Shown: positions 1 through 64,000 of the stretch, piece by piece
Numbering within the stretch: position 1 is the first letter of the stretch
Layout of the letters: each line of letters opens with the position of its first letter
Program-made: the position numbers and the translations under genes
The notes under the pieces: model-generated
Told to the model about the DNA's origin: nothing
Databases searched by the model: none
The model's input: the letters and a program-made list of their open reading frames with translations, nothing else
Source: Haloarcula salina
Lineage (GTDB): Archaea > Halobacteriota > Halobacteria > Halobacteriales > Haloarculaceae
Direction of reading: 5' to 3'
DNA: 64,000 bases
Assembly (NCBI RefSeq): GCF_010119195.1
Contig: NZ_WRXL01000002.1
Span: forward strand, 1 to 64,000

Positions 1-225
1 CGCTCGTGTACCTGATGCTGCCGAACTGTTTCGGTCATGAAACGGGCAGAAGCGGGATGGGCCCTGCCGGATTTGAAATGGTTGGCTGATGGTTTGGAGT
101 CATAATCTCGTAATGAGTCAACAAGGTCGTGGCTGCGCGCGCAGCGTAGCGAGCACGGAGCGGTGGGTGGGGAGGCGGGGTCTGGGCCGGTCTGGCAGAG
201 AAAAAAAGAAGGCCGCCTCAGCCCG

Positions 226-1074
226 CTACTCCCACCACCGACCGCGCTCGGGGAAGTGAATGGTCGACCAACCAGTGACGGCCAGAGAGGCGCGGCCCTC
301 GTACCAGCTCACTGCCGCGCCGTGGATATGCACCTGTTCGCCTTCCTCGATCCAGGGTGCATTCGACGCCTCCCAGATCGTCAGTCGCGTCCGGCCGCTC
401 TCGTCGCCGATGAGTCCTACCTGAGCTATCCGTGGATGAGAAGGAGTCCACCACGTCTCGACACGCCCGGAAATACACACTTCGCTGCGATTGACCTCGC
501 CGACCTTCGCGATTGGAACCACTGTCCCAGCCGCCGTTTCGAGTTCCTCGTACACGTCGACGACCGCATCGGTCATTGTACGGCCGTCAACTAGCCGCTC
601 GGCCAGCCGCCGACTCACTGCCGCCCGCGTCCAGCCGTCGTGTTTCCGGGCCAACCGCGCCGCCTGCTCGTTGACCGCCGCGACATCCTCCTGTGACAGC
701 ATTGTCCGAGGGTCCGCCCGGTCTGGATCCCTCCAGCCGTCCACGCTCGCTGCGCGCTTGTCGAACCGCCGTCGGGTTTGCCGTCCCGATGCTTCCACCG
801 TCAGTCGCGTCTGTCGCTCCCGCTCTCGAATCTGCTCGCCGACCCTCGCTCGGGTTCGTGCAATCTCGATATCCCGTGCGATTGCCTTCTCTTCCTGTTC
901 CAGGGTCATGCTCGCCCGGCAACTATCCGGGTGGTTCGTATCCACCTTCCCCTGGATCTCCTGTTCGACCGACCGCCGCAACTCGGGCGTCTCGTCGACC
1001 ACCCAGCCACGCCGTTTGTCTTCTTGCCACTGCTCTACCGTACGCTTATTACGAATTACGTTCTTACCTGACAT
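226..1074 (-). CDS. OB-fold nucleic-acid-binding protein (RPA-like)
   Basis: This 282-residue protein has a charged, helical N-terminal region with many Arg, Glu and Lys residues (about 1-180) and a C-terminal OB-fold (about 190-272). The OB-fold shows the strand pattern 'EVCISGRVETWW', 'GLIGDESGRTRLTIW' and 'EEGEQVHIHGAAV', as in archaeal RPA and SOSS-like single-strand DNA-binding domains. The reading frame extends further upstream, but the ATG at 1074 (MSGKNVI) is preferred because residues before it are low-complexity and GC-driven. Single-strand DNA binding in plasmid replication or repair is inferred. It sits alone at the left edge of a plasmid-like island. No zinc finger is visible. 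Confidence 0.75.
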   Translation of the reverse strand: MSGKNVIRNKRTVEQWQEDKRRGWVVDETPELRRSVEQEIQGKVDTNHPDSCRASMTLEQEEKAIARDIEIARTRARVGEQIRERERQTRLTVEASGRQTRRRFDKRAASVDGWRDPDRADPRTMLSQEDVAAVNEQAARLARKHDGWTRAAVSRRLAERLVDGRTMTDAVVDVYEELETAAGTVVPIAKVGEVNRSEVCISGRVETWWTPSHPRIAQVGLIGDESGRTRLTIWEASNAPWIEEGEQVHIHGAAVSWYEGRASLAVTGWSTIHFPERGRWWE

Positions 1075-1095
1075 TGGATTCACCAGAATCCTGAA

Positions 1096-1138
1096 GGCGC
1101 TCACGCGCCCGACACCCCGTGTTACAGCACGGGGTTTT
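1096..1138. repeat. Two adjacent hairpins, terminator-like
   Basis: A 5-bp hairpin (GGCGC, loop TCAC, GCGCC; 1096-1109) is followed five bases later by a perfect 7-bp stem (CCCCGTG, loop TTACAG, CACGGGG; 1115-1134) and then TTTT. Read on the plus strand it looks like an intrinsic terminator. Tandem hairpins with a CACGGGG arm also resemble the right ends of haloarchaeal IS200/IS605-type elements, but no tnpA or tnpB is present here. The structure lies just upstream of the OB-fold gene. Confidence 0.5.
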
Positions 1139-1167
1139 CCACGGACACCGACCGACCAGTCACGCCT

Positions 1168-1218
1168 GCGCTCTCGCTCGCGCCTTCGCGAGCGCCCAGT
1201 GGGCGCGAGCGAGAGCGC
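1168..1218. repeat. 17-bp perfect inverted repeat
   Basis: The arms at 1168-1184 and 1202-1218 (GCGCTCTCGCTCGCGCC and its complement) are perfectly complementary and are separated by 17 bases. The core CTCGCTCGCG type of sequence is common in GC-rich haloarchaeal intergenic repeats. A role as a protein-binding site, a cruciform or a transcript end is possible. It is not next to a start codon. Confidence 0.7.
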
Positions 1219-1719
1219 CACAGTGAGATCACACAGCCAGCCGCGCGCGTGGACCCGCCCGGAGCGAGCGTCCAGCGGAGTTAGCCTGTTCGCGTCCGGC
1301 CCGGACTGCGGGACCGTGTCCAGTGCGACTGTCGACGAGCACGCGCGCCGCACTGTGGCGCGCGACGGCACAGTCGGCACCAAGCACTGGAACGCGACAG
1401 CCCGCGAGGGGCGCAACCGACCGGCTAACCCGCTGGCGTCGAGACCAGATTCACTTCAGCCCGGAACGGCGAGCTTGCTCGCCGCATGCCCGGAATGGTC
1501 GGTCGCGAGCGCCGAGAGTCGTGACCGACTGCGAGCGGGGAGGCACGACCCGCGAGCAGGGAACGGCTCGCTGCGAACGGTGAGCGATGCGAACCGTGAG
1601 CACGCGGAGGGCGGCACGCGGCGCGCGCGGCGGGCCATAGACGACTCCGCCACACAGAAAAGAGAGAGCGGTCACAAACCACGGAGACATCAATCAACCA
1701 CCCCAAACCGATGGCCGAC

Positions 1720-2844
1720 TCAGCGTGATGGGCTATTGATCGACCGTCTGAGCCACGGTCGAAAGTCGAAATCTCCCTCGATATCGTCACCCTTCCCGAC
1801 TTCTCTCCCGGCTGGGTTGCGCCGCCCGTCCGGGCCACCAGGCCCGCTCGCATGGCCCCACCAGTTATCTGTCGCATCTACCGTCGTATTATCGACATTG
1901 AGAGCACCTCGACGTGTGTTGTCGACAATATCGTTGAAATCGATGACCGTCTCATCGGCAGCCACTTTGACTTCGATACCCAGATTATTGCTCTCGATTA
2001 TGTTCTCACTGGCCTCGAACCCGCTCCCGTCGGCTTCCACTTCGAACCCGACGCCATCGTACGGTGACGATGGATCCGACAAGACGTCAGTCAGTTCGTT
2101 GCCAACCACAGCAACGTCTTCTGGAACTTCGTTGTGATTCCCGGTCCCTCGAATCACGACACCAAAGCCGTAGGCTGTCACCTCTTCTGCGATGTCTGTC
2201 ACAACGTTGTCCGCAATATCGGCATCGCTAACGTTGCCCTGGATACTGATTCCGGCGGCTCCAGCCAGATCTTCGTTCCGCACGTTCTGGACTTTGTTCT
2301 GACGGACAGTGGCATTCTCGATGGCTTCGTTCGCATCACCGCCGAAAATATTGATCCCATCTACACCGTAAAACCCGCCGTCAGGATCATCTCGCTCGAA
2401 ATCCCGAACAACGTTGTTCGCAATGACAATGTCGTTCGGTGTATTGCTGGCCCTGACGGCCTCGGATGTCTGATTACTCTCAGTTGCTGGTGGTGAAACA
2501 TCGAACCCGTCTAGCTCGGCCCCATCAGCCGTGAGAATCACTCGGCCTTCGATAGTTGCCTCGTCGCCACGACTCCCATCACCAGGGATCCCACTATTGG
2601 GCCCCTCAAGAGTGAGCTCGTTATTGACCGTGACATCCTCGGCGTACGTACCTGGCTCGACACAGATCGTTTCGCCACTGCTCGCACCAGCTATCACAGA
2701 CTGGATTGAATCCCCGCTACTTACAGTCCAATCACAGTGATTGCTCGCCCCTGCGACACCCGTGTATGCAGCACCCGCCACGACGGCACCACTAATTGTT
2801 TGCAGAACCGCTCGTCGTCGGAATAGTCGTTTTTCGCGTGTCAT
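1720..2844 (-). CDS. Tat-exported parallel beta-helix repeat protein
   Basis: This 374-residue protein begins with a twin-arginine signal (RRRAVLQ, then a hydrophobic stretch ending VAGA near residue 32). A right-handed beta-helix repeat follows, with recurring motifs such as 'NNVVRDFERD', 'ADNVVTDI' and 'VVGNELTDV', as in NosD, pectate-lyase-like and PbH1 repeat proteins. The N-terminal 'IQSVIAGASSGETICVEPGTY' block is the usual cap of such surface proteins. The ATG at 2844 is chosen because it places the RR motif at the N-terminus; an ATG 17 codons upstream would bury it. A role in surface carbohydrate binding or as a surface structural protein is inferred, and no catalytic residues are evident. 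Confidence 0.8.
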   Translation of the reverse strand: MTREKRLFRRRAVLQTISGAVVAGAAYTGVAGASNHCDWTVSSGDSIQSVIAGASSGETICVEPGTYAEDVTVNNELTLEGPNSGIPGDGSRGDEATIEGRVILTADGAELDGFDVSPPATESNQTSEAVRASNTPNDIVIANNVVRDFERDDPDGGFYGVDGINIFGGDANEAIENATVRQNKVQNVRNEDLAGAAGISIQGNVSDADIADNVVTDIAEEVTAYGFGVVIRGTGNHNEVPEDVAVVGNELTDVLSDPSSPYDGVGFEVEADGSGFEASENIIESNNLGIEVKVAADETVIDFNDIVDNTRRGALNVDNTTVDATDNWWGHASGPGGPDGRRNPAGREVGKGDDIEGDFDFRPWLRRSINSPSR

Positions 2845-2877
2845 AGTCTTACACCCTTGGCCGCCCTCGAGCCAGGG

Positions 2878-2932
2878 TGTGTCACATAGTGACACAATCT
2901 ATTGTAATATAGTTATAAGGTTATCAACTATT
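2878..2932 (-). promoter_or_regulatory. TATA box and 19-bp operator-like palindrome
   Basis: Upstream of the minus-strand beta-helix gene there is an AT-rich TATA-like stretch (about 2921-2932, reading AACCTTATAACT on the minus strand). Between it and the ATG at 2844 lies a perfect palindrome, TGTGTCAC-ATA-GTGACACA (2878-2896). With transcription starting roughly 26 bases after the TATA centre (near 2900), the palindrome would sit at or just after the start site, a typical place for a repressor. The regulator is unknown. Confidence 0.55.
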
Positions 2933-3020
2933 ATATCGAGGGCGAGCAATGAACACTGATCAGCGGAGTCATCGACCACCGAAGCCGAGTCCAGTCCGTC
3001 ATTCGGAACCGGTTGCACGC

Positions 3021-3413
3021 TCAGTCGGTGTACCAGTACGCCCAGAGAATCAACACGCCCTGAAGCGGCAACCGAGCCCAGCGGGCCAGCACAGAGGGAT
3101 CACCGCTACCGGGTGCTCCTTCGATGGTGACCATGGAAACGGCCATATAGACGTTTGCAGGAAAGATCGCGATGAGCAACGCGATTGTCGCCCATGCGGC
3201 GTACGAACGCGTCCGTGGTACCAACAGGCCGAGTCCCACGACGACCTCGGCGATGCCCGAGAGATACACCAGCGCAAGCGGCGCTGGTAAAATCGGCGGC
3301 ATGATCTGGACGTACAGCTCCGGCACGACGAAATGCAAGGTCCCCGCGACGACGTACAAGATCGCCATCAGATAGAGTAATGGCCGTTTCAACTGCGCCA
3401 AGCCAACACGCAT
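3021..3413 (-). CDS. DoxX family membrane protein
   Basis: This 130-residue protein has four hydrophobic segments (about 10-30, 42-65, 70-93 and 110-127). The first carries 'AGTLHFVVPELYVQIMPP' and the second 'GIAEVVVGLGLL', both characteristic of the DoxX/DoxD-like quinone-oxidoreductase-associated family. The exact function in haloarchaea is unknown; a redox-linked membrane role is known for the family. It is divergent from the aldo/keto reductase, with 108 bases between the start codons, which could share a promoter region. The length is normal for the family. Confidence 0.8.
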   Translation of the reverse strand: MRVGLAQLKRPLLYLMAILYVVAGTLHFVVPELYVQIMPPILPAPLALVYLSGIAEVVVGLGLLVPRTRSYAAWATIALLIAIFPANVYMAVSMVTIEGAPGSGDPSVLARWARLPLQGVLILWAYWYTD

Positions 3414-3521
3414 CTCTCACAATCTATGGCGACCAGCGGAAAACCAGTTGGGATACGATCCCAGTGGAGCTGACACGCTCGTCGGCACAGGAGCTTTCTT
3501 CGAATCGATCCAAACCCAATC

Positions 3522-4334
3522 ATGGAATACGTCAGCACGGGTCAGACGCAAGTTCCGGCACTCGGATTAGGGACCTATCGTCTGCGCGGCCAGACCTGCA
3601 CCGAGACGGTGGCTCAGGCACTGGAAATGGGCTATCGCCACATCGATACGGCCGAGTACTACGAGAATCAGGCTGCGATCGGCCAGGCGCTCGCAAACAC
3701 GGCTGTCAGTAGCGACGACCTGTTCATCACGACCAAGGTCTGGCGAACGAACCTCGGCTACGAGGAGACCAAACAGTCCGTCAGAGCGTGCCGCGAGAAA
3801 CTCGGCATTGAGACGATTGATCTCCTCCTGATCCACTGGCCGAGTCGATCTGTCCCCATCGAGGAGACGATAAGAGCAATGAACGAACTCCAGAGCGATG
3901 GAGTGGTTCGACACATCGGCGTGAGCAACTTTTCGGTGGAGCAGCTTGCAAACGCACGCGAAGCCTCTGAGACACCGATCTGTACGAACCAGGTCGAGTA
4001 CAATCCATATACAGACCAGTCTGACGTGCTCGAATACTGCATCGACCACGACATCATGCTCACGGCGTACAGTCCGCTGGCCAAAGGTCGCGTCAACGAC
4101 GACACCACATTAGCGACGATTGGAGACCGATACGAGAAGTCACCAGCACAGGTGGCGCTTCGCTGGCTCGTTCAGCAACAACAGGTCGCTGCGATACCGA
4201 AGGCAGCCAGCCATGCCCATCTGGAATCAAACCTCTCGATCTTCGACTTCGAGTTGACTGACGAGGAAATGGCACAGATCTTCGACCTGCAGGGTGGACT
4301 GCTAGAACGGGTTCGGTCGATGTTGGGACTGTAG
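3522..4334 (+). CDS. Aldo/keto reductase
   Basis: This 270-residue protein is an NAD(P)H-dependent oxidoreductase with the AKR TIM-barrel. The catalytic tetrad is visible: Asp42 and Tyr47 in 'HIDTAEYY', Lys72 in 'TTKVW' and His105 in 'LIHWP'. The signatures 'GVSNFSVEQL' and 'NQVEYNPY' follow, and the C-terminal 'AIPKAASHAHLESN' matches the cofactor-binding segment. The length is full for the family. The physiological substrate, probably an aldehyde or 2,5-diketo-gluconate-like compound, cannot be told from sequence. The start is the ATG giving MEYVSTG, the usual short N-terminus. Confidence 0.93.
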   Translation: MEYVSTGQTQVPALGLGTYRLRGQTCTETVAQALEMGYRHIDTAEYYENQAAIGQALANTAVSSDDLFITTKVWRTNLGYEETKQSVRACREKLGIETIDLLLIHWPSRSVPIEETIRAMNELQSDGVVRHIGVSNFSVEQLANAREASETPICTNQVEYNPYTDQSDVLEYCIDHDIMLTAYSPLAKGRVNDDTTLATIGDRYEKSPAQVALRWLVQQQQVAAIPKAASHAHLESNLSIFDFELTDEEMAQIFDLQGGLLERVRSMLGL

Positions 4335-4387
4335 CGTTTCAGATTTCTATATGAGTAGCAGATCGAAAATTCCGTAGCGTTACTCCG

Positions 4388-4672
4388 CTATTCGCCGATT
4401 TTGTACTCCGCATCTTCATTGAAGTATGCATCCCGATCGGCCCTTGACATCTCGGCAAGAGCAAACTGCGACTGGAGTTCCACACCACTCAAATCCGCGC
4501 CGGTGATGGGATCGAAATTACTCCGCTCTGCTTCTTCAGCACTGAGTTCCGTGCCATCCGGGGTAATGAAGATATCTTTGCTCGGGCTTTCCACATCTGG
4601 AGTCACAGAGTCCGAGGGCGTCACTACAATCTGATCGGGATGGTACCCTGCATCTCGAATGGTCTTGTTCAT
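4388..4672 (-). CDS. Small acidic hypothetical protein
   Basis: This 94-residue protein starts at the ATG giving MNKTIRDAG; the frame is open further upstream, but that would overlap the PIN gene. It is acidic and hydrophilic with no membrane segment. A 'FITPDGTELSAEEAERSNFDPITG' type of segment in the middle looks like a short beta-hairpin followed by a helix. No family was recognised. It lies 28 bases downstream of the PIN-domain toxin gene on the same strand and may be cotranscribed with the toxin-antitoxin pair. Its reality rests on codon use and composition. Confidence 0.5.
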   Translation of the reverse strand: MNKTIRDAGYHPDQIVVTPSDSVTPDVESPSKDIFITPDGTELSAEEAERSNFDPITGADLSGVELQSQFALAEMSRADRDAYFNEDAEYKIGE

Positions 4673-4700
4673 CCCTTCGTCGGAGGTATCTATATCGGTG

Positions 4701-5213
4701 TCAGGGCTCCTCGAGCAACGAGCGAGCTCGTTGCACATAGCTGTTTGCTCCCCAGCTACGGGCGTCACTAATCTCATCGAGGAGCAGCCGCGCATCGGCA
4801 GCCGATAGGTGTTCGGTTCGAACGAGAACCGAGAGCAGTGTCGGTGTCGTGACGAGTCGGGTATCCGCGAGTGAGGCGTGGATCAAGCCAAGTTGGTTGA
4901 ACTCGTCACAGAGGAAGAGCGCAGCATCGAGATCGTTCGCGAGCGTGACCGCCGCGTTTTCACCGTCATCGAGCGGAAACTCGGCATCGAGGTCCACCGA
5001 CTGTGTCGTGAATGCATCCACCCGGTCGAGGACGGCGGACGCGGCGTGGCCATGGACGTCATCGTAGGAGGCGATCTCTTGGAGTTCATCGATGACCGCA
5101 GTTGGGACGACGACCTCGTATCGGGAGAGACAGAGTGCGAGTGGATCGGGGTCGTCGTCAGTAACGATCCCGAGACTCACGAGGGCTGAGGCGTCTGCGA
5201 TACACCGCGACAT
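4701..5213 (-). CDS. PIN-domain ribonuclease toxin (VapC-like)
   Basis: This 170-residue protein has the acidic active-site pattern of PIN nucleases: Asp7 in 'IADASAL', Glu43 in 'AVIDELQE', Glu85 in 'DDGENAAV' and Asp103 in 'LFLCDEF'. PIN toxins cleave RNA using bound metal ions. Its ATG (5213-5211) directly abuts the stop codon of the upstream RHH gene (5216-5214), the usual antitoxin-toxin order. The family is the longer PIN variant typical of haloarchaea ('DEFNQLGLIHASLADTRLVTTPTLL'). The cellular RNA target is unknown. Confidence 0.85.
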   Translation of the reverse strand: MSRCIADASALVSLGIVTDDDPDPLALCLSRYEVVVPTAVIDELQEIASYDDVHGHAASAVLDRVDAFTTQSVDLDAEFPLDDGENAAVTLANDLDAALFLCDEFNQLGLIHASLADTRLVTTPTLLSVLVRTEHLSAADARLLLDEISDARSWGANSYVQRARSLLEEP

Positions 5214-5516
5214 CTATGCGTCGGCTACCTCGTCGATGAAGTCCTCGTCCAACTGCTGTTTCAACACTCGGAGGTTTGCCGCCTCCTCGGCGCCGACGAG
5301 TGCTTTGAGTTGATCGAAGGTGATCTCGTCGTCGTAATAGGCGGCGGCGATCTCCTGGACGAGTGCGTCGTCGTGAGCGGCGTCTTGGAGGTACTCCCGA
5401 AGCGCGGTCACGAGGACGTCTGTTCGGTCTTCCCCGAGGACTGCGGCCAGTGCGTCGGCCCGGTCGATGAGTCGATCGGGGGCCCGAAACTGCACGCGCT
5501 TCTTATCGGTGCTCAT
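5214..5516 (-). CDS. RHH-type antitoxin partner of the PIN toxin
   Basis: This 100-residue protein has an N-terminal ribbon-helix-helix motif (about 1-45, 'KKRVQFRAPDRLIDRADALAAVLGEDRTDVLVTALREYL'-like in two parts) followed by a C-terminal tail rich in helices ('ITFDQLKALVGAEEAANLRV') that should wrap the toxin. The start is the ATG giving MSTDKKRV; an upstream ATG would add an unrelated Arg-rich stretch. The gene directly precedes the PIN gene with no gap. Two near-identical 17-base direct repeats lie immediately upstream and are good candidates for autoregulation sites. The family resembles UPF0175-like antitoxins. Confidence 0.82.
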   Translation of the reverse strand: MSTDKKRVQFRAPDRLIDRADALAAVLGEDRTDVLVTALREYLQDAAHDDALVQEIAAAYYDDEITFDQLKALVGAEEAANLRVLKQQLDEDFIDEVADA

Positions 5517-5519
5517 GAT

Positions 5520-5573
5520 GTGTACATTGTGAGCCAGCGCACTTAGCCGTTTTCGTGTGTACGATGTGAGCCA
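5520..5573 (-). promoter_or_regulatory. Direct repeats upstream of the antitoxin gene
   Basis: Two 17-base copies, GTGTACATTGTGAGCCA (5520-5536) and GTGTACGATGTGAGCCA (5557-5573), differ at two positions and are spaced 37 bases apart. They lie four bases upstream of the antitoxin ATG. Direct repeats in the promoter are typical for RHH proteins that bind as cooperative dimers and repress their own operon. No other function is suggested by the sequence. Confidence 0.6.
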
Positions 5574-5591
5574 CACTCGGCCACGCGTCAC

Positions 5592-5903
5592 TTGTCCACG
5601 GGATGCTTCTTGAGACCGTTTGTCCAGTACGTAGCGGACTCACCAAGGCTACACTGCTCGCACAGCTGCAAGGGGCCTTCGAGACGGCCGAGTTCGACTC
5701 TGAATCCCGTGAGCGACCAGCTGAATCGGCCTGTCTCGCTCCTCCGTATCGACTCGGTCGTCTGGCAAGCTGGCCAGATTATCGGGATCCACGAACCGGA
5801 TAGCGGGGCTGCCCGAACCGCGCTCGTCGAGCACGTCACATCCGTCGGAATTGACCCTGATCCTGCCGCTGAGCTGGCCGAACAATTTACTGTTGAGATG
5901 TGA
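5592..5903 (+). other. Possible degraded gene remnant
   Basis: The open frame on the plus strand ends in a segment that looks protein-like ('VVWQAGQIIGIHEPDSG', then 'DPAAELAEQF'), but its first half is Ser, Pro and Arg rich and unlike a haloarchaeal protein. A second plus-strand frame over 5603-5803 is also partly protein-like, as expected from an old frameshift. No family was recognised. It may be a decayed gene between the toxin-antitoxin pair and the DUF6884-like gene, or simply a chance ORF. Confidence 0.3.
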
Positions 5904-5957
5904 CTACGCTAGCACAGGACAACCAGCCATAGACGCGAAATCGGTCTCGTCAGTTGT

Positions 5958-6359
5958 GTGAAAACCAAGCGTGATCAACCCGCTCGGCCGAGAGACCTCT
6001 ACACGTCGACGTATTTCGAGAAGATGCGAGCGTATGCAGAGCGCGAACACGACGAGTGGTGGATTCTCTCGGCGAAACACGGCCTTCTCGATCCAGACGG
6101 CGACCTGATCGAACCGTACGAGAAGACGCTGACCTCCGCCAGTGTGGCCAAACGACGTGAGTGGGCTTCTGAAGCGGTCGACCAGATGCAAGAGATGGGT
6201 GTTCTGCGTGGAGACGAAACGCTCGTTTTCCATGCTGGGAAAGCATACTACGAGGAATTGCTTCTATTGCTTGAAGATTTTCCAGATGCCGATGTTGCGA
6301 TTCCGACTGAGGGCCTCGCTATCGGTGAACGAGTGGCATGGTACAGTGATCGACTCTGA
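5958..6359 (+). CDS. DUF6884-like protein, 5' end odd
   Basis: This protein of at least 133 residues has the conserved blocks 'DLYTSTYFEKMRAYAE', 'WWILSAKHGLLDP' and 'IEPYEKTL' of the DUF6884 family, a small alpha/beta domain found in mobile elements and related in pattern to YaaA-like proteins. The family normally begins with a strand 'IGLVSCVKTK'. Here codons for IGLVSC (5940-5957) lie in frame directly upstream of the GTG at 5958, but no ATG, GTG or TTG exists between them and the stop at 5910-5912. The gene therefore either lost its start or uses an unusual one. Function is unknown. Confidence 0.7.
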   Translation: MKTKRDQPARPRDLYTSTYFEKMRAYAEREHDEWWILSAKHGLLDPDGDLIEPYEKTLTSASVAKRREWASEAVDQMQEMGVLRGDETLVFHAGKAYYEELLLLLEDFPDADVAIPTEGLAIGERVAWYSDRL

Positions 6360-6369
6360 CTCGAACTAC

Positions 6370-7509
6370 TCACGTTCCAGCGGCTAACTCCCGTAGGATT
6401 TCGCGGGCTTCCGTCCGGGTCTTCGGAAATAATTGGTCATCTGGTGGTGGTCTATCTCCGATGGCCCACTGAAAGGCGGCGTTGAGAAGCGATTCCGTCT
6501 CCGACGCAATACTGTCACAGAACCGCGGGTCCGAGAGGGCAGCACCTGCTTCCCAGATCGGTGCAAAGTCGCCTGAACAGCCCTCTGTACAGCATTCCGA
6601 CTGTTCCTCGTTTGGCCCACTACCACCAGTATCACTCTCGGTGCCTTGGGCTGTGCCAGCGAGCTCTCGTGCCCGAGTGGCGATGAGGTCGTACAGGCCT
6701 GCGTCAAGTTCGCTTTCGGGTGAGAACTGATTTGTCGACAGCTCTCCGAACCATCTGATGCTGTGTTTGCTTGCTGTGGTCTCGAAAGTCGAGTGCGAGA
6801 GCAAGTACATCGACAGCCCGATCATGTCCTCGTAGCCCGAATCGATATTCGGCGAGAACCGGTCGAGACTGCGTATTCGTCGGAGAATCCATCCCTCTTG
6901 TTCGTCGGCGTCGCTCCAGCCAACGTCACGAGCGAGGCCGATGAGGTGATAGTGCGGGCTCCAGTAGGTTAAGTCGCGCCAGGATGCGTCCTGTTGGCGA
7001 ACCCATCGCCAGAGTTTTCCGTCCCGTTCGGGCAGCCACTCTCCCGATTTGACCGCTGCGTCGTATGCATCCTTTGCGGCGTCAGCCACACGGAAGCCAT
7101 GGAAGATGGCAACACCGCCACGGATGCCTTTCGCCCGTGCCAATTCGTAGGTCTCACGATATCCACGCTGGATATCGACCAGAGATTTGATCGATCCAGT
7201 GGGTGGTGAGACGACCACGTGAACCGCTCGTTTATCCAATCCCGGGTCTGCAGTCGCTCGTGCTGCGCCAAGTCGGACGGTGATCTGCTCAGCACGTCGG
7301 CGTCGCCACGCACTCCAGCAGAACGGACAGGTCCGCGTCTCACAGGTTGACTGCTCGAAGTGTGGATTGCCACAATCGGTGCAAAATTTCGACGGATAGT
7401 ACGCGCCACACGATTCAGGCTGGTCACCCATCCCGGGAAGCGAGACAGAGCTCTCGGCATAGAATCGGATCGCGACGTCTTCCGGCCACTGTCCTGGCGA
7501 TTCACTCAT
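6370..7509 (-). CDS. HUH-type rolling-circle replication protein
   Basis: This 379-residue protein has a cysteine-rich N-terminal region (Cys34, 43, 46, 56, 61 and 64, the last four within 'CETRTCPFCW') that should bind zinc. An HUH motif, His186-Tyr187-His188 in 'YWSPHYHLIG', follows with the 'RAVHVVVSPP' strand ahead of it (about 94-103). Tyr235 in 'MYLLSH' is a plausible nicking tyrosine. This is the layout of haloarchaeal plasmid and pleolipovirus-type Rep proteins, which nick the origin and stay bound to the 5' end. The C-terminal part carries a second Cys cluster ('CCTEGC'). It marks the island as plasmid-derived. Transposase is an alternative reading of HUH, but no element ends were seen. 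Confidence 0.72.
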   Translation of the reverse strand: MSESPGQWPEDVAIRFYAESSVSLPGMGDQPESCGAYYPSKFCTDCGNPHFEQSTCETRTCPFCWSAWRRRRAEQITVRLGAARATADPGLDKRAVHVVVSPPTGSIKSLVDIQRGYRETYELARAKGIRGGVAIFHGFRVADAAKDAYDAAVKSGEWLPERDGKLWRWVRQQDASWRDLTYWSPHYHLIGLARDVGWSDADEQEGWILRRIRSLDRFSPNIDSGYEDMIGLSMYLLSHSTFETTASKHSIRWFGELSTNQFSPESELDAGLYDLIATRARELAGTAQGTESDTGGSGPNEEQSECCTEGCSGDFAPIWEAGAALSDPRFCDSIASETESLLNAAFQWAIGDRPPPDDQLFPKTRTEAREILRELAAGT

Positions 7510-7889
7510 TGCAGATACGGGTACTACCTATTGTACCCCAGTTACATTCACTTGAATACTTTTCTCTGGTCGCAGGGACCAGCCGGCTTCACTCAACCGT
7601 TCTCCAAGCCAATCGCTACGAGAACGATATTCAGAAGGCTCGCACAGTGTGCCTAAAAAACTGCAACTTGGCCGATCAGCAACCGCCACCTTTCTCCAAT
7701 GTCTCACACTCCTGAATTTGTTCGGTTGTCTTCCGCCACAGGCAGCGGCAGTCACCACGTTTTGCAGTGCTGTGACTGCGCTTGCTACCCACCTGACAAC
7801 CGCATATTCATGGATCTCGGACATTGCACACGCGTATAGCGGGGATCGGAGTGGGGAGAGGGGATGCGGTCAAATCGGCCTATGTTCAC
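7510..7889. other. Gap upstream of the Rep gene with an inverted repeat
   Basis: This 380-base stretch holds no convincing gene. An 8-bp perfect inverted repeat, GCAGTCAC (7748-7755) and GTGACTGC (7772-7779), with 16 bases between the arms, could form a stem of the kind seen at double-strand origins of rolling-circle plasmids. No conserved nick site was identified. Confidence 0.4.
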
Positions 7890-8627
7890 TCAATCAAAAC
7901 TCAATGCATCTTGTCGGAGCGCTTTCTGTGGAGTCGGTCCAGATATTCGACCGCCACACTCCTCGCAGATCCATATTCCCACGTGGTCGTCCATCTCCTC
8001 AGGGAGAATAATATTGACACATTCAGCGGATTCCAGTCGACAGGTGTGACAGTGAATTCTTGCAGTCGAGCCGATGTACTCGTCGAATCCCTTCCCAACA
8101 GCTGTTGGTTCAAGCGACACTCCGATGACGATCCACACTGGGTCAGTGCCTACCGTCGTCGCCTCTTCTAACGCATCTGCCGAGGTGATTTGCGTTCCCC
8201 ATTCATCGTATACTATCGACTTGTTGTCCTCGAAAGAACAGACTGAGCGCATCTGAACAACAACGTCATCGTAGCCGTCATCGCCAGCCTTCGCGACTGG
8301 CGGAAGATCCTCCCATGCGGAATTTGCGACCACTCTCGGCGGTGTTTTGAACTCGCTGATTATTTCGAAGCTTTCGGTCCGTTCGTAATCCCAGAGTGTT
8401 TCTGGTCGGTCATCCCGGCAACCGAATGCAGCAGCGGCTTTGCTCAAAGCAACTATTTCTGATGTCGCGGTAACGATGGCACAGATGACTTTGTCTTCCG
8501 TCCATGTTCCGTCACCGGTGAACTCCTTACCTTTCGATATCTGCTGGTACTCTTCATAGATCTCGATGAGAGCCTCCGATTTGGAAATATCATTTTCATT
8601 ATCATCCTTTCCTGATTCTTTAGTCAT
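7890..8627 (-). CDS. Hypothetical protein with C-terminal zinc ribbon
   Basis: This 245-residue acidic protein is not recognised as a named family. Residues about 190-235 contain two Cys pairs, in 'HCHTCRL' and 'ICEECGG', spaced as in a zinc ribbon, so it may bind nucleic acid or protein. The N-terminus is charged and flexible ('KDDNENDISKSEAL'). Base composition is lower in GC than the chromosomal genes to the right, in keeping with transfer. The 286-base gap between it and the divergent xseA gene is AT-rich and must hold both promoters. Confidence 0.6.
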   Translation of the reverse strand: MTKESGKDDNENDISKSEALIEIYEEYQQISKGKEFTGDGTWTEDKVICAIVTATSEIVALSKAAAAFGCRDDRPETLWDYERTESFEIISEFKTPPRVVANSAWEDLPPVAKAGDDGYDDVVVQMRSVCSFEDNKSIVYDEWGTQITSADALEEATTVGTDPVWIVIGVSLEPTAVGKGFDEYIGSTARIHCHTCRLESAECVNIILPEEMDDHVGIWICEECGGRISGPTPQKALRQDALSFD

Positions 8628-8913
8628 CTTACCATTATTTAGTTAGAAGTGATTTCAAATTTTGGGAAGTGTGCTCATTTTAACCCTCCAAAAAATAACC
8701 ATCTGCTGAAATATATTTCTTCCTCCGCTCAAATTGTCTGTATAGCTCAGTTTCGATTGCTATAACGGCGATATCTGTACAATTGGTGCCTTCGTCTCGA
8801 TATCTAGAGAGAAATCTCGGAAAGAATGATGTCGGGTTCGATAATCGGATTGGTGAATCGAACTACTCAAGACCACCACTGATTAAGTACGCGTCCACGC
8901 AACAGATGGTCGA

Positions 8914-10122
8914 ATGGAGTCGGAGCCGAGCGAAGCTGTGCCGATCGAGACATTACAGGAGGCGCTCGAAGCAGAGCGGGTCACGTACGTCGACACGCTG
9001 AACGCCGATATCGGTTCCCTGCTTGAGGACGCAGAACAGCTCAGATTCGACTACGTCGTCGGTGACGTTTCTGATGCCGGTGTCTCATCGAACGACCACG
9101 TCCACTTCGATCTGGTTCACGAAGACTCGACCATCCACTGCGTGATCTTCAGCTACCGTCGCAAGCAACTGGGTCTCGCTATCGAGGACGGAACGCAAGT
9201 CGCTGTGAAAGGTTCGCTTTCGTACTACGAAGACGGAGGCAACGTCTCGATCATCGTTGATGACGTGGTGGAAGTCGGTGAAGGAACGTACCAGCGAATC
9301 TACGAACAGAACCGCCATCTGCTCGAAACCGACGGCCTGCTCGATCCTGCGGCCAAGAAATCGCTTCCGGAGCTGCCCGAACGAATTGGCATCGTCACGA
9401 GTGCAACGAGCGACGCCAGAACCGATGCGATCACCAGCATCCACGACCGCTATCCCGACGTGGACATCGTCGTCCAGAACGCCACCGTTCAGGGTGACGA
9501 TGCGATGCTCTCGATCATGGGTGCGATAAGCGAATTAGATGACGACCCGCTGATCGACGTCATCGTCCTTACTCGCGGCGGTGGGGCAGACAAACATCTC
9601 CGCGTATTCAACGAGACGCCACTCTGTCGCGTCATCCACAGGACAGAGACACCGATCGTGGTCGGCGTCGGCCACGATAACGACCAGACACTGGCTGGAG
9701 AGGTAGCTGATCGGCGAGTGATGACGCCGACAGAGGTCGGATTAATCGTCACGGAGAAAGCGGCCCTGGAAGACGAACTAGACGCGCTCAGCGACAGACT
9801 GGACCGTACGTACACCGATACCGTCCAAGAGATGCTCGAGGAAACACATGACCGACTGACCCGAAGGTACGCGCAAACATTCGACTCGACATTGAGGGCG
9901 TTCGAAACAGATCTGAACCGATCGTACGAAACGCACGTTCGCGACGAACTGACCTCTCTAGAGAATCGACTGGACCGCGCCCGAACACAGTACGCACAGC
10001 AACGAAAGCGTGAACAGGACGCCGAACGGTATCGCCAACAACGACGCCATTTCATCGTGGTGCTGCTCGTTCTGGCGTTGTTCGTCGTTGCGTTGGGGCT
10101 GTTCATCCTGATCAACTTATGA
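8914..10122 (+). CDS. xseA: Exodeoxyribonuclease VII large subunit, membrane-anchored
   Basis: This 402-residue protein is the catalytic subunit of exonuclease VII, which degrades single-stranded DNA. An OB-fold lies at about 42-115 ('RFDYVVGDVSDAGVSSNDHVHFDL'-like in parts), followed by the family blocks 'RIGIVTSATSDARTD', 'VQGDDAM', 'VLTRGGGADKHLRVFNE', 'VGVGHDNDQTL' and 'VADRRVMTPTEV'. A long coiled coil spans about 280-375. Unusually, the last 25 residues (about 378-402, 'FIVVLLVLALFVVALGLFI') form a transmembrane helix, not part of normal XseA. The stop overlaps the xseB start (ATGA). The ATG at 8914 follows an AT-rich leader. Confidence 0.9.
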   Translation: MESEPSEAVPIETLQEALEAERVTYVDTLNADIGSLLEDAEQLRFDYVVGDVSDAGVSSNDHVHFDLVHEDSTIHCVIFSYRRKQLGLAIEDGTQVAVKGSLSYYEDGGNVSIIVDDVVEVGEGTYQRIYEQNRHLLETDGLLDPAAKKSLPELPERIGIVTSATSDARTDAITSIHDRYPDVDIVVQNATVQGDDAMLSIMGAISELDDDPLIDVIVLTRGGGADKHLRVFNETPLCRVIHRTETPIVVGVGHDNDQTLAGEVADRRVMTPTEVGLIVTEKAALEDELDALSDRLDRTYTDTVQEMLEETHDRLTRRYAQTFDSTLRAFETDLNRSYETHVRDELTSLENRLDRARTQYAQQRKREQDAERYRQQRRHFIVVLLVLALFVVALGLFILINL

Positions 10123-10295
10123 AGGACGACACCATCTCCGAGAAGACGGACCGACTCGAAATGATCATCGACCAACTCGAAGCGGGAGACGTCTCGCTCG
10201 AACGCGCGAACGAACTCCACGACGAGGGGACGGAGCTGCTGGCAGAACTGGAGTCCGAACTGGCAGTTGGCGACGGTGAGATTGTTGATCGATGA
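10119..10295 (+). CDS. xseB: Exodeoxyribonuclease VII small subunit
   Basis: This 58-residue protein has the XseB pattern of two short antiparallel helices, with the signature 'LEMIIDQLEAGDVSLERANELHDEG'-like core (residues about 13-37). XseB coats the coiled-coil arms of XseA and is needed for a soluble active complex. Its ATG overlaps the xseA stop by the ATGA arrangement, indicating translational coupling. The length is a little short but complete for the family. It was found by reading the region after xseA. Confidence 0.9.
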   Translation: MKDDTISEKTDRLEMIIDQLEAGDVSLERANELHDEGTELLAELESELAVGDGEIVDR

Positions 10296-10501
10296 GAAGG
10301 AGAGCCTAATTGCCAGTAATTGCTAATCCACCTGCACTTCGGACAGACCACAGTTTCCAGCGATACCAGTCATGAACATGTGGCGGGCAGCGACGACATC
10401 CTCCTCTACCCTGAAAAAGCCACAGTTACTCGAACGGTAGCGCTCTCCTTCCATAGAAAACGGTCTGCTATACTTTCTGTGCTGGGACTGCTTGGTTCGG
10501 C

Positions 10502-12070
10502 ATGGCAACGGGGCGCATCATCGTGGTGGTGTGGATCGTTCTCTTGTCGATCCTCGCTGGCTGTGCAGGGACTTCGGATACACCGATTACAGAGACAGAG
10601 ACACTCTCCGAAACTGAAACAGCGACAGTTGAGTCAACTGTGAGTGCTGATCCAGATTCAGAACTCAATGCCCGGATAGTCAATATCTCTGAAAACGACA
10701 GTGGTGACGTAGTCTCATTCTCACTTCGGGTGTGTGCAGATACGCGCCTTCCCAATGCCGACGGAGAAGGCAATCCAGGTGAACCGACTCTCACTGTCAG
10801 GATCAACGATATCGAAGTATCCAGAAGCGAGAATGTTAGTAGGTCTCCGAATTACAGAAAAACAATCCATCTCGACACTACAACCCTTTCACAATTTGAT
10901 TCTGGCCAACTGTATCTGGGTATCGAACTCGTCGATCTCGATATCGTATTTCACGACGACATCGCGAGCTGGAATGGTACTATTGCAAATTTCAGTCAAT
11001 CTACTCTGGAGACCGCTACACCAGGGTACACGATGACACCAACACCAGACAGTCCGACTCGAACGGTCGTGACACAGTCGGCATCACGATCGCCGACTGC
11101 GAGCCCGACACCAGAGCCAATCCAAACTCCAGTCGTCACTGGTACATTCACCTCAACGACAACCCCCACCCCCGAGGTACAGCCGACACCGACGCCGACT
11201 CCGGAGCCAACCCCAACGCCGGACCGAGAAGAGCGCACTGAGTTCCGAGTCACTGTGGTTGAGATCGTCGATGGTGACACCATCGATGTAAGATATGAGG
11301 ATGGAGACGAGGAAAGAGTACGGCTCTTGGGCGTCGATACGCCAGAGGTACACACGACGACGGACCCCGATGAGTGGGAAGGGATTCCGGACACGGATCG
11401 TGGGAGTGATCACCTTCGAGATTGGGGCCACAAGGCGAGTGAATTCGCCAGAACAGAACTCGAACGAGGAGAAGAGATACGGATCGTCGTTGACGAGGAA
11501 GCAGACAGACGGGGAAGCTACGGACGATTACTGGTGTATATCTACGATGACGGCACCCTATTCAATCACGCACTGATTGAGCAAGGCTATGCGCGGTTGT
11601 ACGACACCGCGTTCAGTAAGCGCTCGCAATTTGCCTCGACTGAAGCGAATGCACGGGCTCAGGAGATCGGCGTCTGGAATTTCGAACCTCAGACACCTGA
11701 ACCGACACCAGAGCCGACTCCGACGCCCGAGCAGATCGGGGATGGGCTGATCGTTGCGAACATCCACGAAGATGCGTCTGGAAATGATCACGAAAACGAG
11801 AATGACGAATACGTTGTCTTCGAGAATACGGGAGAATCGACATTGGATCTGTCCGGGTGGACCGTTGAAGACGAAGCCGAGCACACCTATCGGTTCCCGG
11901 ATGGCTTCGAACTTGATCCAGGTTCGAAAGTGACGCTGTACACTGGGAGCGGCACGGAAACCGACTCGGAACTGTACTGGGGATCAGATGCGGCCATTTG
12001 GAATAACAATGGGGACACGATATACGTGATTGACGAAAATGGAAAGACCGTGGTCAAGGAGCCGTACTGA
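10502..12070 (+). CDS. Lipoprotein with SNase and lamin-tail domains
   Basis: This 522-residue secreted protein has a hydrophobic N-terminus ending in a lipobox (LAGC, Cys about residue 21). A region with a possible beta-sandwich (55-165) is followed by Thr/Pro-rich linkers (about 175-245). A staphylococcal-nuclease-like (thermonuclease) domain then spans about 248-400, with 'VEIVDGDTIDVRY', 'VRLLGVDTPEVH' and 'RRGSYGRLLVYIY' holding the expected Arg, Glu and Arg residues. After another Thr/Pro linker comes a lamin-tail (LTD) domain (about 415-522, 'DEYVVFENTGESTLDLSGW'). It probably cuts extracellular DNA at the cell surface. It follows xseAB by 206 bases on the same strand. Confidence 0.85.
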   Translation: MATGRIIVVVWIVLLSILAGCAGTSDTPITETETLSETETATVESTVSADPDSELNARIVNISENDSGDVVSFSLRVCADTRLPNADGEGNPGEPTLTVRINDIEVSRSENVSRSPNYRKTIHLDTTTLSQFDSGQLYLGIELVDLDIVFHDDIASWNGTIANFSQSTLETATPGYTMTPTPDSPTRTVVTQSASRSPTASPTPEPIQTPVVTGTFTSTTTPTPEVQPTPTPTPEPTPTPDREERTEFRVTVVEIVDGDTIDVRYEDGDEERVRLLGVDTPEVHTTTDPDEWEGIPDTDRGSDHLRDWGHKASEFARTELERGEEIRIVVDEEADRRGSYGRLLVYIYDDGTLFNHALIEQGYARLYDTAFSKRSQFASTEANARAQEIGVWNFEPQTPEPTPEPTPTPEQIGDGLIVANIHEDASGNDHENENDEYVVFENTGESTLDLSGWTVEDEAEHTYRFPDGFELDPGSKVTLYTGSGTETDSELYWGSDAAIWNNNGDTIYVIDENGKTVVKEPY

Positions 12071-12226
12071 GTGTCTGATTTCTTGTAATCTCATGTTGCG
12101 TAACAATCATCCCAACCACAGGCACAGCTCCCTATTTTAGTGTTGGTTTTAGGAGTGATTTTGTACTGTAGAGATGACTCTAAGCTGACAAACCGGTTTT
12201 TATCCTCCACTGAGGAATTATTTGAT

Positions 12227-12667
12227 ATGGAGTTAGCTGAATATCTCAATGCCGACGAAGAGATACGTGCTGAAGCACCTGTTTACGGGGATCCACACGC
12301 ACTATTCTTTTCCGGTAAATCGGGAAAGATAGGTTGCACTGATACACGGATCTTGTTTTCTGGAAAACGAACAATGACTGCCATCAATCTGGCTGATATA
12401 TCAACTGTTCAGTATCAAGAACCGACTTGGTCAAGAGCATATCTCTACTCTGGTCTTGCATCGTTGGCGTATAGTCTATTTAATTGGAACTCCGCCTCTG
12501 GAATTGCGATATTGACTCTTCTCATTGGTAGTGTTTTACTGTTGACTGGATACTGGCTTCGGAAGAGTCAGCTGTCAATTCACACCCGGACAGAAGTTCA
12601 TGAGTTCATCTCTCGAGGCGAGTCTCTTGAACAGATTGCACGTCTATCGCGATCACAGAGCGAATAA
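12227..12667 (+). CDS. Membrane protein with PH-like domain
   Basis: This 146-residue protein starts at the ATG giving MELAEYL; an upstream in-frame ATG adds a poor segment. Residues about 1-60 ('ADEEIRAEA', 'GKIGCTDTRILFSG', 'INLADISTVQYQ') match the bacterial PH-like fold. Two transmembrane segments follow (about 70-85 and 92-112), then a second short strand region ('LSIHTRTEVHEFI'). Proteins of this type are common and of unknown role. GC is low compared with the chromosome. Confidence 0.65.
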   Translation: MELAEYLNADEEIRAEAPVYGDPHALFFSGKSGKIGCTDTRILFSGKRTMTAINLADISTVQYQEPTWSRAYLYSGLASLAYSLFNWNSASGIAILTLLIGSVLLLTGYWLRKSQLSIHTRTEVHEFISRGESLEQIARLSRSQSE

Positions 12668-12984
12668 CCGGTTAGAAGGACATTTCAATAAGTGGTCTGT
12701 GTATCTCCGCGGTCGATTTGTGGCAGTGAATCAACTACGTGTCAGAATGACTGTCATATTCCACATTGGCGGGACTGAAAGGGGCGGCTGACTGCGCGAC
12801 GGCGGACGACATAAGGACCGCAACGCAGTGAGGACCGCAGCGAGTCCCCCGAGCGCAGCCAGCCGGGGCTTTCTGTCTGTCTACCCTGGATCCCGTAATG
12901 AATCTCACACACAAACCACCACTCCGTCCGCAGTTCCGCGTTCTTTCCATAGATTTATACGAGATTACATCTACGTAATTTTCA
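12668..12984. other. Gap with a structured intergenic repeat and promoter
   Basis: This 317-base stretch has no gene. It holds the GC-rich structured element at 12771-12880 and, at its right end, a TATA-like TTTATA about 30 bases before the ATG at 12985. That spacing gives an almost leaderless transcript for the large ATPase gene. Confidence 0.6.
12771..12880. repeat. GC-rich intergenic element with repeated GGACCGCA
   Basis: The element begins GGGACTGAAAGGGGC and ends GGGGCTTTCTG. Inside it are two adjacent 17-base units starting with GGACCGCA (12815 and 12832) and an imperfect 12-bp inverted repeat (GGCTGACTGCGC at 12786-12797 against GCGCAGCCAGCC at 12853-12864, one mismatch). Elements of this kind, with GGGACTGAAAGGGGC at one end and GCTTTC at the other, are scattered between haloarchaeal genes. 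The function is unknown. Confidence 0.5.
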
Positions 12985-15900
12985 ATGACAACACAAGATA
13001 ATTTACCAGTCCCTGTAGACGAAACCCGAAAATACATCCGCGTCACACCGACCGACGAACCACTCGATCCACAAACGGTCGAGGCGCAGTTCGAACGCCT
13101 CCACCAACTCGAATCTCAGGAGATCGAAACGAGACGCTGGACCCTCCTTCAGGAACCACCACCAGCACTCGAGATATACCTCGTCGCCCCCAAAGAGGAC
13201 ACTCAGACCATCCAGTATTATTTCGGGATCGACACTCCTGATCTACACGAGCCACTGGAACGCATCCTCCGAACGATATTCCCCGACACCTACGAGTTCC
13301 GCACGGTGCAGTGGTCGCCGACGCTCGTCCCAGATCAGCCACCGACTGCCGTTCGCTTCGACGGCCAGCCAGACACCCGCAAAGACTGGCAGACGCGACT
13401 CACGCCACTCGAAACGTTCCACCAAGAGAGCGACCACGTCCGAACGCCGCTCGCGAGCGTCGTCGAGGCGTTCGCAGCCACAGACGGTCCAGCCCTCTTC
13501 CAGATCCTCGTCCGTCCCAAGTCCGACTGGACGGTCGAGCGGGATATGCACAAACAGGCTCTCGAAGAGGGAAAGGAAACCTGGGTCGGCCAGGTCATCG
13601 GCGCACTCCTCGGCCCCTCCGAGCTGGACCACTCCGACGTACGGATTCCGGTCGCAGACCGCGCTCGCCTCGACGAACTCGACGAGCGAAACCCCAGACG
13701 CTCCTTCGAGGTCAACATCCGGGCGGTCCTGTGTGACGAGCGAGACAGACACGTCGCCGACGACCTCGCAACGGCCTTTACGGAGGTCAGTCACTCCTGT
13801 TACGAACTTAGTGGCACGGTCTGCAGAAACACAGACGCACAGAGACTCAGGAACAAAATAGTTAACCGGGACTTCGACCCCGCGGACTACGAATCCCTCG
13901 ACAGCTACCTTCCACTCACCTCCCCCACCAGTCCGGGTATCGTTGTCGACGCGAGCGAACTCGGAAGCTTCTGTCTGCTCGACGGGAGCGCACTCCCGGC
14001 CGAAGCTCGTCGACGACTCGCGACGACGCCGGGCGAGCGGAAGGCGCTCCCGCTGCCGCCGCCAGAACAACTTCAGACGTATCGAGGACCAGGATTCCCG
14101 ATCGGTAACCCAATCTCACAGGATGGGACGGTCGATCACGACCCGATATCGCTTCCGCCGTCACTGCAGCCACTCCACATCGGTTTGATCGGTAAAACCG
14201 GCTCCGGAAAGACGACGAGTGCCACGAACGCCATCTGTCGGAACCATGCGGCCACCGAGGGCGCGACCATCATCAACGAGCCAAAGGGTGACGGGATGGT
14301 CAGAGCGTATCTACGCGCTCATTACGCGATGTACGGAACCCTCGAGAACGTCCTGTATTTCGACTGTTCGAAGGTCGTGCCAGCGTTCTCGTTTTTCGAC
14401 ATCCGCGACGACCTCGATGCGGGCGTTGCCCGCACCACGGCCGTCGAGGAGACGGCCGACCACTACCTCGAAATCCTCGCCGGAATCATGGGTCCCGACC
14501 GCTTCGAACAGGCCGTCCGCTCGCCCGATATCATCCGCTATCTGGTCAAGGCGCTGTTCGACTCGGTCAATGGTGACGACGCGTTCTCTCATCGAGACCT
14601 CCATACGGCAGTCCGACAGATGCACGAACGGCAGTCTGCCCCCGCCGTTTCCGATGACGACCTCGAACGGATGCTCGCCGGCGTCGTCGCAAACAGCGCC
14701 CGCTCCTTCGACGAGATCATGCAGGGCGTCGCGAATCGGATCGAAAAGATCCCGATGGACCGCCGCCTCGCTCGTGTGTTCAATCACGTTCCCGAGGAGG
14801 GTGACCCCCACTTCGACCTCGATGACTATCTCGACGAGGACGTCGTCATCATCTTCGATACGAGTGGGTTGCGACGCGAGGCTCGCGAGGCGATGACTCG
14901 CGTCATTCTCTCGAACCTCTGGACCGCGCTTCGGCGACGCGCGAAACGATCTCCCGACGCAGATTCATATAACTTAGTTAATGTGTACCTCGAAGAAGCG
15001 GCGACCGTCGCTACTTCAGATATCCTACAGGAACTGCTTGCCCAGTCCCGAAGCTTCGGGTGTTCGATCACGCTGGCGATGCAGTTTCCCGAGCAACTTC
15101 GGGCCGCTGACGAGAACGCCTACCGGGAACTGCTGAACAACGTCTCGACGTACGTGATCGGGAACGTCCCCATCGACCGCCGGTTGGCCGAACGTCTTGC
15201 AACCGCGGACCTGTCAGCTGACGAGATTGGTGCTGTCCTCCGTGCCATCCGTCGCGGTGAGTGGCTCGCTCGGCTCCCGGCCGCCTTCGGTGAGCCCGAA
15301 CCACGTCCGTTTCGGGTGGAATCTCTCCCCCTCCCACCGGGCCATCCAGAGGGCTCTGGCGAGACGGTGACGAACGAGACTGTCGACGAGTTGGAACGCT
15401 CGGTCGCCGAACGAACACGCGAGCACTCTGGACTGACGCTCGGGACGCCGAGTACCCCCGACGAGGAGGATGCTGAGGCGTCGACGCCGACGCTGGACCG
15501 ACTCGACAGCGTCTTGCCGATGACCAACCGGCTCCCGCCGACGGTTCGGTACGTCGGAGAGGTCCACGCGCTGTGCTGTACGGGCTGTGACAACCGATAC
15601 GATACGGGTATCGAGGGGATGAAGCGCGCGATTTCCTGTTGTTCGTCGATTGACGCCGTCGATCGCGACGATGTTCCGATCTGCTCGATCCAGCTCAAGC
15701 TCACGCCCGACGAGCGCGAGGCTTCCGAGTGGTCTGACACCCAGCTCCTGTTCCTGCAGGCGGTGTACAACGCCCAGCAGCTCCGATTCGATCCCCTCGA
15801 ATACGATTTGCTGTCCGATTCGATGCTCCGTCTGCAGGAGTACGTCGATATCGACAGTGAGGCCATCCAGGACCTCCTCGACGCCGGCGTGCTATCCCAC

Positions 15901-16539
15901 GATACGGACCATCCCCACCGGCTGTACACCGTGACACCAGCCGGCCGGTCCGAGATCGGTGAACACTACCGCCGCGGCGTGGAGTACGGCCACGGGAAGG
16001 GTGATCTCGAAGAGTCCAGCGAACACGTCCTGGCCGTCGAAGTCGGCCGCCGCTATCTCGAGGCCGAGTACCTCGACGACGAGGAGTCGCCAGTCGTCGA
16101 CGTGGTCCCGTACTACGAACCGTCTGCCAACGATACCACGACTGTCCCCGCAGCCGCCGCGATGGGGAGCGATCCCGACGATATCGCCGACGCTGTCACC
16201 GAGTCCGAACAGCGCCGTCTGGACGTCGCCGGCCTCGACGCCGACGGTTCGATCGTCGTCGCCGTCGAAGCCGAGCGAATCAACAACGACGTGCATCGCG
16301 CTGCCCCCGCCGATTTCGATAAGATGGCCGCCTGCGGCGTCGAGGAGGCGATTTGGATCGTCATGTCCCAGTCCGACGGCCACGACCTCCTCAACGTTCT
16401 TCGCGCTCCCGCCGACGGCGAGCCCCGCATCGAGAAGTCGTATGCCGAGACGACTCCACCCCAGCAGTTCCGGCTCGATACCCCCGGGTGTACGGCGATC
16501 TATCCGGTCTCCTGGCTCCAGGGACAGTTGCCTGAATAG
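12985..16539 (+). CDS. HerA/TraG-like ATPase with wHTH and nuclease-like tail
   Basis: This 1184-residue protein is a motor ATPase of the HerA/VirD4/TraG group, usual in haloarchaeal conjugative or integrative plasmids. Residues 1-390 form a mixed N-terminal region. Walker A is Gly-Lys-Thr-Gly-Ser-Gly-Lys-Thr-Thr at 403-411, with a strand-acid segment 'VVIIFDTSGL' near 618 and Walker B-like 'LVNVYLEEA' near 665. A Cys cluster follows (about 865-893, 'CCTGC' and 'SCC'), then a winged-helix region (about 910-1000). The C-terminal domain (about 1010-1184) has Asp1080 and 'VAVEAE' (Glu1095, Glu1097), which resembles a PD-(D/E)xK fold with an ExE variant. It probably moves or processes DNA at the membrane. 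The nuclease reading is inference. Confidence 0.78.
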   Translation: MTTQDNLPVPVDETRKYIRVTPTDEPLDPQTVEAQFERLHQLESQEIETRRWTLLQEPPPALEIYLVAPKEDTQTIQYYFGIDTPDLHEPLERILRTIFPDTYEFRTVQWSPTLVPDQPPTAVRFDGQPDTRKDWQTRLTPLETFHQESDHVRTPLASVVEAFAATDGPALFQILVRPKSDWTVERDMHKQALEEGKETWVGQVIGALLGPSELDHSDVRIPVADRARLDELDERNPRRSFEVNIRAVLCDERDRHVADDLATAFTEVSHSCYELSGTVCRNTDAQRLRNKIVNRDFDPADYESLDSYLPLTSPTSPGIVVDASELGSFCLLDGSALPAEARRRLATTPGERKALPLPPPEQLQTYRGPGFPIGNPISQDGTVDHDPISLPPSLQPLHIGLIGKTGSGKTTSATNAICRNHAATEGATIINEPKGDGMVRAYLRAHYAMYGTLENVLYFDCSKVVPAFSFFDIRDDLDAGVARTTAVEETADHYLEILAGIMGPDRFEQAVRSPDIIRYLVKALFDSVNGDDAFSHRDLHTAVRQMHERQSAPAVSDDDLERMLAGVVANSARSFDEIMQGVANRIEKIPMDRRLARVFNHVPEEGDPHFDLDDYLDEDVVIIFDTSGLRREAREAMTRVILSNLWTALRRRAKRSPDADSYNLVNVYLEEAATVATSDILQELLAQSRSFGCSITLAMQFPEQLRAADENAYRELLNNVSTYVIGNVPIDRRLAERLATADLSADEIGAVLRAIRRGEWLARLPAAFGEPEPRPFRVESLPLPPGHPEGSGETVTNETVDELERSVAERTREHSGLTLGTPSTPDEEDAEASTPTLDRLDSVLPMTNRLPPTVRYVGEVHALCCTGCDNRYDTGIEGMKRAISCCSSIDAVDRDDVPICSIQLKLTPDEREASEWSDTQLLFLQAVYNAQQLRFDPLEYDLLSDSMLRLQEYVDIDSEAIQDLLDAGVLSHDTDHPHRLYTVTPAGRSEIGEHYRRGVEYGHGKGDLEESSEHVLAVEVGRRYLEAEYLDDEESPVVDVVPYYEPSANDTTTVPAAAAMGSDPDDIADAVTESEQRRLDVAGLDADGSIVVAVEAERINNDVHRAAPADFDKMAACGVEEAIWIVMSQSDGHDLLNVLRAPADGEPRIEKSYAETTPPQQFRLDTPGCTAIYPVSWLQGQLPE

Positions 16540-17477
16540 TACTGCTTCGAAGCCACTGTTCGCGGATTCGGTCTTCTTCGGCGCTCTCTCTCGCAGCTAG
16601 GTCCGCCCGCTGGAGTTCCGCTCAGAATCGGTGCTCATCGATTCGCCGCAACGCTCCCGAACTGCTACTCTGGACGCTCTCGTGGCCATTCTGTGACTCC
16701 ATTCTGAATGCTGCTCGAGCGGGTGGTTTTCATAGTCGGCGCTGACGGCCGCAAGAAGACTCCCAGCTACGAGCGAGAGGGTGAACTAGGACGCAGTCAG
16801 CGTGGAACGGGTAGTTTGCTAGTGCCCGGTGGAACAGCAATCGTTACAGAGCGACCCGCTCCCGGCAGGGTGTGACGTTCGAGGCGTGTCGTTCGTCGTC
16901 GTCGCTTTCACACCTGCTAATCGCAAGACTGAACCCGATTATGACTCGCTCAACGGGGGTGTTTCACGGCTGAGTCGGCGTGGTCGATAGTCCCCCGCCG
17001 GAGTTGATTCAGCTCTTTCAGCCCGTTTCTCGTTGATTCTGGGGCGATATCGTGATTCGGCCGGCCCGTCCTAGTTCTGAGTGGAACCGACGGTAGAATG
17101 TTTCTTGCGGCCGCTGAAGCCAATTATGAGGTTTTCAGAGCATTTTCCTCGGCGTCCGTTGCGAGGTGGTGACCCGGTATAATGAATCATATCTGATAGC
17201 GGCTGTCAGAAATTCGGTGGGCTACAACTCCATTGAACCAGGTATCACACAGATGCAACTGGTGAGTTTATCATGGGCACCCAGGGGTGCCCCGTATGTC
17301 CAACACAACCTGTGAGCGAAGATTGAATCGACTAGCAGTGAGCAAAGAGCGGTTGAGTAGGAAGGTCATCTGTAGCGGACCCAAACTCCGTTCGCATATA
17401 TACTGGCAAATTCTCGATATGAAACGAAGGATGGGAAAGAGACTGTTTATCCCGGAAGACGAGAGGAATGTATCCCG
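16540..17477. other. Large non-coding stretch with hairpins
   Basis: This 938-base region has no convincing ORF on either strand. It contains long-range pairing such as CGCTGAC (16740-16746) with GTCAGCG (16796-16802), and a tight hairpin GGGCACC-CAGG-GGTGCCC (17275-17292). The sequence is less GC-biased than coding DNA. It may be decayed mobile-element DNA or encode a structured RNA. A TATA-like TTTAT (17446-17450) lies about 30 bases before the ATG at 17478. Confidence 0.5.
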
Positions 17478-18707
17478 ATGATTGGTAGGGGAGATATTGG
17501 TACCAGAGTTAGCAATAGTAACCAAACTAAGATTTCAGATGGCGGATTCACGGCCGACACTGAGGTACTGACGGCGGACGGTCCGATCCAGGTGGCGGAA
17601 CTCGGAACAACCGACCGTGTCCTCGCACTCAATCCGACGACGAAAGTGGTGAAGCCAAAGTCGGTCGTCGATGTGATGGTACTCAACCCACCAGAAGAAA
17701 TAATCAGTATCAAGATAAGACGGTCTGATATTCGAGTACTTCCAGATCATCAGATACCATACACGACAAAAGGAATTTCGTATCCACGGTTCACTCGTGC
17801 GGCGGAGCTGCTCGACCGAGAGTACTATCGATTCATCAATAGTTGGCGGGATCTGGATGGCACCAGACTGCCACAGGTCGATATCACAGATATCGTTTCG
17901 GAGTTTGAGGCCTGTGTCGCCTTCGACTGTCACGGCCACACCGTGCGGCGGATACTCCCGGACGGATGTGAGCCCTGCCGTCGAAATAGCCACTATGGCT
18001 ACTTCTTCGATAAGGAGACGTTCCAAACGTACCAGAACGAACTAGAGGCCCTCGGTGAATCCGTAGAAATCCATGCGGGACGAAACCACTGGAGACGTCC
18101 GTATCGCTTTGATGGTGACGACTTTATCGAATTTCTTGGATGGTACATCACCGAGGGGTCCGTCACATGGAGGCGAACAAACTCAGCGACGATCCAAATC
18201 GCTCAAAAGACACCGGAGCATCGTGAACAAATTGAAAATCTCCTCGAGCGGATGGGGTTGTCGGAGTACAGTGATGACCGATCTTTCAGTTTCAGTTCGA
18301 CGATCTATGCTGAGTTGTTGGATCAACTCTGTGGCATCGGGTCGGAGAACATGCACTTGCCTGAGTTTCTCTGGGACTGTAGTGCTGAGCAAAAGCGACT
18401 CATGCTTCGAACGCTGGTCGCCGGTGATGGACACGAACGTGGTGCTTATTCCACAGTCAGCAAGCGACTGGTCAACGACATAGTACGACTGCTCGTGGAA
18501 CTCGGAATTAAACCACAGTACCACTGGTGTCGTGATAGCTGGCGAGTGTCTCTGTCACGAATGGAAGATGGATTCAGATCTTCTCAGAATGTCTCGACCG
18601 TTCAGACTGACAATCCGGTGTATCGATTGACCATCGAAGACTTCTGTCTGATCATGGCTGGGAGAAACGGGAAATTCCAGTGGATCGGTGTTAGTAATGT
18701 GAATTAG
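17478..18707 (+). CDS. Free-standing intein-like LAGLIDADG homing endonuclease
   Basis: This 409-residue protein has intein architecture without a host protein. The splicing (Hint) N-block begins at residue 23 ('GFTADTEVLTADG'), block B has His91 ('VLPDHQI'), DOD endonuclease motifs lie near 215-228 ('FLGWYITEGSV') and 305-318 ('LVAGDGHERG'), and the C-block ends 'GRNGKFQWIGVSN' at 407, followed by Val-Asn and a stop. The usual first Cys or Ser is Gly23, the penultimate His is Ser406, and the next residue is Val rather than Cys, Ser or Thr. It should therefore not splice. A zinc-like Cys pair ('CEPCRR') lies between. It probably acts as a selfish DNA endonuclease. The function is inferred from the family. 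Confidence 0.85.
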   Translation: MIGRGDIGTRVSNSNQTKISDGGFTADTEVLTADGPIQVAELGTTDRVLALNPTTKVVKPKSVVDVMVLNPPEEIISIKIRRSDIRVLPDHQIPYTTKGISYPRFTRAAELLDREYYRFINSWRDLDGTRLPQVDITDIVSEFEACVAFDCHGHTVRRILPDGCEPCRRNSHYGYFFDKETFQTYQNELEALGESVEIHAGRNHWRRPYRFDGDDFIEFLGWYITEGSVTWRRTNSATIQIAQKTPEHREQIENLLERMGLSEYSDDRSFSFSSTIYAELLDQLCGIGSENMHLPEFLWDCSAEQKRLMLRTLVAGDGHERGAYSTVSKRLVNDIVRLLVELGIKPQYHWCRDSWRVSLSRMEDGFRSSQNVSTVQTDNPVYRLTIEDFCLIMAGRNGKFQWIGVSNVN

Positions 18708-18809
18708 CGGTCTGGCTTGCCTCGTATTGATGTCCATCTGAACCGCTCAGTCGTCACCGTCTCGGGGACGAGCGAGAACGTGACCGTGACGCTGGAGGAG
18801 CGTCGATGA
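18708..18809 (+). pseudogene. C-terminal remnant of an interrupted gene
   Basis: After the homing-endonuclease stop, the same frame stays open for 33 codons and ends at 18807-18809. The last part reads like a true beta-rich C-terminus ('VVTVSGTSENVTVTLEERR'), with haloarchaeal codon use. No start codon is available, so this is the tail of a gene cut by the left-hand island. Its stop is one base from the stop of the convergent small membrane gene. The position fits a lost member of the pseudopilin-like cluster that follows. Identity is inferred. Confidence 0.6.
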
Positions 18810-18810
18810 C

Positions 18811-19020
18811 TCACTCGGACAGGACAACGACGAGCGCCGCGCCGAGGACGCCGAGCGCGCCGAAGGCGACGCCGAACCCCACGAAGACCCACACCAGTGC
18901 GCCGGTGAATCCGGGGACGCCGGACGGTGCGGCGACGCTGACGAAGCCCGCGACGGCGAAACACAGTACGGCGACGAAGCCGCCGACGAACAGCAGGTCG
19001 CCGGGGTCGAGTGACTGCAC
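18811..19020 (-). CDS. Small membrane protein of the pilin-like cluster
   Basis: This 69-residue protein begins at a GTG giving MQSLDPGDLL and has two transmembrane helices ('FVGGFVAVLCFAVAGFVSV' and 'ALVWVFVGFGVAFGALGVLG'). The frame is open further upstream, but that part is antisense to the pseudopilin gene and Ser/Arg rich. Only 16 bases separate its GTG from the divergent GTG at 19037. The family has no named function. It is usually found next to these pseudopilin-like genes. Confidence 0.6.
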   Translation of the reverse strand: MQSLDPGDLLFVGGFVAVLCFAVAGFVSVAAPSGVPGFTGALVWVFVGFGVAFGALGVLGAALVVVLSE

Positions 19021-19036
19021 GCTCGCGCCTCCGAGT

Positions 19037-19732
19037 GTGACGGCGAAAAAGCCCGCGGACCGCCGTGGCCAGACCTCACTTCCCGCGCTCGGTGTCGCGC
19101 TCGTCCTGTTGACTATCGTCACCGGCCTGGGCGTCGCGATGGCCGACACCGCCATCGCCGGGGCGGACCGGACGCCGAACGAGCGGCGAGTCGCGGCCGC
19201 CGTCGCAGACCGCCTCGTCGCGGCCGACGGGCCCCTCACGGTTCGCGAGAACGTCCTCAATCGCTCGCGTGTCGACGCATTCGATCGGGCGGCGCTCGAA
19301 CGCACCGCGCCTGCGGCCAGCGAGTACGCAGTCACCGTTTCTCTGGGCGGGACCGAACTCGCGAGGAGCGGCACGCCGCGGGGCGGAACCCGGATCAGTC
19401 GCGTCGTCTTGGTCGAGTCGAGTGAGCGACGGACGCTCGCGCCGGACCGTTCGAGCGGCGGAGCGGTGACGCTCCCCCGACGAAGCGCGAACGCGACGGT
19501 GACCGTCGACCCGCCGCCCGGAACGACCGTCTGGGCGGTCCGCGCCAACGACCGGACCGTCCTCTACAACCGGAGCGGTCTGAACGGGACGTTCGATGTC
19601 TCGCTGAACCCCTACGAGACGACGCGGCTCCGCTTCCAGCACGCCGGCCCGTTGTCGCCCGGAAACGCGACAGTCGGCTACGACGCGACGCGAGCGACCA
19701 AGGCGACGCTGGTGGTGACCGTCGATGCGTAG
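19037..19732 (+). CDS. Pseudopilin-like secreted protein (DUF7263-like)
   Basis: This protein of about 231 residues starts at a GTG giving MTAKKPADRRGQTSL. The N-terminus is type IV pilin-like: a basic 'ADRRGQTSLP' is followed by one hydrophobic helix ('ALGVALVLLTIVTGLGVAMA', residues about 17-36). The rest is an extracellular beta-rich domain with repeated 'NATVTV' and 'FDVSLNPYETTRLRF' strands. The frame extends 77 codons upstream, but that segment is a Thr/Pro shadow of the divergent gene. It heads a three-gene operon whose next start overlaps its end by eight bases. Family number is from memory of haloarchaeal annotation. Confidence 0.72.
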   Translation: MTAKKPADRRGQTSLPALGVALVLLTIVTGLGVAMADTAIAGADRTPNERRVAAAVADRLVAADGPLTVRENVLNRSRVDAFDRAALERTAPAASEYAVTVSLGGTELARSGTPRGGTRISRVVLVESSERRTLAPDRSSGGAVTLPRRSANATVTVDPPPGTTVWAVRANDRTVLYNRSGLNGTFDVSLNPYETTRLRFQHAGPLSPGNATVGYDATRATKATLVVTVDA

Positions 19733-20129
19733 GGCCCAACTCCCGCTCTCGCTCGTGGAGGTCGCCGTCGGGACGACGCTGATACTCGGTGTGGCTCTGG
19801 GGTTCGCGCTGGGCACGCCAGCGCCGGATCGACAGGAACCGCAACTCGACGCCTACGCCGCCGACACGGCAGCCGTCCTCGCGAACGACGCGCCGCGACA
19901 CGACGGCGCGACGCGGTTGCAGGAGGTCGTTTCGAGTCAGGGGGCGTTCGACCGCGAGCGAGACGCGCTGGAGCGCCGCGTCGCGCGGATCCTCCCGGCG
20001 AACGTCCTCTTTCGGGTCGAGACGCCCCACGGAACCGTCGGGACGCCGACGCCGCGGCGGGTCACTACCGGCGTCGCGACGGTCCCGACCGGCTACGGAC
20101 GCGTCCGGATCACGGTGTGGTACGCGTGA
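19725..20129 (+). CDS. Pseudopilin-like protein (DUF7262-like)
   Basis: This 134-residue protein has the short basic head 'MRRAQLPLSLVEVAVG' and a single hydrophobic helix (about 9-30), which is the class III signal pattern of archaeal pilin-like proteins. The remaining domain is hydrophilic ('APRHDGATRLQEVV', 'ILPANVLFRVETPHG'). It overlaps the gene before by eight bases and the gene after by a GTGA junction, so the three are translationally coupled. The role is presumably assembly of a surface filament or secretion structure; the ATPase of such a system is not in this window. Confidence 0.7.
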   Translation: MRRAQLPLSLVEVAVGTTLILGVALGFALGTPAPDRQEPQLDAYAADTAAVLANDAPRHDGATRLQEVVSSQGAFDRERDALERRVARILPANVLFRVETPHGTVGTPTPRRVTTGVATVPTGYGRVRITVWYA

Positions 20130-20656
20130 CCCGGCGCGGGCAGTTGGTCCTGGTCGCGGCCGTGCTCGTCGCAGTCGCGCTGGTCCCGATCCTGTTCGCG
20201 TCGATGCAACTGGGGTATCACGACGACGTGCGCGCGACCGCGGACTACGACGACCCGACCGCCGACGCGCTCCGGGTCCTCGACCGCGCGGTCGCGACGG
20301 AGAGCGCGCCGATTCCGAGACAGTTCGCCTGGGCCGCCAACGAGTCGGCGGTGACACACCTCCGAAGGGCGCTCCGGCCGCGCGTCGACCGGCTTCGAAC
20401 GTCGCGGGTCGAGGGCGGCGTGTACTACGACGTCTCCTACAACGACACCGCGGCCGGTGAGTGGGCCGCCGCCAACTGTCCCACAGGCCCCGGACGACAG
20501 TTCGGGTCGTGTCACGCCGACCGCGGCGTCGCCGTCCAGAACCGGGTCAACCGCACGCACGTCCTCGCAGTCGGGTTCGACGTGACCACCACGACCGACC
20601 GCGGCGAAACGTCGGTGACGGTGGTGCTGGAAGCGACGGGTCGATCGAAGTGGTGA
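20126..20656 (+). CDS. Pseudopilin-like protein (DUF7261-like)
   Basis: This 176-residue protein starts at the GTG that overlaps the previous stop (GTGA); a GTG three codons upstream is also possible. The head 'TRRGQLVLVAAVLVAVALVPILFA' is a pilin-like membrane segment. The outer domain is Asp rich with a Cys pair in 'ANCPTGPG' and 'FGSCHADRG' that could form a disulfide. It is the last gene of the plus-strand cluster. The domain is known only as a haloarchaeal family without assigned function. Confidence 0.7.
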   Translation: MTRRGQLVLVAAVLVAVALVPILFASMQLGYHDDVRATADYDDPTADALRVLDRAVATESAPIPRQFAWAANESAVTHLRRALRPRVDRLRTSRVEGGVYYDVSYNDTAAGEWAAANCPTGPGRQFGSCHADRGVAVQNRVNRTHVLAVGFDVTTTTDRGETSVTVVLEATGRSKW

Positions 20657-20978
20657 GCGATTCAGTTCGTGTCGGTGGCTTTAGAACTGCTCCTGACTGG
20701 AGCGGCGAGGCCGGACCATCGCGACCCTGTATCTCATCGCATCGAAGTCTCGAACTCGCTGTCTCTGGGTTCGGTCAGCGAATTTGCGGAGACGGAACGG
20801 ACGGCAATCCTCCCAGCTTTCAGTTGCTGTTTCGACGGCGATCTACAGTGCAGTCATCCTCGAGCAGGTGTCCGACGACCCGGATATTGGCCGGATGTTT
20901 CACAGAGCGAACTCGAGTCCGTCGTGGTTGGCCAAGCAGGGCGTACCGCCGGAGACGAGTACCGACCTGAGCGCTCGC
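20657..20978. other. Intergenic stretch, nothing identified
   Basis: This 322-base region between the pseudopilin operon and the convergent zinc-ribbon gene has only short, overlapping and compositionally poor frames. No repeat or RNA feature was recognised. It could hold the transcription ends of both neighbours. Confidence 0.5.
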
Positions 20979-21800
20979 TCATTCGGCGAACACGAAGACG
21001 TGCGTGTCACACGACTCGCAGGCCAGGACCTCCGTCGGTCCGTCCGGCCCGAAGCCGCCACAGCAGGAGTCGTTGCCGACGGTGAGCGCCGAATCGCACG
21101 CCGGACAGGCCGAGAGGAACTGCCGGAGCGGGCGCGCCGCCTGACACGCGACGGGCCGCGAGAGGCCGTAGCCGGTGAGCGTCTCGATGGCGGCGACGTC
21201 GGCGAGAGCCACCGGCCGCGACAGGGTCGATGACGGTCGGTCCAGGTCGGCGCGGTCGAGCGAGTACCACGGGTCGCCCTGCCAGGTGTAGCGCTCGGCG
21301 CTGACGTTCGGCACTGCGGCTTCGAGCGCGGCTTCGAGGTCGGCGTCCCGGAGTTCGGTCATGCGGTCGCGCCACGCGGCGCGGAAGTCGTCGTCGAGTC
21401 GGATTTCCGCCTCGCCATGGACGATGCCGGCGTCGATCAGCGCGCCGAGGACGGCCTCGCCGTCGGCGCCGGACGCCACGGCGCTCACGTCGTCGCCTCC
21501 CTCGGTCGGCGGCGTCTCCGGTCCGGCGTGCCCCGCGTCGATCGGAAGCCGTGCGACTACGGCGGGTCCGATCCGCGGCGTGTACGGCACGACGTAGCCG
21601 CGACTCGTGATCAGTGCGAGCCCGACGAGCGCGAGTGCCGCGCCCGCAGGCGGCGACAGCCAGGCGACCGCTGCGACCGCCAGCACGAGGATCGCGACGT
21701 TGAGGACCGTACACGGCCAACAGCGGTTCTCGCCGGTGTACTCCGGCCTGACGAGGGAGTCCGTCGCGCTCGACAGTGCCGTGCGGACGCGGTCGGTCAT
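20979..21800 (-). CDS. Membrane protein with C-terminal zinc ribbon
   Basis: This 273-residue protein has an N-terminal cytosolic stretch with a Cys pair ('NRCWPCTVLN'), one or two transmembrane segments (about 31-66), an acidic middle region and a C-terminal Cys cluster ('CPACDSAL', 'DSCCGGFG', 'LACESCDTHV', about 230-268) that fits a zinc ribbon. No known family name was recognised, although similar proteins occur widely in haloarchaea. The gene is monocistronic. The ATG is followed by a normal N-terminus, and the upstream region is AT-rich ('ATATTAAT'). Confidence 0.65.
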   Translation of the reverse strand: MTDRVRTALSSATDSLVRPEYTGENRCWPCTVLNVAILVLAVAAVAWLSPPAGAALALVGLALITSRGYVVPYTPRIGPAVVARLPIDAGHAGPETPPTEGGDDVSAVASGADGEAVLGALIDAGIVHGEAEIRLDDDFRAAWRDRMTELRDADLEAALEAAVPNVSAERYTWQGDPWYSLDRADLDRPSSTLSRPVALADVAAIETLTGYGLSRPVACQAARPLRQFLSACPACDSALTVGNDSCCGGFGPDGPTEVLACESCDTHVFVFAE

Positions 21801-22249
21801 GGGTATCGGTGGGAAACCGCCGTATCAATATTAATCCTCGGAGGCGGCCGCGACGGACACCGTACCGCCAGCCACCGAGCGTGCGGAGTCCGAAATCGAA
21901 CAGTCGACAGCGATAGGACTGTCTTTCAACTCTCTTTAGTCCGTGATTATCTACATACTCTTCAAGTAAGATGTCGGAGTTTGAATACTAATCTCGTATG
22001 TGAGACTATAGAACCAGAAGTGGATCTAATGTCGATATTTATGGGTCGTAAAGAGACATATTACAGAACCTGGAGGAGTTTGTTGTATCGTCCGTCGGTT
22101 CTCGGACCGTCAGCCCGCCTGTCAGCAACCCGAGCGCGCCCCGCTCAACTGAACTGAGTCATCCGGTCGGCCTCTCAGACCCAGACGTACGATGTTGACA
22201 CGTAGCAAAGACGCTAAGACGCTCGCCCCCCATCACGTGGGTAACGACG
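21801..22249. other. Intergenic stretch, promoters only
   Basis: This 449-base gap lies between divergent genes. It is locally AT-rich at 21825-21835 and at 21940-22040, where promoters for both genes may lie. No credible ORF, hairpin or RNA gene was seen. Confidence 0.5.
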
Positions 22250-23047
22250 ATGGTTCCGGACGACAGCGTACACGAGGACTGTCAGTTCCTGACGGGGTCG
22301 CCACAGCGCTTCGCCGTGCTGGCGCGACTCTACGACAGTCCGGCCAGACCGACCGACGTATGCGACTCGGTGGACGCGACGCGGACGACGGTCCAGCGGA
22401 TCCTCGCGGGGTTCTCCGAGCGACGGTGGGTGGTCAAGCGAGACGGGGAGTACTGCCTCACGGTGACCGGCCGGCGGGTCCACGACCGCTACCGGGACCT
22501 GCTGACGGAACTCGAACGCGCCCGTGCGGTCGGTCCGCTGGCGGCGCATCTCGGTCCGATCGAGGAGGACGTCCCGGCGGCGCTGCTGGACCCGGACTCG
22601 CTGACGGTGAGTTCCGAGCAGAGCCCGCTCGCGAGCGTTCGGCGGTTCACCGAGTGGCTGCGCGACGTCGACGGCGACGTTCAGGCGATCTCACCCATCG
22701 TCACGTCGGTGTTCAACGAGGTGGCGGCGGACCTCCTCGAATCCGAGATTCGGATCGAATTCATCATCGACCACGGCGTGCTCGAACGGTCGGCGACCGA
22801 CTTTCCGACCGCGCTGGAACGCAGTCTCGAACACGAGTACATCACCACCTACGTCCACGAGGCGCCGCTCGATATCGGCCTCGCGCTCGACGCGTCGCGG
22901 GTCTGTCTGGCGGCGTACGACGATCGGAACAACGTCCGCGCGATCGCGGAGTCCGACGAACCCGCCGTCTACGAGTGGGCGGAGTCGGTGTTCGATCACT
23001 ATCTGGAGCGCTCGGACCCGCTCGAAGCGGCGGTCTCGACGTCGTGA
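22250..23047 (+). CDS. HTH regulator with FilR1-like domain
   Basis: This 265-residue protein has a winged-helix DNA-binding domain (about 15-75, 'RFAVLARLYDSPARPTDVCDSVDATRTTVQRIL'-type in segments 'VCDSVDATRTTVQRI') and a longer C-terminal domain (about 90-260) with 'SPIVTSVFNEVAADLLES', 'IIDHGVLERS' and 'LDIGLALDASRVCLAAYDD', matching the methanogen FilR1-like (DUF1724) ligand domain. Many haloarchaeal paralogues exist. Ligand and targets are unknown. It is followed by an inverted-repeat region that may be its own or a neighbour's operator. Confidence 0.8.
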   Translation: MVPDDSVHEDCQFLTGSPQRFAVLARLYDSPARPTDVCDSVDATRTTVQRILAGFSERRWVVKRDGEYCLTVTGRRVHDRYRDLLTELERARAVGPLAAHLGPIEEDVPAALLDPDSLTVSSEQSPLASVRRFTEWLRDVDGDVQAISPIVTSVFNEVAADLLESEIRIEFIIDHGVLERSATDFPTALERSLEHEYITTYVHEAPLDIGLALDASRVCLAAYDDRNNVRAIAESDEPAVYEWAESVFDHYLERSDPLEAAVSTS

Positions 23048-23386
23048 GCGGTCGTCACCGCCGACGACGGTCCGCCGCAGTCGCTGTCTGACAGTGTCTC
23101 GTGGAAGGGCCGAAGCGAGTGCCGGTCGCGGCGTCGACGGCCAAGCACTCTCTGGAGGGCGGGATGGCGTATCCCCGGACCAGTATAGTTCAGTGAGGCA
23201 GGTATACTTATCCGCTGTTAACTGTCTCCGACCCAGATACGTGTTACAGGGGCTGTAACACCAGCGAGTTCGTTCGGCAACGGCGTGGCGGGTGGCTGAT
23301 TCGCTCCCGTGTCACCTAGATCCCGCTCCGAGGGGAACTGAAAGAATGACCGACACTATAAGTGTGTGGCAAACGTTAACAGAAGT
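23048..23386. other. Regulatory intergenic stretch
   Basis: This 339-base gap contains no gene. It holds a TATA-like stretch near 23200, the perfect palindrome at 23241-23261, and TATAAG (23357-23362), which lies 25-30 bases before the ATG at 23387. The short HTH gene is therefore probably leaderless. Confidence 0.6.
23241..23261. promoter_or_regulatory. Perfect 9-bp palindrome, likely operator
   Basis: GTGTTACAG-GGG-CTGTAACAC is a perfect inverted repeat with a 3-base centre. It lies about 35 bases downstream of a TATA-like motif and about 100 bases upstream of the next TATA box. Such sites suit a dimeric winged-helix regulator, and one such gene lies on each side. Which one binds is not decided by the sequence. 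Confidence 0.55.
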
Positions 23387-23620
23387 ATGTCTCCGCCCGG
23401 ACGGGAGATTCAGTACACTGAATCGGACGTGATCGAGGTGTTCAAAGACAGGAACGATTACGCGGAGCCGCTGACAGCGTCGGAGGTCGCCGAGCGACTC
23501 GGCTGTTCGCGGCGGACCGCGCTGAACAAGCTCCACGACCTCGAATCGGAGACCGACATCACGAGCAAGAAGGTCGGCGGGCGCTCGCGCGTGTGGTGGA
23601 TCCCCGTGCGGACGGGGTGA
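23387..23620 (+). CDS. Short winged-helix transcription regulator
   Basis: This 77-residue protein is a single winged helix. It has helices 'TESDVIEVFKDR', 'TASEVAERLG' and 'CSRRTALNKLHDLES', then a wing 'ITSKKVGGRSRVWWIPV'. The ATG at 23387 is chosen over a GTG seven codons earlier because TATAAG at 23357-23362 would put the transcript start near 23385. Similar small regulators are frequent in haloarchaea. The target is unknown, but the palindrome upstream is a candidate. Confidence 0.78.
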   Translation: MSPPGREIQYTESDVIEVFKDRNDYAEPLTASEVAERLGCSRRTALNKLHDLESETDITSKKVGGRSRVWWIPVRTG

Positions 23621-23650
23621 CCGGCGGACGCAGCCGACAGCAGCACAGAC

Positions 23651-24202
23651 TCAGAACTCCCACTCCGCGGCCCGCTCGCGGGCTTCGGCCCGCGCCTGGT
23701 CCTTGATCGCTTCGATCTTCTCGGTGTCGTCGAGGAACGCCTCGACGGCGCTCTGTGCGTCGCCGGCGTCGTCCGTCGAGCCGCCGCGCTCCACCGCGTC
23801 TCGGCGGTCGGCCGGAGCCGCACGCCGCGTGCTGTCGGCGAGCGCCGGATCGCCGGCCAGCCGTTCGGCGGGCATCCCGGGCGGCACTCGGAGGTCGTCG
23901 GCACGGTGGGCCGGTTCGAGGTCGGCGGCGTCGAGCGCGTACAGCGAGACGTGGTACGGGCCGGGAACGGCGAGGTCGGCGAGCGCCGGCGGCCCGCCGC
24001 GGTCCGTGCCCGTGTGGTACGCGAGCACCGGCACGCCGTCGGCGAAGGTGACGACGCCGCGGCCCTCGGCGTCGAGCAGGAGCGTCTCCTGGGACTCGAA
24101 GACGGCGTAGCCGGTCAGTCCGCGGTCGAGCACGTCGGCCAGCACGTCTCGCGGCTCGGTGACGACGCGGGACCTGCGGAGGCGGCCGCGTGGAAGCTTC
24201 AT
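23651..24202 (-). CDS. Hypothetical partner of the MinD-like ATPase
   Basis: This 183-residue protein has an N-terminal alpha/beta region ('TGYAVFESQETLLLDAEGRGVVTFADG') and an acidic, Ala-rich helical tail ending 'QARAEARERAAEWEF'. The last four bases of the ATPase gene overlap its ATG, so the two are coupled. The N-terminal half resembles the DUF4388-like family of regulators that sense a partner, but this is weak. It may be the effector or cargo of the ParA/MinD-type ATPase. Confidence 0.55.
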   Translation of the reverse strand: MKLPRGRLRRSRVVTEPRDVLADVLDRGLTGYAVFESQETLLLDAEGRGVVTFADGVPVLAYHTGTDRGGPPALADLAVPGPYHVSLYALDAADLEPAHRADDLRVPPGMPAERLAGDPALADSTRRAAPADRRDAVERGGSTDDAGDAQSAVEAFLDDTEKIEAIKDQARAEARERAAEWEF

Positions 24203-24966
24203 AGCTGCTCCGGGACGACGGCGCTGCGGAACCGGTCGGCGGCGTCGCCGGGGGAGCCCTCGCGGACGGTGAGCGCGTCGGCGGCCCGGCGATAGGCCGC
24301 CGCGGCCGCACAGTCCGGCGCGTGGGCGAGCAGCGGTCGGCCCGCGCGGCGCGCCTCCCGCGCTCGCTCGCTCTCGGGGACCGCCGCGAGCGTCGGCCCG
24401 TCGAAGTAGCGCTCGGTCTTCTCGGCCACGCGGTCGATGGACTCAGACTCCCGGACCTTGTTGAACAGCAGGCCGGCCACGCCCGTGTCGTAGGTCGTGG
24501 CGTACTCCTGGACCTTCAGGCCGTCGGAGATCGCCGGAATCGTCGGCTGGAGGACGACCACGATGCGGTCGGCGAGCACCACGGGGAGGACGGCGGTTCG
24601 GCTGTCGAGCGCCGGCGGCGAGTCGAGCAAGATTACGTCCGTGCCCGCCGCGAGCGTCGCGACCACCTCGCGCAGTCGGTCGGGATCGGCGTCCCTGAAG
24701 CCGTCGAGGCTCGTCCCGCAGGGGACGACCGTCATCCCGAAGCGGTCGTACGTGGCCGCTTCCACGGGCGCGTCGTCGGCCAGCACGTCGTGCAGCGTCG
24801 TCTCGGCATCCGAGAGGCCGGCGTGAAAGAGCAGGTTCGCCATCCCCGTGTCGGCGTCGACCACCGTCACGTCGTACCGCTCGGAGAGCGCCATCCCGAG
24901 CGCGACGGTGCTCGTCGTCTTACCAGTGCCGCCCTTCCCACTGGCGACCGCGAACACTTCGACCAT
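24199..24966 (-). CDS. MinD/ParA-type ATPase
   Basis: This 255-residue P-loop ATPase has a deviant Walker A ('GKGGTGKTT', residues about 10-18), the 'VVDADTGMANL' box, 'VILLDSPPALD' (Walker B region) and the long C-terminal helices of the MinD family. Haloarchaea carry several such proteins with roles in positioning and cell shape; this one cannot be placed further. The C-terminal membrane-targeting helix of bacterial MinD is not obvious. The gene overlaps the following gene by four bases. Confidence 0.85.
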   Translation of the reverse strand: MVEVFAVASGKGGTGKTTSTVALGMALSERYDVTVVDADTGMANLLFHAGLSDAETTLHDVLADDAPVEAATYDRFGMTVVPCGTSLDGFRDADPDRLREVVATLAAGTDVILLDSPPALDSRTAVLPVVLADRIVVVLQPTIPAISDGLKVQEYATTYDTGVAGLLFNKVRESESIDRVAEKTERYFDGPTLAAVPESERAREARRAGRPLLAHAPDCAAAAAYRRAADALTVREGSPGDAADRFRSAVVPEQL

Positions 24967-25032
24967 TTCGAGAATATTGCGAGCCGATCGTATATAAACT
25001 TCTGGAAATTGAAGAGGGAATAAACGGACACA

Positions 25033-26511
25033 TCACCGTTCGGGCAGCCCGAGGGGCGCGAGGTCGACGTGGTCCGCGACGAGCGCGGCGGCGCGGTCGT
25101 ACGGGTCCGGCCGCGACTCGCCGAGGCTCGCCGGCAGGTCGATACCCGCCGACTCGAACGCATTTCGCACGAAGGCATTCCGTGCCGCGTCGTTGACGAA
25201 GAGGTCGTGCAGGTATGTTCCGAGGACGGCGTCGGTCGCGGCCCCGTCGCCCTCGAACGGGCGGGCCGCGTCGCCGATAAGCGTCGAGTCGCCCATGTGG
25301 ATCTCGTAGCCCTCGACCGTCCCGCTCGCGCCGGAGAGCGGCCCGACGCCGCGGAGGTCCTGCTCGACGCGCTCGACGGTCTTGGACTCGGAGAACGCGG
25401 TCGTCACGGGCAGGAGGCCGAGCCCGTCGACGCGGTCTCGTTCGCCCGTCCCCTCGACGGCGGCGTTGGTGAGTTCCTCGCCGAGCATCTGGTAGCCGCC
25501 ACAGAGGCCGACGACCGGCCCGTCGAACGCTCGGAGACGGTCCCCGAAGCCCGCGTCGGCGAGCGCCAGCAGGTCGTCGACGGTGTTCTTGCTCCCCGGC
25601 AGGACCACCGCGTCGGCGTCGTCGAGCGTCGCCACGGGCGGGACGTAGGCGACCCTGACGCCGGGTTCGCGGGCGAGCGGTTCGAGGTCCGTGAAGTTCG
25701 AGATGCGAGGGAGCCGCGGGACCGCGACCGTCACGCTCTCGCCGTCGGGCACGCCGTCGTCGGCCCCGACAACGGCGCGTTCGCCCATCGGCGGGAGCGC
25801 CACGCTGTCCTCCTCCGGGAGCCCGGGGTCGTCGTAGGGGAGCACGCCGAGGACGGGCACGCCGGTCCGCTCCTCGAACTCCTCGACGCCCGGGTCGAGC
25901 AGCGAACGGTCGCCGCGGAACTTCGTGATCACGGCGCCGGCGACTCGCTCGCGCACGTCGTCGGGCAGGAGTTCGAGCGTCCCCACGAGCGAGGCGAAGA
26001 CGCCGCCGCGCTCGATGTCGGCGACCAGCAGTACATCGGCGTCGGCGAAGCGGGCGGTCTCGACGTTCGCCAGGTCCCGGTCGTGGAGGTTTATCTCGGC
26101 GATGGAGCCGGCCCCCTCGGCCACGATCACGTCGTGTGCCGCGGCGAGGCGGTCGTGGGCCGTGCGGGCGGCGTCGAGCGCGTCCGCCCAGTGGTCGTCG
26201 TAGTACGACCGCGCCGCGAAGTGCCCGACGGCCTCGCCGTCGACGACCAGTTGCGACTCGCCGTCGCCCCGGGGCTTCAGGAGGACCGGGTTGTGGTCGG
26301 TCCTCGGCGGGACGCCGGCCGCGCGGGCCTGGACGTACTGCGAGACGCCGATCTCGCCCCCGGGCGTCGCCCGGGCGTTGTTGCTCATGTTCTGGGCCTT
26401 GAACGGGGCGACGGAGACGCCCCGGTCGGCCAGACACCGGCAGAGTCCGGCCGCGACGGTCGACTTGCCGACGTGGCTCGCGGTGCCCGCGACGAGCAGG
26501 GTTTCGGCCAT
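25033..26511 (-). CDS. cbiP: Cobyric acid synthase (CbiP/CobQ)
   Basis: This 492-residue glutamine amidotransferase performs the four amidations that turn adenosylcobyrinate a,c-diamide into adenosylcobyrate. The N-terminal P-loop is '[10 protein letters not shown]', followed by '[12 protein letters not shown]', '[13 protein letters not shown]' and '[11 protein letters not shown]'. The C-terminal GATase domain carries the catalytic Cys in '[10 protein letters not shown]' and the His region 'GTYLHDLF'. The start is the ATG giving MAETLLV; the frame's first Met adds seven residues. It belongs to the same pathway as the cob genes at 32.1-40.5 kb but is separated from them by the copper module. 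Confidence 0.93.
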
Positions 26512-26797
26512 CACGTCTCCCGTCGGGGGCAACCGATACGTGTGTTTCGGCTCTGCGGACCGTCCCGTCGAAGCCGGGCCGCCGTCCAGGCGGTGGCGAG
26601 TCCACCGTCGCTTTGATGTGGTCTGTGTGTTTCTGTCATGGTATGTTTGACCGGACCAGGGACCGACTGTCCCGCCCGCCGGTAGCGAGCGATGCGCCTC
26701 GGTTCGACGGCTGTCGCTCGGTGTCGTCCCGGCGCGTCAGTGACGCCGTTGCGACTCCTGCCGACCCGCAGTCGACTCCCCTCACCCCAGGACGCGA

Positions 26798-29323
26798 ATG
26801 ACTTCCAGAACCGATACCGACGAGCAGTGTGCGCTGTGTGGACTGGCAGTCACCGGGACGGCCGTCGAGGGTGACTCGGGCGACCGCTACTGCTGTGTGG
26901 GCTGTCGGGACGTCCACCAGACGCTGGATTCGATGCCAGCCGTGGAGCCGGCCGACATCAGGGACGCGGTCGCGGCCGACGAGCCCGAGTCCGTCGACGA
27001 CTCGCCGCCCGAGGGCCACGAGCGCCTCTTTCTGCGGGTCAACGGCATGCACTGTGCGACCTGCGAGGCGTTCATCGAATCGCTGGCGGCCGACACCGAC
27101 GGCATCACCGCGGTGGCGGTCAGCTACGTCACCGAGACGGCTCGGGTGGACTACGACCCCGACCGACTCACGCCGGCCGAGGTTCGCGACGCGCTCTCGG
27201 CGGCCGGATACACCGCCACTGACCGCGAAGACACCGTGGCCGAGCACGCGGCCGAGGAGGACCTCATGTGGCGCGTCGCGGCCGGTGCCATGCTCGGCAT
27301 GTGGGTGATGATGCCCTACGTCATCTTCGTCTATCCGCTGCACTTCGGCCTCTACGGCCCCGACCTGATGGCGTTCACGCGCGAGCAGGTGACGGGTCAC
27401 TACCACCTCTACGGCGTGCTGTTCCTGTTCACGACGCTCGTTCTCGGCTACACCGGCGGGCCGCTGCTCCGGGGGGCGTACGTCAGCCTCCGGACCCGCA
27501 GTCCGAACATGGACCTGCTCGTCTCACTGGCGGCCGTGAGTGCCTACCTCTACAGCACACTCGCCGCTATTCTCGGGCGAATCGACCTCTACTTCGACGT
27601 GACGATCGCCATCGTCGTGGTGGTCACGGCGGGAACCTACTACGAGTCGAAGATCAAACGGTCGGCGACCGAGCGCCTCGCCGACCTGCACACCGCACGG
27701 GCGGCCGAAGCGACGGTGCAGGCCGACGATGGCACCACGCGAACGGTCCCGACCGGGGACCTCTCCGCCGGCGACGAGGTCCTCGTTCGCGCCGGCGACC
27801 GCATCCCGGTGGACGGAACGGTCTCCGAGGGCGACGGGACGGTCGACGAGGCGGTCGTCACGGGGGAATCGCTACCGGTCTCGAAACGGCCGAGCGACAC
27901 CGTCGTGGGCGGCTCGGTCCTGACTGACGGGGCGATCGTCGTCGAAGTCGGCGAGGGCGCGACCAGCAGCGTCGATCGCATCTCGGATCTCATGTGGGAC
28001 CTCCAGAGTACGAACCGCGGCATTCAACAGCTCGCCGACCGGCTCGCCGTGGTTTTCGTCCCCGGCGTGCTCACGCTCGCGCTGCTCGCCGGCCTGGGGT
28101 ATCTCGCCGTCGGTGCCGGCGTCACCCGCGCGCTGCTCGTCGCCCTGACCGTCTTGCTGGTCTCCTGTCCGTGCTCGCTCGGCCTGGCGACGCCGCTGGC
28201 CGTCGCGTCGGCCATCAGGGAGGCAATCGAGCATGGCATCGTCGTCTTCGACGAGACGATTTTCGAGCGGGTGCGCGACGTGGACGTGGTGGTGTTCGAC
28301 AAGACCGGGACGCTCACGACGGGCGACCTCCGGGTGGTCGAGACGGACGCGCCCGACGACGTGCTCGCCGCCGCCGCCGCGCTGGAACAGCGGGCCTCCC
28401 ACCCCGTCGCCGGTGCCATCGTCGACGCGTTCGGCGGGCACTTCTCCGACCGGGACGGGCCGCCGACCGCCGCCGACGGCGGGACGCGTTCTGACGACGG
28501 CCGCTCGCCGGCCGAGCGTGGCCGCCCGGCCGATTCGAACGACTCCCAGGGGGCAGCGCCCTCCTCCGAAGGGGGTGCCGACGCGCTCCCCATCGAGGAG
28601 TTCCAGCGACACGGGACGGGCGTCTCGGGCCGCGTGGACGGGCACCGCGTCCTCGTCGGCCATCCCGACCTCTTTGCCGACCGCGGCTGGGCCGTTCCGG
28701 AAGCCATCGCGTCGCGCGCCGAAACGGCTCGAGAGGACGGCTCGCTTCCGGTCGTCGTCGGCCGCGACGGCGACGCTTCGGGGCTCCTCGTTCTGCGGGA
28801 CGAACCCCGCGAGGCGTGGTCGGAGACCCTCGCAGCGCTGGCCGACCGCGACGTCGAGGTCGTGGTGCTGACCGGCGACGACGAACGGGCGGCCGTCGGG
28901 TTCGCCGACCACCCCGCCGTCGAACACGTCTTCGCGGGAGTACCGCCGGAGGGAAAGGCCGAGACGGTCCGCCGGTTCGGCCGCGACCGGTGCGTCGCGA
29001 TGGTCGGTGACGGGACGAACGACGGCCCGGCGCTCGCCAGCGCCGACCTCGGTATCGCGCTCGGCGGCGGGACCGCGCTGGCGGTCGACGCCGCGGACAT
29101 CGCCATCGTCGACGACGACCTCTCGGCGATCGAGACGGTCTTCGACCTGTCGACTGCCGCCGGAGCCCGAGTCAAACAAAACGTCGGCTGGGCGTTCTGC
29201 TACAACGCGGTCGCCATCCCGGTGGCGATCCTCGGCCTCCTCAATCCGCTGGTCGCCGCCGCGGCGATGGCGAGCAGCAGCCTGCTGGTGGTGTTCAACT
29301 CCGGGCGAGCGCTGCTCGAGTGA
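26798..29323 (+). CDS. Copper-exporting P1B-type ATPase
   Basis: This 841-residue P-type ATPase has an N-terminal YHS/TRASH-like Cys cluster (Cys11, Cys14, Cys32, Cys33, Cys36), then an HMA domain with the Cu+ pair Cys86/Cys89 ('GMHCATC'). The transmembrane CPC motif is Cys457-Pro-Cys459, the phosphorylated Asp is Asp501 ('DKTGTL'), and 'GDGTNDGPAL' follows. The N-terminal Cys cluster plus HMA layout matches the FixI/CcoI subclass that supplies Cu to oxidases rather than simple detoxification. Residues about 555-600 form an inserted Asp/Ser/Gly-rich linker. It heads a plus-strand copper and thiol module. Confidence 0.92.
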   Translation: MTSRTDTDEQCALCGLAVTGTAVEGDSGDRYCCVGCRDVHQTLDSMPAVEPADIRDAVAADEPESVDDSPPEGHERLFLRVNGMHCATCEAFIESLAADTDGITAVAVSYVTETARVDYDPDRLTPAEVRDALSAAGYTATDREDTVAEHAAEEDLMWRVAAGAMLGMWVMMPYVIFVYPLHFGLYGPDLMAFTREQVTGHYHLYGVLFLFTTLVLGYTGGPLLRGAYVSLRTRSPNMDLLVSLAAVSAYLYSTLAAILGRIDLYFDVTIAIVVVVTAGTYYESKIKRSATERLADLHTARAAEATVQADDGTTRTVPTGDLSAGDEVLVRAGDRIPVDGTVSEGDGTVDEAVVTGESLPVSKRPSDTVVGGSVLTDGAIVVEVGEGATSSVDRISDLMWDLQSTNRGIQQLADRLAVVFVPGVLTLALLAGLGYLAVGAGVTRALLVALTVLLVSCPCSLGLATPLAVASAIREAIEHGIVVFDETIFERVRDVDVVVFDKTGTLTTGDLRVVETDAPDDVLAAAAALEQRASHPVAGAIVDAFGGHFSDRDGPPTAADGGTRSDDGRSPAERGRPADSNDSQGAAPSSEGGADALPIEEFQRHGTGVSGRVDGHRVLVGHPDLFADRGWAVPEAIASRAETAREDGSLPVVVGRDGDASGLLVLRDEPREAWSETLAALADRDVEVVVLTGDDERAAVGFADHPAVEHVFAGVPPEGKAETVRRFGRDRCVAMVGDGTNDGPALASADLGIALGGGTALAVDAADIAIVDDDLSAIETVFDLSTAAGARVKQNVGWAFCYNAVAIPVAILGLLNPLVAAAAMASSSLLVVFNSGRALLE

Positions 29324-29659
29324 CCGTTCCGCTCGCAGCGTCGCCGCCAGCGAAAGAACCGCCACCGGACCCGCCGACCGTACGGGGTATCGCGCGAATG
29401 ACGCGAGGACGGACTTCGAGAGGCGTACCAGAAGATGCCCCTCGCTCACGGCCTCTCGCTCCTCGGTATCCCGGTGCCGCACGTCGAACCGCAGATTTAT
29501 CAGCCGCTCGTGGTCCCGTAAGTCGGGCGGTCGGACTGTCGATTCGCGGCGGTCGACTCGGCCGACGTCCGCCCCGCCCGGGGTTTCCCAGCGTTCGAGA
29601 ATTCTAAACCCGATTGAATAGGCGGTGTCAACGATAGTCAACGTAGGCGAGGCTACACG
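29324..29659. other. Gap with a possible very short ORF
   Basis: This 336-base stretch between the ATPase and cupredoxin genes has no long gene. A frame at 29435-29521 encodes 28 residues ('MPLAHGLSLLGIPVPHV' then 'EPQIYQPLVVP') with haloarchaeal codon bias and a C-terminus that looks genuine. It could be a small membrane-linked peptide or the tail of a lost gene. I see no match to a named family. Confidence 0.35.
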
Positions 29660-30229
29660 ATGACGACACCAGATCGACGGACCGTACTCCGGGGACTCGG
29701 CCTGACAATCGGCGCTGTCGCCGGCTGTCAGTCCCGTCTTGGTTCGTCCGGTTCGGACGGCCTTCCGGACACCGCGGACGTGACGATGACGTCCATGCCC
29801 ACGCCGGCGTTCGAACCAGGGCTCGTCCACGTGGGCGTCGGCGGTCGGGTCGTCTGGACCCACGAGTCCGGCGATCACGACACGGCCGCCTACCACCCCG
29901 ACACGTACGGGCCGCTCCGCATCCCGGAGTCGGCCGCCCCCTGGGACAGTCCGACGCTCACCCACGTCGGTGAGACGTTCGCCCACACGTTCACCGAACC
30001 GGGCGTCTACGACTACGTCGACACGCAGGCGGTCTGCGTCGCGCACGAACAGATCGGAAACGTCGGGCGCGTCGTCGTCGGCTGGCCCGAGGCCGACCCG
30101 TCGTCCCAGCCCGGACTGGCCCCGCCGCAGTCGAACCTCCCCTCGATCGCCCGTGACCGCATCGACGAACTGAACGAGCAGACCTACTCGCTGCTCGAAA
30201 GCCGCGGACGGACACCGTCGAACGAATGA
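29660..30229 (+). CDS. Tat lipoprotein cupredoxin
   Basis: This 189-residue protein has a twin-arginine signal ('RRTVLRGLG') and a lipobox Cys23. The cupredoxin fold spans about 40-145, with 'FEPGLVHVGVGGRVVWTHES' as the first strands and ligands His79, Cys126 and His129 ('AVCVAHEQIGN'). The usual axial Met, eight residues after the Cys, is Asn134. This may change the copper site. A helical tail (150-189) follows. Its stop overlaps the SCO ATG (ATGA). It probably carries electrons or copper outside the membrane. Confidence 0.85.
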   Translation: MTTPDRRTVLRGLGLTIGAVAGCQSRLGSSGSDGLPDTADVTMTSMPTPAFEPGLVHVGVGGRVVWTHESGDHDTAAYHPDTYGPLRIPESAAPWDSPTLTHVGETFAHTFTEPGVYDYVDTQAVCVAHEQIGNVGRVVVGWPEADPSSQPGLAPPQSNLPSIARDRIDELNEQTYSLLESRGRTPSNE

Positions 30230-30912
30230 CTCACAGACCCAGCCAGCCCACCAGACGAACGGTACTCCGAGCGACCGGTTCGGCCGCGGCCATCGGCCTC
30301 GCCGGTTGCCTGGGACCCAGTACGCCCGCGAACGTCGAACTACCGCCTCCGGACAACTACGAGGCCCTCCAGGAGGCGGACCTCCCGTACCCCATCTACG
30401 GCGAGGACCTCCCCGAGGCGACCGTCCCCGACGTCCTCAGCGACCAGCCGGTCTCGTCGTCGTCACTCGTCGGCGACAGCCACCTCCTGCTGACGTTCGT
30501 CTACACCCGGTGTAACGGCATCTGTCTCACCCTCGCGTCGGGGCTGGTCCACGCCCAGGCGCGGGCCGCCGAGGGCGGATACACCGACGACCTCTCCCTC
30601 GCCGTCATCACGTTCGACCCGGCCACGGACACGCCCGAGACGTTCACCGACTGGGCGGCTGACCAGGGGTTCGATTTCGACCTGGGCAACTGCTATCTGC
30701 TCCGGCCGACCTCGCCGGAACGCGCCCGGACCGTCGTCGAGGACACCTACGGGGAGGCCTACGAGAAGAACCCCGACGAGGGGATGCCGTTTCTCCACAT
30801 GGGCCTGACACTGCTGGTAAACGACGAGGGCGTCGTCGAGCGGGCCTACGCCGGGTCACAGCCACAGCCGGCGACCATCGTCGACGACGTCGAAACGCTG
30901 GTGGACGGGTGA
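30226..30912 (+). CDS. SCO1/SenC-family copper chaperone
   Basis: This 228-residue exported lipoprotein (Tat RRTVLRATG, lipobox Cys28) has the thioredoxin-like SCO fold. The Cu ligands are visible: Cys96 and Cys100 in 'YTRCNGIC' and His191 in 'FLHMG'. SCO proteins insert copper into the CuA centre of cytochrome oxidases. It overlaps the cupredoxin gene by four bases and is followed five bases later by the TlpA-like gene. The chain supports copper delivery to an oxidase subunit located elsewhere. Confidence 0.9.
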   Translation: MTHRPSQPTRRTVLRATGSAAAIGLAGCLGPSTPANVELPPPDNYEALQEADLPYPIYGEDLPEATVPDVLSDQPVSSSSLVGDSHLLLTFVYTRCNGICLTLASGLVHAQARAAEGGYTDDLSLAVITFDPATDTPETFTDWAADQGFDFDLGNCYLLRPTSPERARTVVEDTYGEAYEKNPDEGMPFLHMGLTLLVNDEGVVERAYAGSQPQPATIVDDVETLVDG

Positions 30913-30916
30913 TTCG

Positions 30917-31447
30917 ATGCGTCGACGGACCTATCTGGCCGGCCTGGCGGGCCTCGGAACCGTGGGCGGCGGCGTCGCCGTCTTTCGCGCCAGGCGGTCC
31001 TCGGACGGCGTCGAACCCGTTCGCCTGGAGACCATCGAGGCACCCGGAAGCTCCGGGGAGGACGTGGCCATTCCGGAGCGCGGTCGCGTCACGTTCGTCG
31101 AGTTCTTCGCGACGTGGTGTCACGTGTGTGCGGCGTCCATGCCGGCCGTCGGCGAGGCGTACGACCGCGTCGGCGACGACGTCCAGTTCGTCTCGGTGAC
31201 GAACGAACCGCTCGGCCACGCCGTGACTCGCGCGGAGATCCGAGACTGGTGGGTCGACCACGACGGTCGCTGGCCGGTCGCGACGGACTCGGATCTCCAA
31301 CTGACCGAGCGACTGGACGTTCGCGCGCTACCGACCGTGCTGGTCCTCGACGCCGACAACGTCGTCCGGTGGGACGCGACGGGGAAGCACTCGGCGGCGA
31401 CGCTCGTCGAGCGCATCGACGCCGCCCGCGACGAGGGACAACCGTGA
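30917..31447 (+). CDS. TlpA/ResA-like thioredoxin
   Basis: This 176-residue membrane-anchored protein has an N-terminal signal-anchor with a weak twin-arginine motif ('MRRRTYLAGLAGLG') and a thioredoxin domain with the active site Cys68-His-Val-Cys71 in 'ATWCHVC', then 'ALPTVLVLD'. It should keep exported Cys residues (for example in SCO or CuA) reduced. Its stop overlaps the GTG of the CcdA-like gene (GTGA), which would pass it electrons. Confidence 0.88.
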   Translation: MRRRTYLAGLAGLGTVGGGVAVFRARRSSDGVEPVRLETIEAPGSSGEDVAIPERGRVTFVEFFATWCHVCAASMPAVGEAYDRVGDDVQFVSVTNEPLGHAVTRAEIRDWWVDHDGRWPVATDSDLQLTERLDVRALPTVLVLDADNVVRWDATGKHSAATLVERIDAARDEGQP

Positions 31448-32103
31448 CCTCGCCGCAGGTGTACGGTGCGGCCAGCCTCGCCCTGGGGACGGGCGTCGCC
31501 ACGTTCTTCTCTCCGTGCGCGTACGCCTTGCTCCCGGGCTACGTCGGCTACTATCTCAGCGGGACCGACGACAGCGACGACGCCCCGATCCGCGGGGCCG
31601 CGATCCGCGGGTTCGCCGCGTTCCTCGGCGTCGCGCTGGTGTTCGGGGCGCTCTCGCTACTCGTCGTCGCCGTCGGGCGTTCGATCCGACCGATCCTGAC
31701 GCTTCTCGAACCTGTCGTCGGCGTCGCGCTCGTCGCGTTCGGCGTCGCCGTGGTGCTCGGCAAGGGTGCGGGCTGGCACGTCGCCCTCCCGGAACGGCGG
31801 CTGTCCGTCGCGGGGTTCGTCCTCTTCGGCGCCGGCTACGCGGTCGCGGCGGCCGGCTGTGTCGCCCCGCTGTTCCTGGCTATCGTCGTCAAGGCCGTGA
31901 CGTTCTCGCCGGGAGACGCGCTCCTCGTCATGGGCGCGTACACGCTCGGATTCGGCACGCTCCTGCTGGGTGCGACGGTGGCCATCGCCGTCGGACGGCG
32001 GGAACTGTTCGACCTGCTCGGCCGGCACCAGCGCCTCCTCAACACCGTGGCGGGTGTCGCGCTCGTCCTGGCCGGCGTCTGGCAGTTGCTCACCACGCTC
32101 TGA
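31444..32103 (+). CDS. CcdA/DsbD-like membrane electron carrier
   Basis: This 219-residue membrane protein begins at a GTG overlapping the previous stop. It has six transmembrane helices and the two conserved Cys regions of the CcdA family: 'ATFFSPCAYALLPGY' (Cys25) and 'AAAGCVAPLFLAIVV'. It should transfer reducing power from cytosolic thioredoxin across the membrane to the TlpA-like protein. It ends 21 bases from the convergent cobA stop, closing the copper module. An ATG-based start further upstream is not credible. Confidence 0.87.
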   Translation: MTSPQVYGAASLALGTGVATFFSPCAYALLPGYVGYYLSGTDDSDDAPIRGAAIRGFAAFLGVALVFGALSLLVVAVGRSIRPILTLLEPVVGVALVAFGVAVVLGKGAGWHVALPERRLSVAGFVLFGAGYAVAAAGCVAPLFLAIVVKAVTFSPGDALLVMGAYTLGFGTLLLGATVAIAVGRRELFDLLGRHQRLLNTVAGVALVLAGVWQLLTTL

Positions 32104-32124
32104 CGGGGCCGTCCGTCGACCCGT

Positions 32125-32775
32125 CTAGAACTCCGTCCCCTTGCGCGCGCCCTGCCCGGCGTCGATGGGGTGTTTCTCCTTTTTCACCTGCGTCACGAGG
32201 TCGGCGTGATCGAGCAGATACTCGGGGCGCTCGTGGCCGCCGGTGAGGATCAGTTCGAGGCCGTCGGGCGTCGACTCGACGAGGTCGACCACGTCCGCGG
32301 GGTCGACGAGCCCCCGGTTGGCGGCGTACAGGATCTCGTCCAGAACGAGCATGTGCAGGCCGTCCTCGGGCGGGCCGTCGGGGTCGAGCGGCGCGTCGAG
32401 GGCGGCGTCGGCGCTGGCGTCGATCAGCTCCCGGGCGCGGTCGAGCGCGCCCCTCGCGCGGGCCTCGTGCTCGTCGTCCAAACTCCCGTCCATGAAGCCG
32501 TGCCAGCCGTAGTGGCCGGCGTTCTCGTAGGAGAAGCCGGGCAGCGCCGCGATGGCGTTGTACTCGCCGCGCACGTCCTCGACGGTGCCGGTCCCGCCCT
32601 TCATGAACTGCAGCAGGTGGACGCGGTAGCCGTGGCCGACGGCGCGGGTCGCCATCCCCAGCGCCGCCGTCGTCTTGCCCTTGCCGTCGCCCCACCAGAC
32701 CTGGACCAGGCCGAACTCCTCTGGCGCGCTCGGCTCGATGGGCTCGGCGGTCGGGCCGGCAGTGTTGTCGGTCAT
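32125..32775 (-). CDS. cobA: Cob(I)alamin adenosyltransferase (CobA/CobO type)
   Basis: This 216-residue protein transfers the adenosyl group from ATP to reduced corrinoids. It has the P-loop 'GDGKGKTTAALGMA' and the family segments 'HLLQFMKGG', 'VLDEILYA' and 'ELILTGGHERPE'. The start is the ATG giving MTDNTAG, ten bases after the cbiZ stop; the frame's first Met is nine codons upstream. It is the last gene of the minus-strand cobalamin cluster. The length is normal. Confidence 0.93.
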   Translation of the reverse strand: MTDNTAGPTAEPIEPSAPEEFGLVQVWWGDGKGKTTAALGMATRAVGHGYRVHLLQFMKGGTGTVEDVRGEYNAIAALPGFSYENAGHYGWHGFMDGSLDDEHEARARGALDRARELIDASADAALDAPLDPDGPPEDGLHMLVLDEILYAANRGLVDPADVVDLVESTPDGLELILTGGHERPEYLLDHADLVTQVKKEKHPIDAGQGARKGTEF

Positions 32776-32785
32776 ACCCGCTCGT

Positions 32786-33490
32786 TCACGGCTGGACCAC
32801 ATCGGTCTGCCGGTCGGTGACCACGCCGTGGGCGGCCTCCTCGACGGTCGGCACGTCCGCTTCGTCGTACCGCGCGTCCAGGCTCGCCCGGACGGCGTCC
32901 CGGACGCACGCGCGGGCCGCCGCGCCGACCTCGGTCGCGCTCCCGGCGAACGGCGCGCGCTCGGCGCTCGGGACGCCGCCGACGATGGCCGCGTCCGAGG
33001 TGGTCCCGGGGACGCCCGCCGCGTCGAGCAGCGTCGCGGCCTTCGCCTCGACCGCGGTCGCGAGCAGCGTCGCCAGCGCGCCGTCGTCGACCGCTCGGTC
33101 GACGCCGACGAGGACGTTGACCGTGCCGGGTCGCCAGTCCGGGGCGTCGTTCGCGGTCGCCGGCTCCCTGTCGCCCGTTCGCTCGTCCATCGGCAGCGCC
33201 GCGGGGTTCGAGAGCCCGGCCGTCGCCAGCGCCGTCACGGGGCCGCTCCGGGCGCACCGCGCGTGGGCCATGTCCACGCCGGTCAGGAGCGTCGGGCCGA
33301 CCGGGAAGCCGGCGTCGACGAGCCGTTCCTCGCGGTAGGCGTCGAGGTCGGTCCGATCGAACCCCGTCGGGACCGTGACGTTGTAGACGGCGTCGCTCTC
33401 CCGGTAGCCGCCGTCCCACGCCGTCGAGAGCCAGCGCGCCCCCTCTCGGCGGACCTGACAGATCCGCTCTCGGACCGTCGTCTCAAACAT
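32786..33490 (-). CDS. cbiZ: Adenosylcobinamide amidohydrolase (CbiZ)
   Basis: This 234-residue protein cleaves the aminopropanol side chain from adenosylcobinamide to give cobyric acid, which allows salvage of foreign corrinoids. Family signs are 'RWLSTAWDGGY', 'TGVDMAHARCA', 'ATAGLSNPAA' and 'AATLLDAAGVPGTTSDA'. Archaeal CbiZ usually lies in cobalamin gene clusters, as here. It overlaps the cobD stop by eight bases. Salvage together with CobY is characteristic of archaea. Confidence 0.92.
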   Translation of the reverse strand: MFETTVRERICQVRREGARWLSTAWDGGYRESDAVYNVTVPTGFDRTDLDAYREERLVDAGFPVGPTLLTGVDMAHARCARSGPVTALATAGLSNPAALPMDERTGDREPATANDAPDWRPGTVNVLVGVDRAVDDGALATLLATAVEAKAATLLDAAGVPGTTSDAAIVGGVPSAERAPFAGSATEVGAAARACVRDAVRASLDARYDEADVPTVEEAAHGVVTDRQTDVVQP

Positions 33491-34541
33491 CCAGCGCCTC
33501 CAGCAGTTGGTCGTTCTCCGCCGGCGACCTGACGGCGACGCGGATATGCGAGTCCAGCCCGCGGAAGGTGCGGGCGTCCCGGAGCGCGATGCCGGCCTCG
33601 CGGGCCGACGACAGCACCTCGTCGACGGTGGCCGCGCTCTCCTCGACGGAGAACAGCAGGAACGGCGCGTCCGAAGGGACCACGTCGAAGCGGTCGTCGA
33701 GTCGATCGCGAAGGCGCTCGCGCTCGCGGTCGACGCGCGCTCTCGTCTCCGCGACGAACTCCGCTTGCCGGTAGCAGTGCGCGCCGACGGCGGCCGCGGG
33801 GGCGCTCATCGACCAGGCGCGCCGGGCCGTCGCGAGGCGGTCTCGCTCCCGTCCGGTCCCGACGGCGTAGCCCATCCGAATCCCGGGCAGGCCGAACAGC
33901 TTCGTCAGCGACCGGGCGACGATCATGCCCTCGGTGCCGGCCAGCGACGGCTCGTCGGTGAACCCGAGGAAGGCCTCGTCGACCAGCAGCGTCGTGCCGG
34001 CCGCGCGACAGCGGTCGGCGAAGGCCCGGAGCGCCCCGCGCTCGGCGACCTCGCCGGTCGGATTGTTCGGATTGCAGACGACGGCGAGCGCGTGGCCCGC
34101 CGGGTCGGCGTCGAGCAGTTCGTCGTGGGGGACGAACTCGGGAGTCGCGCCCTGCAGGCGTATCTCACGGACGTACTCGCCGAAGCTGGGGTACGGGAGC
34201 AGGACGCGCTCGCCCGCACGGACCGTCGTCTGGACGGCGAGGCGGATGGCCTCCAGGCCGCCCGCGGTGGGGATCACCTGCTCGGGCGCGCAGTCGACGA
34301 ACGCCGCCGCGGCCTCGCGGAACGCGGGGTAGTCGTCGGCCGGGTACGACCGCGCGGCCGCGAAGGCGTCTTCGAACACCCGACCCGCGCCGGGCGGGAC
34401 CCTCGGGTTCGTGTTCGCGCTGAAGTCGAGGAGGTCCGGGTCGTCGCTGCTGCCGTGCGGGACGCGGCCGTCGGGACCGATGGCGTCACCCGCGGCGTCG
34501 CCGCCACTCGCCCGCAACCGATCCACCGTGTCCGGGTCCAT
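33483..34541 (-). CDS. cobD: Threonine-phosphate decarboxylase-like aminotransferase (CobD)
   Basis: This 352-residue PLP enzyme of fold type I should make (R)-1-amino-2-propanol phosphate, the linker of the nucleotide loop, from threonine phosphate. It shows 'DFSANTNPRVPPG', 'PTAGGLEAIRLA', 'VVCNPNNPTGE', 'LVDEAFLGF' and the PLP Lys in 'SLTKLFGLPGIRMGY'. Histidinol-phosphate aminotransferase is a close relative, but the gene context decides. It overlaps cbiZ downstream and is 50 bases after the histidine-kinase gene. Confidence 0.87.
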   Translation of the reverse strand: MDPDTVDRLRASGGDAAGDAIGPDGRVPHGSSDDPDLLDFSANTNPRVPPGAGRVFEDAFAAARSYPADDYPAFREAAAAFVDCAPEQVIPTAGGLEAIRLAVQTTVRAGERVLLPYPSFGEYVREIRLQGATPEFVPHDELLDADPAGHALAVVCNPNNPTGEVAERGALRAFADRCRAAGTTLLVDEAFLGFTDEPSLAGTEGMIVARSLTKLFGLPGIRMGYAVGTGRERDRLATARRAWSMSAPAAAVGAHCYRQAEFVAETRARVDRERERLRDRLDDRFDVVPSDAPFLLFSVEESAATVDEVLSSAREAGIALRDARTFRGLDSHIRVAVRSPAENDQLLEALDV

Positions 34542-34591
34542 GCGACGGGCCTACGGCGGGCGGTGTGGAGAAGCTTTCGCGCCCGGTTCGG

Positions 34592-37519
34592 TCAGTCGTC
34601 GGCGTCGACGCCGCGGACCTCGAAGCACGCACCGCCCTCGGCGCTCTCGGTCACCGCCACGTCCCAGTCGTGGGCCTCGGCGATCTCACGGACGATGGCG
34701 AGGCCGAAGCCCGTGCCCGACTCCGAGGTCGAGTAGCCGCTTTCGAACACCGCCTCCCGTTTCGACTCGGGGATTCCCGGGCCGTCGTCTTCGACGTAGA
34801 ACCCGGATTCGCCGTCCAGTTCGCCGACGGCCACCGTCACGTCGTCGCCGCCGTGAACCACGCTGTTGCGAAAGAGGTTCTCGAACAGCTGCTGGAGCCG
34901 GGTCGGGTCGGCCGTGATGGAACCGTCGACGGCGACTTCGAGGTGCGCGTCGTCCGTCTTGACGTTTCGCCACCCCTGCTCGACCGCGTCGGCCAGCGCG
35001 ACGGACGTGACGTCCGTGACGCCCTCTCCCTGCCGAGCCAGCGTCAGGAGGTCGTCGATCAGCTCCTGCATCCGGCGTAGCGAGCGCTCGATCGTCTCGT
35101 GATGCCCGTTCGGGGCGTCGTCCTGCGCGAGCTTCAGGCGGGCCTGCGCCACGTCGAGCGGGTTCCTGAGATCGTGGCTCACGATGCTGGCGAACTCCTC
35201 GAGGCGTTCGCGCTGTCGTTCGACGTGCTGCTTGTACTCGACGCGTTCCGTGATGTCGGTCGCGACGCCACAGATGCCGGTCACGGTCCCGTCCTCGTCG
35301 TAGATGGGGCTCTTGAGTGTGAGGAACATCCGGGAGCCGTCCGCGGTCGGCGCTTCCTCCTCGCGCTCGATCGGGTCGCCGGTCTCGATCACCGCCCGGT
35401 CGTCCGCCCGGATTCGCTGCGCGACCGATTCGGGGAACAGGTCCTCGTCGGTCTTCCCGATCACGTCGTCCATCCCGCCCGCGATGACCTCGCGGAACTG
35501 CTCGCTGATGACCTGATAGCGCCCGTCGAGGTCCTTGACGAACACGAGCGCGGGCGTCGTCTCGAGAACGCTCTGGAGCTGTCTGTTCGTCCGGGCGAGT
35601 TCCGCCTCGCGCTCGCGGCGCGCGGAGATGTCCCGTCCGATGGCGGCGACCCACTCGCCGACCTCCGGGTGCTCGACCCGGTCGACGACGAACTCGTAGG
35701 GGGCGGTCTCGCCGTCGCCGGTCGCCAGCGGCAGTTCCATCCTGGCGTCGCCGGTCCGGAACGCGTCCGCGACGGTCTCGCGGTCCTCCGGCCGGAAGAA
35801 CGCGACGCCGTCTATCGAGGAGAGGTCGGCGGGGTCACGGTCGGTCACGCGCTCCAGCGACTCGTTCCAGCGCCTGACCCGGCCGTTCTCGTCGAGCAGG
35901 AAGAACACGTCGTCGACGGCGTCGAGGATGTCGTCGGTGAACTCCTTGTACTGGCTGAGCGTCCGTTCTCGCTCCCTGAGCGCCTGCGTCGTCCGCTTCT
36001 GTTCGGTGATATCGAGCGTCGCCCCGCGGACGATGTCGTCTCGGTCGTCGGGCCGTTCCGAGATGACGCGGAGCCAGCGCTCGTTGCCCTCGCCGGTCTC
36101 GATCCGATACTCCTGGGTGAGCCCCTCGCCCTCGTCGATGAGCCGGTCGGTCTCGGCGACGACCCGCTCGTAGTCGTCCGGGTGGACGAAGCCGAGCACT
36201 TCGTCCGGCGTCATGGCGTCTTGGGGCGGGATCTCGAATATCTCGAAGAGCTGGTCCGTCCACGTCGCCTCGTACGGCGCTTCGGCGATGTCGAGTTCCC
36301 ACCCGCCCACGTCCGCGATTTCCTGGGTGTGTCTGAGGAGGTCCGTCTTGCGCTGAAGCTCCGCCTTCTGGGCCTTCTGGTCGGTGATGTCGACCATCGC
36401 GCCACGGCACTTGTAGCGATCGCCAACCGATTCGACGGGGACGCCGATGGAGCGCAGCCACCGCGTCTCGTCTGCAGCCGGTGCGATTCTGACCTCGATG
36501 TCGAACGGCTCACCGCGTTCCAGCAGGCGGGTGAGCGACGACTCGACGCGGTCGCGGTCCGCCGGGTGGACGATCTCCATCGCTCGGTCGACGGGCAGCT
36601 GTCCGCCGGGTTCGAGACCGTGCAATCGGTAGAAGCCGTCCGTCGGTCTGCCGACGCTGCCGCCCCCGTCGCTGGGATCGATCTCCCACCCGCCCACGGA
36701 CGCCAGTTCCTCCGTCTGTGCCAGCAGATTGCGGGTCCGCTCCAGTTCCTGCTCGCGCTCGACGCGCTCCGTCACGTTGCGGCCGGACACGACGAGCGAG
36801 ACGATCTCGTCGTTGTCGTCTCTGACGGGGCGGACGAACCCGTGCAGGCTGTAGTCGGCGTCCGACTCGGTGTGGTCGACATCGAACTCCACGTACTCCC
36901 CGTCGGCGGCGCGCGCGACCCACTCCCGAACGTCGGCCTCGCTGCCGGTCGGCCAGCACGGCGTGTTCCAGAGCGGGGTGCCGGTCACCTCGTCGCTCGA
37001 CACGCCGGCCATGTCGAGGGCGGTCTGATTGACCTGCCGGACCGTCCCGTCGGGATCGAGGACGGCGACGAGCGTCTGCGGGTCCTCGAAGACGGCTTCG
37101 AACCGCCGCTCGCTCCGCTCGCGCTCGCGTCGGGCGCGGCGTCGCTCGACGGCGTTCCGAACCCGGTTCGCCAGGATGGTGTACTGATCGGTGCCGCCGT
37201 CCTTCTGCAGGTACTCGGTGACCCCCACCGTGATGGCCTCGCTCGCCACCTCCTCGCTCCCCTTTCCGGTAAAGAGGATGAAGGGGAGGTCCGGGTGGTC
37301 CTCGCGGACCGAGCGGAAGAACTCGAGTCCGTCCCGGTCGGGCATGTCGTAGTCGCTGATGACGCAGTCGACGGGTGACTGCTCCAGTATCCGCAGCCCG
37401 TCTCCGGGAGTCGTCGCCGTCACGACCGAGAACTCACCGGCCGACTCCAGAAACGCGGCCGCTGTGTCCGCGAAATCCGGTGCGTCGTCGACGTGGAGGA
37501 CGCGTATCGGATCGGCCAT
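34592..37519 (-). CDS. Hybrid-type histidine kinase with receiver and five PAS domains
   Basis: This 975-residue signalling protein begins with a receiver domain (1-120, phospho-acceptor probably Asp56 in 'CVISDYDMPDRDG'). It is followed by five PAS domains (about 140-260, 275-390, 400-510, 520-640 and 645-765), a HisKA domain with His782 in 'IVSHDLRNPLD' and an HATPase domain at the C-terminus ('VEDDGPGIPES', 'GTGFGLAIVREIA'). No transmembrane helix is visible, so the ligand is cytosolic. The gene lies between cobY (57 bases) and cobD (50 bases) on the same strand. No separate response regulator is nearby. Signal and output are unknown. Confidence 0.92.
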   Translation of the reverse strand: MADPIRVLHVDDAPDFADTAAAFLESAGEFSVVTATTPGDGLRILEQSPVDCVISDYDMPDRDGLEFFRSVREDHPDLPFILFTGKGSEEVASEAITVGVTEYLQKDGGTDQYTILANRVRNAVERRRARRERERSERRFEAVFEDPQTLVAVLDPDGTVRQVNQTALDMAGVSSDEVTGTPLWNTPCWPTGSEADVREWVARAADGEYVEFDVDHTESDADYSLHGFVRPVRDDNDEIVSLVVSGRNVTERVEREQELERTRNLLAQTEELASVGGWEIDPSDGGGSVGRPTDGFYRLHGLEPGGQLPVDRAMEIVHPADRDRVESSLTRLLERGEPFDIEVRIAPAADETRWLRSIGVPVESVGDRYKCRGAMVDITDQKAQKAELQRKTDLLRHTQEIADVGGWELDIAEAPYEATWTDQLFEIFEIPPQDAMTPDEVLGFVHPDDYERVVAETDRLIDEGEGLTQEYRIETGEGNERWLRVISERPDDRDDIVRGATLDITEQKRTTQALRERERTLSQYKEFTDDILDAVDDVFFLLDENGRVRRWNESLERVTDRDPADLSSIDGVAFFRPEDRETVADAFRTGDARMELPLATGDGETAPYEFVVDRVEHPEVGEWVAAIGRDISARREREAELARTNRQLQSVLETTPALVFVKDLDGRYQVISEQFREVIAGGMDDVIGKTDEDLFPESVAQRIRADDRAVIETGDPIEREEEAPTADGSRMFLTLKSPIYDEDGTVTGICGVATDITERVEYKQHVERQRERLEEFASIVSHDLRNPLDVAQARLKLAQDDAPNGHHETIERSLRRMQELIDDLLTLARQGEGVTDVTSVALADAVEQGWRNVKTDDAHLEVAVDGSITADPTRLQQLFENLFRNSVVHGGDDVTVAVGELDGESGFYVEDDGPGIPESKREAVFESGYSTSESGTGFGLAIVREIAEAHDWDVAVTESAEGGACFEVRGVDADD

Positions 37520-37576
37520 TGGGAGACGTAGTTACTCGTCTGACATAATTGTTCGGCGCGCGCTCGGTGACTCCCC

Positions 37577-38131
37577 TCACAGCCACTGTTCGGCCACTCG
37601 ACCGTCGGCGAGCGTGTTGACGTTGACCGCCAGCCGTCGGTCGGGAACGACCGCTGCGTCGTCCGGGCCGTCGCCGACGACGTTGACGCCGGTCGGCGCG
37701 ACTTCACGGCCGTCGTCGACGAAGGTCGCGTCGTCGCTCACGCCGAGATCGCGCTTCAGCGCCGCCGGTACGAGCACCGTCAGCGACCCGTTCTCGTGGA
37801 CGTCCAGCACGCGGTCGAGTACCTCGCCGTCGAGCAGCGGGAGATCGGCGGCGACGGTCAGCACCGGCGTCGAGACGCGGTCGTCGTCCAGCGCCGCGCC
37901 GAGGTCTGCGACGTAGCCCTCGCCCGGCGTCTCGATGCAGGGCAGGTCGAGGTGCGCCGCCGTCTCGGGGGCGTTCGGCGAGACGACAGCGTAGATTCCC
38001 TCGAGGGAACTACGGCGAAGTGCCCTGACGACGCGGTCGACCATCGGGACGCCGCCGACGCGGAACAGGGGCTTCTCGGCGTCGCTGTCGAGTCGCGTCC
38101 CCCGACCGCCGCACATCACGAGAGCGTCCAC
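37577..38131 (-). CDS. cobY: GTP:adenosylcobinamide-phosphate guanylyltransferase (CobY)
   Basis: This 184-residue protein is the archaeal non-orthologous replacement of bacterial CobU. It has the nucleotidyltransferase signature 'ALVMCGGRGTRL', 'EKPLFRVGGVPMVDRVVRAL' and 'LTVAADLPLLDGE', and ends with 'LAVNVNTLADGRVAEQ'. The start is a GTG, since no ATG precedes the P-loop-like region; it overlaps the cobS stop by 16 bases. It activates AdoCbi-phosphate to AdoCbi-GDP for CobS. Confidence 0.9.
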   Translation of the reverse strand: MDALVMCGGRGTRLDSDAEKPLFRVGGVPMVDRVVRALRRSSLEGIYAVVSPNAPETAAHLDLPCIETPGEGYVADLGAALDDDRVSTPVLTVAADLPLLDGEVLDRVLDVHENGSLTVLVPAALKRDLGVSDDATFVDDGREVAPTGVNVVGDGPDDAAVVPDRRLAVNVNTLADGRVAEQWL

Positions 38132-38919
38132 GCGAGCACCTCCCGGAACCCGGTCGAGAGGGGTCCCCAGCCACCGAGGACCGACCACGCGGCGACGCCG
38201 ACGTGGAGCGCCGCGGCGCGCGCGAGTTCGTTCGCCGCGCCGAAGGCGTCGCCGCCCACGCCGTCGAGCCGCCGGTTCGCCCACCGCGAGACGAGCAGCG
38301 CCAGCGCCGGTCCCGAGAGGACCGCGAGCGCGGTCGCGGGGACGGCGAGCGCGGCGGCCGGGAGCGCGGCGACCAGCGGCGCGAGGAGGTGTCGCGGTCG
38401 CTTCCCGTCGAGGACCGTCGACCCGAACCCCTCGTGGCTCGGCCGCCCGACGCAGGCGAGCGTGGCCATCGACAGTTTCGCGCCGACTTCGGCGGCGACG
38501 ACGAGCGCGACGGCGACGAGCGGCGGGAGCCCGGCGACGGCGAGTGCGCCGAGGGCGAGCGCCAGGAGGACGGTTCCGAGCGCGAGGACGGCCCCGACGC
38601 CGACGGTGGTGTCCCGCATCACGGCCCGCCGCTCGTCGGGGTCGCCGTGGACGACGGCGGCGTCGCCGAGGTCGGCGAGGCCGTCGGCGTGGTTGACGCC
38701 GGCGATCAGGACGACCGCTGTCAGGTACGCCGCGGCGACGACCGGGGCGGGGAGCGCGTCCGCCGCGAGAACGGGGACGGCGACGAGGACGCCGACGACG
38801 TAGCCGGCCAGCGGGAACGCCGCGGGGGTCGCGACGAAGGCCTCCCAGGCGGCCTCGGTGTGCCCGACCGGGAGCCGCGAGAGGAAGCCGAGCGCGCCGC
38901 GGACGGCGGTCAGGACCAC
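38116..38919 (-). CDS. cobS: Cobalamin 5'-phosphate synthase (CobS)
   Basis: This 267-residue integral membrane enzyme joins AdoCbi-GDP with alpha-ribazole phosphate. It starts at a GTG giving VVLTAVRGALGFLSRLPVGH, a typical CobS N-terminus. The family site 'NHADGLADLGDAAVVHG' is present, followed by several hydrophobic helices. It overlaps cbiB by ten bases upstream and cobY downstream. The last hydrophobic segment ends with 'LARAAALHVGVAAWS'. Confidence 0.92.
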   Translation of the reverse strand: MVLTAVRGALGFLSRLPVGHTEAAWEAFVATPAAFPLAGYVVGVLVAVPVLAADALPAPVVAAAYLTAVVLIAGVNHADGLADLGDAAVVHGDPDERRAVMRDTTVGVGAVLALGTVLLALALGALAVAGLPPLVAVALVVAAEVGAKLSMATLACVGRPSHEGFGSTVLDGKRPRHLLAPLVAALPAAALAVPATALAVLSGPALALLVSRWANRRLDGVGGDAFGAANELARAAALHVGVAAWSVLGGWGPLSTGFREVLAWTLS

Positions 38920-39878
38920 GCGAGCACCCCCGCGCCAGCGAGCAGATACGCGAGCAGGCCGGCGACGCCGACGCGCGTGATCCCTCGACGGGCCGCCGCC
39001 CCGCTCGGGAGGTCGGAAGCGGGATTCAGGACGTACGTACCGGGCTTTTCGAGGCGGACCCCGAGCGCCGCGGCGGTCGTCCCCATCGGCCAGCCGGAGT
39101 TCGGCGAGGGGACGGCGTCCAGCCACTCGCGGGCGCGCGCCAGCGACGACGGCGAGGCGAACGCGACGGCCAGCAAGAGCGCGCTCGCCCGTGCCGGCAG
39201 CCACATCGCCGCGTCGTCGAGCCGCGCGGCCGGCGTCCCGACGCGCTTCGAGCGGTAGCCGAGCATCGAGTCCATCGTGTTGACGGTCTTGACCCACGCC
39301 GCCGCGCCAGCGGCGACGGGGAGCGCCGGCAGGCCGACGCCGCCCGCGAGCAGGCCGCCGAGGACGAACGCCCCAAGCGACGCGACCAGCCCGTCGGCGA
39401 GGTTCTCGGCGGCGCTCTCGACGGCGGCGCTCCGGACCTGCCCCGCCGAGAGGGCGCTGGCGTCCCGGCCGGCGAGGGCGAGCAGGCCGTCTCGCGCCGC
39501 GGGGAGGTCGGCGTCGGAAGCGTCGACGACGCGGCCGGCCGCGGCGAGGAGTTCCCGGAGGCTGGTCGTCAGGAACAGCGCGAGACCGGCCGTGGAGACA
39601 CCGGCGATAGTCGACACCGAGGACGCGGTTGCGACCAAAATACCTACGAACGAACCAAACGCGAGCGGGAGCGAAACGGCCGCGACCGCGCCGACGAGGA
39701 GCGGCCGGTCCCACTGCCGGTCGAGCGGCGCGACGACCCGGCCGAGCCACGCGACGGGATGGAACCGGTTCGAGGGCTCGCCGACCGCCAGTTCGAGCGC
39801 GGCGGCGACGGCGACGGCCGCGAGCGCCGCGAGCCCGTTGCCGGCCAGACCGTCGATGGCGCGTAGCGCGGTCAGCAC
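38910..39878 (-). CDS. cbiB: Adenosylcobinamide-phosphate synthase (CbiB)
   Basis: This 322-residue membrane protein joins aminopropanol phosphate to adenosylcobyric acid. It has the CbiB blocks 'FHPVAWLGRVVAPLDR', 'SAAVESAAENLADGL', 'VKTVNTMDSMLGY' and 'PSPNSGWPMG', and several transmembrane helices. The GTG start gives VLTALRAIDGL. The gene overlaps the HAD phosphatase by seven bases and cobS by ten. It belongs to a tightly packed operon. Confidence 0.92.
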   Translation of the reverse strand: MLTALRAIDGLAGNGLAALAAVAVAAALELAVGEPSNRFHPVAWLGRVVAPLDRQWDRPLLVGAVAAVSLPLAFGSFVGILVATASSVSTIAGVSTAGLALFLTTSLRELLAAAGRVVDASDADLPAARDGLLALAGRDASALSAGQVRSAAVESAAENLADGLVASLGAFVLGGLLAGGVGLPALPVAAGAAAWVKTVNTMDSMLGYRSKRVGTPAARLDDAAMWLPARASALLLAVAFASPSSLARAREWLDAVPSPNSGWPMGTTAAALGVRLEKPGTYVLNPASDLPSGAAARRGITRVGVAGLLAYLLAGAGVLAWS

Positions 39879-40510
39879 AGCCGTCCCTCCCGGATGGCGG
39901 CGGCGAGGTCGGGGAGCGGCCGGTCGTCGAGGAGGACCGACCGCGCGCCGGCCCGCCCGGCCCCGCCGTCGGTCCGGGCGTCGTCGCCGACGTGGACGAG
40001 GGCCGCGAGCGGGACGCCGAGCGCGTCGGCGGTCGCCTCGAAGATTTCGGCGTGGGGCTTTCGCCAGCCGCAGTCGACGCTCGTGACGACGGCGTCGAAG
40101 TCCCGGCCGGCGGCTCCTTCGAGGCCGGCGCGGGAGAGCGTGCGTTCGACCAGTCCCGGCACGGAGCAGTTCGAGCAGACGCCGATCGGGCCGCGGTCCG
40201 CCGCGGCGCTGAGCGCGTCGACGGCCCCGTCGCGCACCGTCACCGGGCTGTCGAAGGCCGCGAGGACGGCCTCGCGTGCGGTCGCCTCGGACACGTCGAC
40301 GCCGCGATTCGCGAGCGCCAGGCGGACGTGCTCGTCGAGCGGGGCCTCGCGGCCGCGCTCGTAGTCGCGGTGCGACGAGCGGTAGGCGGTCTCCCAGTCG
40401 TCGGGGACGCGGATCGATCGGTCGGCGAGCGCGTCCGCGACGGCGTCCCACGGGGCGGCCGGCCGGTCGGCCGTGACGAGCGTCCCGAACAGGTCGAACG
40501 AGAGTGCCAC
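39872..40510 (-). CDS. HAD-superfamily phosphatase of the cobalamin cluster
   Basis: This 212-residue protein starts at a GTG and has the HAD motifs I 'SFDLFGTLV' (Asp8-like), II 'GVCSNCS', III 'WRKPHAEIFE' and IV 'VHVGDDARTDGG'. Its cap domain spans about 15-85. It is the first gene of the cobalamin operon and overlaps cbiB. Such a phosphatase could act on alpha-ribazole phosphate or cobalamin phosphate, the last step of the loop, but this is inference from position. The divergent aIF5A gene starts 123 bases away. Confidence 0.85.
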   Translation of the reverse strand: MALSFDLFGTLVTADRPAAPWDAVADALADRSIRVPDDWETAYRSSHRDYERGREAPLDEHVRLALANRGVDVSEATAREAVLAAFDSPVTVRDGAVDALSAAADRGPIGVCSNCSVPGLVERTLSRAGLEGAAGRDFDAVVTSVDCGWRKPHAEIFEATADALGVPLAALVHVGDDARTDGGAGRAGARSVLLDDRPLPDLAAAIREGRLC

Positions 40511-40603
40511 ACTCCCGTGGTTACTGCAAGCGCACTTGAACTGTGCGGTGGTCGGCCGCTCGCCGACGCGGCCGCCGAACCGGGCTTGCGCCATTCCAAA
40601 CCG

Positions 40604-40609
40604 TTTATA
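40604..40609 (+). promoter_or_regulatory. TATA box of the aIF5A gene
   Basis: TTTATA lies about 28 bases before the ATG at 40634, the standard archaeal spacing for a leaderless transcript. No regulator site is evident. Confidence 0.6.
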
Positions 40610-40633
40610 CCGAAACAGGGGTAATCCGGCGGT

Positions 40634-41014
40634 ATGGCAAGAGAGCAGACCGAAGTTCGAGAGCTCGACGAGGGCAGCTACGTCATGATCGACGACACGC
40701 CGTGTAAGATCAACTCCTACAGCACGGCCAAGCCGGGCAAGCACGGCAGCGCCAAGGCCCGAATCGACGCCAAGGGCGTCTTCGACGAGAAGAAGCGCTC
40801 GCTGTCCCAGCCGGTCGACGCGAAGGTCTGGGTCCCGATCATCAACCGGAAGCAGGGCCAGGTCGTCTCGACCGACGGCAACGACGCCCAGGTCATGGAC
40901 CTCGACACCTACGACACGTTCACGATGCGCGTCCCCGAGGACATCGACCTCCAGCCCGACGACGAGATCGAGTACCTCCAGTACGAAGAGCAGCGCAAGA
41001 TCACGCGCTCGTAA
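40634..41014 (+). CDS. eif5a: Translation factor aIF5A
   Basis: This 126-residue protein is the archaeal homologue of eIF5A and helps peptide-bond formation at stalling sequences. It has two SH3/OB-type beta-barrels. The hypusine site is Lys36 in '[11 protein letters not shown]', between 'INSYSTAK' and the following strands. The gene is followed two bases after the stop by the agmatinase-like gene. The deoxyhypusine synthase gene lies 6 kb away on the same strand. The start is the ATG following TTTATA. Confidence 0.97.
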
Positions 41015-41016
41015 CG

Positions 41017-41820
41017 ATGTTTCCCGGTGCGGGGGCCGAGCGCGAGGCGGCCGACTACGCCGTCGTCGGCGCGCCTCTCGACGCCTCGACCTCGTTTCGC
41101 CCCGGCGCGCGCTTCGGTCCGCGCCGCGTGCGCCAGTTCGCCCAGGGGTTCGACGACTACGACCGCCGCACCGACCGCCACTTCACCGCCTGTTCCGTCC
41201 ACGACCACGGCGACATCGGCCCCACGGCCGACACCGCCGAGTACCTCACCTACCTCGAGGGGACCCTCTCAGACTACGACGCCGAGGGGACCGTCCCGCT
41301 CCTCGTCGGCGGCGAGCACACCGTCTCCGTCGCCGGCGTCCGCGCGCTCGACCCGGACGTGTTCGTCTGTCTCGACGCCCACCTCGACCTGCGGGAGTCC
41401 TACGCCGGCGACGAGTACTCCCACGCGACGGTGACGCGTCACGCGCTCGCGGTTGCCGACGAGGCCGTCGTCGTCGGCGCGCGCACCGGTTCCGAGGCCG
41501 AGTGGGACCGGGCGAGCGACGACGACGTGACCGTCGTCCCGCCCGAAGACGCGGCCGACTGGACGCCAGACTTCGACGGCGAGGACGTGTACCTCTCGGT
41601 CGACATCGACGCCGCCGACCCGGGCTTCGCGCCCGGCACCGGGACGCCGGAGCCGTTCGGCCTCGCTCCCCGAGAGATGCACGAGGCCGTCCGGGCGGTC
41701 GCCCCCCAGTGCGTCGGCTTCGACGTGGTCGAGGTCAACGACCGCGACGACGGCCAGGCCGGGACGCTGGCCGCGAAACTCCTGCGGGCGTTCGTGTTCG
41801 CCCACGCGGCCGCCGAGTGA
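41017..41820 (+). CDS. speB: Agmatinase-like hydrolase
   Basis: This 267-residue ureohydrolase has the binuclear Mn2+ ligands: 'VGGEHTVS' (His), 'CLDAHLDLRE' (Asp, His, Asp), and 'SVDIDAADPGFAPGTGTP' (Asp, Asp). It removes urea from an agmatine-type substrate. In haloarchaea this enzyme neighbours aIF5A, and studies in Haloferax link it to the hypusine pathway, where an agmatine-derived side chain is trimmed on aIF5A. The context here is the same. It is translationally close to aIF5A (two bases). Confidence 0.92.
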   Translation: MFPGAGAEREAADYAVVGAPLDASTSFRPGARFGPRRVRQFAQGFDDYDRRTDRHFTACSVHDHGDIGPTADTAEYLTYLEGTLSDYDAEGTVPLLVGGEHTVSVAGVRALDPDVFVCLDAHLDLRESYAGDEYSHATVTRHALAVADEAVVVGARTGSEAEWDRASDDDVTVVPPEDAADWTPDFDGEDVYLSVDIDAADPGFAPGTGTPEPFGLAPREMHEAVRAVAPQCVGFDVVEVNDRDDGQAGTLAAKLLRAFVFAHAAAE

Positions 41821-41923
41821 CGGGGGGCAAGAGGGCGAGAGCCGACGGCGGCGACCCGTCCGGCCGGGCGACGGCCGACCCGCTCGGACGCCGGCCGTCC
41901 GAACCGCGGGCCGCGGTGTACTG

Positions 41924-42919
41924 ATGAGGCTCCGGGCAGACGGTCCGCCTATGCGAACGGATGTCCTCCCGGACGACCGCCCGCTGTCGCCCGACGACTG
42001 GCCCGATCCGGCCGAGCAGCGCTACGCGGAGCGACAGGCCCGCCTCGCCGACCGGTACGACGTGGACGCGGAGTCGCGCGTCCTCCACACCGACGCGGCG
42101 GGCCGGATTCACTACCTCGCCGCTGGCGAGCCCGACGGCGAACCGGTCCTGTTGCTCCACGGCGTCAGCCTGCCGGCGGCGACGTGGCTCCCCTTGCTCC
42201 CGCATCTCACCGACGAATACCGCGTGTACGCCCCCGACAGGCCGGGGCTCGGGCTCTCGGCCGCACCGAGCTACCGGGACCGCGATCTCCGGTCGTTCCT
42301 GGTGACGTACCTGCTGGACCTGCTCGACGACCGCGGCGTCGATAGCCCGCACGTGGTCGGCAACTCCCACGGCGGCCTCCAGGCGTTCCTGCTCGCACTC
42401 GACCACGACCGCGTGGACAGGCTGGCGCTGGTCGGCGCGCCGGGCGGCGTCTCGCGGGACCTCCCGCTGCTCTTTCGCCTGCTGACGGTGCGCGGCGTCA
42501 ACCGCGCCCTGTTCTGGCTGCTGAGCCGCGGCGACCCGGTCGAGAACGCGCGCCAGTCGATGGCGCGGGTGAACGTCGTCGACGACGGGGCGCTCCCCGA
42601 GGCGTTCTACGAACTGCTGGCCGCGGGCGCACGGCTCCCGGGCCGCGAGGCGAGCCAGCGCTCGCTGGCGACCGCGCAGGGCTCGTTCGGCCGCGCGCAC
42701 CCGCTGTTCGACCTCCGCGACGAACTGTACGGTCTCGACCGTCCGACGCGATTCGTCTGGGGGACCGAGGACTCGTTCTGGCCGCCGGCCGTGGGCCGTC
42801 AGGTCGCCGAGCGGATGCCTGACGCCGGCTTCCACGAGCTACCTGGCCACGGCCACACCCCGTGGCTGGAACCGGGCGACGAGGCCGCGGCGCTCGTCCG
42901 ACTGTTCCTCGACGAGTGA
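41924..42919 (+). CDS. Alpha/beta hydrolase
   Basis: This 331-residue protein has the fold with 'VLLLHGVSLPAATWLPL', 'APDRPGLGLS', a nucleophile elbow 'VVGNSHGGLQAF' (Ser in GNSHGG), an acid in 'VWGTEDSFWPPA', and His in 'LPGHGHTPWLE'. It is probably an esterase or lactonase. The frame begins with ATG at 41924, but an in-frame ATG at 41951 (MRTDVLPD) is equally possible. No specific substrate is suggested by the neighbours. Confidence 0.87.
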   Translation: MRLRADGPPMRTDVLPDDRPLSPDDWPDPAEQRYAERQARLADRYDVDAESRVLHTDAAGRIHYLAAGEPDGEPVLLLHGVSLPAATWLPLLPHLTDEYRVYAPDRPGLGLSAAPSYRDRDLRSFLVTYLLDLLDDRGVDSPHVVGNSHGGLQAFLLALDHDRVDRLALVGAPGGVSRDLPLLFRLLTVRGVNRALFWLLSRGDPVENARQSMARVNVVDDGALPEAFYELLAAGARLPGREASQRSLATAQGSFGRAHPLFDLRDELYGLDRPTRFVWGTEDSFWPPAVGRQVAERMPDAGFHELPGHGHTPWLEPGDEAAALVRLFLDE

Positions 42920-43004
42920 GTGCGTATTCAAACGAATACAGCGCATACGACCACCGTTCGGCGAGCGGGAGGCCTATTACGACGCGGATGTGTACCTCCT
43001 GCGC

Positions 43005-43730
43005 ATGGAGCAGCTATCCTCGTGTTACTTCTGTGGCGGGGCACTCGACGCCTCGCTGGCCGAGTATCCGATCGTCCCGAAGTCCCTCCGGCCCGACGCC
43101 GAGACGCAGGGCACCGTCGTCCTGTGTTCGACCTGTCGCCAGAAGCTCGCGGCCATCGTCGAGCCGGTGGTCGAGGCGGCCAAGGCGAGCGACGGTGAAC
43201 GCGAGAGCGCCGCTCTCGACGATTCGGAGCGCGGGCTCGCGGACGAACCCGAGTCCGAGTCGCCGCCTGACGACGGCATCGTCGATCCGGCCTCCGACGG
43301 GACGCTCCTCGGCGGCGCGAACGGGGGCTCGCCTGGGACGGACGCCGACGCGACCGCGGCCGACCCGGATGCGGGAACCGGGACCGCGACAGACGCGACG
43401 GCGTCGGACGCCGCCGAGAACGACACTGAGTCGACGGCCGAGACCGCGACGGAGTCGGAGACGGGTGACGCGACGGTCTCCGGCGAGACGGACGCGGACT
43501 CGGAAGCCCAGTCGACGGCCGATCGGGAGCCGTCGCTCACGAAGCTGGAGTACAACAAGGTGATGCGCCTGCTCCAGAACCGGGAGCTGCCGGTCGACCG
43601 GGCCGAGATCCGCGAGGTAGCCGTCAACGCATACGACATCGAGCCCGAGCAGTTCGACGCCGTCATCGACGCCGCCGTGGAGCGCGACCTCCTCGGCCAG
43701 TCGAACGGCCGCCTGGTCGAGGCCGAATGA
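43005..43730 (+). CDS. Zinc-ribbon protein with acidic linker
   Basis: This 241-residue protein has an N-terminal Cys-x2-Cys pair ('SCYFCGG', about 7-11) and a second ('LCSTCRQKL', about 41-49), so a small zinc domain is likely. A long Ala/Asp/Glu/Thr-rich linker (about 60-180) follows, then a C-terminal helical domain ('KLEYNKVMRLLQNRELPVDRAEI'-type segments). It is not a recognised family with function. The ATG (MEQLSSC) is chosen over an earlier one because the earlier part is unlike a protein. Confidence 0.6.
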   Translation: MEQLSSCYFCGGALDASLAEYPIVPKSLRPDAETQGTVVLCSTCRQKLAAIVEPVVEAAKASDGERESAALDDSERGLADEPESESPPDDGIVDPASDGTLLGGANGGSPGTDADATAADPDAGTGTATDATASDAAENDTESTAETATESETGDATVSGETDADSEAQSTADREPSLTKLEYNKVMRLLQNRELPVDRAEIREVAVNAYDIEPEQFDAVIDAAVERDLLGQSNGRLVEAE

Positions 43731-43784
43731 GGTCGGGCCAGCGGTAGAGAAAGACATACCACCGCCCCTCGCAAAGCACGGGCC

Positions 43785-44552
43785 ATGAACGCAGGCGACA
43801 TCGCGAGCCGTCTCGACGACCGCCTCGACATCGACGCGTACGCCGACATCGACGCCAGCCCGAACGGCCTCCAGGTCGGCCCGGCGAGCCAGCCGGTCGA
43901 CCACGCGGCCTTCGCGGTCGACGCCGCGGTCGAGACCATCGACCGGGCCGCCGAGGCCGGCGCGGACCTCCTCGTGACCCACCACGGCGTCGTGTGGGGT
44001 GGGATGGAGCGCGTGACCGGGACTCACTACCGCCGTATCGCGCCGCTCATCGACGACGACCTGGCGCTGTACGTCGCGCACCTCCCGCTCGACGGCCACC
44101 AGACGCTCGGCAACGCGGCCGGCGTGGCGGACCTCCTCGACCTGGACAACCGCGCGCCGTTCGGGTCGATGAGCGGCGGGCACATCGGCCAGCGGGGGAC
44201 TCTCGCGGAGCCGACGACCGTCTCCGACCTCGCTTCTTCCCTCGAAGGCAATTTAGACACCGGCGGCGAGCACGTCCAGGTCCTCGACTTCGGCCCGTCG
44301 ACGGTCGAGGACGTGGCGATCGTCACGGGCAGCGGCGTCGACTGGCTGGAGGCGGCCGCCGAGACGGGCGCGGACGTGCTCGTCACCGGCGAGGGGAAAC
44401 AGCAGGCCTACCACGAGGCCCGCGAGGCCGGCGTCCACGTCGTCCTCGCCGGGCACTACGCGACCGAGACGTTCGGCGTCCGGTCCCTTCAGGAGACCGT
44501 CGCGGACTGGGGGCCGGAGACGACGTACATCGACTGCCCGACCGGGCTCTGA
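43785..44552 (+). CDS. Nif3-like dinuclear metal protein
   Basis: This 255-residue protein belongs to the NIF3/YbgI (DUF34) family, which forms toroidal hexamers with a di-metal site. Ligand regions are 'LLVTHHGVVWGG' and 'VVLAGHYATE', with 'LYVAHLPLDGH' and 'VLVTGEGKQQA' between. The length and domain order are normal. GTP cyclohydrolase-like or metal-insertase roles have been proposed for relatives; no role is shown here. The gene is nine bases upstream of the SprT-like gene. Confidence 0.93.
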   Translation: MNAGDIASRLDDRLDIDAYADIDASPNGLQVGPASQPVDHAAFAVDAAVETIDRAAEAGADLLVTHHGVVWGGMERVTGTHYRRIAPLIDDDLALYVAHLPLDGHQTLGNAAGVADLLDLDNRAPFGSMSGGHIGQRGTLAEPTTVSDLASSLEGNLDTGGEHVQVLDFGPSTVEDVAIVTGSGVDWLEAAAETGADVLVTGEGKQQAYHEAREAGVHVVLAGHYATETFGVRSLQETVADWGPETTYIDCPTGL

Positions 44553-44561
44553 ACCCCGGAG

Positions 44562-45119
44562 ATGGATCTTTCCTACGACAGTATCGAGTCCGACGCCGAC
44601 CTGATCGAGTGGTCACGCGCGTACTGCCGGACGGTCCGCAGGGAGCGCGGCGTGTCGGTCCGGTTCGACCTCGTCGACTGGGAGGTGTCCCACCGCGCCA
44701 AGCGCCGCGCCGCCGCTGTCAAGCGGCCGAAGCTCGACGGCGCAATAGTCGGGGAGCCGTTCGACTGGGAGTCCCTCGACGGGAGCGACGGTCGGCCGCT
44801 CCGGTGCACCGTCTCGCTCACGCGTGAGGCCTTCGAGACCTTCGACCGCGACGAGTGGGAGTCGACGCTGCGCCACGAGCTCGTCCACGTCGAGCAGTAC
44901 CAGCGCGACGGGACGACCGACCACGGCCCCGCCTTCCGCGAGCGGGCCGCGCATCTCGACACCGACGTCCACTGCCCCGCGTTCAGCGACCCGAAGTACG
45001 TCCTCACCTGCGGCGACTGCGGCGACCTCGTGGCGCGCAGATACCGCGACTGCAAACTGGTCGACGAGCGCGAGAGCTATCGGTCGAACTGCTGTGGCGC
45101 GTCGCTCGAACTGACCTGA
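44562..45119 (+). CDS. SprT-like zinc metalloprotease-type protein
   Basis: This 185-residue protein has the SprT motif: His105-Glu106 and His109 in 'RHELVHVEQ', a third ligand His121 in 'DHGPAF', and a C-terminal zinc ribbon (Cys150, Cys153, Cys177 and Cys178 in 'CGDCG' and 'SNCCGAS'). The related SPRTN family degrades DNA-protein crosslinks. The gene follows the Nif3 gene and is convergent with azlD, 11 bases away. Activity in haloarchaea is unknown. Confidence 0.85.
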   Translation: MDLSYDSIESDADLIEWSRAYCRTVRRERGVSVRFDLVDWEVSHRAKRRAAAVKRPKLDGAIVGEPFDWESLDGSDGRPLRCTVSLTREAFETFDRDEWESTLRHELVHVEQYQRDGTTDHGPAFRERAAHLDTDVHCPAFSDPKYVLTCGDCGDLVARRYRDCKLVDERESYRSNCCGASLELT

Positions 45120-45130
45120 AACGGCGCGAC

Positions 45131-45460
45131 TCAGAACAGGAACCGGACGGCCCAGAGGACGCCCATTCCCGTCGCCATCGTCGCGAACACGTCCTCGGTC
45201 TTCCAGGCCACGCCCGCCGCGAGCGCCCCCGCGACGAACTTGTCGGCGGCGAAGGTCGCGGCGTCGAGCGTCACGAACGAGGGTAGCACGAGCGCGGCGA
45301 GAACTGCGGCGGGGACGAATCGCAGGAGTCGCTCGACGCCGGACGGAATCTCGTCGAGGCGGCCGAACAGCGCGATAAAGGAGAGCCGGCAGGCGTACGT
45401 CAGGACGCCGATGGCCGCGACGGCGGCGGCGACCGCGACCGGGTCGTAGCTAGTCGCCAT
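45131..45460 (-). CDS. azlD: AzlD-family branched-chain amino-acid export subunit
   Basis: This 109-residue membrane protein has four hydrophobic helices and the AzlD pattern 'AAIGVLTYACRLSFIALF', 'LRFVPAAVLAALVLPSF' and 'ALAAGVAWKTEDVFATM'. With AzlC it forms a two-part exporter of branched-chain amino acids. The start overlaps the end of azlC by 11 bases. Confidence 0.88.
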   Translation of the reverse strand: MATSYDPVAVAAAVAAIGVLTYACRLSFIALFGRLDEIPSGVERLLRFVPAAVLAALVLPSFVTLDAATFAADKFVAGALAAGVAWKTEDVFATMATGMGVLWAVRFLF

Positions 45461-46142
45461 CGCTCGCCCCCCAGACGGACTCGGTGACGACGCCGGCGGT
45501 GATACCGACCGCCGACCCGACGAGCAGGCCGAGGTTGAGCGGGAGGCCCGCGCCGAGGACCGCCAGCGCGCCCCCGACGACGGCCGCGACCGCGGACGCC
45601 CGGTCCTCGATGGCCGGGACGAGGATGGCCAGGAAGACCAGCGGGATGGCGAACTCTAGCCCCCAGGCGTCGGGGACGCCGGTCCCGAGCAGCGCGCCGG
45701 CGACGGTGGTGACCTGCCACACCGCCCAGAGCGTGACCGCCGCGCCGAGGTAGTACCACTTGCGGTCGACGGGGCGGTCTGACCGGTAGCTGGCGACGGA
45801 GATGGCGTACGCCTGGTCGGTCAGGACGTACGCGAGGACGGCCTTCCACCGGGCGGTGAACTCGCGGAAGTACGGCGCGATGGAGGCCGAGTACATCAGG
45901 TAGCGGAGGTTGATGACGACCGCGGTCGCCACGACCACGGTGAGCGGGGCGTCCTGTCCGAGCAGTTCCAGGGCGGCGATCTGCGACGCGCCGGCGAAGA
46001 CGACGACGGAGAGTCCGACCGCCGTCGTGAGTCCGAACCCGGCGTTGACGGCGGCGATGCCGGCGACGAGCCCGAAGGGGACGATGCCGAGCAGCAGCGG
46101 AACCGCGTCGCGGGCGCCGCGGCGGAACGCGGAAGTGTCCAT
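45450..46142 (-). CDS. azlC: AzlC-family amino-acid export permease
   Basis: This 230-residue protein has several transmembrane helices and the AzlC signatures 'PLLLGIVPFGLVAGIAAVNAG', 'SVVVFAGASQIAALELL', 'NLRYLMYSASIAPYF' and 'LTDQAYAISV'. It pairs with the overlapping azlD gene. The start is the ATG giving MDTSAFRRGARDAVP, the normal N-terminus. Confidence 0.92.
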   Translation of the reverse strand: MDTSAFRRGARDAVPLLLGIVPFGLVAGIAAVNAGFGLTTAVGLSVVVFAGASQIAALELLGQDAPLTVVVATAVVINLRYLMYSASIAPYFREFTARWKAVLAYVLTDQAYAISVASYRSDRPVDRKWYYLGAAVTLWAVWQVTTVAGALLGTGVPDAWGLEFAIPLVFLAILVPAIEDRASAVAAVVGGALAVLGAGLPLNLGLLVGSAVGITAGVVTESVWGASDGD

Positions 46143-46328
46143 AGCTGTGGGTCAGCGTCGGTGACGCTAAGACCACCGTTTCGACTGGCGTGTGATACGT
46201 CGAGACGGGGCACGAAAGTATTCCCCAGATGGAGTGGCATGGCGACTCGGGACGCCTGCGAAGTGATCATCCACTCCGGGGAATATGTTTGAGAATGCAC
46301 TTATGACAGGAATTGTATATATAGGGTG

Positions 46329-46733
46329 ATGCTCCGAAGGAATTTCCTCATACTCTCGTCCTCCACCTGTGTTTATTTGGCAGGCTGTTCTTCCACATCA
46401 GACAATACAAACACACAGTCAGAAACGACTGATGAATCCCAAGATCAGTATCTTGAAATCCGTAACCGAACCGAAGATGAAGTGAGCTTATCCCTCAAAG
46501 TAGAAGGTTCAGATTCAGTTATATTGCAGGAAGACTCTGAGGTGAAAGCTGGCCAAACCGAAAAAATCCCACTTCAAATCGCTGAAGAGGGCAAATACGA
46601 GTTAACAGTTTCTCGCTTAGGCGGCAACGAAGTTTCGCAAACGTTGGTAATCGGAGACTATGACTTAGAACATGACCCAAATGTCATTATCGAGGTCCGA
46701 GACGAAAAGATAGAAATAGTTGAGTTAGAGTGA
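46329..46733 (+). CDS. Small low-GC lipoprotein
   Basis: This protein of about 134 residues has a signal with lipobox ('YLAGC', Cys about 20) followed by a Ser/Thr/Asn linker and a beta-sandwich-like domain ('YLEIRNRTEDEVSLSLKVEG', 'KIPLQIAEEGKYELTVS'). AT content is clearly higher than the neighbours, suggesting horizontal transfer. The TATA-like TATATATAG lies only about 15 bases upstream of the start. No family or partner was identified. Confidence 0.6.
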   Translation: MLRRNFLILSSSTCVYLAGCSSTSDNTNTQSETTDESQDQYLEIRNRTEDEVSLSLKVEGSDSVILQEDSEVKAGQTEKIPLQIAEEGKYELTVSRLGGNEVSQTLVIGDYDLEHDPNVIIEVRDEKIEIVELE

Positions 46734-46957
46734 GCTAATAAGACTCGTCCGATGAACTGACCGCTACGGCTGTGAATCGATTCGCTGTCTTAACAACAAC
46801 TGTTATCGGACCGATTGAAACGATTCACACACCGATCCCACGACGGCAGTGCGATCGAGTGTGCCGTGATTTTCGATGGCCACTATCGGTCGACAGGCCG
46901 CTCGGCGGACGCGGCGAACCGCGACGTTGAAACCGCGGCGCGCCCGACTGGCGTCCA

Positions 46958-47965
46958 ATGAGCGACCACACCGACGAGCGAGAGACGTTCCGTCACGACC
47001 CCATCGGGCACGCGGAGGCGCGGGCCGGGATGACGGTCGGCGAGCTGGCCGACAGCTACGGGCAGGCGGGCATCGGCGCGAGCGACCTCCACGAGGCCGT
47101 CGACGTCTACAGCGAGATGCTCGACGACGACGTGACGACGTTCTTCGGGCTGGCCGGCGCGATGGTTCCGACGGGGATGCGGGCCATCGTCAGCGAACTC
47201 ATCCGCGACGGGCACATCGACGTGCTGGTGACGACCGGCGCGAACTGCACGCACGACAGCATCGAGGCCATCGGCGGCAAGCACCACCACGGCGAGGTCA
47301 CCCCCGAAGACCGGACCGAGCGCGAGCACGACGAGACGCTGCGCGACGAGGGCGTCGACCGCATCTACAACGTCTACCTCCCCCAGGAGCACTTCGCGCT
47401 GTTCGAGAACCACCTCCGGAGCGAGGTGTTCTCGACGCTGGAAGACGAGGGAGCCGTCTCCATCCAGCGCCTGACCGAGGAACTCGGCCGAGCTAACAGC
47501 GAAGTCAACGAGCGCGAGGACGTGGCCGAGGACGCCGGCGTGCTGGCGGCGGCCTACGAGAACGACGTACCGGTGTACTGCCCGGCGTTCCAGGACTCGG
47601 TGCTCGGTCTGCAGGCGTGGATGTACTCCCAGACGAGCGAGTTCACCGTGGACGCGCTCGCGGACATGACGGGGATCACCGACATCGCCTACGAGGCCGA
47701 CAGCGCCGGCGCGATGGTCGTCGGCGGCGGCGTCCCGAAGAACTACGTCCTCCAGACGATGCTCGTCTCGCCGGACGCCTACGACTACGCCGTCCAGCTG
47801 ACGATGGACCCCTCGAACACCGGCGGCCTCTCCGGGGCGACCCTGGACGAGGCCCGCTCGTGGGGCAAACTGGAGAAGGACGCGCGCAACGTCTCGGTGT
47901 ACGCCGACGCCACCATCACGCTCCCGCTGGTCGTCGCCGCGGCCCGCGAACGCGCCGGCGAGTGA
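46958..47965 (+). CDS. dys: Deoxyhypusine synthase
   Basis: This 335-residue protein forms the first hypusine intermediate on aIF5A. It has 'FGLAGAMVPTGMRAIV', 'VLVTTGANCTHDSIEAIGG', 'YCPAFQDSVLGLQAW' and the catalytic Lys304 in 'EARSWGKLEKDA'. The length and block order are normal for the archaeal enzyme. It stands alone, 6 kb from its substrate gene on the same strand. Confidence 0.96.
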   Translation: MSDHTDERETFRHDPIGHAEARAGMTVGELADSYGQAGIGASDLHEAVDVYSEMLDDDVTTFFGLAGAMVPTGMRAIVSELIRDGHIDVLVTTGANCTHDSIEAIGGKHHHGEVTPEDRTEREHDETLRDEGVDRIYNVYLPQEHFALFENHLRSEVFSTLEDEGAVSIQRLTEELGRANSEVNEREDVAEDAGVLAAAYENDVPVYCPAFQDSVLGLQAWMYSQTSEFTVDALADMTGITDIAYEADSAGAMVVGGGVPKNYVLQTMLVSPDAYDYAVQLTMDPSNTGGLSGATLDEARSWGKLEKDARNVSVYADATITLPLVVAAARERAGE

Positions 47966-48093
47966 TCCCCTGACTCGTCCGGTATGTACGGCTATACACC
48001 TGACCGCTGGCGGGGACCGCTCCCGAGAGGCCGTACCGATACGTACCACTCATATAAAACGTCTTTCGCGGGCCACCGGGACCCTCGACTGTC

Positions 48094-49116
48094 ATGTCAC
48101 GCTACATCGGTCGGCGGACGTTCGTCGAGGGAACGGCGGCGACGCTCGCTGGCGCGGGCCTCGCAGGGACGGTCAGCGCACAGCAGTCCGAGGACGCGGA
48201 CGACGGGGACGGCGAACAGGGCGAGCGCGGAGAGCGCGGACAGGGCGAACACGACGACGGCGCGGAGGACGCGATGACCGACGACCCGACGCTCGTCGCG
48301 CATCGCGGGTTCGCCGGCGTTTACCCCGAGAACACGGAACTGGCGGTCGAGGCCGCCTCGTTCGGCGGCCCGGGCACGGACACCGCCCACCGCCGGGCGG
48401 ACGTGATCGAAGTCGACGTGGTCCCGACCGCCGACGGGACGCTCGTGACGTTCCACGACGACGGCCTCGCCGGGCGCGACGGCGGCGAGCGCGGTCTGAC
48501 GGACGCGGAGGGCCTGGTCTTCGAGACTGATACGGACACCGTCACGAGCGCGGCCGTCCTCGGGACCGAGGAGACCGTCCCGACTCTCGAAACGGTGCTC
48601 GACTCGATTCCGCCGAGCGTGGGCGTCAATCTGGAGTTCAAGAACCCCGGGAGCGAGGACCTCCGCTTCGCCGAGTCGCTGTCCGAGGACGCGCTCGCGA
48701 CCCAGAAAGAACTCTGGCGGCCCTACACCGAGCGCGCCCTCTCCCTCGCGAGCGAGTACGACAACGAGGTCCTCGTCTCGTCGTTCTACGAGGCCGCGCT
48801 GGCGACGGTGCGCGAGACCGACGACTCGATTCCCGTCGCGTTCCTCTTCTGGGACAGCATCGAGACCGGCCTGGAAATCACCCGCCGGTACGACTGCGAG
48901 GCGCTGAACGTCCCCCGAAACATGGTGCAGGGGACGCCCCTGTTCAACGACGAGTACTACGTCGAGGGCGGGTTCAGCGACGTGGACCTGGTCGAGATCG
49001 CCCACGGCGAGGATCGCGAGGTGAACGTCTGGACGGTCGAGACGTGGTACCAGGCCCAGGAACTCGGGCGGGCCGGCGTCGACGGTCTCATCGCGGACTA
49101 CCCGACGATTCTCTGA
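48094..49116 (+). CDS. Exported glycerophosphodiester phosphodiesterase
   Basis: This 340-residue protein has a Tat signal ('GRRTFVEGTAATLAGAGLAG', ending about residue 27) and an acidic linker to about residue 62. The GDPD TIM-barrel follows with metal and catalytic residues in 'LVAHRGFAGVYPENTE', 'VIEVDVVPTADGTLVTFHDDGL' (in parts), 'LEFKNPGSED' and 'VNVWTVET'. It should hydrolyse glycerophosphodiesters outside the membrane. Upstream is AT-rich with 'TATAAAA' about 30 bases before the ATG. Confidence 0.9.
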   Translation: MSRYIGRRTFVEGTAATLAGAGLAGTVSAQQSEDADDGDGEQGERGERGQGEHDDGAEDAMTDDPTLVAHRGFAGVYPENTELAVEAASFGGPGTDTAHRRADVIEVDVVPTADGTLVTFHDDGLAGRDGGERGLTDAEGLVFETDTDTVTSAAVLGTEETVPTLETVLDSIPPSVGVNLEFKNPGSEDLRFAESLSEDALATQKELWRPYTERALSLASEYDNEVLVSSFYEAALATVRETDDSIPVAFLFWDSIETGLEITRRYDCEALNVPRNMVQGTPLFNDEYYVEGGFSDVDLVEIAHGEDREVNVWTVETWYQAQELGRAGVDGLIADYPTIL

Positions 49117-49172
49117 GGAGGTCGTCGCGCGGAGCCCACAGTTCTATTGTGATCCGAGCTAAACGTTCGCAC

Positions 49173-49670
49173 ATGTCATTTCAGACGACTGTCCGGCCGG
49201 CCGAACCGGTGGACGTCGCGGACATCCGGCGGGTCGCCAGCGCCGCGTGGCATACCGTGTACGACGACATCCTCGGCGCGGAGACCGTCGACGACCTCCT
49301 CGACGAGGGCTACGCCACCGAGGTGCTGGAGCGGATGATCGAACTCGACGACATCGGGCTGTTCGTCTCGACCGCGGACGGGGACGTGGTCGGGTACGCG
49401 AGCTGCGGGATGACCGACGCCGCGGGTTTCGGCGACCTCGACCTGTACGTCCACCCGGACTACTGGGGCGAGGGCATCGGCACGGACCTGCTCAACCGGG
49501 GCGAGAGTCACCTGCGCGACCTCTCGGTCCGGAAGATCCGCGACGAGGTGCTCGCGGACAACGAGGTCGGTAACGGCTTCTACCGGACGCACTTCGAGAA
49601 GATCGGCGAGCGGACGACCGAGGTCGCCGGTCGCGAGTACCCGGTGAACGTCTACGAGCGGACGGTGTGA
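49173..49670 (+). CDS. GNAT-family acetyltransferase
   Basis: This 165-residue protein has the GNAT fold with 'VRPAEPVDVADIRRVA', 'GYASCGMTD', the acetyl-CoA loop 'WGEGIGTDLLNRG' and 'EVLADNEVGNGFYRTHFEKIG'. The ATG giving MSFQTTV is chosen; the frame extends farther upstream only as a shadow of the GDPD gene. The substrate is unknown. Confidence 0.9.
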   Translation: MSFQTTVRPAEPVDVADIRRVASAAWHTVYDDILGAETVDDLLDEGYATEVLERMIELDDIGLFVSTADGDVVGYASCGMTDAAGFGDLDLYVHPDYWGEGIGTDLLNRGESHLRDLSVRKIRDEVLADNEVGNGFYRTHFEKIGERTTEVAGREYPVNVYERTV

Positions 49671-49761
49671 GTACGGCTTGATTTCGAATGCGTATGTGAC
49701 GCACACTCGCTCTCAGTCCGTGTAACAGCGCTTAAGCCGCCGAACGTCCTTCCCCGGTGCA

Positions 49762-50949
49762 ATGAGCTACAAGATCGGACTCGTCGGCAAGCCCTCCGTC
49801 GGCAAGTCCACGTTCTTCAACGCAGCGACGATGAACGACGTCCCGGAGGGGGCGTACCCGTTCACGACGATCGACCCGTCGATGGGCGAGGCCTACGTCC
49901 GGGTCGACTGCGCCGCCCCGGAGTTCGACCACTCCTGTACCCCGAACCACGGCTACTGCGCGGACGGCGTCCGGTTCGTCCCGACGAAACTGGTCGACGT
50001 GGCCGGCCTGGTCCCCGGCGCACACGAGGGGAAGGGACTGGGGAACCAGTTCCTCTCGGACCTCAACGAGGCCGACGTGCTCATCCACGTCGTCGACTTC
50101 ACCGGCGAGACCGACCTCGAAGGCGAGCCGACCGAGGGCCACGACCCCCGCGAGGACATCGACTTCCTCGAAGACGAACTGGACATGTGGTACCTCGACG
50201 TGCTGGAGAAGGGCATCGAGCGGTACCGCTCTGGCTACCACGGCGAGGACGCCGACATCGAGGCCGACCTCGCCGAGCAGCTGTCCGCGTTCAAGATCAG
50301 CGAGGAGGAAGTGAAGCAGGTCATCCTGACCCAGGACCTCGAACTCGACCCGGACGAGTGGGACGAGGCCGACAGGGAGGCGCTGGCCCGCGAGATCCGC
50401 ATCCGGACCAAGCCGATGGTCGTCGCCGCGAACAAGATGGACACCGAGGCGGCCCAGGACAACTGGGAGGCCGTCACGAACGACCCCGAGTACGAGCACC
50501 TGACGTTCGTCCCCGTCTCGGCTCACGCGGAGAAGGCCCTGAAGAACGGCGACGAGCAGGACGTGCTCGACTACCGCCCCGGCGACGACGACTTCACCGT
50601 GACCGCCGACCTCCCCGAGGAGAAGGCCGCCGGCCTCGAACAGATCCGCGAGTTCGTCGCCGCGTTCGGCGGGACCGGCGTCCAGCAGGCCCTCGAGACG
50701 GCGCTGTTCGAGGAACTGGAGGCCATCGCGGTGTTTCCCGGCGCGCGCAAGCCCCAGGAGGACGGCACCTTCCTGCAGGACTGCTTCGTCCTCCCCGACG
50801 GCTCGACCGCCGAGGACTTCGCGTACTTCCTTCACACGGACATCGGCGACGGCTTCCTCCACGCCCACGACGTTCGCTCCGGCCGCCAGGTCGGGGCCGA
50901 CACCGAACTCGACCACCGCGACGTGGTCGAGATCACGACGACGAACTGA
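49762..50949 (+). CDS. ychF: YchF/OLA1-type GTPase-like ATPase
   Basis: This 395-residue protein has G1 'GKPSVGKST', G3-like 'DVAGLVPGAH', the NKxD-type 'VAANKMD' and a C-terminal TGS-like domain ending in 'HDVRSGRQVGADTEL'. YchF/OLA1 proteins bind ribosomes and prefer ATP. In archaea this is a housekeeping gene. The start is the ATG giving MSYKIGLVG. Confidence 0.95.
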   Translation: MSYKIGLVGKPSVGKSTFFNAATMNDVPEGAYPFTTIDPSMGEAYVRVDCAAPEFDHSCTPNHGYCADGVRFVPTKLVDVAGLVPGAHEGKGLGNQFLSDLNEADVLIHVVDFTGETDLEGEPTEGHDPREDIDFLEDELDMWYLDVLEKGIERYRSGYHGEDADIEADLAEQLSAFKISEEEVKQVILTQDLELDPDEWDEADREALAREIRIRTKPMVVAANKMDTEAAQDNWEAVTNDPEYEHLTFVPVSAHAEKALKNGDEQDVLDYRPGDDDFTVTADLPEEKAAGLEQIREFVAAFGGTGVQQALETALFEELEAIAVFPGARKPQEDGTFLQDCFVLPDGSTAEDFAYFLHTDIGDGFLHAHDVRSGRQVGADTELDHRDVVEITTTN

Positions 50950-50976
50950 GCCGCCCGGGACCGTCGCTAGCCGCCG

Positions 50977-51513
50977 TCACAACAGCAGGTGAGCCAGCAG
51001 GGCGACGATGGCGATCTTCTTGACGAGGATGACGACGATGATCCACTGCGTCGTCGAGAGGCCGCGCAGGCGCTGGACACCCCGCCGGAGGAAGGCGGGC
51101 GAGTGGGCGACCTCGCGCACCAGCAGTCGCCACTCCGCTCGGAACGTCTCCAGGGCCGACCCCTGTCCCTCCGTGTAGGCGGCTTCCGGTGCGGGGAGCC
51201 ACTCCGCGCCGGTGTATTCGAGTTCGACGAGCGCGCCCTCCAGGTGGGCGACCTGCTCGAACGAGAAGCCGCTGGCCTCACAGAGCCGTTCGAGGCGGGC
51301 CACGTCGCGGTCGCTGTCGAGGTCGTAGGTCCGCCGGATCGGATCGGTCGCCCAGTCGAACCGGAACCGACAGACGATCTGGTCGTCGCCGACCCACACG
51401 TCGTCCACCTCGGCGAGTTCGACCGTGCCCGCCGTCTCCTTTCGCTTGCGCTTCAGGTGCTCGTACTCGGAGGGGTCCGCCGCAGTCGTCAGCTGGGACT
51501 CCGTCTCGGACAT
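50977..51513 (-). CDS. Membrane-tethered hypothetical protein
   Basis: This 178-residue protein is mostly soluble ('EVDDVWVGDDQIVCRFRFDW', 'RTYDLDSDRDVARLERLCEAS') with a C-terminal transmembrane helix (about 152-176, 'STTQWIIVVILVKKIAIVALLAH'). No family with a known role was recognised. It is convergent with ychF. The anchor places the domain on one face of the membrane. Confidence 0.6.
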   Translation of the reverse strand: MSETESQLTTAADPSEYEHLKRKRKETAGTVELAEVDDVWVGDDQIVCRFRFDWATDPIRRTYDLDSDRDVARLERLCEASGFSFEQVAHLEGALVELEYTGAEWLPAPEAAYTEGQGSALETFRAEWRLLVREVAHSPAFLRRGVQRLRGLSTTQWIIVVILVKKIAIVALLAHLLL

Positions 51514-51559
51514 GTCTTCCCTCCCGTGTTTGGCTCTCGACGCTATACGTTTTCTCCCG

Positions 51560-52162
51560 CTACGGCGGGTCGACCGGACAGCCGTTGATCTCGCCGCCGC
51601 GCATCCCCTCGGCGAGCCAGTAGATCGACAGCGTCAGCACGACCAGTGCCCCCACCGCGAACTCCAGGCCGTCGAGCGGCAGGAAGAGCAGCGAGGTCGA
51701 CACCCCGAGCAGCGAGAGCAGGGCCAGCAGGACCGCCGAGCCACAGGCCGCACAGCCCGCGCCCAGCGTGCCCAGCAAGAGCCCGGCCGCGCCCGCTCCG
51801 CCCTGTTGCAGGTCGAGGCCGTGCTCCCGGAAGTGGTACGCCGCGAGCGCGATGTCGACGCCGGTCAGCAGGGCGACGGCGACGAGCAGGACGCCCTGCG
51901 CGGCCGTGAACGACGTGCCGACGAAGGGGTACAGTTCGACCAGCACCCGGAGCCGACTGTCGAGCGGGAGCGACCCGCCGACGACGAGGTCCGACACCAG
52001 CGTGACCTGGAGCGAGAGGACGAACACCGACAGCGCGACGACGGCCGCGACGGCGGCCACGACTGCGTAGGCCGGCAGCGTGAGCACGAGCCGAACCGTG
52101 CGCCCCATCAGCCGCCAGTCGCGACCGCGCGTCGGCAGCCTGACTCGCCACACGCGGCTCAC
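51560..52162 (-). CDS. Multi-pass membrane protein with Cys motif
   Basis: This 200-residue protein has four to five transmembrane helices and a conserved-looking motif 'GTLGAGCAACGSAVLLA' between helices. It lies four bases from the DsbA-like gene on the same strand, so the Cys pair may take part in the same thiol exchange. The start is the ATG giving MSRVWRV. The family is unnamed. Confidence 0.6.
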   Translation of the reverse strand: MSRVWRVRLPTRGRDWRLMGRTVRLVLTLPAYAVVAAVAAVVALSVFVLSLQVTLVSDLVVGGSLPLDSRLRVLVELYPFVGTSFTAAQGVLLVAVALLTGVDIALAAYHFREHGLDLQQGGAGAAGLLLGTLGAGCAACGSAVLLALLSLLGVSTSLLFLPLDGLEFAVGALVVLTLSIYWLAEGMRGGEINGCPVDPP

Positions 52163-52166
52163 GGCG

Positions 52167-52823
52167 TCATCCCTCGCTCTCTCCCAGCGCCTCCGCGATG
52201 AGCTCGTAGCTGACGGAGCCGTTGACCTTCGTCACGAACTCGCCGTCCTCGAACAGCAGGATGATCGGCGTCGTCTCGCCCAGGCCGGCGTTCTCGGCCG
52301 CCCGGACGTCCGCCTGGACGGCGTCGGCGTGGGCCTCGTTCGCCGCGTCGGTCCTGACGGCATCGCCGTCGACCGCCGTCTCGCTATCGAGGAACGTTGC
52401 CGTCCGCTCAAGGACGTTCTCCGTGGTGAACGACGACTGCTCGGCGAAGTAATGGCCGAACAGCGACCAGAACGCCTCGCCGTCGCGGGCGAACGTCGAT
52501 TCGAGGGCCTGCGTCGCCGGCTCGCCCCAGGGGTAGATGACCGGGTAGGTCCGCACGACGTAGGCCCCCTTGCCCGTCTCGACGATGTTCGACTCGATGT
52601 CCGGCACGGTGTCCTCGTGAAAGCGCCGGCACGTCGGACAGGAGGGGTCCTCGAACGCCAGGACGACGTGCCCGCCGAGTTCGCCCCGACGCGGCTGGGC
52701 GTCGAGATCGGCCGCCGCGGGGTGGTCCGAGATGGACTCGCCGGTGGTCTCGCTGTCCGAACAGCCAGCGAGCCCGCCGACGACCCCGGCCCCCGTGAGC
52801 GACAGAAAGCGTCGTCTGTTCAT
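52167..52823 (-). CDS. DsbA-like Tat lipoprotein thioredoxin
   Basis: This 218-residue protein has a Tat motif 'RRRFLSLTGAGVVGG' and lipobox Cys21. The thioredoxin-like domain has the active site Cys-Pro-Thr-Cys in 'EDPSCPTCRRFHED' and the long helical insert of DsbA/DSBA-type proteins, with the cis-Pro loop in 'GLGETTPIILLFEDGE'. It probably catalyses disulfide exchange outside the membrane. It is operonic with the membrane protein that follows. Confidence 0.88.
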   Translation of the reverse strand: MNRRRFLSLTGAGVVGGLAGCSDSETTGESISDHPAAADLDAQPRRGELGGHVVLAFEDPSCPTCRRFHEDTVPDIESNIVETGKGAYVVRTYPVIYPWGEPATQALESTFARDGEAFWSLFGHYFAEQSSFTTENVLERTATFLDSETAVDGDAVRTDAANEAHADAVQADVRAAENAGLGETTPIILLFEDGEFVTKVNGSVSYELIAEALGESEG

Positions 52824-53165
52824 GATCGACCCGACGGCCCGCTGTGGTATAGCGTTTGTTCCAGTGTTCGCTCGCGAGGAGAAACCGTCTTGTCGCCGGC
52901 CGCGCTATCCCCGGGCGGCCGATGACGACGCCAGCGGGCCGAACCGGGGTGACTCCCCGGTGGTGACGAGCCCTATGAGTGCCGAGGCCGAACTATTACC
53001 GACCCTTCGTTTCGCTCGTTCATTGCAGAACAATAGGATGCAGCAGCGGGCAACGTGAGTGTTGAAACCGACCTCTCACCGAGAAAACGATAAACTCGGC
53101 CTGACGCTCAGCCCAAACAACAAAAATTATATAAGGACACAGTCTGCCATCCAGTGGAAACAATC
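52824..53165. other. Boundary region and promoter of the RM operon
   Basis: This 342-base stretch has no gene. Base composition shifts near 53050 from GC-rich to AT-rich, which fits the left boundary of an inserted element. TTATATAAG (53127-53135) is a TATA box; with start 25-30 bases later, the short leader leads to the ATG at 53166. No tRNA end or clear attachment repeat was found. Confidence 0.6.
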
Positions 53166-54953
53166 ATGTCGGGCTCTGAAGTTCCAGATGGTTACGTACG
53201 CGATTATCTTACGGGAAAAGTAGTTGAAGATTCCGAAACAGAAGAGGCAAGACAAGTATTAGGAAAGAGATTGGCCGAGGAGTATCGATACGACAACCAA
53301 TCAGCGGGAATTGACGTCACGGTTTCAGGGTTAGACGAGGAAATTGATATAGTCCTTTATGAAGATGAAGGGAATCGCACCCCTCAAATAGTTATTGTCA
53401 CCTCGGTTGGCGATAGAAAAGACGGCGAGGAGAGAATAAAATCCGCTTTAGAGAACACGCCTGCTAATCTCGGTGTTTGGTTTAACGGAGAAGATAGAAT
53501 CTGTCTTCATCAATCAGATGCCGGTATAGTTGAGCAGATTCCGGACATCCCAAAATCGGGGGAAACACTCGATGAAATTGGAGTATACAAATACGAGGAC
53601 TTGGTTCCTGCGCCGGATTTACAGAACATATTTGATGTAATTTACTACCATCTCTACTCGAATAGCGATATCTCAAGAGCTGAACGGCTTGGTCCGGAAA
53701 TGATACGGCTATTATTTTGTAAACTCCATGACGAGAAAACGAATGAGGTTTGCCAATTTGTAGCTCGAGTTGATGAAAACTCGGACGACGTTGCTGAACG
53801 GATTAAGAAATTATTCGAGGAAGTAAAAGAATCATATCCGGATGCGTTTAATTCAGATGAGCGTTTAGTTCTGGACTCCGATTCCATCGAGTATGTCGTT
53901 GGGGAGCTCCAACGAATTGGTCTGACAAAGACTGACCGAGACGCAGTTGGAGATGCGTTTGAGGTGTTCATTGGCCCATCTCTCCGAGGCGATAAGGGGC
54001 AATTCTTCACTCCTCAGAACTTAGTAGATATGACTGTAGAAATTATTGACCCAGACCCGACTGATGAGGTTCTAGACCCCGCTTGTGGTTCAGGTCGATT
54101 CCTTATTTCCTCCTTGGAAAAGATGCGGCAAAAAGTCCAGACAGACGGTGGTGAGTTCCAGCAGGACCTATCTACTTTTTCTGCAGCCGAAGATGAAACA
54201 GAGAAGGAGACAATTGAAGAGCCTACGTTCACCCAGACTATTGATTATTCTGACGAATCTGGTCCAAGTTCAAATATCTACGGTATAGATAAGGATTTTG
54301 ACATGGCTAAAATTAGCAAGGCGTATATGGCCATTGCAGGGAATGGGAGCAGCCATATCGTCTGTGAAAGCAGCCTAGACCTCCCAAAATCATGGAGTCA
54401 ACAAGCTAAAGATATTCTGACACAGAAGGGAGATTTGCGAAAATTTGATATTATTCTCACGAACCCTCCATTCGGCTCCAATATTCCTGTTAAAAGTAAA
54501 GAGGTCCTTGAGGAATATGACCTTGGATATAAATGGAATTACATAAAAAAGCGAAGTCAATGGGAAAAGACGAAGCAGGTACTCGATGGACAGGCCCCAC
54601 AAGTTCTGTTCATTGAGCGATGTTTAGATATGCTCCGGCCAGGCGGTAGAATGGGAATCGTGCTGCCGGATGGAATTCTTGGAAATCAGACTAACGGGCA
54701 CATTCGCCAGTACATGATGGAGAATGCTCATATCGTTGCAGTAATTGATACTCCAATTGAGACATTCTTGCCAAGCACTAGTACCAAAACGTCCGTGGTT
54801 GTTCTTCAAAAGAAAGGAGAGGGAGTTGAACCGCCGGAAAACGTCTTCATGGCAATCGCTGAAGAATGTGGCCATGACCGTCGAGGTAACCCGATTCCAG
54901 AAGATGACTTCCCCCAGATTATTGAGGAGTACAAGGAGTTTCAGAACCAATGA
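53166..54953 (+). CDS. hsdM: Type I-like DNA adenine methyltransferase (HsdM) with HSDR_N-like domain
   Basis: This 595-residue protein is a class gamma-type N6-adenine methyltransferase: motif I 'LDPACGSGRF' (Asp304) and motif IV 'NPPF' (433-436). The N-terminal about 145 residues match the HsdR N-terminal nuclease domain in pattern ('EEARQVLGKRLAEEYRY', 'IDIVLYEDEG') but the expected Glu-x-Lys is replaced by Thr-Ser-Val ('VIVTSVGDRKDG'). An acidic insert lies between motifs I and IV. It starts at the ATG after the TATA box rather than a GTG four codons earlier. It overlaps hsdS (ATGA). The GC is low. Confidence 0.9.
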   Translation: MSGSEVPDGYVRDYLTGKVVEDSETEEARQVLGKRLAEEYRYDNQSAGIDVTVSGLDEEIDIVLYEDEGNRTPQIVIVTSVGDRKDGEERIKSALENTPANLGVWFNGEDRICLHQSDAGIVEQIPDIPKSGETLDEIGVYKYEDLVPAPDLQNIFDVIYYHLYSNSDISRAERLGPEMIRLLFCKLHDEKTNEVCQFVARVDENSDDVAERIKKLFEEVKESYPDAFNSDERLVLDSDSIEYVVGELQRIGLTKTDRDAVGDAFEVFIGPSLRGDKGQFFTPQNLVDMTVEIIDPDPTDEVLDPACGSGRFLISSLEKMRQKVQTDGGEFQQDLSTFSAAEDETEKETIEEPTFTQTIDYSDESGPSSNIYGIDKDFDMAKISKAYMAIAGNGSSHIVCESSLDLPKSWSQQAKDILTQKGDLRKFDIILTNPPFGSNIPVKSKEVLEEYDLGYKWNYIKKRSQWEKTKQVLDGQAPQVLFIERCLDMLRPGGRMGIVLPDGILGNQTNGHIRQYMMENAHIVAVIDTPIETFLPSTSTKTSVVVLQKKGEGVEPPENVFMAIAEECGHDRRGNPIPEDDFPQIIEEYKEFQNQ

Positions 54954-56314
54954 TTTCGTTTGATTTCCCTCAATCGGAGTTAGATAACAAACTCGCAGTT
55001 CCGCACTATGAAGTGCGCAATATTCTTAACAACCTTAGCCGGGAATTCGAGACTGTATCCATCGGCGACTGTGCTAAGGTGGCAAGTGGAAGTTATATTC
55101 CTGAATACGTTTCTGACGGAACCCCATATCTTAGAGTCGGTAATATTGGAGAATTCCAATTTAATTTGAACGACGAAGACACCGAGTTCGTTGACCCAGA
55201 CCATCCGGACCTAACTGATAGAGTGTTTGTCGAGGAAGGAGATGTAGTTATTCCACGAACGGGGACGTTAGGAAACGCATCTATTGCAACTCATCAGACA
55301 GTTGGAGCAGTCATGAGTCAACACGTTACTCGGATATCTTTTGACGGTGTTGACCCATATTACGCAGTGGCCTTTCTAAACACCGAGTTCGGGAAAGAAC
55401 AGATGTTACACAGCGGCCACGGTTCGACTAGAAAGGAACTCACCCACAAATCTCTAAAGAGGATTGAGATTCCTATCGTCGAAGACGGCATCGAGGATAT
55501 TGCTCAGTCAGTAAGAGAGGCAATGGAAGCGGAACACAAGGCGAATGGGAAACTCGAGAAGGCGTTAGACCTGTTTCGAGAGGGAATACAAATTGGCATC
55601 TCCAAGGAATTAGGTTCTGCGTCATTTTCTGTCCGAACGAATGATATCCAGGACGAGAAGTATTTCAGCTTCATCCCGGAACACTATAGGCCAGAGTATA
55701 GAGATGTAGTCAGAGAGATAAGGGCGAATTACAAGACGAAGCAGTTGGGTGATATCGCTAAAATCAACCGAGGACAGGGAACCACAGTAGACGAATACTC
55801 GACCGAGGGAATCCCATTTGTACGACCTTCTGACCTAGTAAATTGGGAGATTGACCCTTATCCTGACCATTATGCTACCTTAGACACTTATGAAAAATTT
55901 GACCAAGAAGTTCAAGAAAATGATATTCTCTATTCTATTGAGGGGAAGGTTGGCCAGTCAGCAATCCTACTAGAAGATGAAAAATGTGTGTTCAAAAACC
56001 ACATAGAACGAATAAGAATTCAAAATGAACAAGTCGACCCTGTCTTTGCATTCTTGTTCTTAAATACCGAATATGGAGACTACCAAGTAAGGACAAAGAA
56101 GGTAATCCAAACAACTATCCCCGGTATCGCGGGGCGAATACGAGAGGTATATATCCCCATATCTCCGGCTGATTCGGATGACTTCAATGAGGAAATCCAC
56201 GAAGCTATATCTGTGGCTAAAGAAGGACTTCAACTCAAAAAACAGAAGAAAGACAGTCTCTCAAGCGCTAAAACAAAGATAAGTAAGATACTGGAGGACC
56301 AAATCGAGCGGTAA
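54950..56314 (+). CDS. hsdS: Specificity subunit (HsdS-like)
   Basis: This 454-residue protein has two target-recognition domains (about 1-185 and 240-410), each followed by a helical spacer ('KLEKALDLFREGIQIGISKE' and the C-terminal 'KEGLQLKKQKKDSLSSAKTK'). Motifs such as 'KVASGSYIPEYVSDGTPYLRVGNI' and 'KINRGQGTTVDEYSTEGIPFVRPSD', typical of the start of a TRD, occur twice. It should recognise a bipartite DNA site with HsdM. The ATG overlaps the hsdM stop. No hsdR follows. Confidence 0.9.
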   Translation: MISFDFPQSELDNKLAVPHYEVRNILNNLSREFETVSIGDCAKVASGSYIPEYVSDGTPYLRVGNIGEFQFNLNDEDTEFVDPDHPDLTDRVFVEEGDVVIPRTGTLGNASIATHQTVGAVMSQHVTRISFDGVDPYYAVAFLNTEFGKEQMLHSGHGSTRKELTHKSLKRIEIPIVEDGIEDIAQSVREAMEAEHKANGKLEKALDLFREGIQIGISKELGSASFSVRTNDIQDEKYFSFIPEHYRPEYRDVVREIRANYKTKQLGDIAKINRGQGTTVDEYSTEGIPFVRPSDLVNWEIDPYPDHYATLDTYEKFDQEVQENDILYSIEGKVGQSAILLEDEKCVFKNHIERIRIQNEQVDPVFAFLFLNTEYGDYQVRTKKVIQTTIPGIAGRIREVYIPISPADSDDFNEEIHEAISVAKEGLQLKKQKKDSLSSAKTKISKILEDQIER

Positions 56315-56315
56315 A

Positions 56316-57359
56316 CTATATTCGGTTATTGTTTCTCAGAACCTTTTCCATCCAATCTAACGTTCTATCCACACCATCGTCGTGAGCTACTTGATTGCAA
56401 TGATGGTGTCCCCATCCAAGTTTGTATGGCTTGTGAGTAAACCTTCCAGGCTCTAAGGCATCCAGATGAAAGAGATTTGCCTCAGTAATTCTGTTGTGTA
56501 GATTTTCTCTCCCCTGAGTTTGCTCGACTTGGCTCATCAACTCTTCTGCTTTAATCGGCTCTCTACATAAGGGGCAAATCGTCGTATCGTCTTTTATCAT
56601 ATTCTGCTCCTCGAACTTTTCTCGGTCTATCAACTCGCGTTGTTCAAGTATTGTTTTGAGATGGTTTGGTAGAGATGTCCCCGCCTTATCCTCCATATCT
56701 TCCGTTTTCCATGCTAGATATGCCAACTGAAACTGCGCTTCTCTCGTATCTCGTTCAGAAGCATATTCGAAGAACCTAATTCCCTGGGCTTCACCCCTCA
56801 CTACCTTCTCTTCTGCTACCGTTGCTGGAGCTCTCGCGATATATTCGCCCTCGTGATATACCTCTCCTCTCATACTCCGCTTTTCATTGCCCTCGGAATC
56901 TACATATTTACAAGGTTCCCAGTCATCTTTCGGAGGGAACATATCCCATTCCTGACGGGTAGAGTAGAAAATGAACGCGTTATCGCCAATGTTCACGTCC
57001 CCAGGGAAGTCCTCTCTCTCTTCCCCAGTTTCTTCGTCAAAGTATTGCGAGGGACGAACCATTATCGTGTAGCCGTTATCATACCCTCCATCTGGGGATG
57101 TGTTTTTGAACTCTAAGGGAATAACAGCCCTGTTCCATCTGCGAACCCTATTCTGATATGGAACCCTATCTTTTGGTTGGGCCCCCCTGGTCATTGCAGT
57201 TTTATCGAGCTTGTTATACACTTCCTCAGGAAGGTCATCCACCATTCCTTTTGAGAAGAACTTACATTTTCCACTATGGCTTGGAAGACGGTTGCAATAC
57301 TTCTCTTTTGGACACAATTCTACCGATGAACTCCCGTCAGTCCATTCTTCTAATCCCAT
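56316..57359 (-). CDS. HNH-type nuclease, candidate restriction subunit
   Basis: This 347-residue protein is convergent with hsdS, with one base between the stop codons. Its C-terminal part has 'CPLCREPI' and 'LFHLDALEPG' followed by 'GWGHHHCNQVAHDDG', a Cys- and His-rich arrangement of ββα-metal (HNH) nucleases. The N-terminal two-thirds includes Cys pairs 'LCPKEKYCNRL' and 'SGKCKFF' and a beta-rich region. The gene replaces the usual hsdR and resembles in context the endonuclease of BstXI- or AhdI-type systems, where M and S subunits accompany a separate REase. Nuclease activity is inferred. Confidence 0.62.
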   Translation of the reverse strand: MGLEEWTDGSSSVELCPKEKYCNRLPSHSGKCKFFSKGMVDDLPEEVYNKLDKTAMTRGAQPKDRVPYQNRVRRWNRAVIPLEFKNTSPDGGYDNGYTIMVRPSQYFDEETGEEREDFPGDVNIGDNAFIFYSTRQEWDMFPPKDDWEPCKYVDSEGNEKRSMRGEVYHEGEYIARAPATVAEEKVVRGEAQGIRFFEYASERDTREAQFQLAYLAWKTEDMEDKAGTSLPNHLKTILEQRELIDREKFEEQNMIKDDTTICPLCREPIKAEELMSQVEQTQGRENLHNRITEANLFHLDALEPGRFTHKPYKLGWGHHHCNQVAHDDGVDRTLDWMEKVLRNNNRI

Positions 57360-57640
57360 TGACTGTTACAAAAGTGAGTTAAACAGGTACTTGTATGTCA
57401 CGGTTGATTGGAGCTTAGCGCGGACGCTAACGGAATATTTCTCAACTCTGGATATCGGTCTTCGTTCGTCCGGTGGACTCGTTCAGCAGTCCTGAAATTG
57501 TGTACTCACTTCTCTTCAGGGGCGTCCAGCGGATTCTGGTGATTAAGTAAGTAATTTGATATTCGTTTCCGGCGTCTCTCTGAATAGGTCCTACTGTCGC
57601 CGCTAGTTCTAGCAGCGACGGCTTTGGCCGGGAGACTACG

Positions 57641-57907
57641 ATGACTGAATCCGACAGCGACCAGCAAGGCGAATCGCGCGGCATCCAAATAGGCGGCATC
57701 CACATCGGTCCGATAGAGTACGGATTTCTCAAGCTAGTCGCCTACGCTGTTATCGGACTATTCCTCTGGCCGTATCTCCTTCTGCTGTACATCTACCTCT
57801 CTATCCGTCGATTCAACAAGGGTATCATCAAGGTCTCAAAGCGGGCGTCGGAGACGCTACGTGAGGAATACGAAGCTGGCTACGAGGAGGGGAGTTCTGA
57901 GGACTGA
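57641..57907 (+). CDS. Small membrane protein
   Basis: This 88-residue protein has an N-terminal hydrophilic part ('DSDQQGESRGIQIGGIHIG'), a membrane segment ('FLKLVAYAVIGLFLWPYLLLLYIYL', about 30-55) and a charged tail. No family is recognised. It is one of a run of small accessory genes in the low-GC element. Confidence 0.55.
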   Translation: MTESDSDQQGESRGIQIGGIHIGPIEYGFLKLVAYAVIGLFLWPYLLLLYIYLSIRRFNKGIIKVSKRASETLREEYEAGYEEGSSED

Positions 57908-58083
57908 TTCACGCTTCGAGGGTCGAAGACTGTACGGAGGTCCCCGTACTCGGCGCTGAAAATCCGTTTCTCCCTCACGGAATCATATCTATCGGATGCT
58001 GTAAGGACTGCGTGAGAAGACGACTGATGGAGACCTGCGGCAAATCTTTGCCAGAGGTACTGGACGAATGCGTTCAGCGTCGA

Positions 58084-58629
58084 TTACGCGATATCTCTGC
58101 TCTTACCGTCGCTGTGTCGCTCTTGCAGAAGGTGGGCTGCAAGTTCACCATCAATCTCGCCGTTCATCAGTAGCTCACCGATTTCCTCATCACTGTACTC
58201 ACTGATGTCTCGCGTCTCATCGAGGACGAGTCTTGTTTCGACGTTGAACTCTACATCTACCTCAACGCGATTTTCGGATTCCTTTCGCGCTAGCTTCTCC
58301 TCCGCGTTTGTCACCGCTTCCTCCAGGTAGTCTTTGAAATCGAGGTTCTGTTCTTTCAGAGCGAGGTATGTGAATTCGAGTGCGGCGATGATTCCCCGGT
58401 GGAAATCTCGGTCATCGGGTAAGTCCTCGAACACGCTTCTCCGGTCGCGTTCTTCTAACTCACTGTTGATGAGCCTGAAATCTATGTAGGCGTTGTAGAG
58501 TCGCTTTCGGATTCGGGACCTAGCGACTCGTTCTGCGGAGCTTTTCGGCGCGATTCCAGCACCGCTTCCGAGGTAGTTGCGGTCTTTGGTGCTGAGGATG
58601 CCGCGTTCTCGTTCGCCGTCAGATGCCAT
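58084..58629 (-). CDS. Haloarchaeal accessory protein of unknown function
   Basis: This 181-residue protein has an N-terminal block 'ILSTKDRNYLGSG', then 'RVARSRIRKRLYNAYIDFRLI' and 'LEERDRRSVFEDL', a pattern that recurs in proteins of haloarchaeal viruses, plasmids and integrated elements. It is charged and helical and may bind nucleic acid. The ATG lies next to two copies of a 13-base repeat, which could regulate it. Confidence 0.7.
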   Translation of the reverse strand: MASDGERERGILSTKDRNYLGSGAGIAPKSSAERVARSRIRKRLYNAYIDFRLINSELEERDRRSVFEDLPDDRDFHRGIIAALEFTYLALKEQNLDFKDYLEEAVTNAEEKLARKESENRVEVDVEFNVETRLVLDETRDISEYSDEEIGELLMNGEIDGELAAHLLQERHSDGKSRDIA

Positions 58630-58633
58630 GTGA

Positions 58634-58708
58634 TATTCTATTACGGTGAGTCTAATGAAGCTACTGAATCAGCATATATTGGACAAACCGTATCGTATTC
58701 TATCACGG
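58634..58708. promoter_or_regulatory. Direct repeats upstream of divergent genes
   Basis: TATTCTATTACGG (58634-58646) and TATTCTATCACGG (58696-58708) differ at one base and are 62 bases apart. A weaker copy, GCTATCATAGAG, lies near 58728. They flank the start of the minus-strand gene and precede the plus-strand genes, so they are likely binding sites for an element-encoded regulator such as the small wHTH or RHH proteins. Confidence 0.5.
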
Positions 58709-58957
58709 CGTAATGCTTATTGCATATGCTATCATAGAGTAAGATGGGTTGCGGGACGACTCGCAACCGCAAGAAAGAGAGCTACTCAGAGACCCGACAG
58801 CATCAGACGCTGACGAACCTAGACGGCGCGTAGAGGATTCTCTAAGCGTTGCTCCAAAGAGACATGATATGAAACCAACTAATTGTATTACAGGCGGCAG
58901 GCATCACATCAAGACTACTGCGACTACAGTATCGCAGTCGTTCTGGGGGGCACTCTA

Positions 58958-59491
58958 ATGATTGCTCCCTGTCGAGAATACTGGTGGCGAGAGGTTCTTC
59001 CGGGGGAGGAGGATTGGAGGGGACCCTATATCAATCTAAATCTTGTTGAGCGAATTGCCGACAAAGAAGAAATCTCACCTCTTGCAGCAAGGTACATCGT
59101 GATTGGGGCAACCAAAGATGGTATTCTCTCAGACGGCGGGCCGTTATATTTTGAGGGTGTCGACCACCTCGACCCTCAAGAGGTACCAGAATGGCTAGTG
59201 TTCGCTCGAAATATCGAGCGAGACGGCGTCACCAAGCTTCCAGTAGGCGAGGACACGATTTCTATCGATGCTTCACAGCTCGTTCAGAGAGCATCCGAGA
59301 AAACCCATCCTCACACCGACGACCTCAATTTCAATCAGCTCGTATTGCACGTTCACAATTCGACTGGCGTCGAATTGGGAGTCGCAAAGGACCGCGTAGA
59401 GAGCTTCATCGAAGACGGGGTCCTCGAACGAGATGGTGACACCATGGCGCTCGGTAGTCGGGGGAGTCCTGGGAACGCAAAATTGGGATAG
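58958..59491 (+). CDS. Hypothetical protein of the low-GC element
   Basis: This 177-residue protein starts at the ATG giving MIAPCREYWW, which overlaps the stop of a doubtful upstream frame (58749-58958). It has an N-terminal domain with 'ERIADKEEISPLAARYIVIG' and a C-terminal region with 'VAKDRVESFIEDGVLERDGD', which looks helical and may be a winged helix. An ATG at 58744 would encode only 29 residues. No function is assigned. The 59492-59676 gap may hold an old coding fragment ('GLENAFFRVHGFSI'). Confidence 0.55.
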   Translation: MIAPCREYWWREVLPGEEDWRGPYINLNLVERIADKEEISPLAARYIVIGATKDGILSDGGPLYFEGVDHLDPQEVPEWLVFARNIERDGVTKLPVGEDTISIDASQLVQRASEKTHPHTDDLNFNQLVLHVHNSTGVELGVAKDRVESFIEDGVLERDGDTMALGSRGSPGNAKLG

Positions 59492-59676
59492 TCCGACTGC
59501 GATAGGAACCAATTCTTTTGACCGTAATCAACGCGAGAGGTTCTATGATGGCGACGAGCGTACCGTGAGAGGACTAGAGAATGCGTTCTTTCGCGTTCAT
59601 GGGTTCTCTATCATTCGAGAAACGAACCGTCCGTACGGCACGGAAATGCGGACCTAGTGTCTGTTGCTACCCCCGT

Positions 59677-60048
59677 TCAAATCCCTTTCTGATATCCCTC
59701 CGAAATGCTGGGTTCTCGCGGCCCCGGTTTTCTGAGTTCGTAGCGGACTTCTCCGGTTCGGGTATTTCTCCAGCCTCGACCTCCGCGCGGCCCCTTGTAC
59801 GGGACCCATGTGAAGTACGGGAGTTCTTCGCCCGTGTTGATATCCGTCGTTGTGACGTTGCTTATCTCGTCGCTCGCGTTCCGTTCCTGGTATTCCTGAT
59901 ATTTCGCCTCGAATTGCTCGATTTCTCTCGCGTCTTCGTCCTCTGCGGGGTCGGTGTCTGCGACGTCTTCGCCGTACCGTCGCTCGTCGTCAGTCTGCAT
60001 CTGCGTCCATATGCGTGTGAGATAGCGGTCCCACCATGACTTGTGCAT
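59677..60048 (-). CDS. Hypothetical protein of the low-GC element
   Basis: This 123-residue protein starts at the ATG giving MHKSWWDRYLT. It is acidic and helical in the middle ('DEDAREIEQFEAKYQEYQER') and ends in a Gly/Arg-rich segment with 'YFTWVPYKGPRGGRGW'. The end is reminiscent of a nucleic-acid-binding tail. No family is recognised. It lies next to the inverted-repeat cluster at 60172-60415. Confidence 0.5.
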   Translation of the reverse strand: MHKSWWDRYLTRIWTQMQTDDERRYGEDVADTDPAEDEDAREIEQFEAKYQEYQERNASDEISNVTTTDINTGEELPYFTWVPYKGPRGGRGWRNTRTGEVRYELRKPGPREPSISEGYQKGI

Positions 60049-60171
60049 TATATGGTCCTCCTGTTTGAAGCGTGTCTCGTGCGATGCGAGCGGCAGCATC
60101 GAATTACTATGGGGTTCATAGCGAAACTCATCAAACGCACAGTTGTATAAGTGTTACGCCAGTGACGAAGC

Positions 60172-60235
60172 CCAAACGTTTGGAAATTCGTTTGTAACCT
60201 TTGGAATGGGTTTTTCTCCGTTCCAAAGGTTACAA
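60172..60235. repeat. 12-bp palindrome and 15-bp inverted repeat
   Basis: CCAAACGTTTGG (60172-60183) is a perfect palindrome. TTGTAACCTTTGGAA (60192-60206) and its complement (60221-60235) are separated by 14 bases. The CTTTGG core echoes the first palindrome. This is a probable protein-binding region. Confidence 0.75.
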
Positions 60236-60399
60236 GCGGAGAGAACAGTAAAATTACATATATTTTGTTGGATGAATTAATTGAGTTTCTTCTCGCACGA
60301 CATCTGCACTAATCAGGATGTAGGGTAGCATCTTCTACAAATCGCAACGCACCGAATCTCCGCAAATCGGTATACCGCGCCGAGGTGACGAAATGCATA

Positions 60400-60415
60400 A
60401 TTATAATATTATAAT
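60400..60415. repeat. 16-bp AT palindrome
   Basis: ATTATAATATTATAAT is a perfect palindrome made only of A and T. It could be a melting site or part of a promoter, since it lies in a gap next to the wHTH gene's downstream end. Confidence 0.6.
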
Positions 60416-60461
60416 AGTCTAGAAAGAGGGGGACTCATACACCCTGTTTCTATGACTCTAC

Positions 60462-60818
60462 TTACTCTGATTCGGGACTGGCTTTGTTGCTGAGTTTCTG
60501 TAGTAGATACTCTCTCTTCTGTTCGGTCCACTCTTCTTCAGTTATTAGTTTATCTAGGTATTCTCTTTCTTTAGTATAGAACGTATCTAGGTCATGTCTG
60601 TCCGCTATCCAGTACGTGTATATGCCTCGTTTTTCATCGGTGACATACCCCATTCTCCGAAGCTCTTGCAGCACGTTGAGGACCTGCCGTTTCTGACGAG
60701 TCTCATACTCAGACTCGACTATTTGCTTAGTTCTAGCTTCACCTCCCAACTCTTGCAATGTTCTAACGACATTGACGAACGTATTAAACAGAATCCCACC
60801 GCCGTTGCTATTAGACAT
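60462..60818 (-). CDS. Winged-helix DNA-binding protein
   Basis: This 118-residue protein has helices 'VRTLQELGGEARTKQIVES' and 'RQKRQVLNVLQELRRMG' and a wing 'YVTDEKRGIYTYWIADR' (about 18-75), then a helical tail ('EREYLDKLITEEEWTEQKRE'). It is a likely regulator of the element. The family is common in haloarchaeal mobile DNA. The target may be the repeats or palindromes nearby. Confidence 0.68.
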   Translation of the reverse strand: MSNSNGGGILFNTFVNVVRTLQELGGEARTKQIVESEYETRQKRQVLNVLQELRRMGYVTDEKRGIYTYWIADRHDLDTFYTKEREYLDKLITEEEWTEQKREYLLQKLSNKASPESE

Positions 60819-60969
60819 CTAATCTCTCGTTGGCCCTGACACGATAATAATTCTACTCCGTAGATACTGTACACCGTGTATATCCCATTACAGATGCGGA
60901 GAGCACACGGTGACGTTATTAGAGAGTATGTGTCCGTAGGTTCCCCTATTTATAGTATATATGGGACGG

Positions 60970-61182
60970 TCACTTGTCGACGACTTTCGTAATCAGATGT
61001 GGTCCATCATACGCTGCCAAGATTCTCTCAGAGTCATCGAGGTCGGGAGTTGTCGGCTGGCTTAGCTCCCATCGAATCCAGTCTTCAAAGCCCTCCTCGA
61101 TGCTTTCGACCACGTCGCCATCCTCAATGATACCGAGGTCGTGTAGCTCGCCGGCGTGGTACATTTGGAAGAGAATCCGCAT
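60970..61182 (-). CDS. Small accessory protein, family of three
   Basis: This 70-residue protein begins 'MRILFQMYHAGELHDLGIIEDG' and ends 'LAAYDGPHLITKVVDK'. The same overall pattern, an N-terminal strand, 'DGE/DxV', and a C-terminal 'RA/AYDGPHxI' segment, is seen in the next gene and in the gene at 61768. All three are probably one family that was duplicated in the element. Function is unknown. Confidence 0.55.
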   Translation of the reverse strand: MRILFQMYHAGELHDLGIIEDGDVVESIEEGFEDWIRWELSQPTTPDLDDSERILAAYDGPHLITKVVDK

Positions 61183-61185
61183 TAG

Positions 61186-61395
61186 CTATTCCTCGTCCTC
61201 TGCCAGTGGAACGGCATTGATGTAGTGATTATTGAACGCTCGCCTCAGGTGGCCTTCGTCATCCAAATCGTACGCTCCTTTCACCGTTGCTTCAAGCTCG
61301 CCGGTCGGGTCCTCGACTATCTCGCCGTCAGCAATCTTCCCGAGAACGTCCCAGCCGTCTCGGTCCTCGTTGAGTCCTAGAAAGAGCAATGCCAC
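61186..61395 (-). CDS. Small accessory protein, family of three
   Basis: This 69-residue protein starts at a GTG (VALLFLGLNEDRD). It has 'GKIADGEIVEDPTGEL' and 'LRRAFNNHYINAVPLAEDEE', matching the layout of the 60970 protein. The stop is three bases before the next start (61182), so the two are cotranscribed. Function is unknown. Confidence 0.55.
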   Translation of the reverse strand: MALLFLGLNEDRDGWDVLGKIADGEIVEDPTGELEATVKGAYDLDDEGHLRRAFNNHYINAVPLAEDEE

Positions 61396-61767
61396 GTCGA
61401 ATCACCGTATTCAGTAATCGCTCTGTTCCATCATAAGACTCCCGAGCAGCGGACTGATTCAGCCTCTCTTGGTCTGCAACAGCGTGCAGGTCCAAGCTGG
61501 GAGAACAAAGAATGCGTTCATCGGCAATCGAATACCAGTCATCATCGAGGACAGCAACCCGTTCTCTGGAGCAATCACGCACACCAGGGGACACCCATCG
61601 ATTGATAGAGAAAATATCGGGACTCCTCGGTCCAAGCCAGCGTAGGACTGAGTGTTACCTATCAGGAGTAGAGCGCCGTTCGAGGACGACTGGGAGACAA
61701 TCTATTCAATTCGCTCAGAAATGTGTGAGCAGTTGAGGGACTACTACCAGCGTACAGTCTTCGAGAT
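61396..61767. other. Gap, possible decayed coding fragment
   Basis: This 372-base stretch has a minus-strand frame at 61328-61594 with a partly protein-like segment ('DDDWYSIADERILCSPSLD'), overlapping the previous gene. I do not accept it as a gene. Nothing else was seen. Confidence 0.4.
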
Positions 61768-62082
61768 TCAGAGTCGGGTGTCGAGCCCAGAGTCTTGAAC
61801 CCAGTCTCGATATTCGTCGTCGCTCAGGTCCTCAATGACTCGCAGCGACTCTTCGCTATCGTAGTTCGCCATGACGTAGCCATTCGAGTACGACGAAGCG
61901 ATGTACCGGAGGAGTTCGCGGCCATCGATGTATTCGCTGATGATTGGGTCGTTCTTGTCGCCAATCCGCTCTCGAAGGGATTCAGCCGTCGGTGTCTGTC
62001 CTTTCACCTCTCCCTCAATGGTAACTCGGGCTACCTCCTCAGGGTCTTCCCATGGATTTCTGTAGATGATGACTTCGACCAT
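61768..62082 (-). CDS. Small accessory protein, family of three
   Basis: This 104-residue protein begins 'MVEVIIYRNPWEDPEEVARVT' and has 'ELLRYIASSYSNGYVMANYD', which corresponds to the 'RAYDGPH' segment of the two smaller relatives. It carries an additional C-terminal helix. It lies 11 bases before the integrase stop region on the same strand. Function is unknown. Confidence 0.55.
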   Translation of the reverse strand: MVEVIIYRNPWEDPEEVARVTIEGEVKGQTPTAESLRERIGDKNDPIISEYIDGRELLRYIASSYSNGYVMANYDSEESLRVIEDLSDDEYRDWVQDSGLDTRL

Positions 62083-62093
62083 GCTTCTGCCTT

Positions 62094-63029
62094 CTACAGT
62101 CCGATTTCCTTGATGCAGTTCAGGTACTCTTCTTTCGCTTCGTCACGGTCGACGCGAGTGTAGATGTCCATCGTCTCGGTCTTGGCGTCCCCACGGATGT
62201 ATTTCAGAATGTACGGCTTCATCCCCTGCTTCCGCATCAGGGTCGTGAAGACGGTCCTGAACGTGTGAGGTGTGAACTTCTTCTCGAATCGTCGCTCCTC
62301 TTTGGGGGCGACGCCAGCTCTATCGGCTGCCTCCTTCACTTCACGTCGAATCCGTTCTTTCGAGAGTCGACCGCCTCGATTGCTCGTGAAGAGATACGGT
62401 GAATCAGAATCGACGTTGACGAACTGGTAGCGTTTGATAGCGTAGATTGTTTCGTCATCGATTGGAACGACAGTCTGTTTGCCTCCCTTGCGCTCTCGGA
62501 GACGAATGAATCCTTTCTCTAAGTCTACGTCGTCCTCTTCGATGGAGAGGACTTCCAGGAGTCGAGCACCAGTCTTTGCGAGGATGATGGCGACCGTCTT
62601 GTCTCGTGGGTCAGGAATCGCGTTGATGAGTTTGCAGGCATTCTCCCACGTCGCGCAGTCTGGTCGGTCTGGACGAATTCGAGGAATCTCTTCCATCACG
62701 ACCGCAGCGGGATTACTCGTGATTCCCTCAAACTGCGGCCGTTTCATCGTGTAGCCGTAGAAGCTGGAGAGGACTTCCAGGTACTTCTTTTTCGAGTTTT
62801 GGGAGACACCGCGGTCTGTGAGCGCCATTAGATAGTCCTCGACGTGTCGAATCTCGACCTCGTCGGGGGAGAGGTCTGGGAACTGGTCGTGGAAGAACTC
62901 TCGAAGGATACGACTGTAGGAATTGAGCGTTCGGGTGCTACGGCCGGTCGCCTCTTTGCGAGTAAGGAAGTAGGTGACCTCATCGTGCTTGTTGTCGTAG
63001 ATTTTCGAGGCGTTGGGTTCGGCTCCCAT
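62094..63029 (-). CDS. Tyrosine integrase/recombinase
   Basis: This 311-residue site-specific recombinase starts at the ATG giving MGAEPNAS. The N-terminal SAM-like core-binding domain spans about 15-110. The catalytic domain has Arg156 ('TGARLLEVL'), Lys184 ('KGGKQ'), His255 and Arg258 ('PHTFRTVF') and nucleophile Tyr290 ('DIYTRVD'). The second conserved His (LGH-type) is Asp281 in 'YIRGDAKT'. It should integrate and excise the element. It follows the 63031 gene with one base between stop and start. Confidence 0.9.
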   Translation of the reverse strand: MGAEPNASKIYDNKHDEVTYFLTRKEATGRSTRTLNSYSRILREFFHDQFPDLSPDEVEIRHVEDYLMALTDRGVSQNSKKKYLEVLSSFYGYTMKRPQFEGITSNPAAVVMEEIPRIRPDRPDCATWENACKLINAIPDPRDKTVAIILAKTGARLLEVLSIEEDDVDLEKGFIRLRERKGGKQTVVPIDDETIYAIKRYQFVNVDSDSPYLFTSNRGGRLSKERIRREVKEAADRAGVAPKEERRFEKKFTPHTFRTVFTTLMRKQGMKPYILKYIRGDAKTETMDIYTRVDRDEAKEEYLNCIKEIGL

Positions 63030-63030
63030 G

Positions 63031-63540
63031 TTAGTTCCCCTCCTTGAGCCGCCAGCCGTGCCCACGTTGATACTCGACCTGCCTGTTTTCGGCTAGGGAA
63101 TACAGCCGATTCTCGATTTGTCCTTGCAGGTGGTTGGTGACTTCGTCGCTAGCTGAGATTCGCTCGACGAGTTCGTCTAATGATTGGTACTGTTGGTCCA
63201 GAACCCGGGTGACGAGGTCATCTATACTGAGATGGGTTCGACCACCGCCACCTTGTCGAGCCTCTTCGAGTTGCGTTTGGAGGTCGTCGATTTTGTTCTG
63301 GAGTTGCTTGACCGTCTGGTCCTGTGTCTGGATGAACGGAGCACCGCTGTCCCGGTACATCCGGGCTTCCTGAATCAGGTCGTAGAGGTAACGGCTAAGG
63401 CTAGACCCTTCGTGTTCGGCTTCTTCCCACCATTCCTTTTTGTGCTGTTTCGCGGGGAAGAGTTCTGCTCGCGTCGTGTTCTCGTGAAGCGTTTGAAAGT
63501 CCCGCTCGTCGCTGGGGCTGTCCATAGACGTCTCTGTCAT
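63031..63540 (-). CDS. Integrase-associated helical protein with RHH-like core
   Basis: This 169-residue protein has an N-terminal segment 'HEGSSLSRYLYDLIQEARMYRDSG' that resembles an RHH or MetJ-like helix pair, then a coiled coil ('VKQLQNKIDDLQTQLEEARQ') and a C-terminal winged or helical region. It precedes the integrase gene on the same strand. Such genes may act as excision factors or antitoxin-like regulators, which is an inference from context. Confidence 0.62.
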   Translation of the reverse strand: MTETSMDSPSDERDFQTLHENTTRAELFPAKQHKKEWWEEAEHEGSSLSRYLYDLIQEARMYRDSGAPFIQTQDQTVKQLQNKIDDLQTQLEEARQGGGGRTHLSIDDLVTRVLDQQYQSLDELVERISASDEVTNHLQGQIENRLYSLAENRQVEYQRGHGWRLKEGN

Positions 63541-63648
63541 GCTAGAATCTCCGAATAATCATTCGGTTGTTAGGTTAAAGAGATTACCGGTAGAAACGCG
63601 GTCTATGTCCCGATTTCGGAGGAAAACGGACTTTGGAACTTCGTCGTC

Positions 63649-63852
63649 TCAGTCGTCGTTATGGCGCTGCCAGCGAGCTTCCTGAACGAGTTCAACCAGA
63701 TAGCGACTCAGGCTTATTCCTTGTTCGTCGGCTTCTTGTTGCCATTGGCCTTTGTGCTGGCGGTGACAGTAGATATCGACGCTGGTCATTCCTTCGCCTA
63801 ATCCTTTGTTGTCGTCCATCGGTCGACGGGGCGCTAATGGTGCATCAGTCAT
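63649..63852 (-). CDS. Small RHH-like protein related to the 63031 gene
   Basis: This 67-residue protein contains 'DEQGISLSRYLVELVQEARWQRHND', nearly the same segment as in the 63031 protein. The preceding part 'IYCHRQHKGQWQQEA' matches the 'QHKKEWWEEA' of its relative. It is a shortened member of the same family. It may bind the same operators. The start could be one of several Met codons near 63819-63852. Confidence 0.6.
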   Translation of the reverse strand: MTDAPLAPRRPMDDNKGLGEGMTSVDIYCHRQHKGQWQQEADEQGISLSRYLVELVQEARWQRHNDD

Positions 63853-63911
63853 CGAGAATCGCCATTTAATCGGATGGCTGTCAGGATATTAATGATACTG
63901 CTCGGTTGATA

Positions 63912-64000
63912 TTACGCGTCTTGAGTCTCCTCGGGACCAAATTTGTTCAGCAGGTCCTCAATGATGAGTTCTTCGCGCTTCTCGATGAACTCGGGGAAGT
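63912..64000 (-). CDS. C-terminal part of a gene cut by the window end
   Basis: A minus-strand frame runs from the right edge and ends with TAA at 63914-63912. It encodes about 28 residues, 'FPEFIEKREELIIEDLLNKF' and on to 'ETQDA', which are acidic and helical. The start is outside the window. No family can be named. Confidence 0.45.
   Translation of the reverse strand, partial: FPEFIEKREELIIEDLLNKFGPEETQDA

Follow-up and report, generated by a model that had tools for sequence, protein, structure and literature searches.

The HO endonuclease and the WHO elements of yeasts are among the described systems that come closest to the locus considered here. Both descend from an intein, lack exteins and work without splicing, and WHO homing replaces part of the target gene; PMC7282813 also describes a zinc-finger fusion, FBA1 or MAT as targets and a relationship to the VMA1 intein. 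In haloarchaea, free-standing LAGLIDADG genes (pfam03161) lie within the glycosylation and pilin clusters of Haloferax, where transfer of islands by endonuclease-driven conversion has been proposed (PMC5867893), and in phages HEG islands place nuclease genes at the borders of exchanged blocks (PMC10448857). Haloferax volcanii mends breaks in its chromosome by recombination or, when cutting is strong, by end joining at microhomologies that leaves deletions (PMC7521656). A literature search with most subscription journals outside its coverage returned no description of the family presented below. The accessible part of a halobacterial intein survey that gives an allele list for haloarchaeal inteins (PMC4071816) yielded no mention of free-standing copies, and in that of PMC3229294 such copies surfaced only in a reference title.

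The gene studied here lies in a 64,000-nucleotide stretch of Haloarcula salina DNA (the window). It is haloarchaeal and free-standing like the Haloferax genes, but those belong by their authors' account to another Pfam family, whereas the present one joins LAGLIDADG_3 to the Hint domain of an intein and comes with documented replacement junctions. Phage HEG islands differ in residing in phage genomes and in using other nuclease families. With HO and WHO the haloarchaeal protein shares descent from an intein, the lack of exteins and, to judge from its residues, independence of splicing. Unlike HO and WHO, the haloarchaeal system has a plasmid-like island as its cargo, and it is a pilus operon that is lost.

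The gene occupies positions 17478..18707 (plus strand, as are the codons, the 61-aa ORF with its upstream box, the coupling-ATPase gene and the operon genes placed below) and encodes 409 amino acids; the ORF itself, profile and PDB matches, the homologue tree and a structural model all bear on its assignment as a stand-alone, apparently splice-dead, intein-derived LAGLIDADG endonuclease. The first-pass annotation, made from the letters alone, had proposed an intein-like LAGLIDADG gene without a host protein, and the ORF, its frame ends and comparison with congener DNA confirm this. A host protein in frame was looked for at both ends and is absent: the open frame begins just 34 codons before the ATG, and there is no extein on the 3' side, where congener homology restarts 42 bp past the stop in a different gene. 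A Pfam scan of the protein found LAGLIDADG_3 in two stretches (E 2e-11) and no zinc-finger domain, and the intein N-terminal profile TIGR01445 matched at 8.7e-5 with 23.4 bits, just under its cut-off of 24.5. The top PDB sequence match was the intein nuclease PI-PkoII (2cw7, E 1.4e-5). An AlphaFold model built with 18 homologues as input (mean pLDDT 90.3, pTM 0.87) has the same fold as 2cw7, which ranked first in both Foldseek (E 4.2e-18) and VIA (Z 23.9). The TIGR01445 match and the model together reveal a Hint fold with N- and C-terminal blocks; the C-block closes the modelled structure at residue 405, only four residues short of the protein's end at 409.

In the VIA alignment (rmsd 6.7, 373 residues aligned) residues 23..405 of the model cover intein residues 1..537 of 2cw7, which places Gly23 at the Cys1 position and Val405 at the last residue. 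The earlier reading that Gly23 (17544..17546) stands in for the required first Cys or Ser was therefore right, as was that of His91 as the block B histidine, and the two LAGLIDADG motifs it named are present with both catalytic acids, Glu226 (18153..18155) and Asp317 (18426..18428). Its account of the C-terminus was in the wrong register: Ser406 is not a substitute for the penultimate histidine but the +1 residue, which is retained, while Gly404 is penultimate and Val405 terminal (Val405 and Ser406, 18690..18695). A penultimate histidine was never to be expected here, because the related PolB inteins carry Gly-Gln at their end; those examined end in ...VG-Q/S in all 13 with a readable end, the fourteenth (L035) being cut by the end of its locus.

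A homologue search over 391 genomes of the class gave matches in 173. The best 16 genomes carry stand-alone copies, a patchy distribution, and most of the next-best matches lay within long frames that, where the host was checked, proved to be inteins in PolB. Two further stand-alone copies came from named genomes, Halorientalis pallida and Halosimplex carlsbadense (L033 and L034), for a total of 18. In a maximum-likelihood tree of 32 proteins, a branch with 100/100 support separates these 18 from 14 inteins. All 18 loci have an ATG 8-30 codons before the glycine and a frame stop a few residues past the C-block. Residue 1 is Gly in 18/18 proteins, as against Cys in the compared inteins, and the terminal Gln/Asn position has become V, A or T in every one; the +1 serine is kept in 15/18. 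The block B histidine has been lost in six of the 18, and both LAGLIDADG acids, E and D, are retained throughout. For the two close pairs in which dN/dS was measurable, two other pairs being saturated, it was 0.151 (L045/L046) and 0.124 (L050/L051), which indicates strong purifying selection on the nuclease gene in both.

Descent from an intein and loss of the splicing residues are firm, and loss of splicing itself would follow from those residues; continued nuclease function of the family is likely. The tree and the residue comparison support the earlier proposal that an endonuclease gene of intein origin, no longer able to splice, stands on its own with a start codon to itself. The accompanying idea of an escape from a host gene stands as regards descent from an intein, but not as a single recent event, since the window gene belongs to an old, conserved family of 18 stand-alone homologues. 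On the simplest reading, splicing would have been given up once, early, and the nuclease maintained since. A viral origin was considered and dropped: in viral contigs a single-protein query found no relative and an alignment query found 10 loci (best 30% identity), while phage and plasmid collections gave partial matches only, in the LAGLIDADG region.

The comparison with haloarchaeal inteins that had been suggested as a route to the parent identified PolB inteins as the closest host-embedded relatives. The haloarchaeal PolB inteins at KVIMN/S share the same chain of Hint domain and two-motif LAGLIDADG nuclease, the best of them with 35-38% identity over residues 18-406 of the window protein. 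They differ in being embedded in PolB and in keeping Cys1, the block B histidine and the terminal Gln, the first and last of which the stand-alone family has lost along with any extein. The KVIMN/S allele is probably polB-b. Of the splicing-type relatives, the closest, at 42% identity, is carried by a divergent PolB (L052, G228:C3) and has the boundaries KRVTN/C...VGQ/SVYG; unlike the window protein, this intein lies in frame inside the polymerase with its splicing residues present. The suggested search for the parent target site found it intact (KVIMN/SLYG) and without an intein in the polB of the window genome itself, which makes it improbable that the enzyme still cuts there, barring resistance of the site. 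Around this empty site (L036, near 3010) GC3 drops to 0.55-0.75 from mostly 0.85-1.0, possibly the scar of a lost intein or else a recoded site.

The nuclease gene lies close to the edge of a large, low-GC, plasmid-like element that breaks an operon, a boundary that the first-pass annotation did not note. Positions 1..18749 of the window form the right-hand part of a low-GC integrated element, with a GC content of 0.46-0.64 that steps at 18.7 kb to about 0.70, a level held rightward until about 46 kb. A gene for a VirD4/TraG-like coupling ATPase (PF10412, PF12696) lies at 12985..16539, and the window genome or homologous elements also carry genes for a TraG P-loop (VirB4-like) protein, TrbL/VirB6, Cdc6/Orc1-like, TFB and PolB proteins and an NrS-1-like primase. 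Other element genes encode a protein with SNase and lamin-tail domains (10502-12070) and an exonuclease VII large-subunit-like protein (8914-10122). A second low-GC region (0.44-0.54) lies to the right of the core stretch at 53000-64000. The element probably spans C11:1-41.8 kb and C7:1-18.7 kb, a join of the two contigs being supposed on the grounds that the missing left part of the operon described below borders low-GC DNA on C11. It does not resemble an integrative element with a site-specific integrase and precise insertion: in the homologous element of G100, which has 36 other ORFs of 120 aa or more, 35 of these are free of an integrase domain, and 6.9 kb of target were lost there. A tRNA as integration site was likewise rejected, there being none in the window and two in eight flanking loci, neither at a mapped junction.

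Rightward of the element lies what survives of an operon. DNA homology to five congeners begins exactly at 18750, 42 bp past the nuclease stop and inside the DUF7266 gene, of which about 19 codons and the stop remain (18750..18809), and runs on through DUF7263 (PF23924, 19061..19732), DUF7262 (PF23923, 19725..20129) and DUF7261 (PF23922, 20117..20656). The last of these is intact in the window and truncated beside the endonuclease gene in several relatives. In the congeners the order is a T2SSE ATPase, a T2SSF protein, DUF7289 and then the DUF7266, DUF7263, DUF7262 and DUF7261 genes, an arrangement like that of a type IV pilus operon. In the window genome this operon is split between contigs, with the 5' part of the ATPase gene on C11 and the 3' end of DUF7266 on C7; on C11, codons 2-197 of the secretion ATPase are followed by an OrfB_IS605-type ORF, codons 281-316 and then low-GC DNA to the contig start.

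Other genomes show the replacement whole. G100 and G022, of the same genus, are colinear on both sides of a segment that measures 6.9 kb in G022 but consists of 50.4 kb of low-GC DNA in G100; left homology stops at G100:C1:2148721 and right homology restarts at 2199138, so that the replacement runs from just before the ATPase gene to about codon 22 of DUF7261, and the nuclease stop lies 12 bp from the right junction. The comparison shows a replacement of the kind that WHO homing makes; homing may have caused it. Between G281 and G138 (95% identity) the right junction falls 20 bp past the nuclease stop, at about codon 133 of DUF7261, and the left flank, which is on a different contig, stops shortly before the ATPase gene. 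Measured from the nuclease stop, and good only to within a few bases since BLAST ends define them, the junction distances come to 42 bp (window), 20 (L040), 5 (L045), 12 (L046), 66 (L043), 493 (L041) and 1254 (L038). The nuclease gene of L037 has the opposite orientation, with 43 bp between its start and the operon remnant, and that of L034 is followed at about 1.2 kb by a remnant of DUF7261. These nine of the 18 loci are the strict pilus-locus cases. Looser links, by flank colinearity or a flank gene nearby, exist for L039 (at 20 kb), L047, L049 and L051, and no link was found for the other five (L033, L042, L044, L048, L050). The left junction of G351 was not found within 80 kb upstream.

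Junction positions vary, from DUF7266 in the window to codon ~133 of DUF7261 (G281), downstream of DUF7261 (G349), left of the operon (G190) and an inverted arrangement (G327). Within DUF7261, breakpoints nonetheless fall within about 18 bp of one another in three genera of three families: in g3 (L043) and g24 (L045, L046) the gene restarts at about the same codons, and in g27 18 bp further on. As these breakpoints cluster even though the spacers behind the nuclease gene are unrelated, codons ~14-20, in the 5' part of DUF7261, are a candidate cut region.

The operon is also missing from carriers more widely. Its genes were scored by family profiles, as a single strict protein query misses divergent genes; genus counts were read by eye from the search tables, the DUF7261 table being without four genomes whose genera are not included. 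G228 was not counted as a carrier, its copy being the intein inside PolB, and L032 was omitted as lying on the same contig as that of G327. DUF7263 scored above cut-off in 153/391 genomes. In the 11 genera with both kinds of genome, it was present in 64 of 76 non-carriers versus 1 of 14 carriers (Fisher 3.8e-8; 8.9e-7 when stratified by genus with the window's genus omitted), tests that overstate independence because the compared species are related. The lone positive carrier is the window genome, in which the operon is broken upstream. A close match to DUF7289 is absent in 16/16 carriers, six of which have weak matches (E 7.7e-8 or worse), as against 35-56% identity to the same protein in congeners. 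Among the matches listed in the DUF7261 searches, carriers have 5'-truncated or weak ones only, the window excepted.

Intein descent, loss of splicing residues, conservation of the acids, purifying selection, the position of the junctions and the loss or breakage of the operon in carriers are observations; a role for the enzyme in element integration at the pilus locus is our best but unproven reading of them. That the family usually sits at or near a replaced or broken pilus operon suggests that it helps elements to invade that spot. We therefore lean, by a little over even, towards a free-standing homing endonuclease derived from a haloarchaeal PolB-type intein that would open the pilus locus so that the element replaces the operon. 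A conjugative-plasmid-like element carries the nuclease gene, in many genomes at its edge. The protein has lost Cys1 and the terminal Gln, and with them splicing, but keeps the Hint scaffold and two-motif LAGLIDADG nuclease; it would make a double-strand break in or beside the pilus-like operon. Repair by the cell, through homologous recombination or end joining, may then draw on the element, which together with the nuclease gene would take the place of the operon and so remove the target. In this the enzyme would act as WHO elements and intronless homing endonucleases do, but with a large island as the cargo. More tentatively, and short of even likelihood, haloarchaeal conjugative plasmids without a detected integrase may integrate by means of an escaped intein nuclease that no longer splices, cutting the host's type IV pilus operon and replacing it in one step, which would make the system an archaeal counterpart of WHO and a gene drive against pili. 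With this family, inteins that have left the gene of their host protein and endured as conserved free-standing nucleases are no longer limited to the HO and WHO of yeasts. The family also connects such a nuclease with large mobile elements and with the recurrent loss of an operon for surface structures; should the role in integration prove true, islands found with missing pilus operons would gain a mechanism.

The evidence for proximity could also arise if the pilus locus were an element hotspot, or one that cells can spare and frequently lose, on grounds that have nothing to do with the nuclease; the latter would then be cargo at one end. We think this rather unlikely, but it keeps real weight because of plain deletion, elements without an intact copy, absence of co-variation, scattered junctions and no known activity of the enzyme. 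The same element type lies beside a truncated DUF7261 without the nuclease gene in G383, an intact copy is also missing from G019, the operon has gone by plain internal deletion without an island in G056 (L180), and the DUF7263 marker is missing in 12 of the 76 non-carrier congeners. With one near-copy left out, distances among the nucleases show no correlation with those among the coupling ATPases (Mantel r 0.04, p 0.46), so co-divergence of the two is unsupported and the nuclease gene may shuffle between elements. Against mere cargo, the gene lies 5-66 bp from the junction in five loci of four genera (window, L040, L043, L045, L046) despite differing breakpoints and spacers, L037 is inverted and yet 43 bp away, and no integrase was found in the element. 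The case of G019 also turns on inspection: beside its truncated DUF7261, a 24-aa N-terminal nuclease remnant followed by an IS200/IS605 TnpA/TnpB pair (L179, 17024-18896) shows, on sequence grounds, that the gene was present before that element cut it down.

Free-standing homing endonucleases of other families home as intronless genes, and this one might do the same, targeting some plasmid or chromosome sequence with no role in element integration. The L050/L051 pair would suit this, its gene lying inside the element, followed by primase and VirB4-like genes, with no junction; with at least nine of the 18 loci abutting or nearly abutting the pilus locus, we nevertheless regard it as improbable. 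The strong purifying selection, and the fact that the affected locus is a surface-structure operon, would fit a domesticated, HO-like function in programmed rearrangement of surface structures, but a gene that is so patchily distributed, that lies in mobile DNA and beside which the operon is lost rather than switched makes such a role very hard to credit. Hardest of all to credit is a protein that still splices or cleaves as an intein would, or a decaying pseudogene: Ser406 and the Hint fold remain, but Cys1 and the terminal Gln are gone in 18/18, and the long frames are intact with dN/dS near 0.12-0.15 in the two measured pairs.

Some smaller features accompany the gene. A 61-aa ORF (17296..17481) precedes it, its stop overlapping the endonuclease ATG (ATGA), which makes translational coupling possible, and directly 5' of that ORF are a GTTTATC TATA-like box and an inverted repeat (17266..17295); the repeat, in the region 17262-17481, has 7-bp arms. 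Several homologues show a TATA and palindrome arrangement before the endonuclease ATG, with an inverted repeat (shuffle P <=0.03) in 8/18. The palindrome was rejected as a family-wide operator, being found at that level in those eight only and not at the window's own ATG. Elsewhere in the same genome, at 1501-1590 of L002, a 30-aa stretch matching the C-terminus (E 0.026) is a possible relic of a second nuclease copy.

Follow-up and report, generated by a model that had tools for sequence, protein, structure and literature searches.

Methyltransferase (M) and specificity (S) genes of type I appearance that are not followed by hsdR raise the question which protein, if any, would cut DNA on their behalf. 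We addressed this question for a locus of the haloarchaeon Haloarcula salina lying within the first 64,000 nucleotides of contig NZ_WRXL01000002.1 (hereafter the window), where an M-S pair faces a convergent gene coding for a 347-residue protein (R). The preliminary description of this DNA, made from the letters alone, proposed that M and S act with R as a separate HNH-type endonuclease, i.e., a type II-like arrangement in an archaeon. Here, we consider the layout of the locus and its genomic setting, the family and predicted active site of R, the origin of M and S, and the ways in which the three proteins may share the work of recognition, protection and cleavage.

Gene layout, genomic background and mobile setting

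The overlap of M and S noted in the preliminary description comprises 4 bp (54950-54953), the S gene starting within the M end at ATGA (54950), and the R gene does converge on S with a single base (56315) separating their stop codons (Table 1). All three reading frames are open and of full length. For M, translation from ATG at 53166 (595 aa) is the better choice, GTG at 53154 (599 aa) being possible as well; the former is favoured because of a TATA-like 'ttatataa' element located about 30-40 bp upstream. No inverted-repeat terminator was found between the convergent S and R.

Table 1. Coordinates of the features assigned to the M-S-R locus and its surroundings (window numbering unless contig C7 is named).
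Feature	Position	Strand	Basis or comment
M subunit	53166..54953	+	595 aa; stop TGA 54951-54953
M, N-terminal HSDR_N_2-like domain	53238..53549	+	PF13588, E 1.4e-9, 38.4 bits (cut-off 25)
S (specificity) subunit	54950..56314	+	454 aa; PF01420 in two stretches
TRD1 (approximate)	55040..55525	+	closest: C-terminal TRD of L171_S, 30%, 92 bits
TRD2 (approximate)	55697..56209	+	closest: single TRDs of fused M~S methyltransferases
R, BstXI-family HNH endonuclease (predicted)	56316..57359	-	347 aa; stop TAG 56316-56318
R, catalytic core, HNH/beta-beta-alpha-metal (predicted)	56394..56576	-	invariant residues; DraIII equivalents
R, N-terminal Cys/His knuckle C16, C22, H28, C32	57264..57314	-	alignment; PMC3996161
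Tyrosine integrase	62094-63065	-	PF00589
GmrSD-type restriction gene	C7:63912-65780	-	PF03235, PF07510
Second copy of GAGTGCCGAGGCC	C7:71311-71323		same genome (L094 11311-11323)

The lack of a helicase-type hsdR extends to the whole genome: across 3.79 Mb of host DNA (99.96% complete), no HsdR was found with TIGR00348, a model matching 10 of 14 control genomes. Neither was a second S detected, M-S providing the only N6_Mtase protein and the only S of the host. The sole PF01555 methyltransferase, located about 45 kb away, reaches only 14-29 bits against Esp1396I-type methyltransferases and by these scores is not Esp1396I-like; an active R would thus have no evident protector other than M-S. 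In 481 kb of host DNA, no avoidance of CCA-N6-TGG was observed (z -0.9), while CCA-N5-TGG gave z -2.2 in a scan of all tri-N-tri motifs, where unrelated motifs shift by similar or larger size.

At the M gene, GC content drops from 70% to 44%, and near 71.4 kb of the contig, it is back at 65%. The island has a length of 18.3 kb and is flanked by the 13-bp direct repeat GAGTGCCGAGGCC, which coincides exactly with the last 13 bases of the sR-tMet C/D-box RNA gene (52917-52989, 79.7 bits). The left flank is kept in nearly all 32 genus genomes searched, with homology stopping at the 3′ end of sR-tMet, and in one species (G341, L098), a related integrase lies about 1.3 kb past the same point, so that the snoRNA gene seems to be an integration hotspot. 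The low-GC locus is probably a recent acquisition. Besides M, S and R, the island holds the tyrosine integrase and the GmrSD-type gene listed in Table 1, and another of its genes is uracil-DNA-glycosylase-like.

The R protein and its relatives

A profile search with the 347-residue protein, suggested in the preliminary description, returned the BstXI restriction endonuclease (RE_BstXI, PF09552; E 2.1e-35, 122.8 bits, cut-off 25; alignment spanning positions 2-290 of the 290-position model), and hence a nuclease family; the PADLOC model REase_II matched with E 1e-55. The structure of R was modelled with AlphaFold2 from an alignment with 48 relatives (mean pLDDT 85), and the only strong match of the model among solved structures was 4L0K, the structure of DraIII (E 4e-4 with Foldseek; Z 12.6 and rmsd 5.7 over 175 residues with VIA-align), which also ranked first, although weakly (E 0.006), in the sequence profile search. 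In DraIII, H183 serves as general base and N202 as metal ligand, zinc is held by C157/C160/H198/C201 and by C4/C22/H28/C32, and activity is lost when any one of the ten is replaced by alanine (PMC3996161). The core of R follows the DraIII order of the C157/C160/H198/C201 zinc site, H183 and N202: by equivalence, C262, C265, H318 and C321 are predicted zinc ligands, H298 the predicted general base and N322 the predicted metal ligand, all six being invariant across 49 sequences. These counterparts and the predicted DraIII fold support the HNH character earlier read from the Cys and His residues of R. Judged by profile and model together, R is a predicted HNH endonuclease of the kind cutting gapped palindromes.

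The N-terminal knuckle of R (C22-x5-H28-x3-C32) repeats the C-x5-H-x3-C spacing of the essential N-terminal zinc site of DraIII; it is present in Proteus-type relatives of R and in DraIII-like proteins of loci L089 and L145 (see below) and absent from Esp1396I-type members. Inactivity of R by virtue of K313, a position occupied by Asn in 47 of 48 relatives, was considered and dropped: the catalytic Asn of DraIII corresponds to the retained N322, and position 313 is also variable in the R proteins of Proteus, Klebsiella and the haloarchaeon G172.

Since a scan of genome contigs with the single R sequence found no relative, an alignment-based search was used. PF09552-type proteins were encountered in 2 of 391 genomes of the class (haloarchaea) and in 2 of 393 of the phylum sample; no relative of R was found in the other genomes of the family (146 including the host) or among the phages searched. 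In the tree, R forms a lone deep branch placed weakly beside the Esp1396I-type group (support 90/62), with 31-37% identity to members of the Esp1396I-type and M-S-HsdR groups. As far as searched, a haloarchaeal R standing as a lone deep branch of this rare family is new.

Four kinds of partner accompany PF09552-type proteins. At most bacterial loci, and in an archaeon of the same phylum (G427, L079), it is a single-chain methyltransferase of Esp1396I type oriented convergently to R; the two genes converge in 64 records and share a strand in 4, with a median gap of -4 bp. The second kind combines M, S and full HsdR, with S either half-size or composed of halves 51% identical, and is hosted by Proteus pR997, Alteromonas, Colwellia, a Klebsiella plasmid and one haloarchaeon (G172, L078). 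At such loci, one methyltransferase seems to be common to two different nucleases. BstXI-like R lies within or beside complete type I operons at L007 3589-10321, L010 3670-10198, L062, L072 and L078 1526-8904. The third kind, found in Jeotgalicoccus and a Christensenella-like genome, is a nearby TSPPY-motif methyltransferase about 700 aa long, and R proteins of Staphylococcus and Carnobacterium branch with this group. The fourth is the locus of the window, M plus two-TRD S with no HsdR. A second genome with the same M-S-R trio was not found, so the pairing of R with M-S draws no support from conserved co-occurrence.

The M and S subunits

M matches N6_Mtase (PF02384, E 6e-39) and belongs to gamma-class adenine-N6 methyltransferases, its SAM motif DPACGSGRF and catalytic NPPF being intact. 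Among NCBIfam models, it scores 394 bits against MAD2 (cut-off 720) versus 51 bits against hsdM, and its nearest solved relative is RM.BsaXI of type IIB (E 3e-24). S contains two stretches of Methylase_S (PF01420, E 5e-19) and scores 123 bits against MAD5 (cut-off 400). The type I-like designation initially given to both genes stands as regards the N6_Mtase match and the two-TRD S, but M is not a plain HsdM: by its profile scores, it is type IIB/MAD2-like rather than a typical HsdM.

The N-terminal domain of M belongs to HSDR_N_2, a nuclease-domain family of PD-(D/E)XK kind. In alignments, the motif is degenerate, D61 being kept while the E and K positions are occupied by V78 and S80 (595-aa numbering); BsaXI requires D90, E105 and K107 (PMC11997821). 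As far as residues tell, the PD-(D/E)XK nuclease site of M is decayed. The fate of this site was followed in an alignment with about 45 relatives, mostly from viral contigs, several loci being near-duplicates or cut by contig ends. Wherever a degenerate M has visible flanks, S is followed by a large extra gene, which codes for a NERD-kinase protein at L093, L147, L148 and L153 and for a HerA-containing protein of 1464 aa at L139. At L128, the N-terminal nuclease domain of M is missing altogether, and the same is true for L089 and L145, where a DraIII-like gene abuts M. Relatives of M with intact motif (comparison set L129 to L172) occur as M-S pairs standing alone, in that no homologue of the effectors accompanying a degenerate M lies at their loci. 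An exception is L138, where the motif of M is intact, yet an Mrr-type gene comes just after S; the decay pattern is thus a trend and not a law, and intact-M loci lack homologues of those particular effectors, not every nuclease. The M of the window would fit the trend with the BstXI-type R as effector, and a type IIB/MAD2-like M bearing a decayed site, together with the trend itself, is new, as far as searched.

The DraIII-like proteins of L089 (2050-4746) and L145 (2352-4904) are 231 aa long and carry the same zinc and catalytic residues, and the gene of each converges on, and overlaps, that of a fused M~TRD methyltransferase akin to the M of the window; none of the PADLOC models recognises them (E 1e-5). 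The nearest M relative found in the class, from haloarchaeon G114 (39% identical, L080 7006-11598), is fused to a partial TRD, has transposase-like genes on its flanks and is apparently interrupted.

The halves of S are 25% identical, to be compared with 20-38% for two-TRD S proteins of the same class and 51% for S of G172; with TRDs only that similar, a symmetric BstXI-like site is doubtful. The nearest set of TRD2 (L128 31%, L091 29%, L145 28%, L089 27% identity) includes fused M~S proteins encoded beside DraIII-like genes, and the nearest matches of TRD1 are other S proteins. A plasmid search with S gave no match.

Proposed division of labour between M-S and R in the light of known systems

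It is likely, in our estimation, that the locus encodes a BstXI/DraIII-like restriction-modification system of type II, in which type I-like M-S is combined with a separate HNH endonuclease; the RE_BstXI match, the DraIII fold and the lack of HsdR all agree with the archaeal type II-like arrangement proposed at the outset. Such a system is favoured since convergent abutting R and methyltransferase are the rule in the R family, since DraIII-like genes likewise abut M~S genes (L089, L145), since M-S is the only evident protector for an active R and since M shares its degenerate nuclease motif with relatives accompanied by a separate effector. M and S would form a type I-like methyltransferase, probably M2S, reading a bipartite site via two TRDs and methylating adenine in each half, while R, probably homodimeric with an active site in each subunit, would cut unmethylated invading DNA within or next to this site, independently of ATP or translocation. 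M may descend from, or be a sister of, type IIB-like RM subunits; with its PD-(D/E)XK site presumably dead, the HNH enzyme R would supply cleavage in trans. We infer the pairing of R with M-S, their stoichiometry and activity and the position of the cut, whose placement within the bipartite site is suggested by analogy with DraIII and BstXI. What speaks against this explanation, besides the failure to find a second such trio and the lack of CCA-N6-TGG avoidance, is that a homodimeric palindrome cutter would mismatch an asymmetric modifier, except where R is guided or recognises just a portion of the target.

How R would find its target may be conceived in two ways. R may possess palindromic specificity of its own (e.g., CCA-N-TGG), both TRDs reading the same half-site, which we regard as a tenable, if tentative, version: R keeps all positions absolutely invariant among its relatives, and related R proteins are paired with half-size or alike-TRD S (Proteus L007, Klebsiella L010, G172/L078). 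It is weakened by the isolated position of R in the tree and by the TRDs: TRD1 and TRD2 each find better matches in other proteins' TRDs than in each other, and neither is similar to the paired, alike TRDs accompanying other BstXI-type R genes, G172 and Proteus giving no meaningful match. BstXI, Esp1396I and DraIII are known as free-standing restriction endonucleases, and on this precedent, a self-reading R would be preferred over an R guided by M-S, the more so as the R gene is separate and convergent. Guidance, implying an asymmetric site and R targeted by or complexed with M2S in replacement of the dead PD-(D/E)XK domains of M (a nuclease swap in which a type IIB-like enzyme would have recruited a cutter of the BstXI/DraIII lineage), appears rather unlikely, although RM.BsaXI is the solved structure nearest to M, M retains the degenerate nuclease domain, the halves of S diverge as much as those of other S proteins of the class, and type IIB sites are typically asymmetric (PMC3874165).

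The type II system should also be set against views denying any functional trio. That M and S make up a methylation module, MADS-like or orphan, with R as an unrelated neighbour inserted beside it by chance, might be supposed from MAD2 and MAD5 being the best-scoring NCBIfam models for M and S and from the presence of another defence gene in the mobile island; it is nevertheless improbable, given that both scores stay below cut-offs, that no MADS kinase or other MAD gene was recognised among the island genes scanned, that the convergent genes are spaced by one base and that R with an intact active site needs a protector, for which no other candidate was found. Decay of the system, with R or M-S inactive, would suit the low GC content with probably recent acquisition and the lack of an R relative in the family's 145 remaining genomes, but three full-length open frames and intact catalytic and zinc residues leave it very little credit.

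The locus would extend the BstXI type of restriction to haloarchaea with a different methyltransferase module. With R not guided by S, it would illustrate how a cutter and a modifier that each read DNA on their own are kept in agreement. Were R guided instead, it would represent a type II subtype taking its specificity from S with a free-standing HNH protein as cutter, and such an enzyme would be retargetable, since S can be reprogrammed by TRD exchange. The M-S family as a whole (type IIB-like, MADS and the window locus) outlines a trend, in which the nuclease resides within M or comes from a separate effector, M's own nuclease site tending to decay where an effector is present.

Comparison with characterized systems delineates what is shared and what is not. 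Type I restriction-modification relies on HsdR with an ATP-dependent translocase, which the host lacks by TIGR00348, and systems of the M.AhdI kind (type 1 1/2), invoked in the preliminary description, have a single-TRD S, unlike the 454-aa S with two PF01420 stretches. MADS shares with the locus MAD2 and MAD5 (mad2, mad5) as the nearest NCBIfam models and differs by the sub-threshold scores, the separate HNH endonuclease and the lack of kinase or other mad genes among the island genes scanned. Type IIB enzymes (BcgI, BsaXI) likewise combine a gamma-methyltransferase bearing N-terminal PD-(D/E)XK with a separate two-TRD S, but their nuclease is active, whereas M of the window has lost E-x-K and cleavage must come from another protein. 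The Proteus/SXT-type and G172 loci, the latter also haloarchaeal, have a knuckle-bearing BstXI-like R beside M and S and differ by full HsdR, by S of half size or with TRDs 51% identical and by HsdM-like M, only 21-26% identical in part to M of the window. DraIII (CACN3GTG) has the HNH fold, catalytic H and N and two zinc sites in common with R, but at 227 aa it is far shorter and weakly similar in sequence; for the DraIII-like genes of L089 and L145, the adjoining methyltransferases are fused M~TRD. Esp1396I (pEsp1396) belongs to the same endonuclease family and is likewise convergent with its methyltransferase; the latter is, however, single-chain and accompanied by a controller HTH gene, and its R is 31% identical and devoid of the N-terminal knuckle.

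The nearest precedent is BstXI (Bacillus sp. X1; CCAN6TGG), consisting of R, type I-like M and two-TRD S, with closely similar TRDs and a symmetric site (PMC4335341, PMC3874165). As this arrangement is published, the kind of system is already known. Setting M.BstXI and S.BstXI against the window proteins by their published descriptions, a PF09552-kind endonuclease beside type I-like M and two-TRD S is shared, while BstXI has alike TRDs and a typical type I M, and the window has TRDs 25% identical and a type IIB/MAD2-like M. The layout of BstXI is common to both, but the alike TRDs, which in BstXI account for cutter and two-TRD methyltransferase agreeing on a site, are missing at the locus. Novel relative to BstXI, as far as searched, are an archaeon as host, a type IIB/MAD2-like M whose predicted nuclease site is decayed and two TRDs that diverge from each other.
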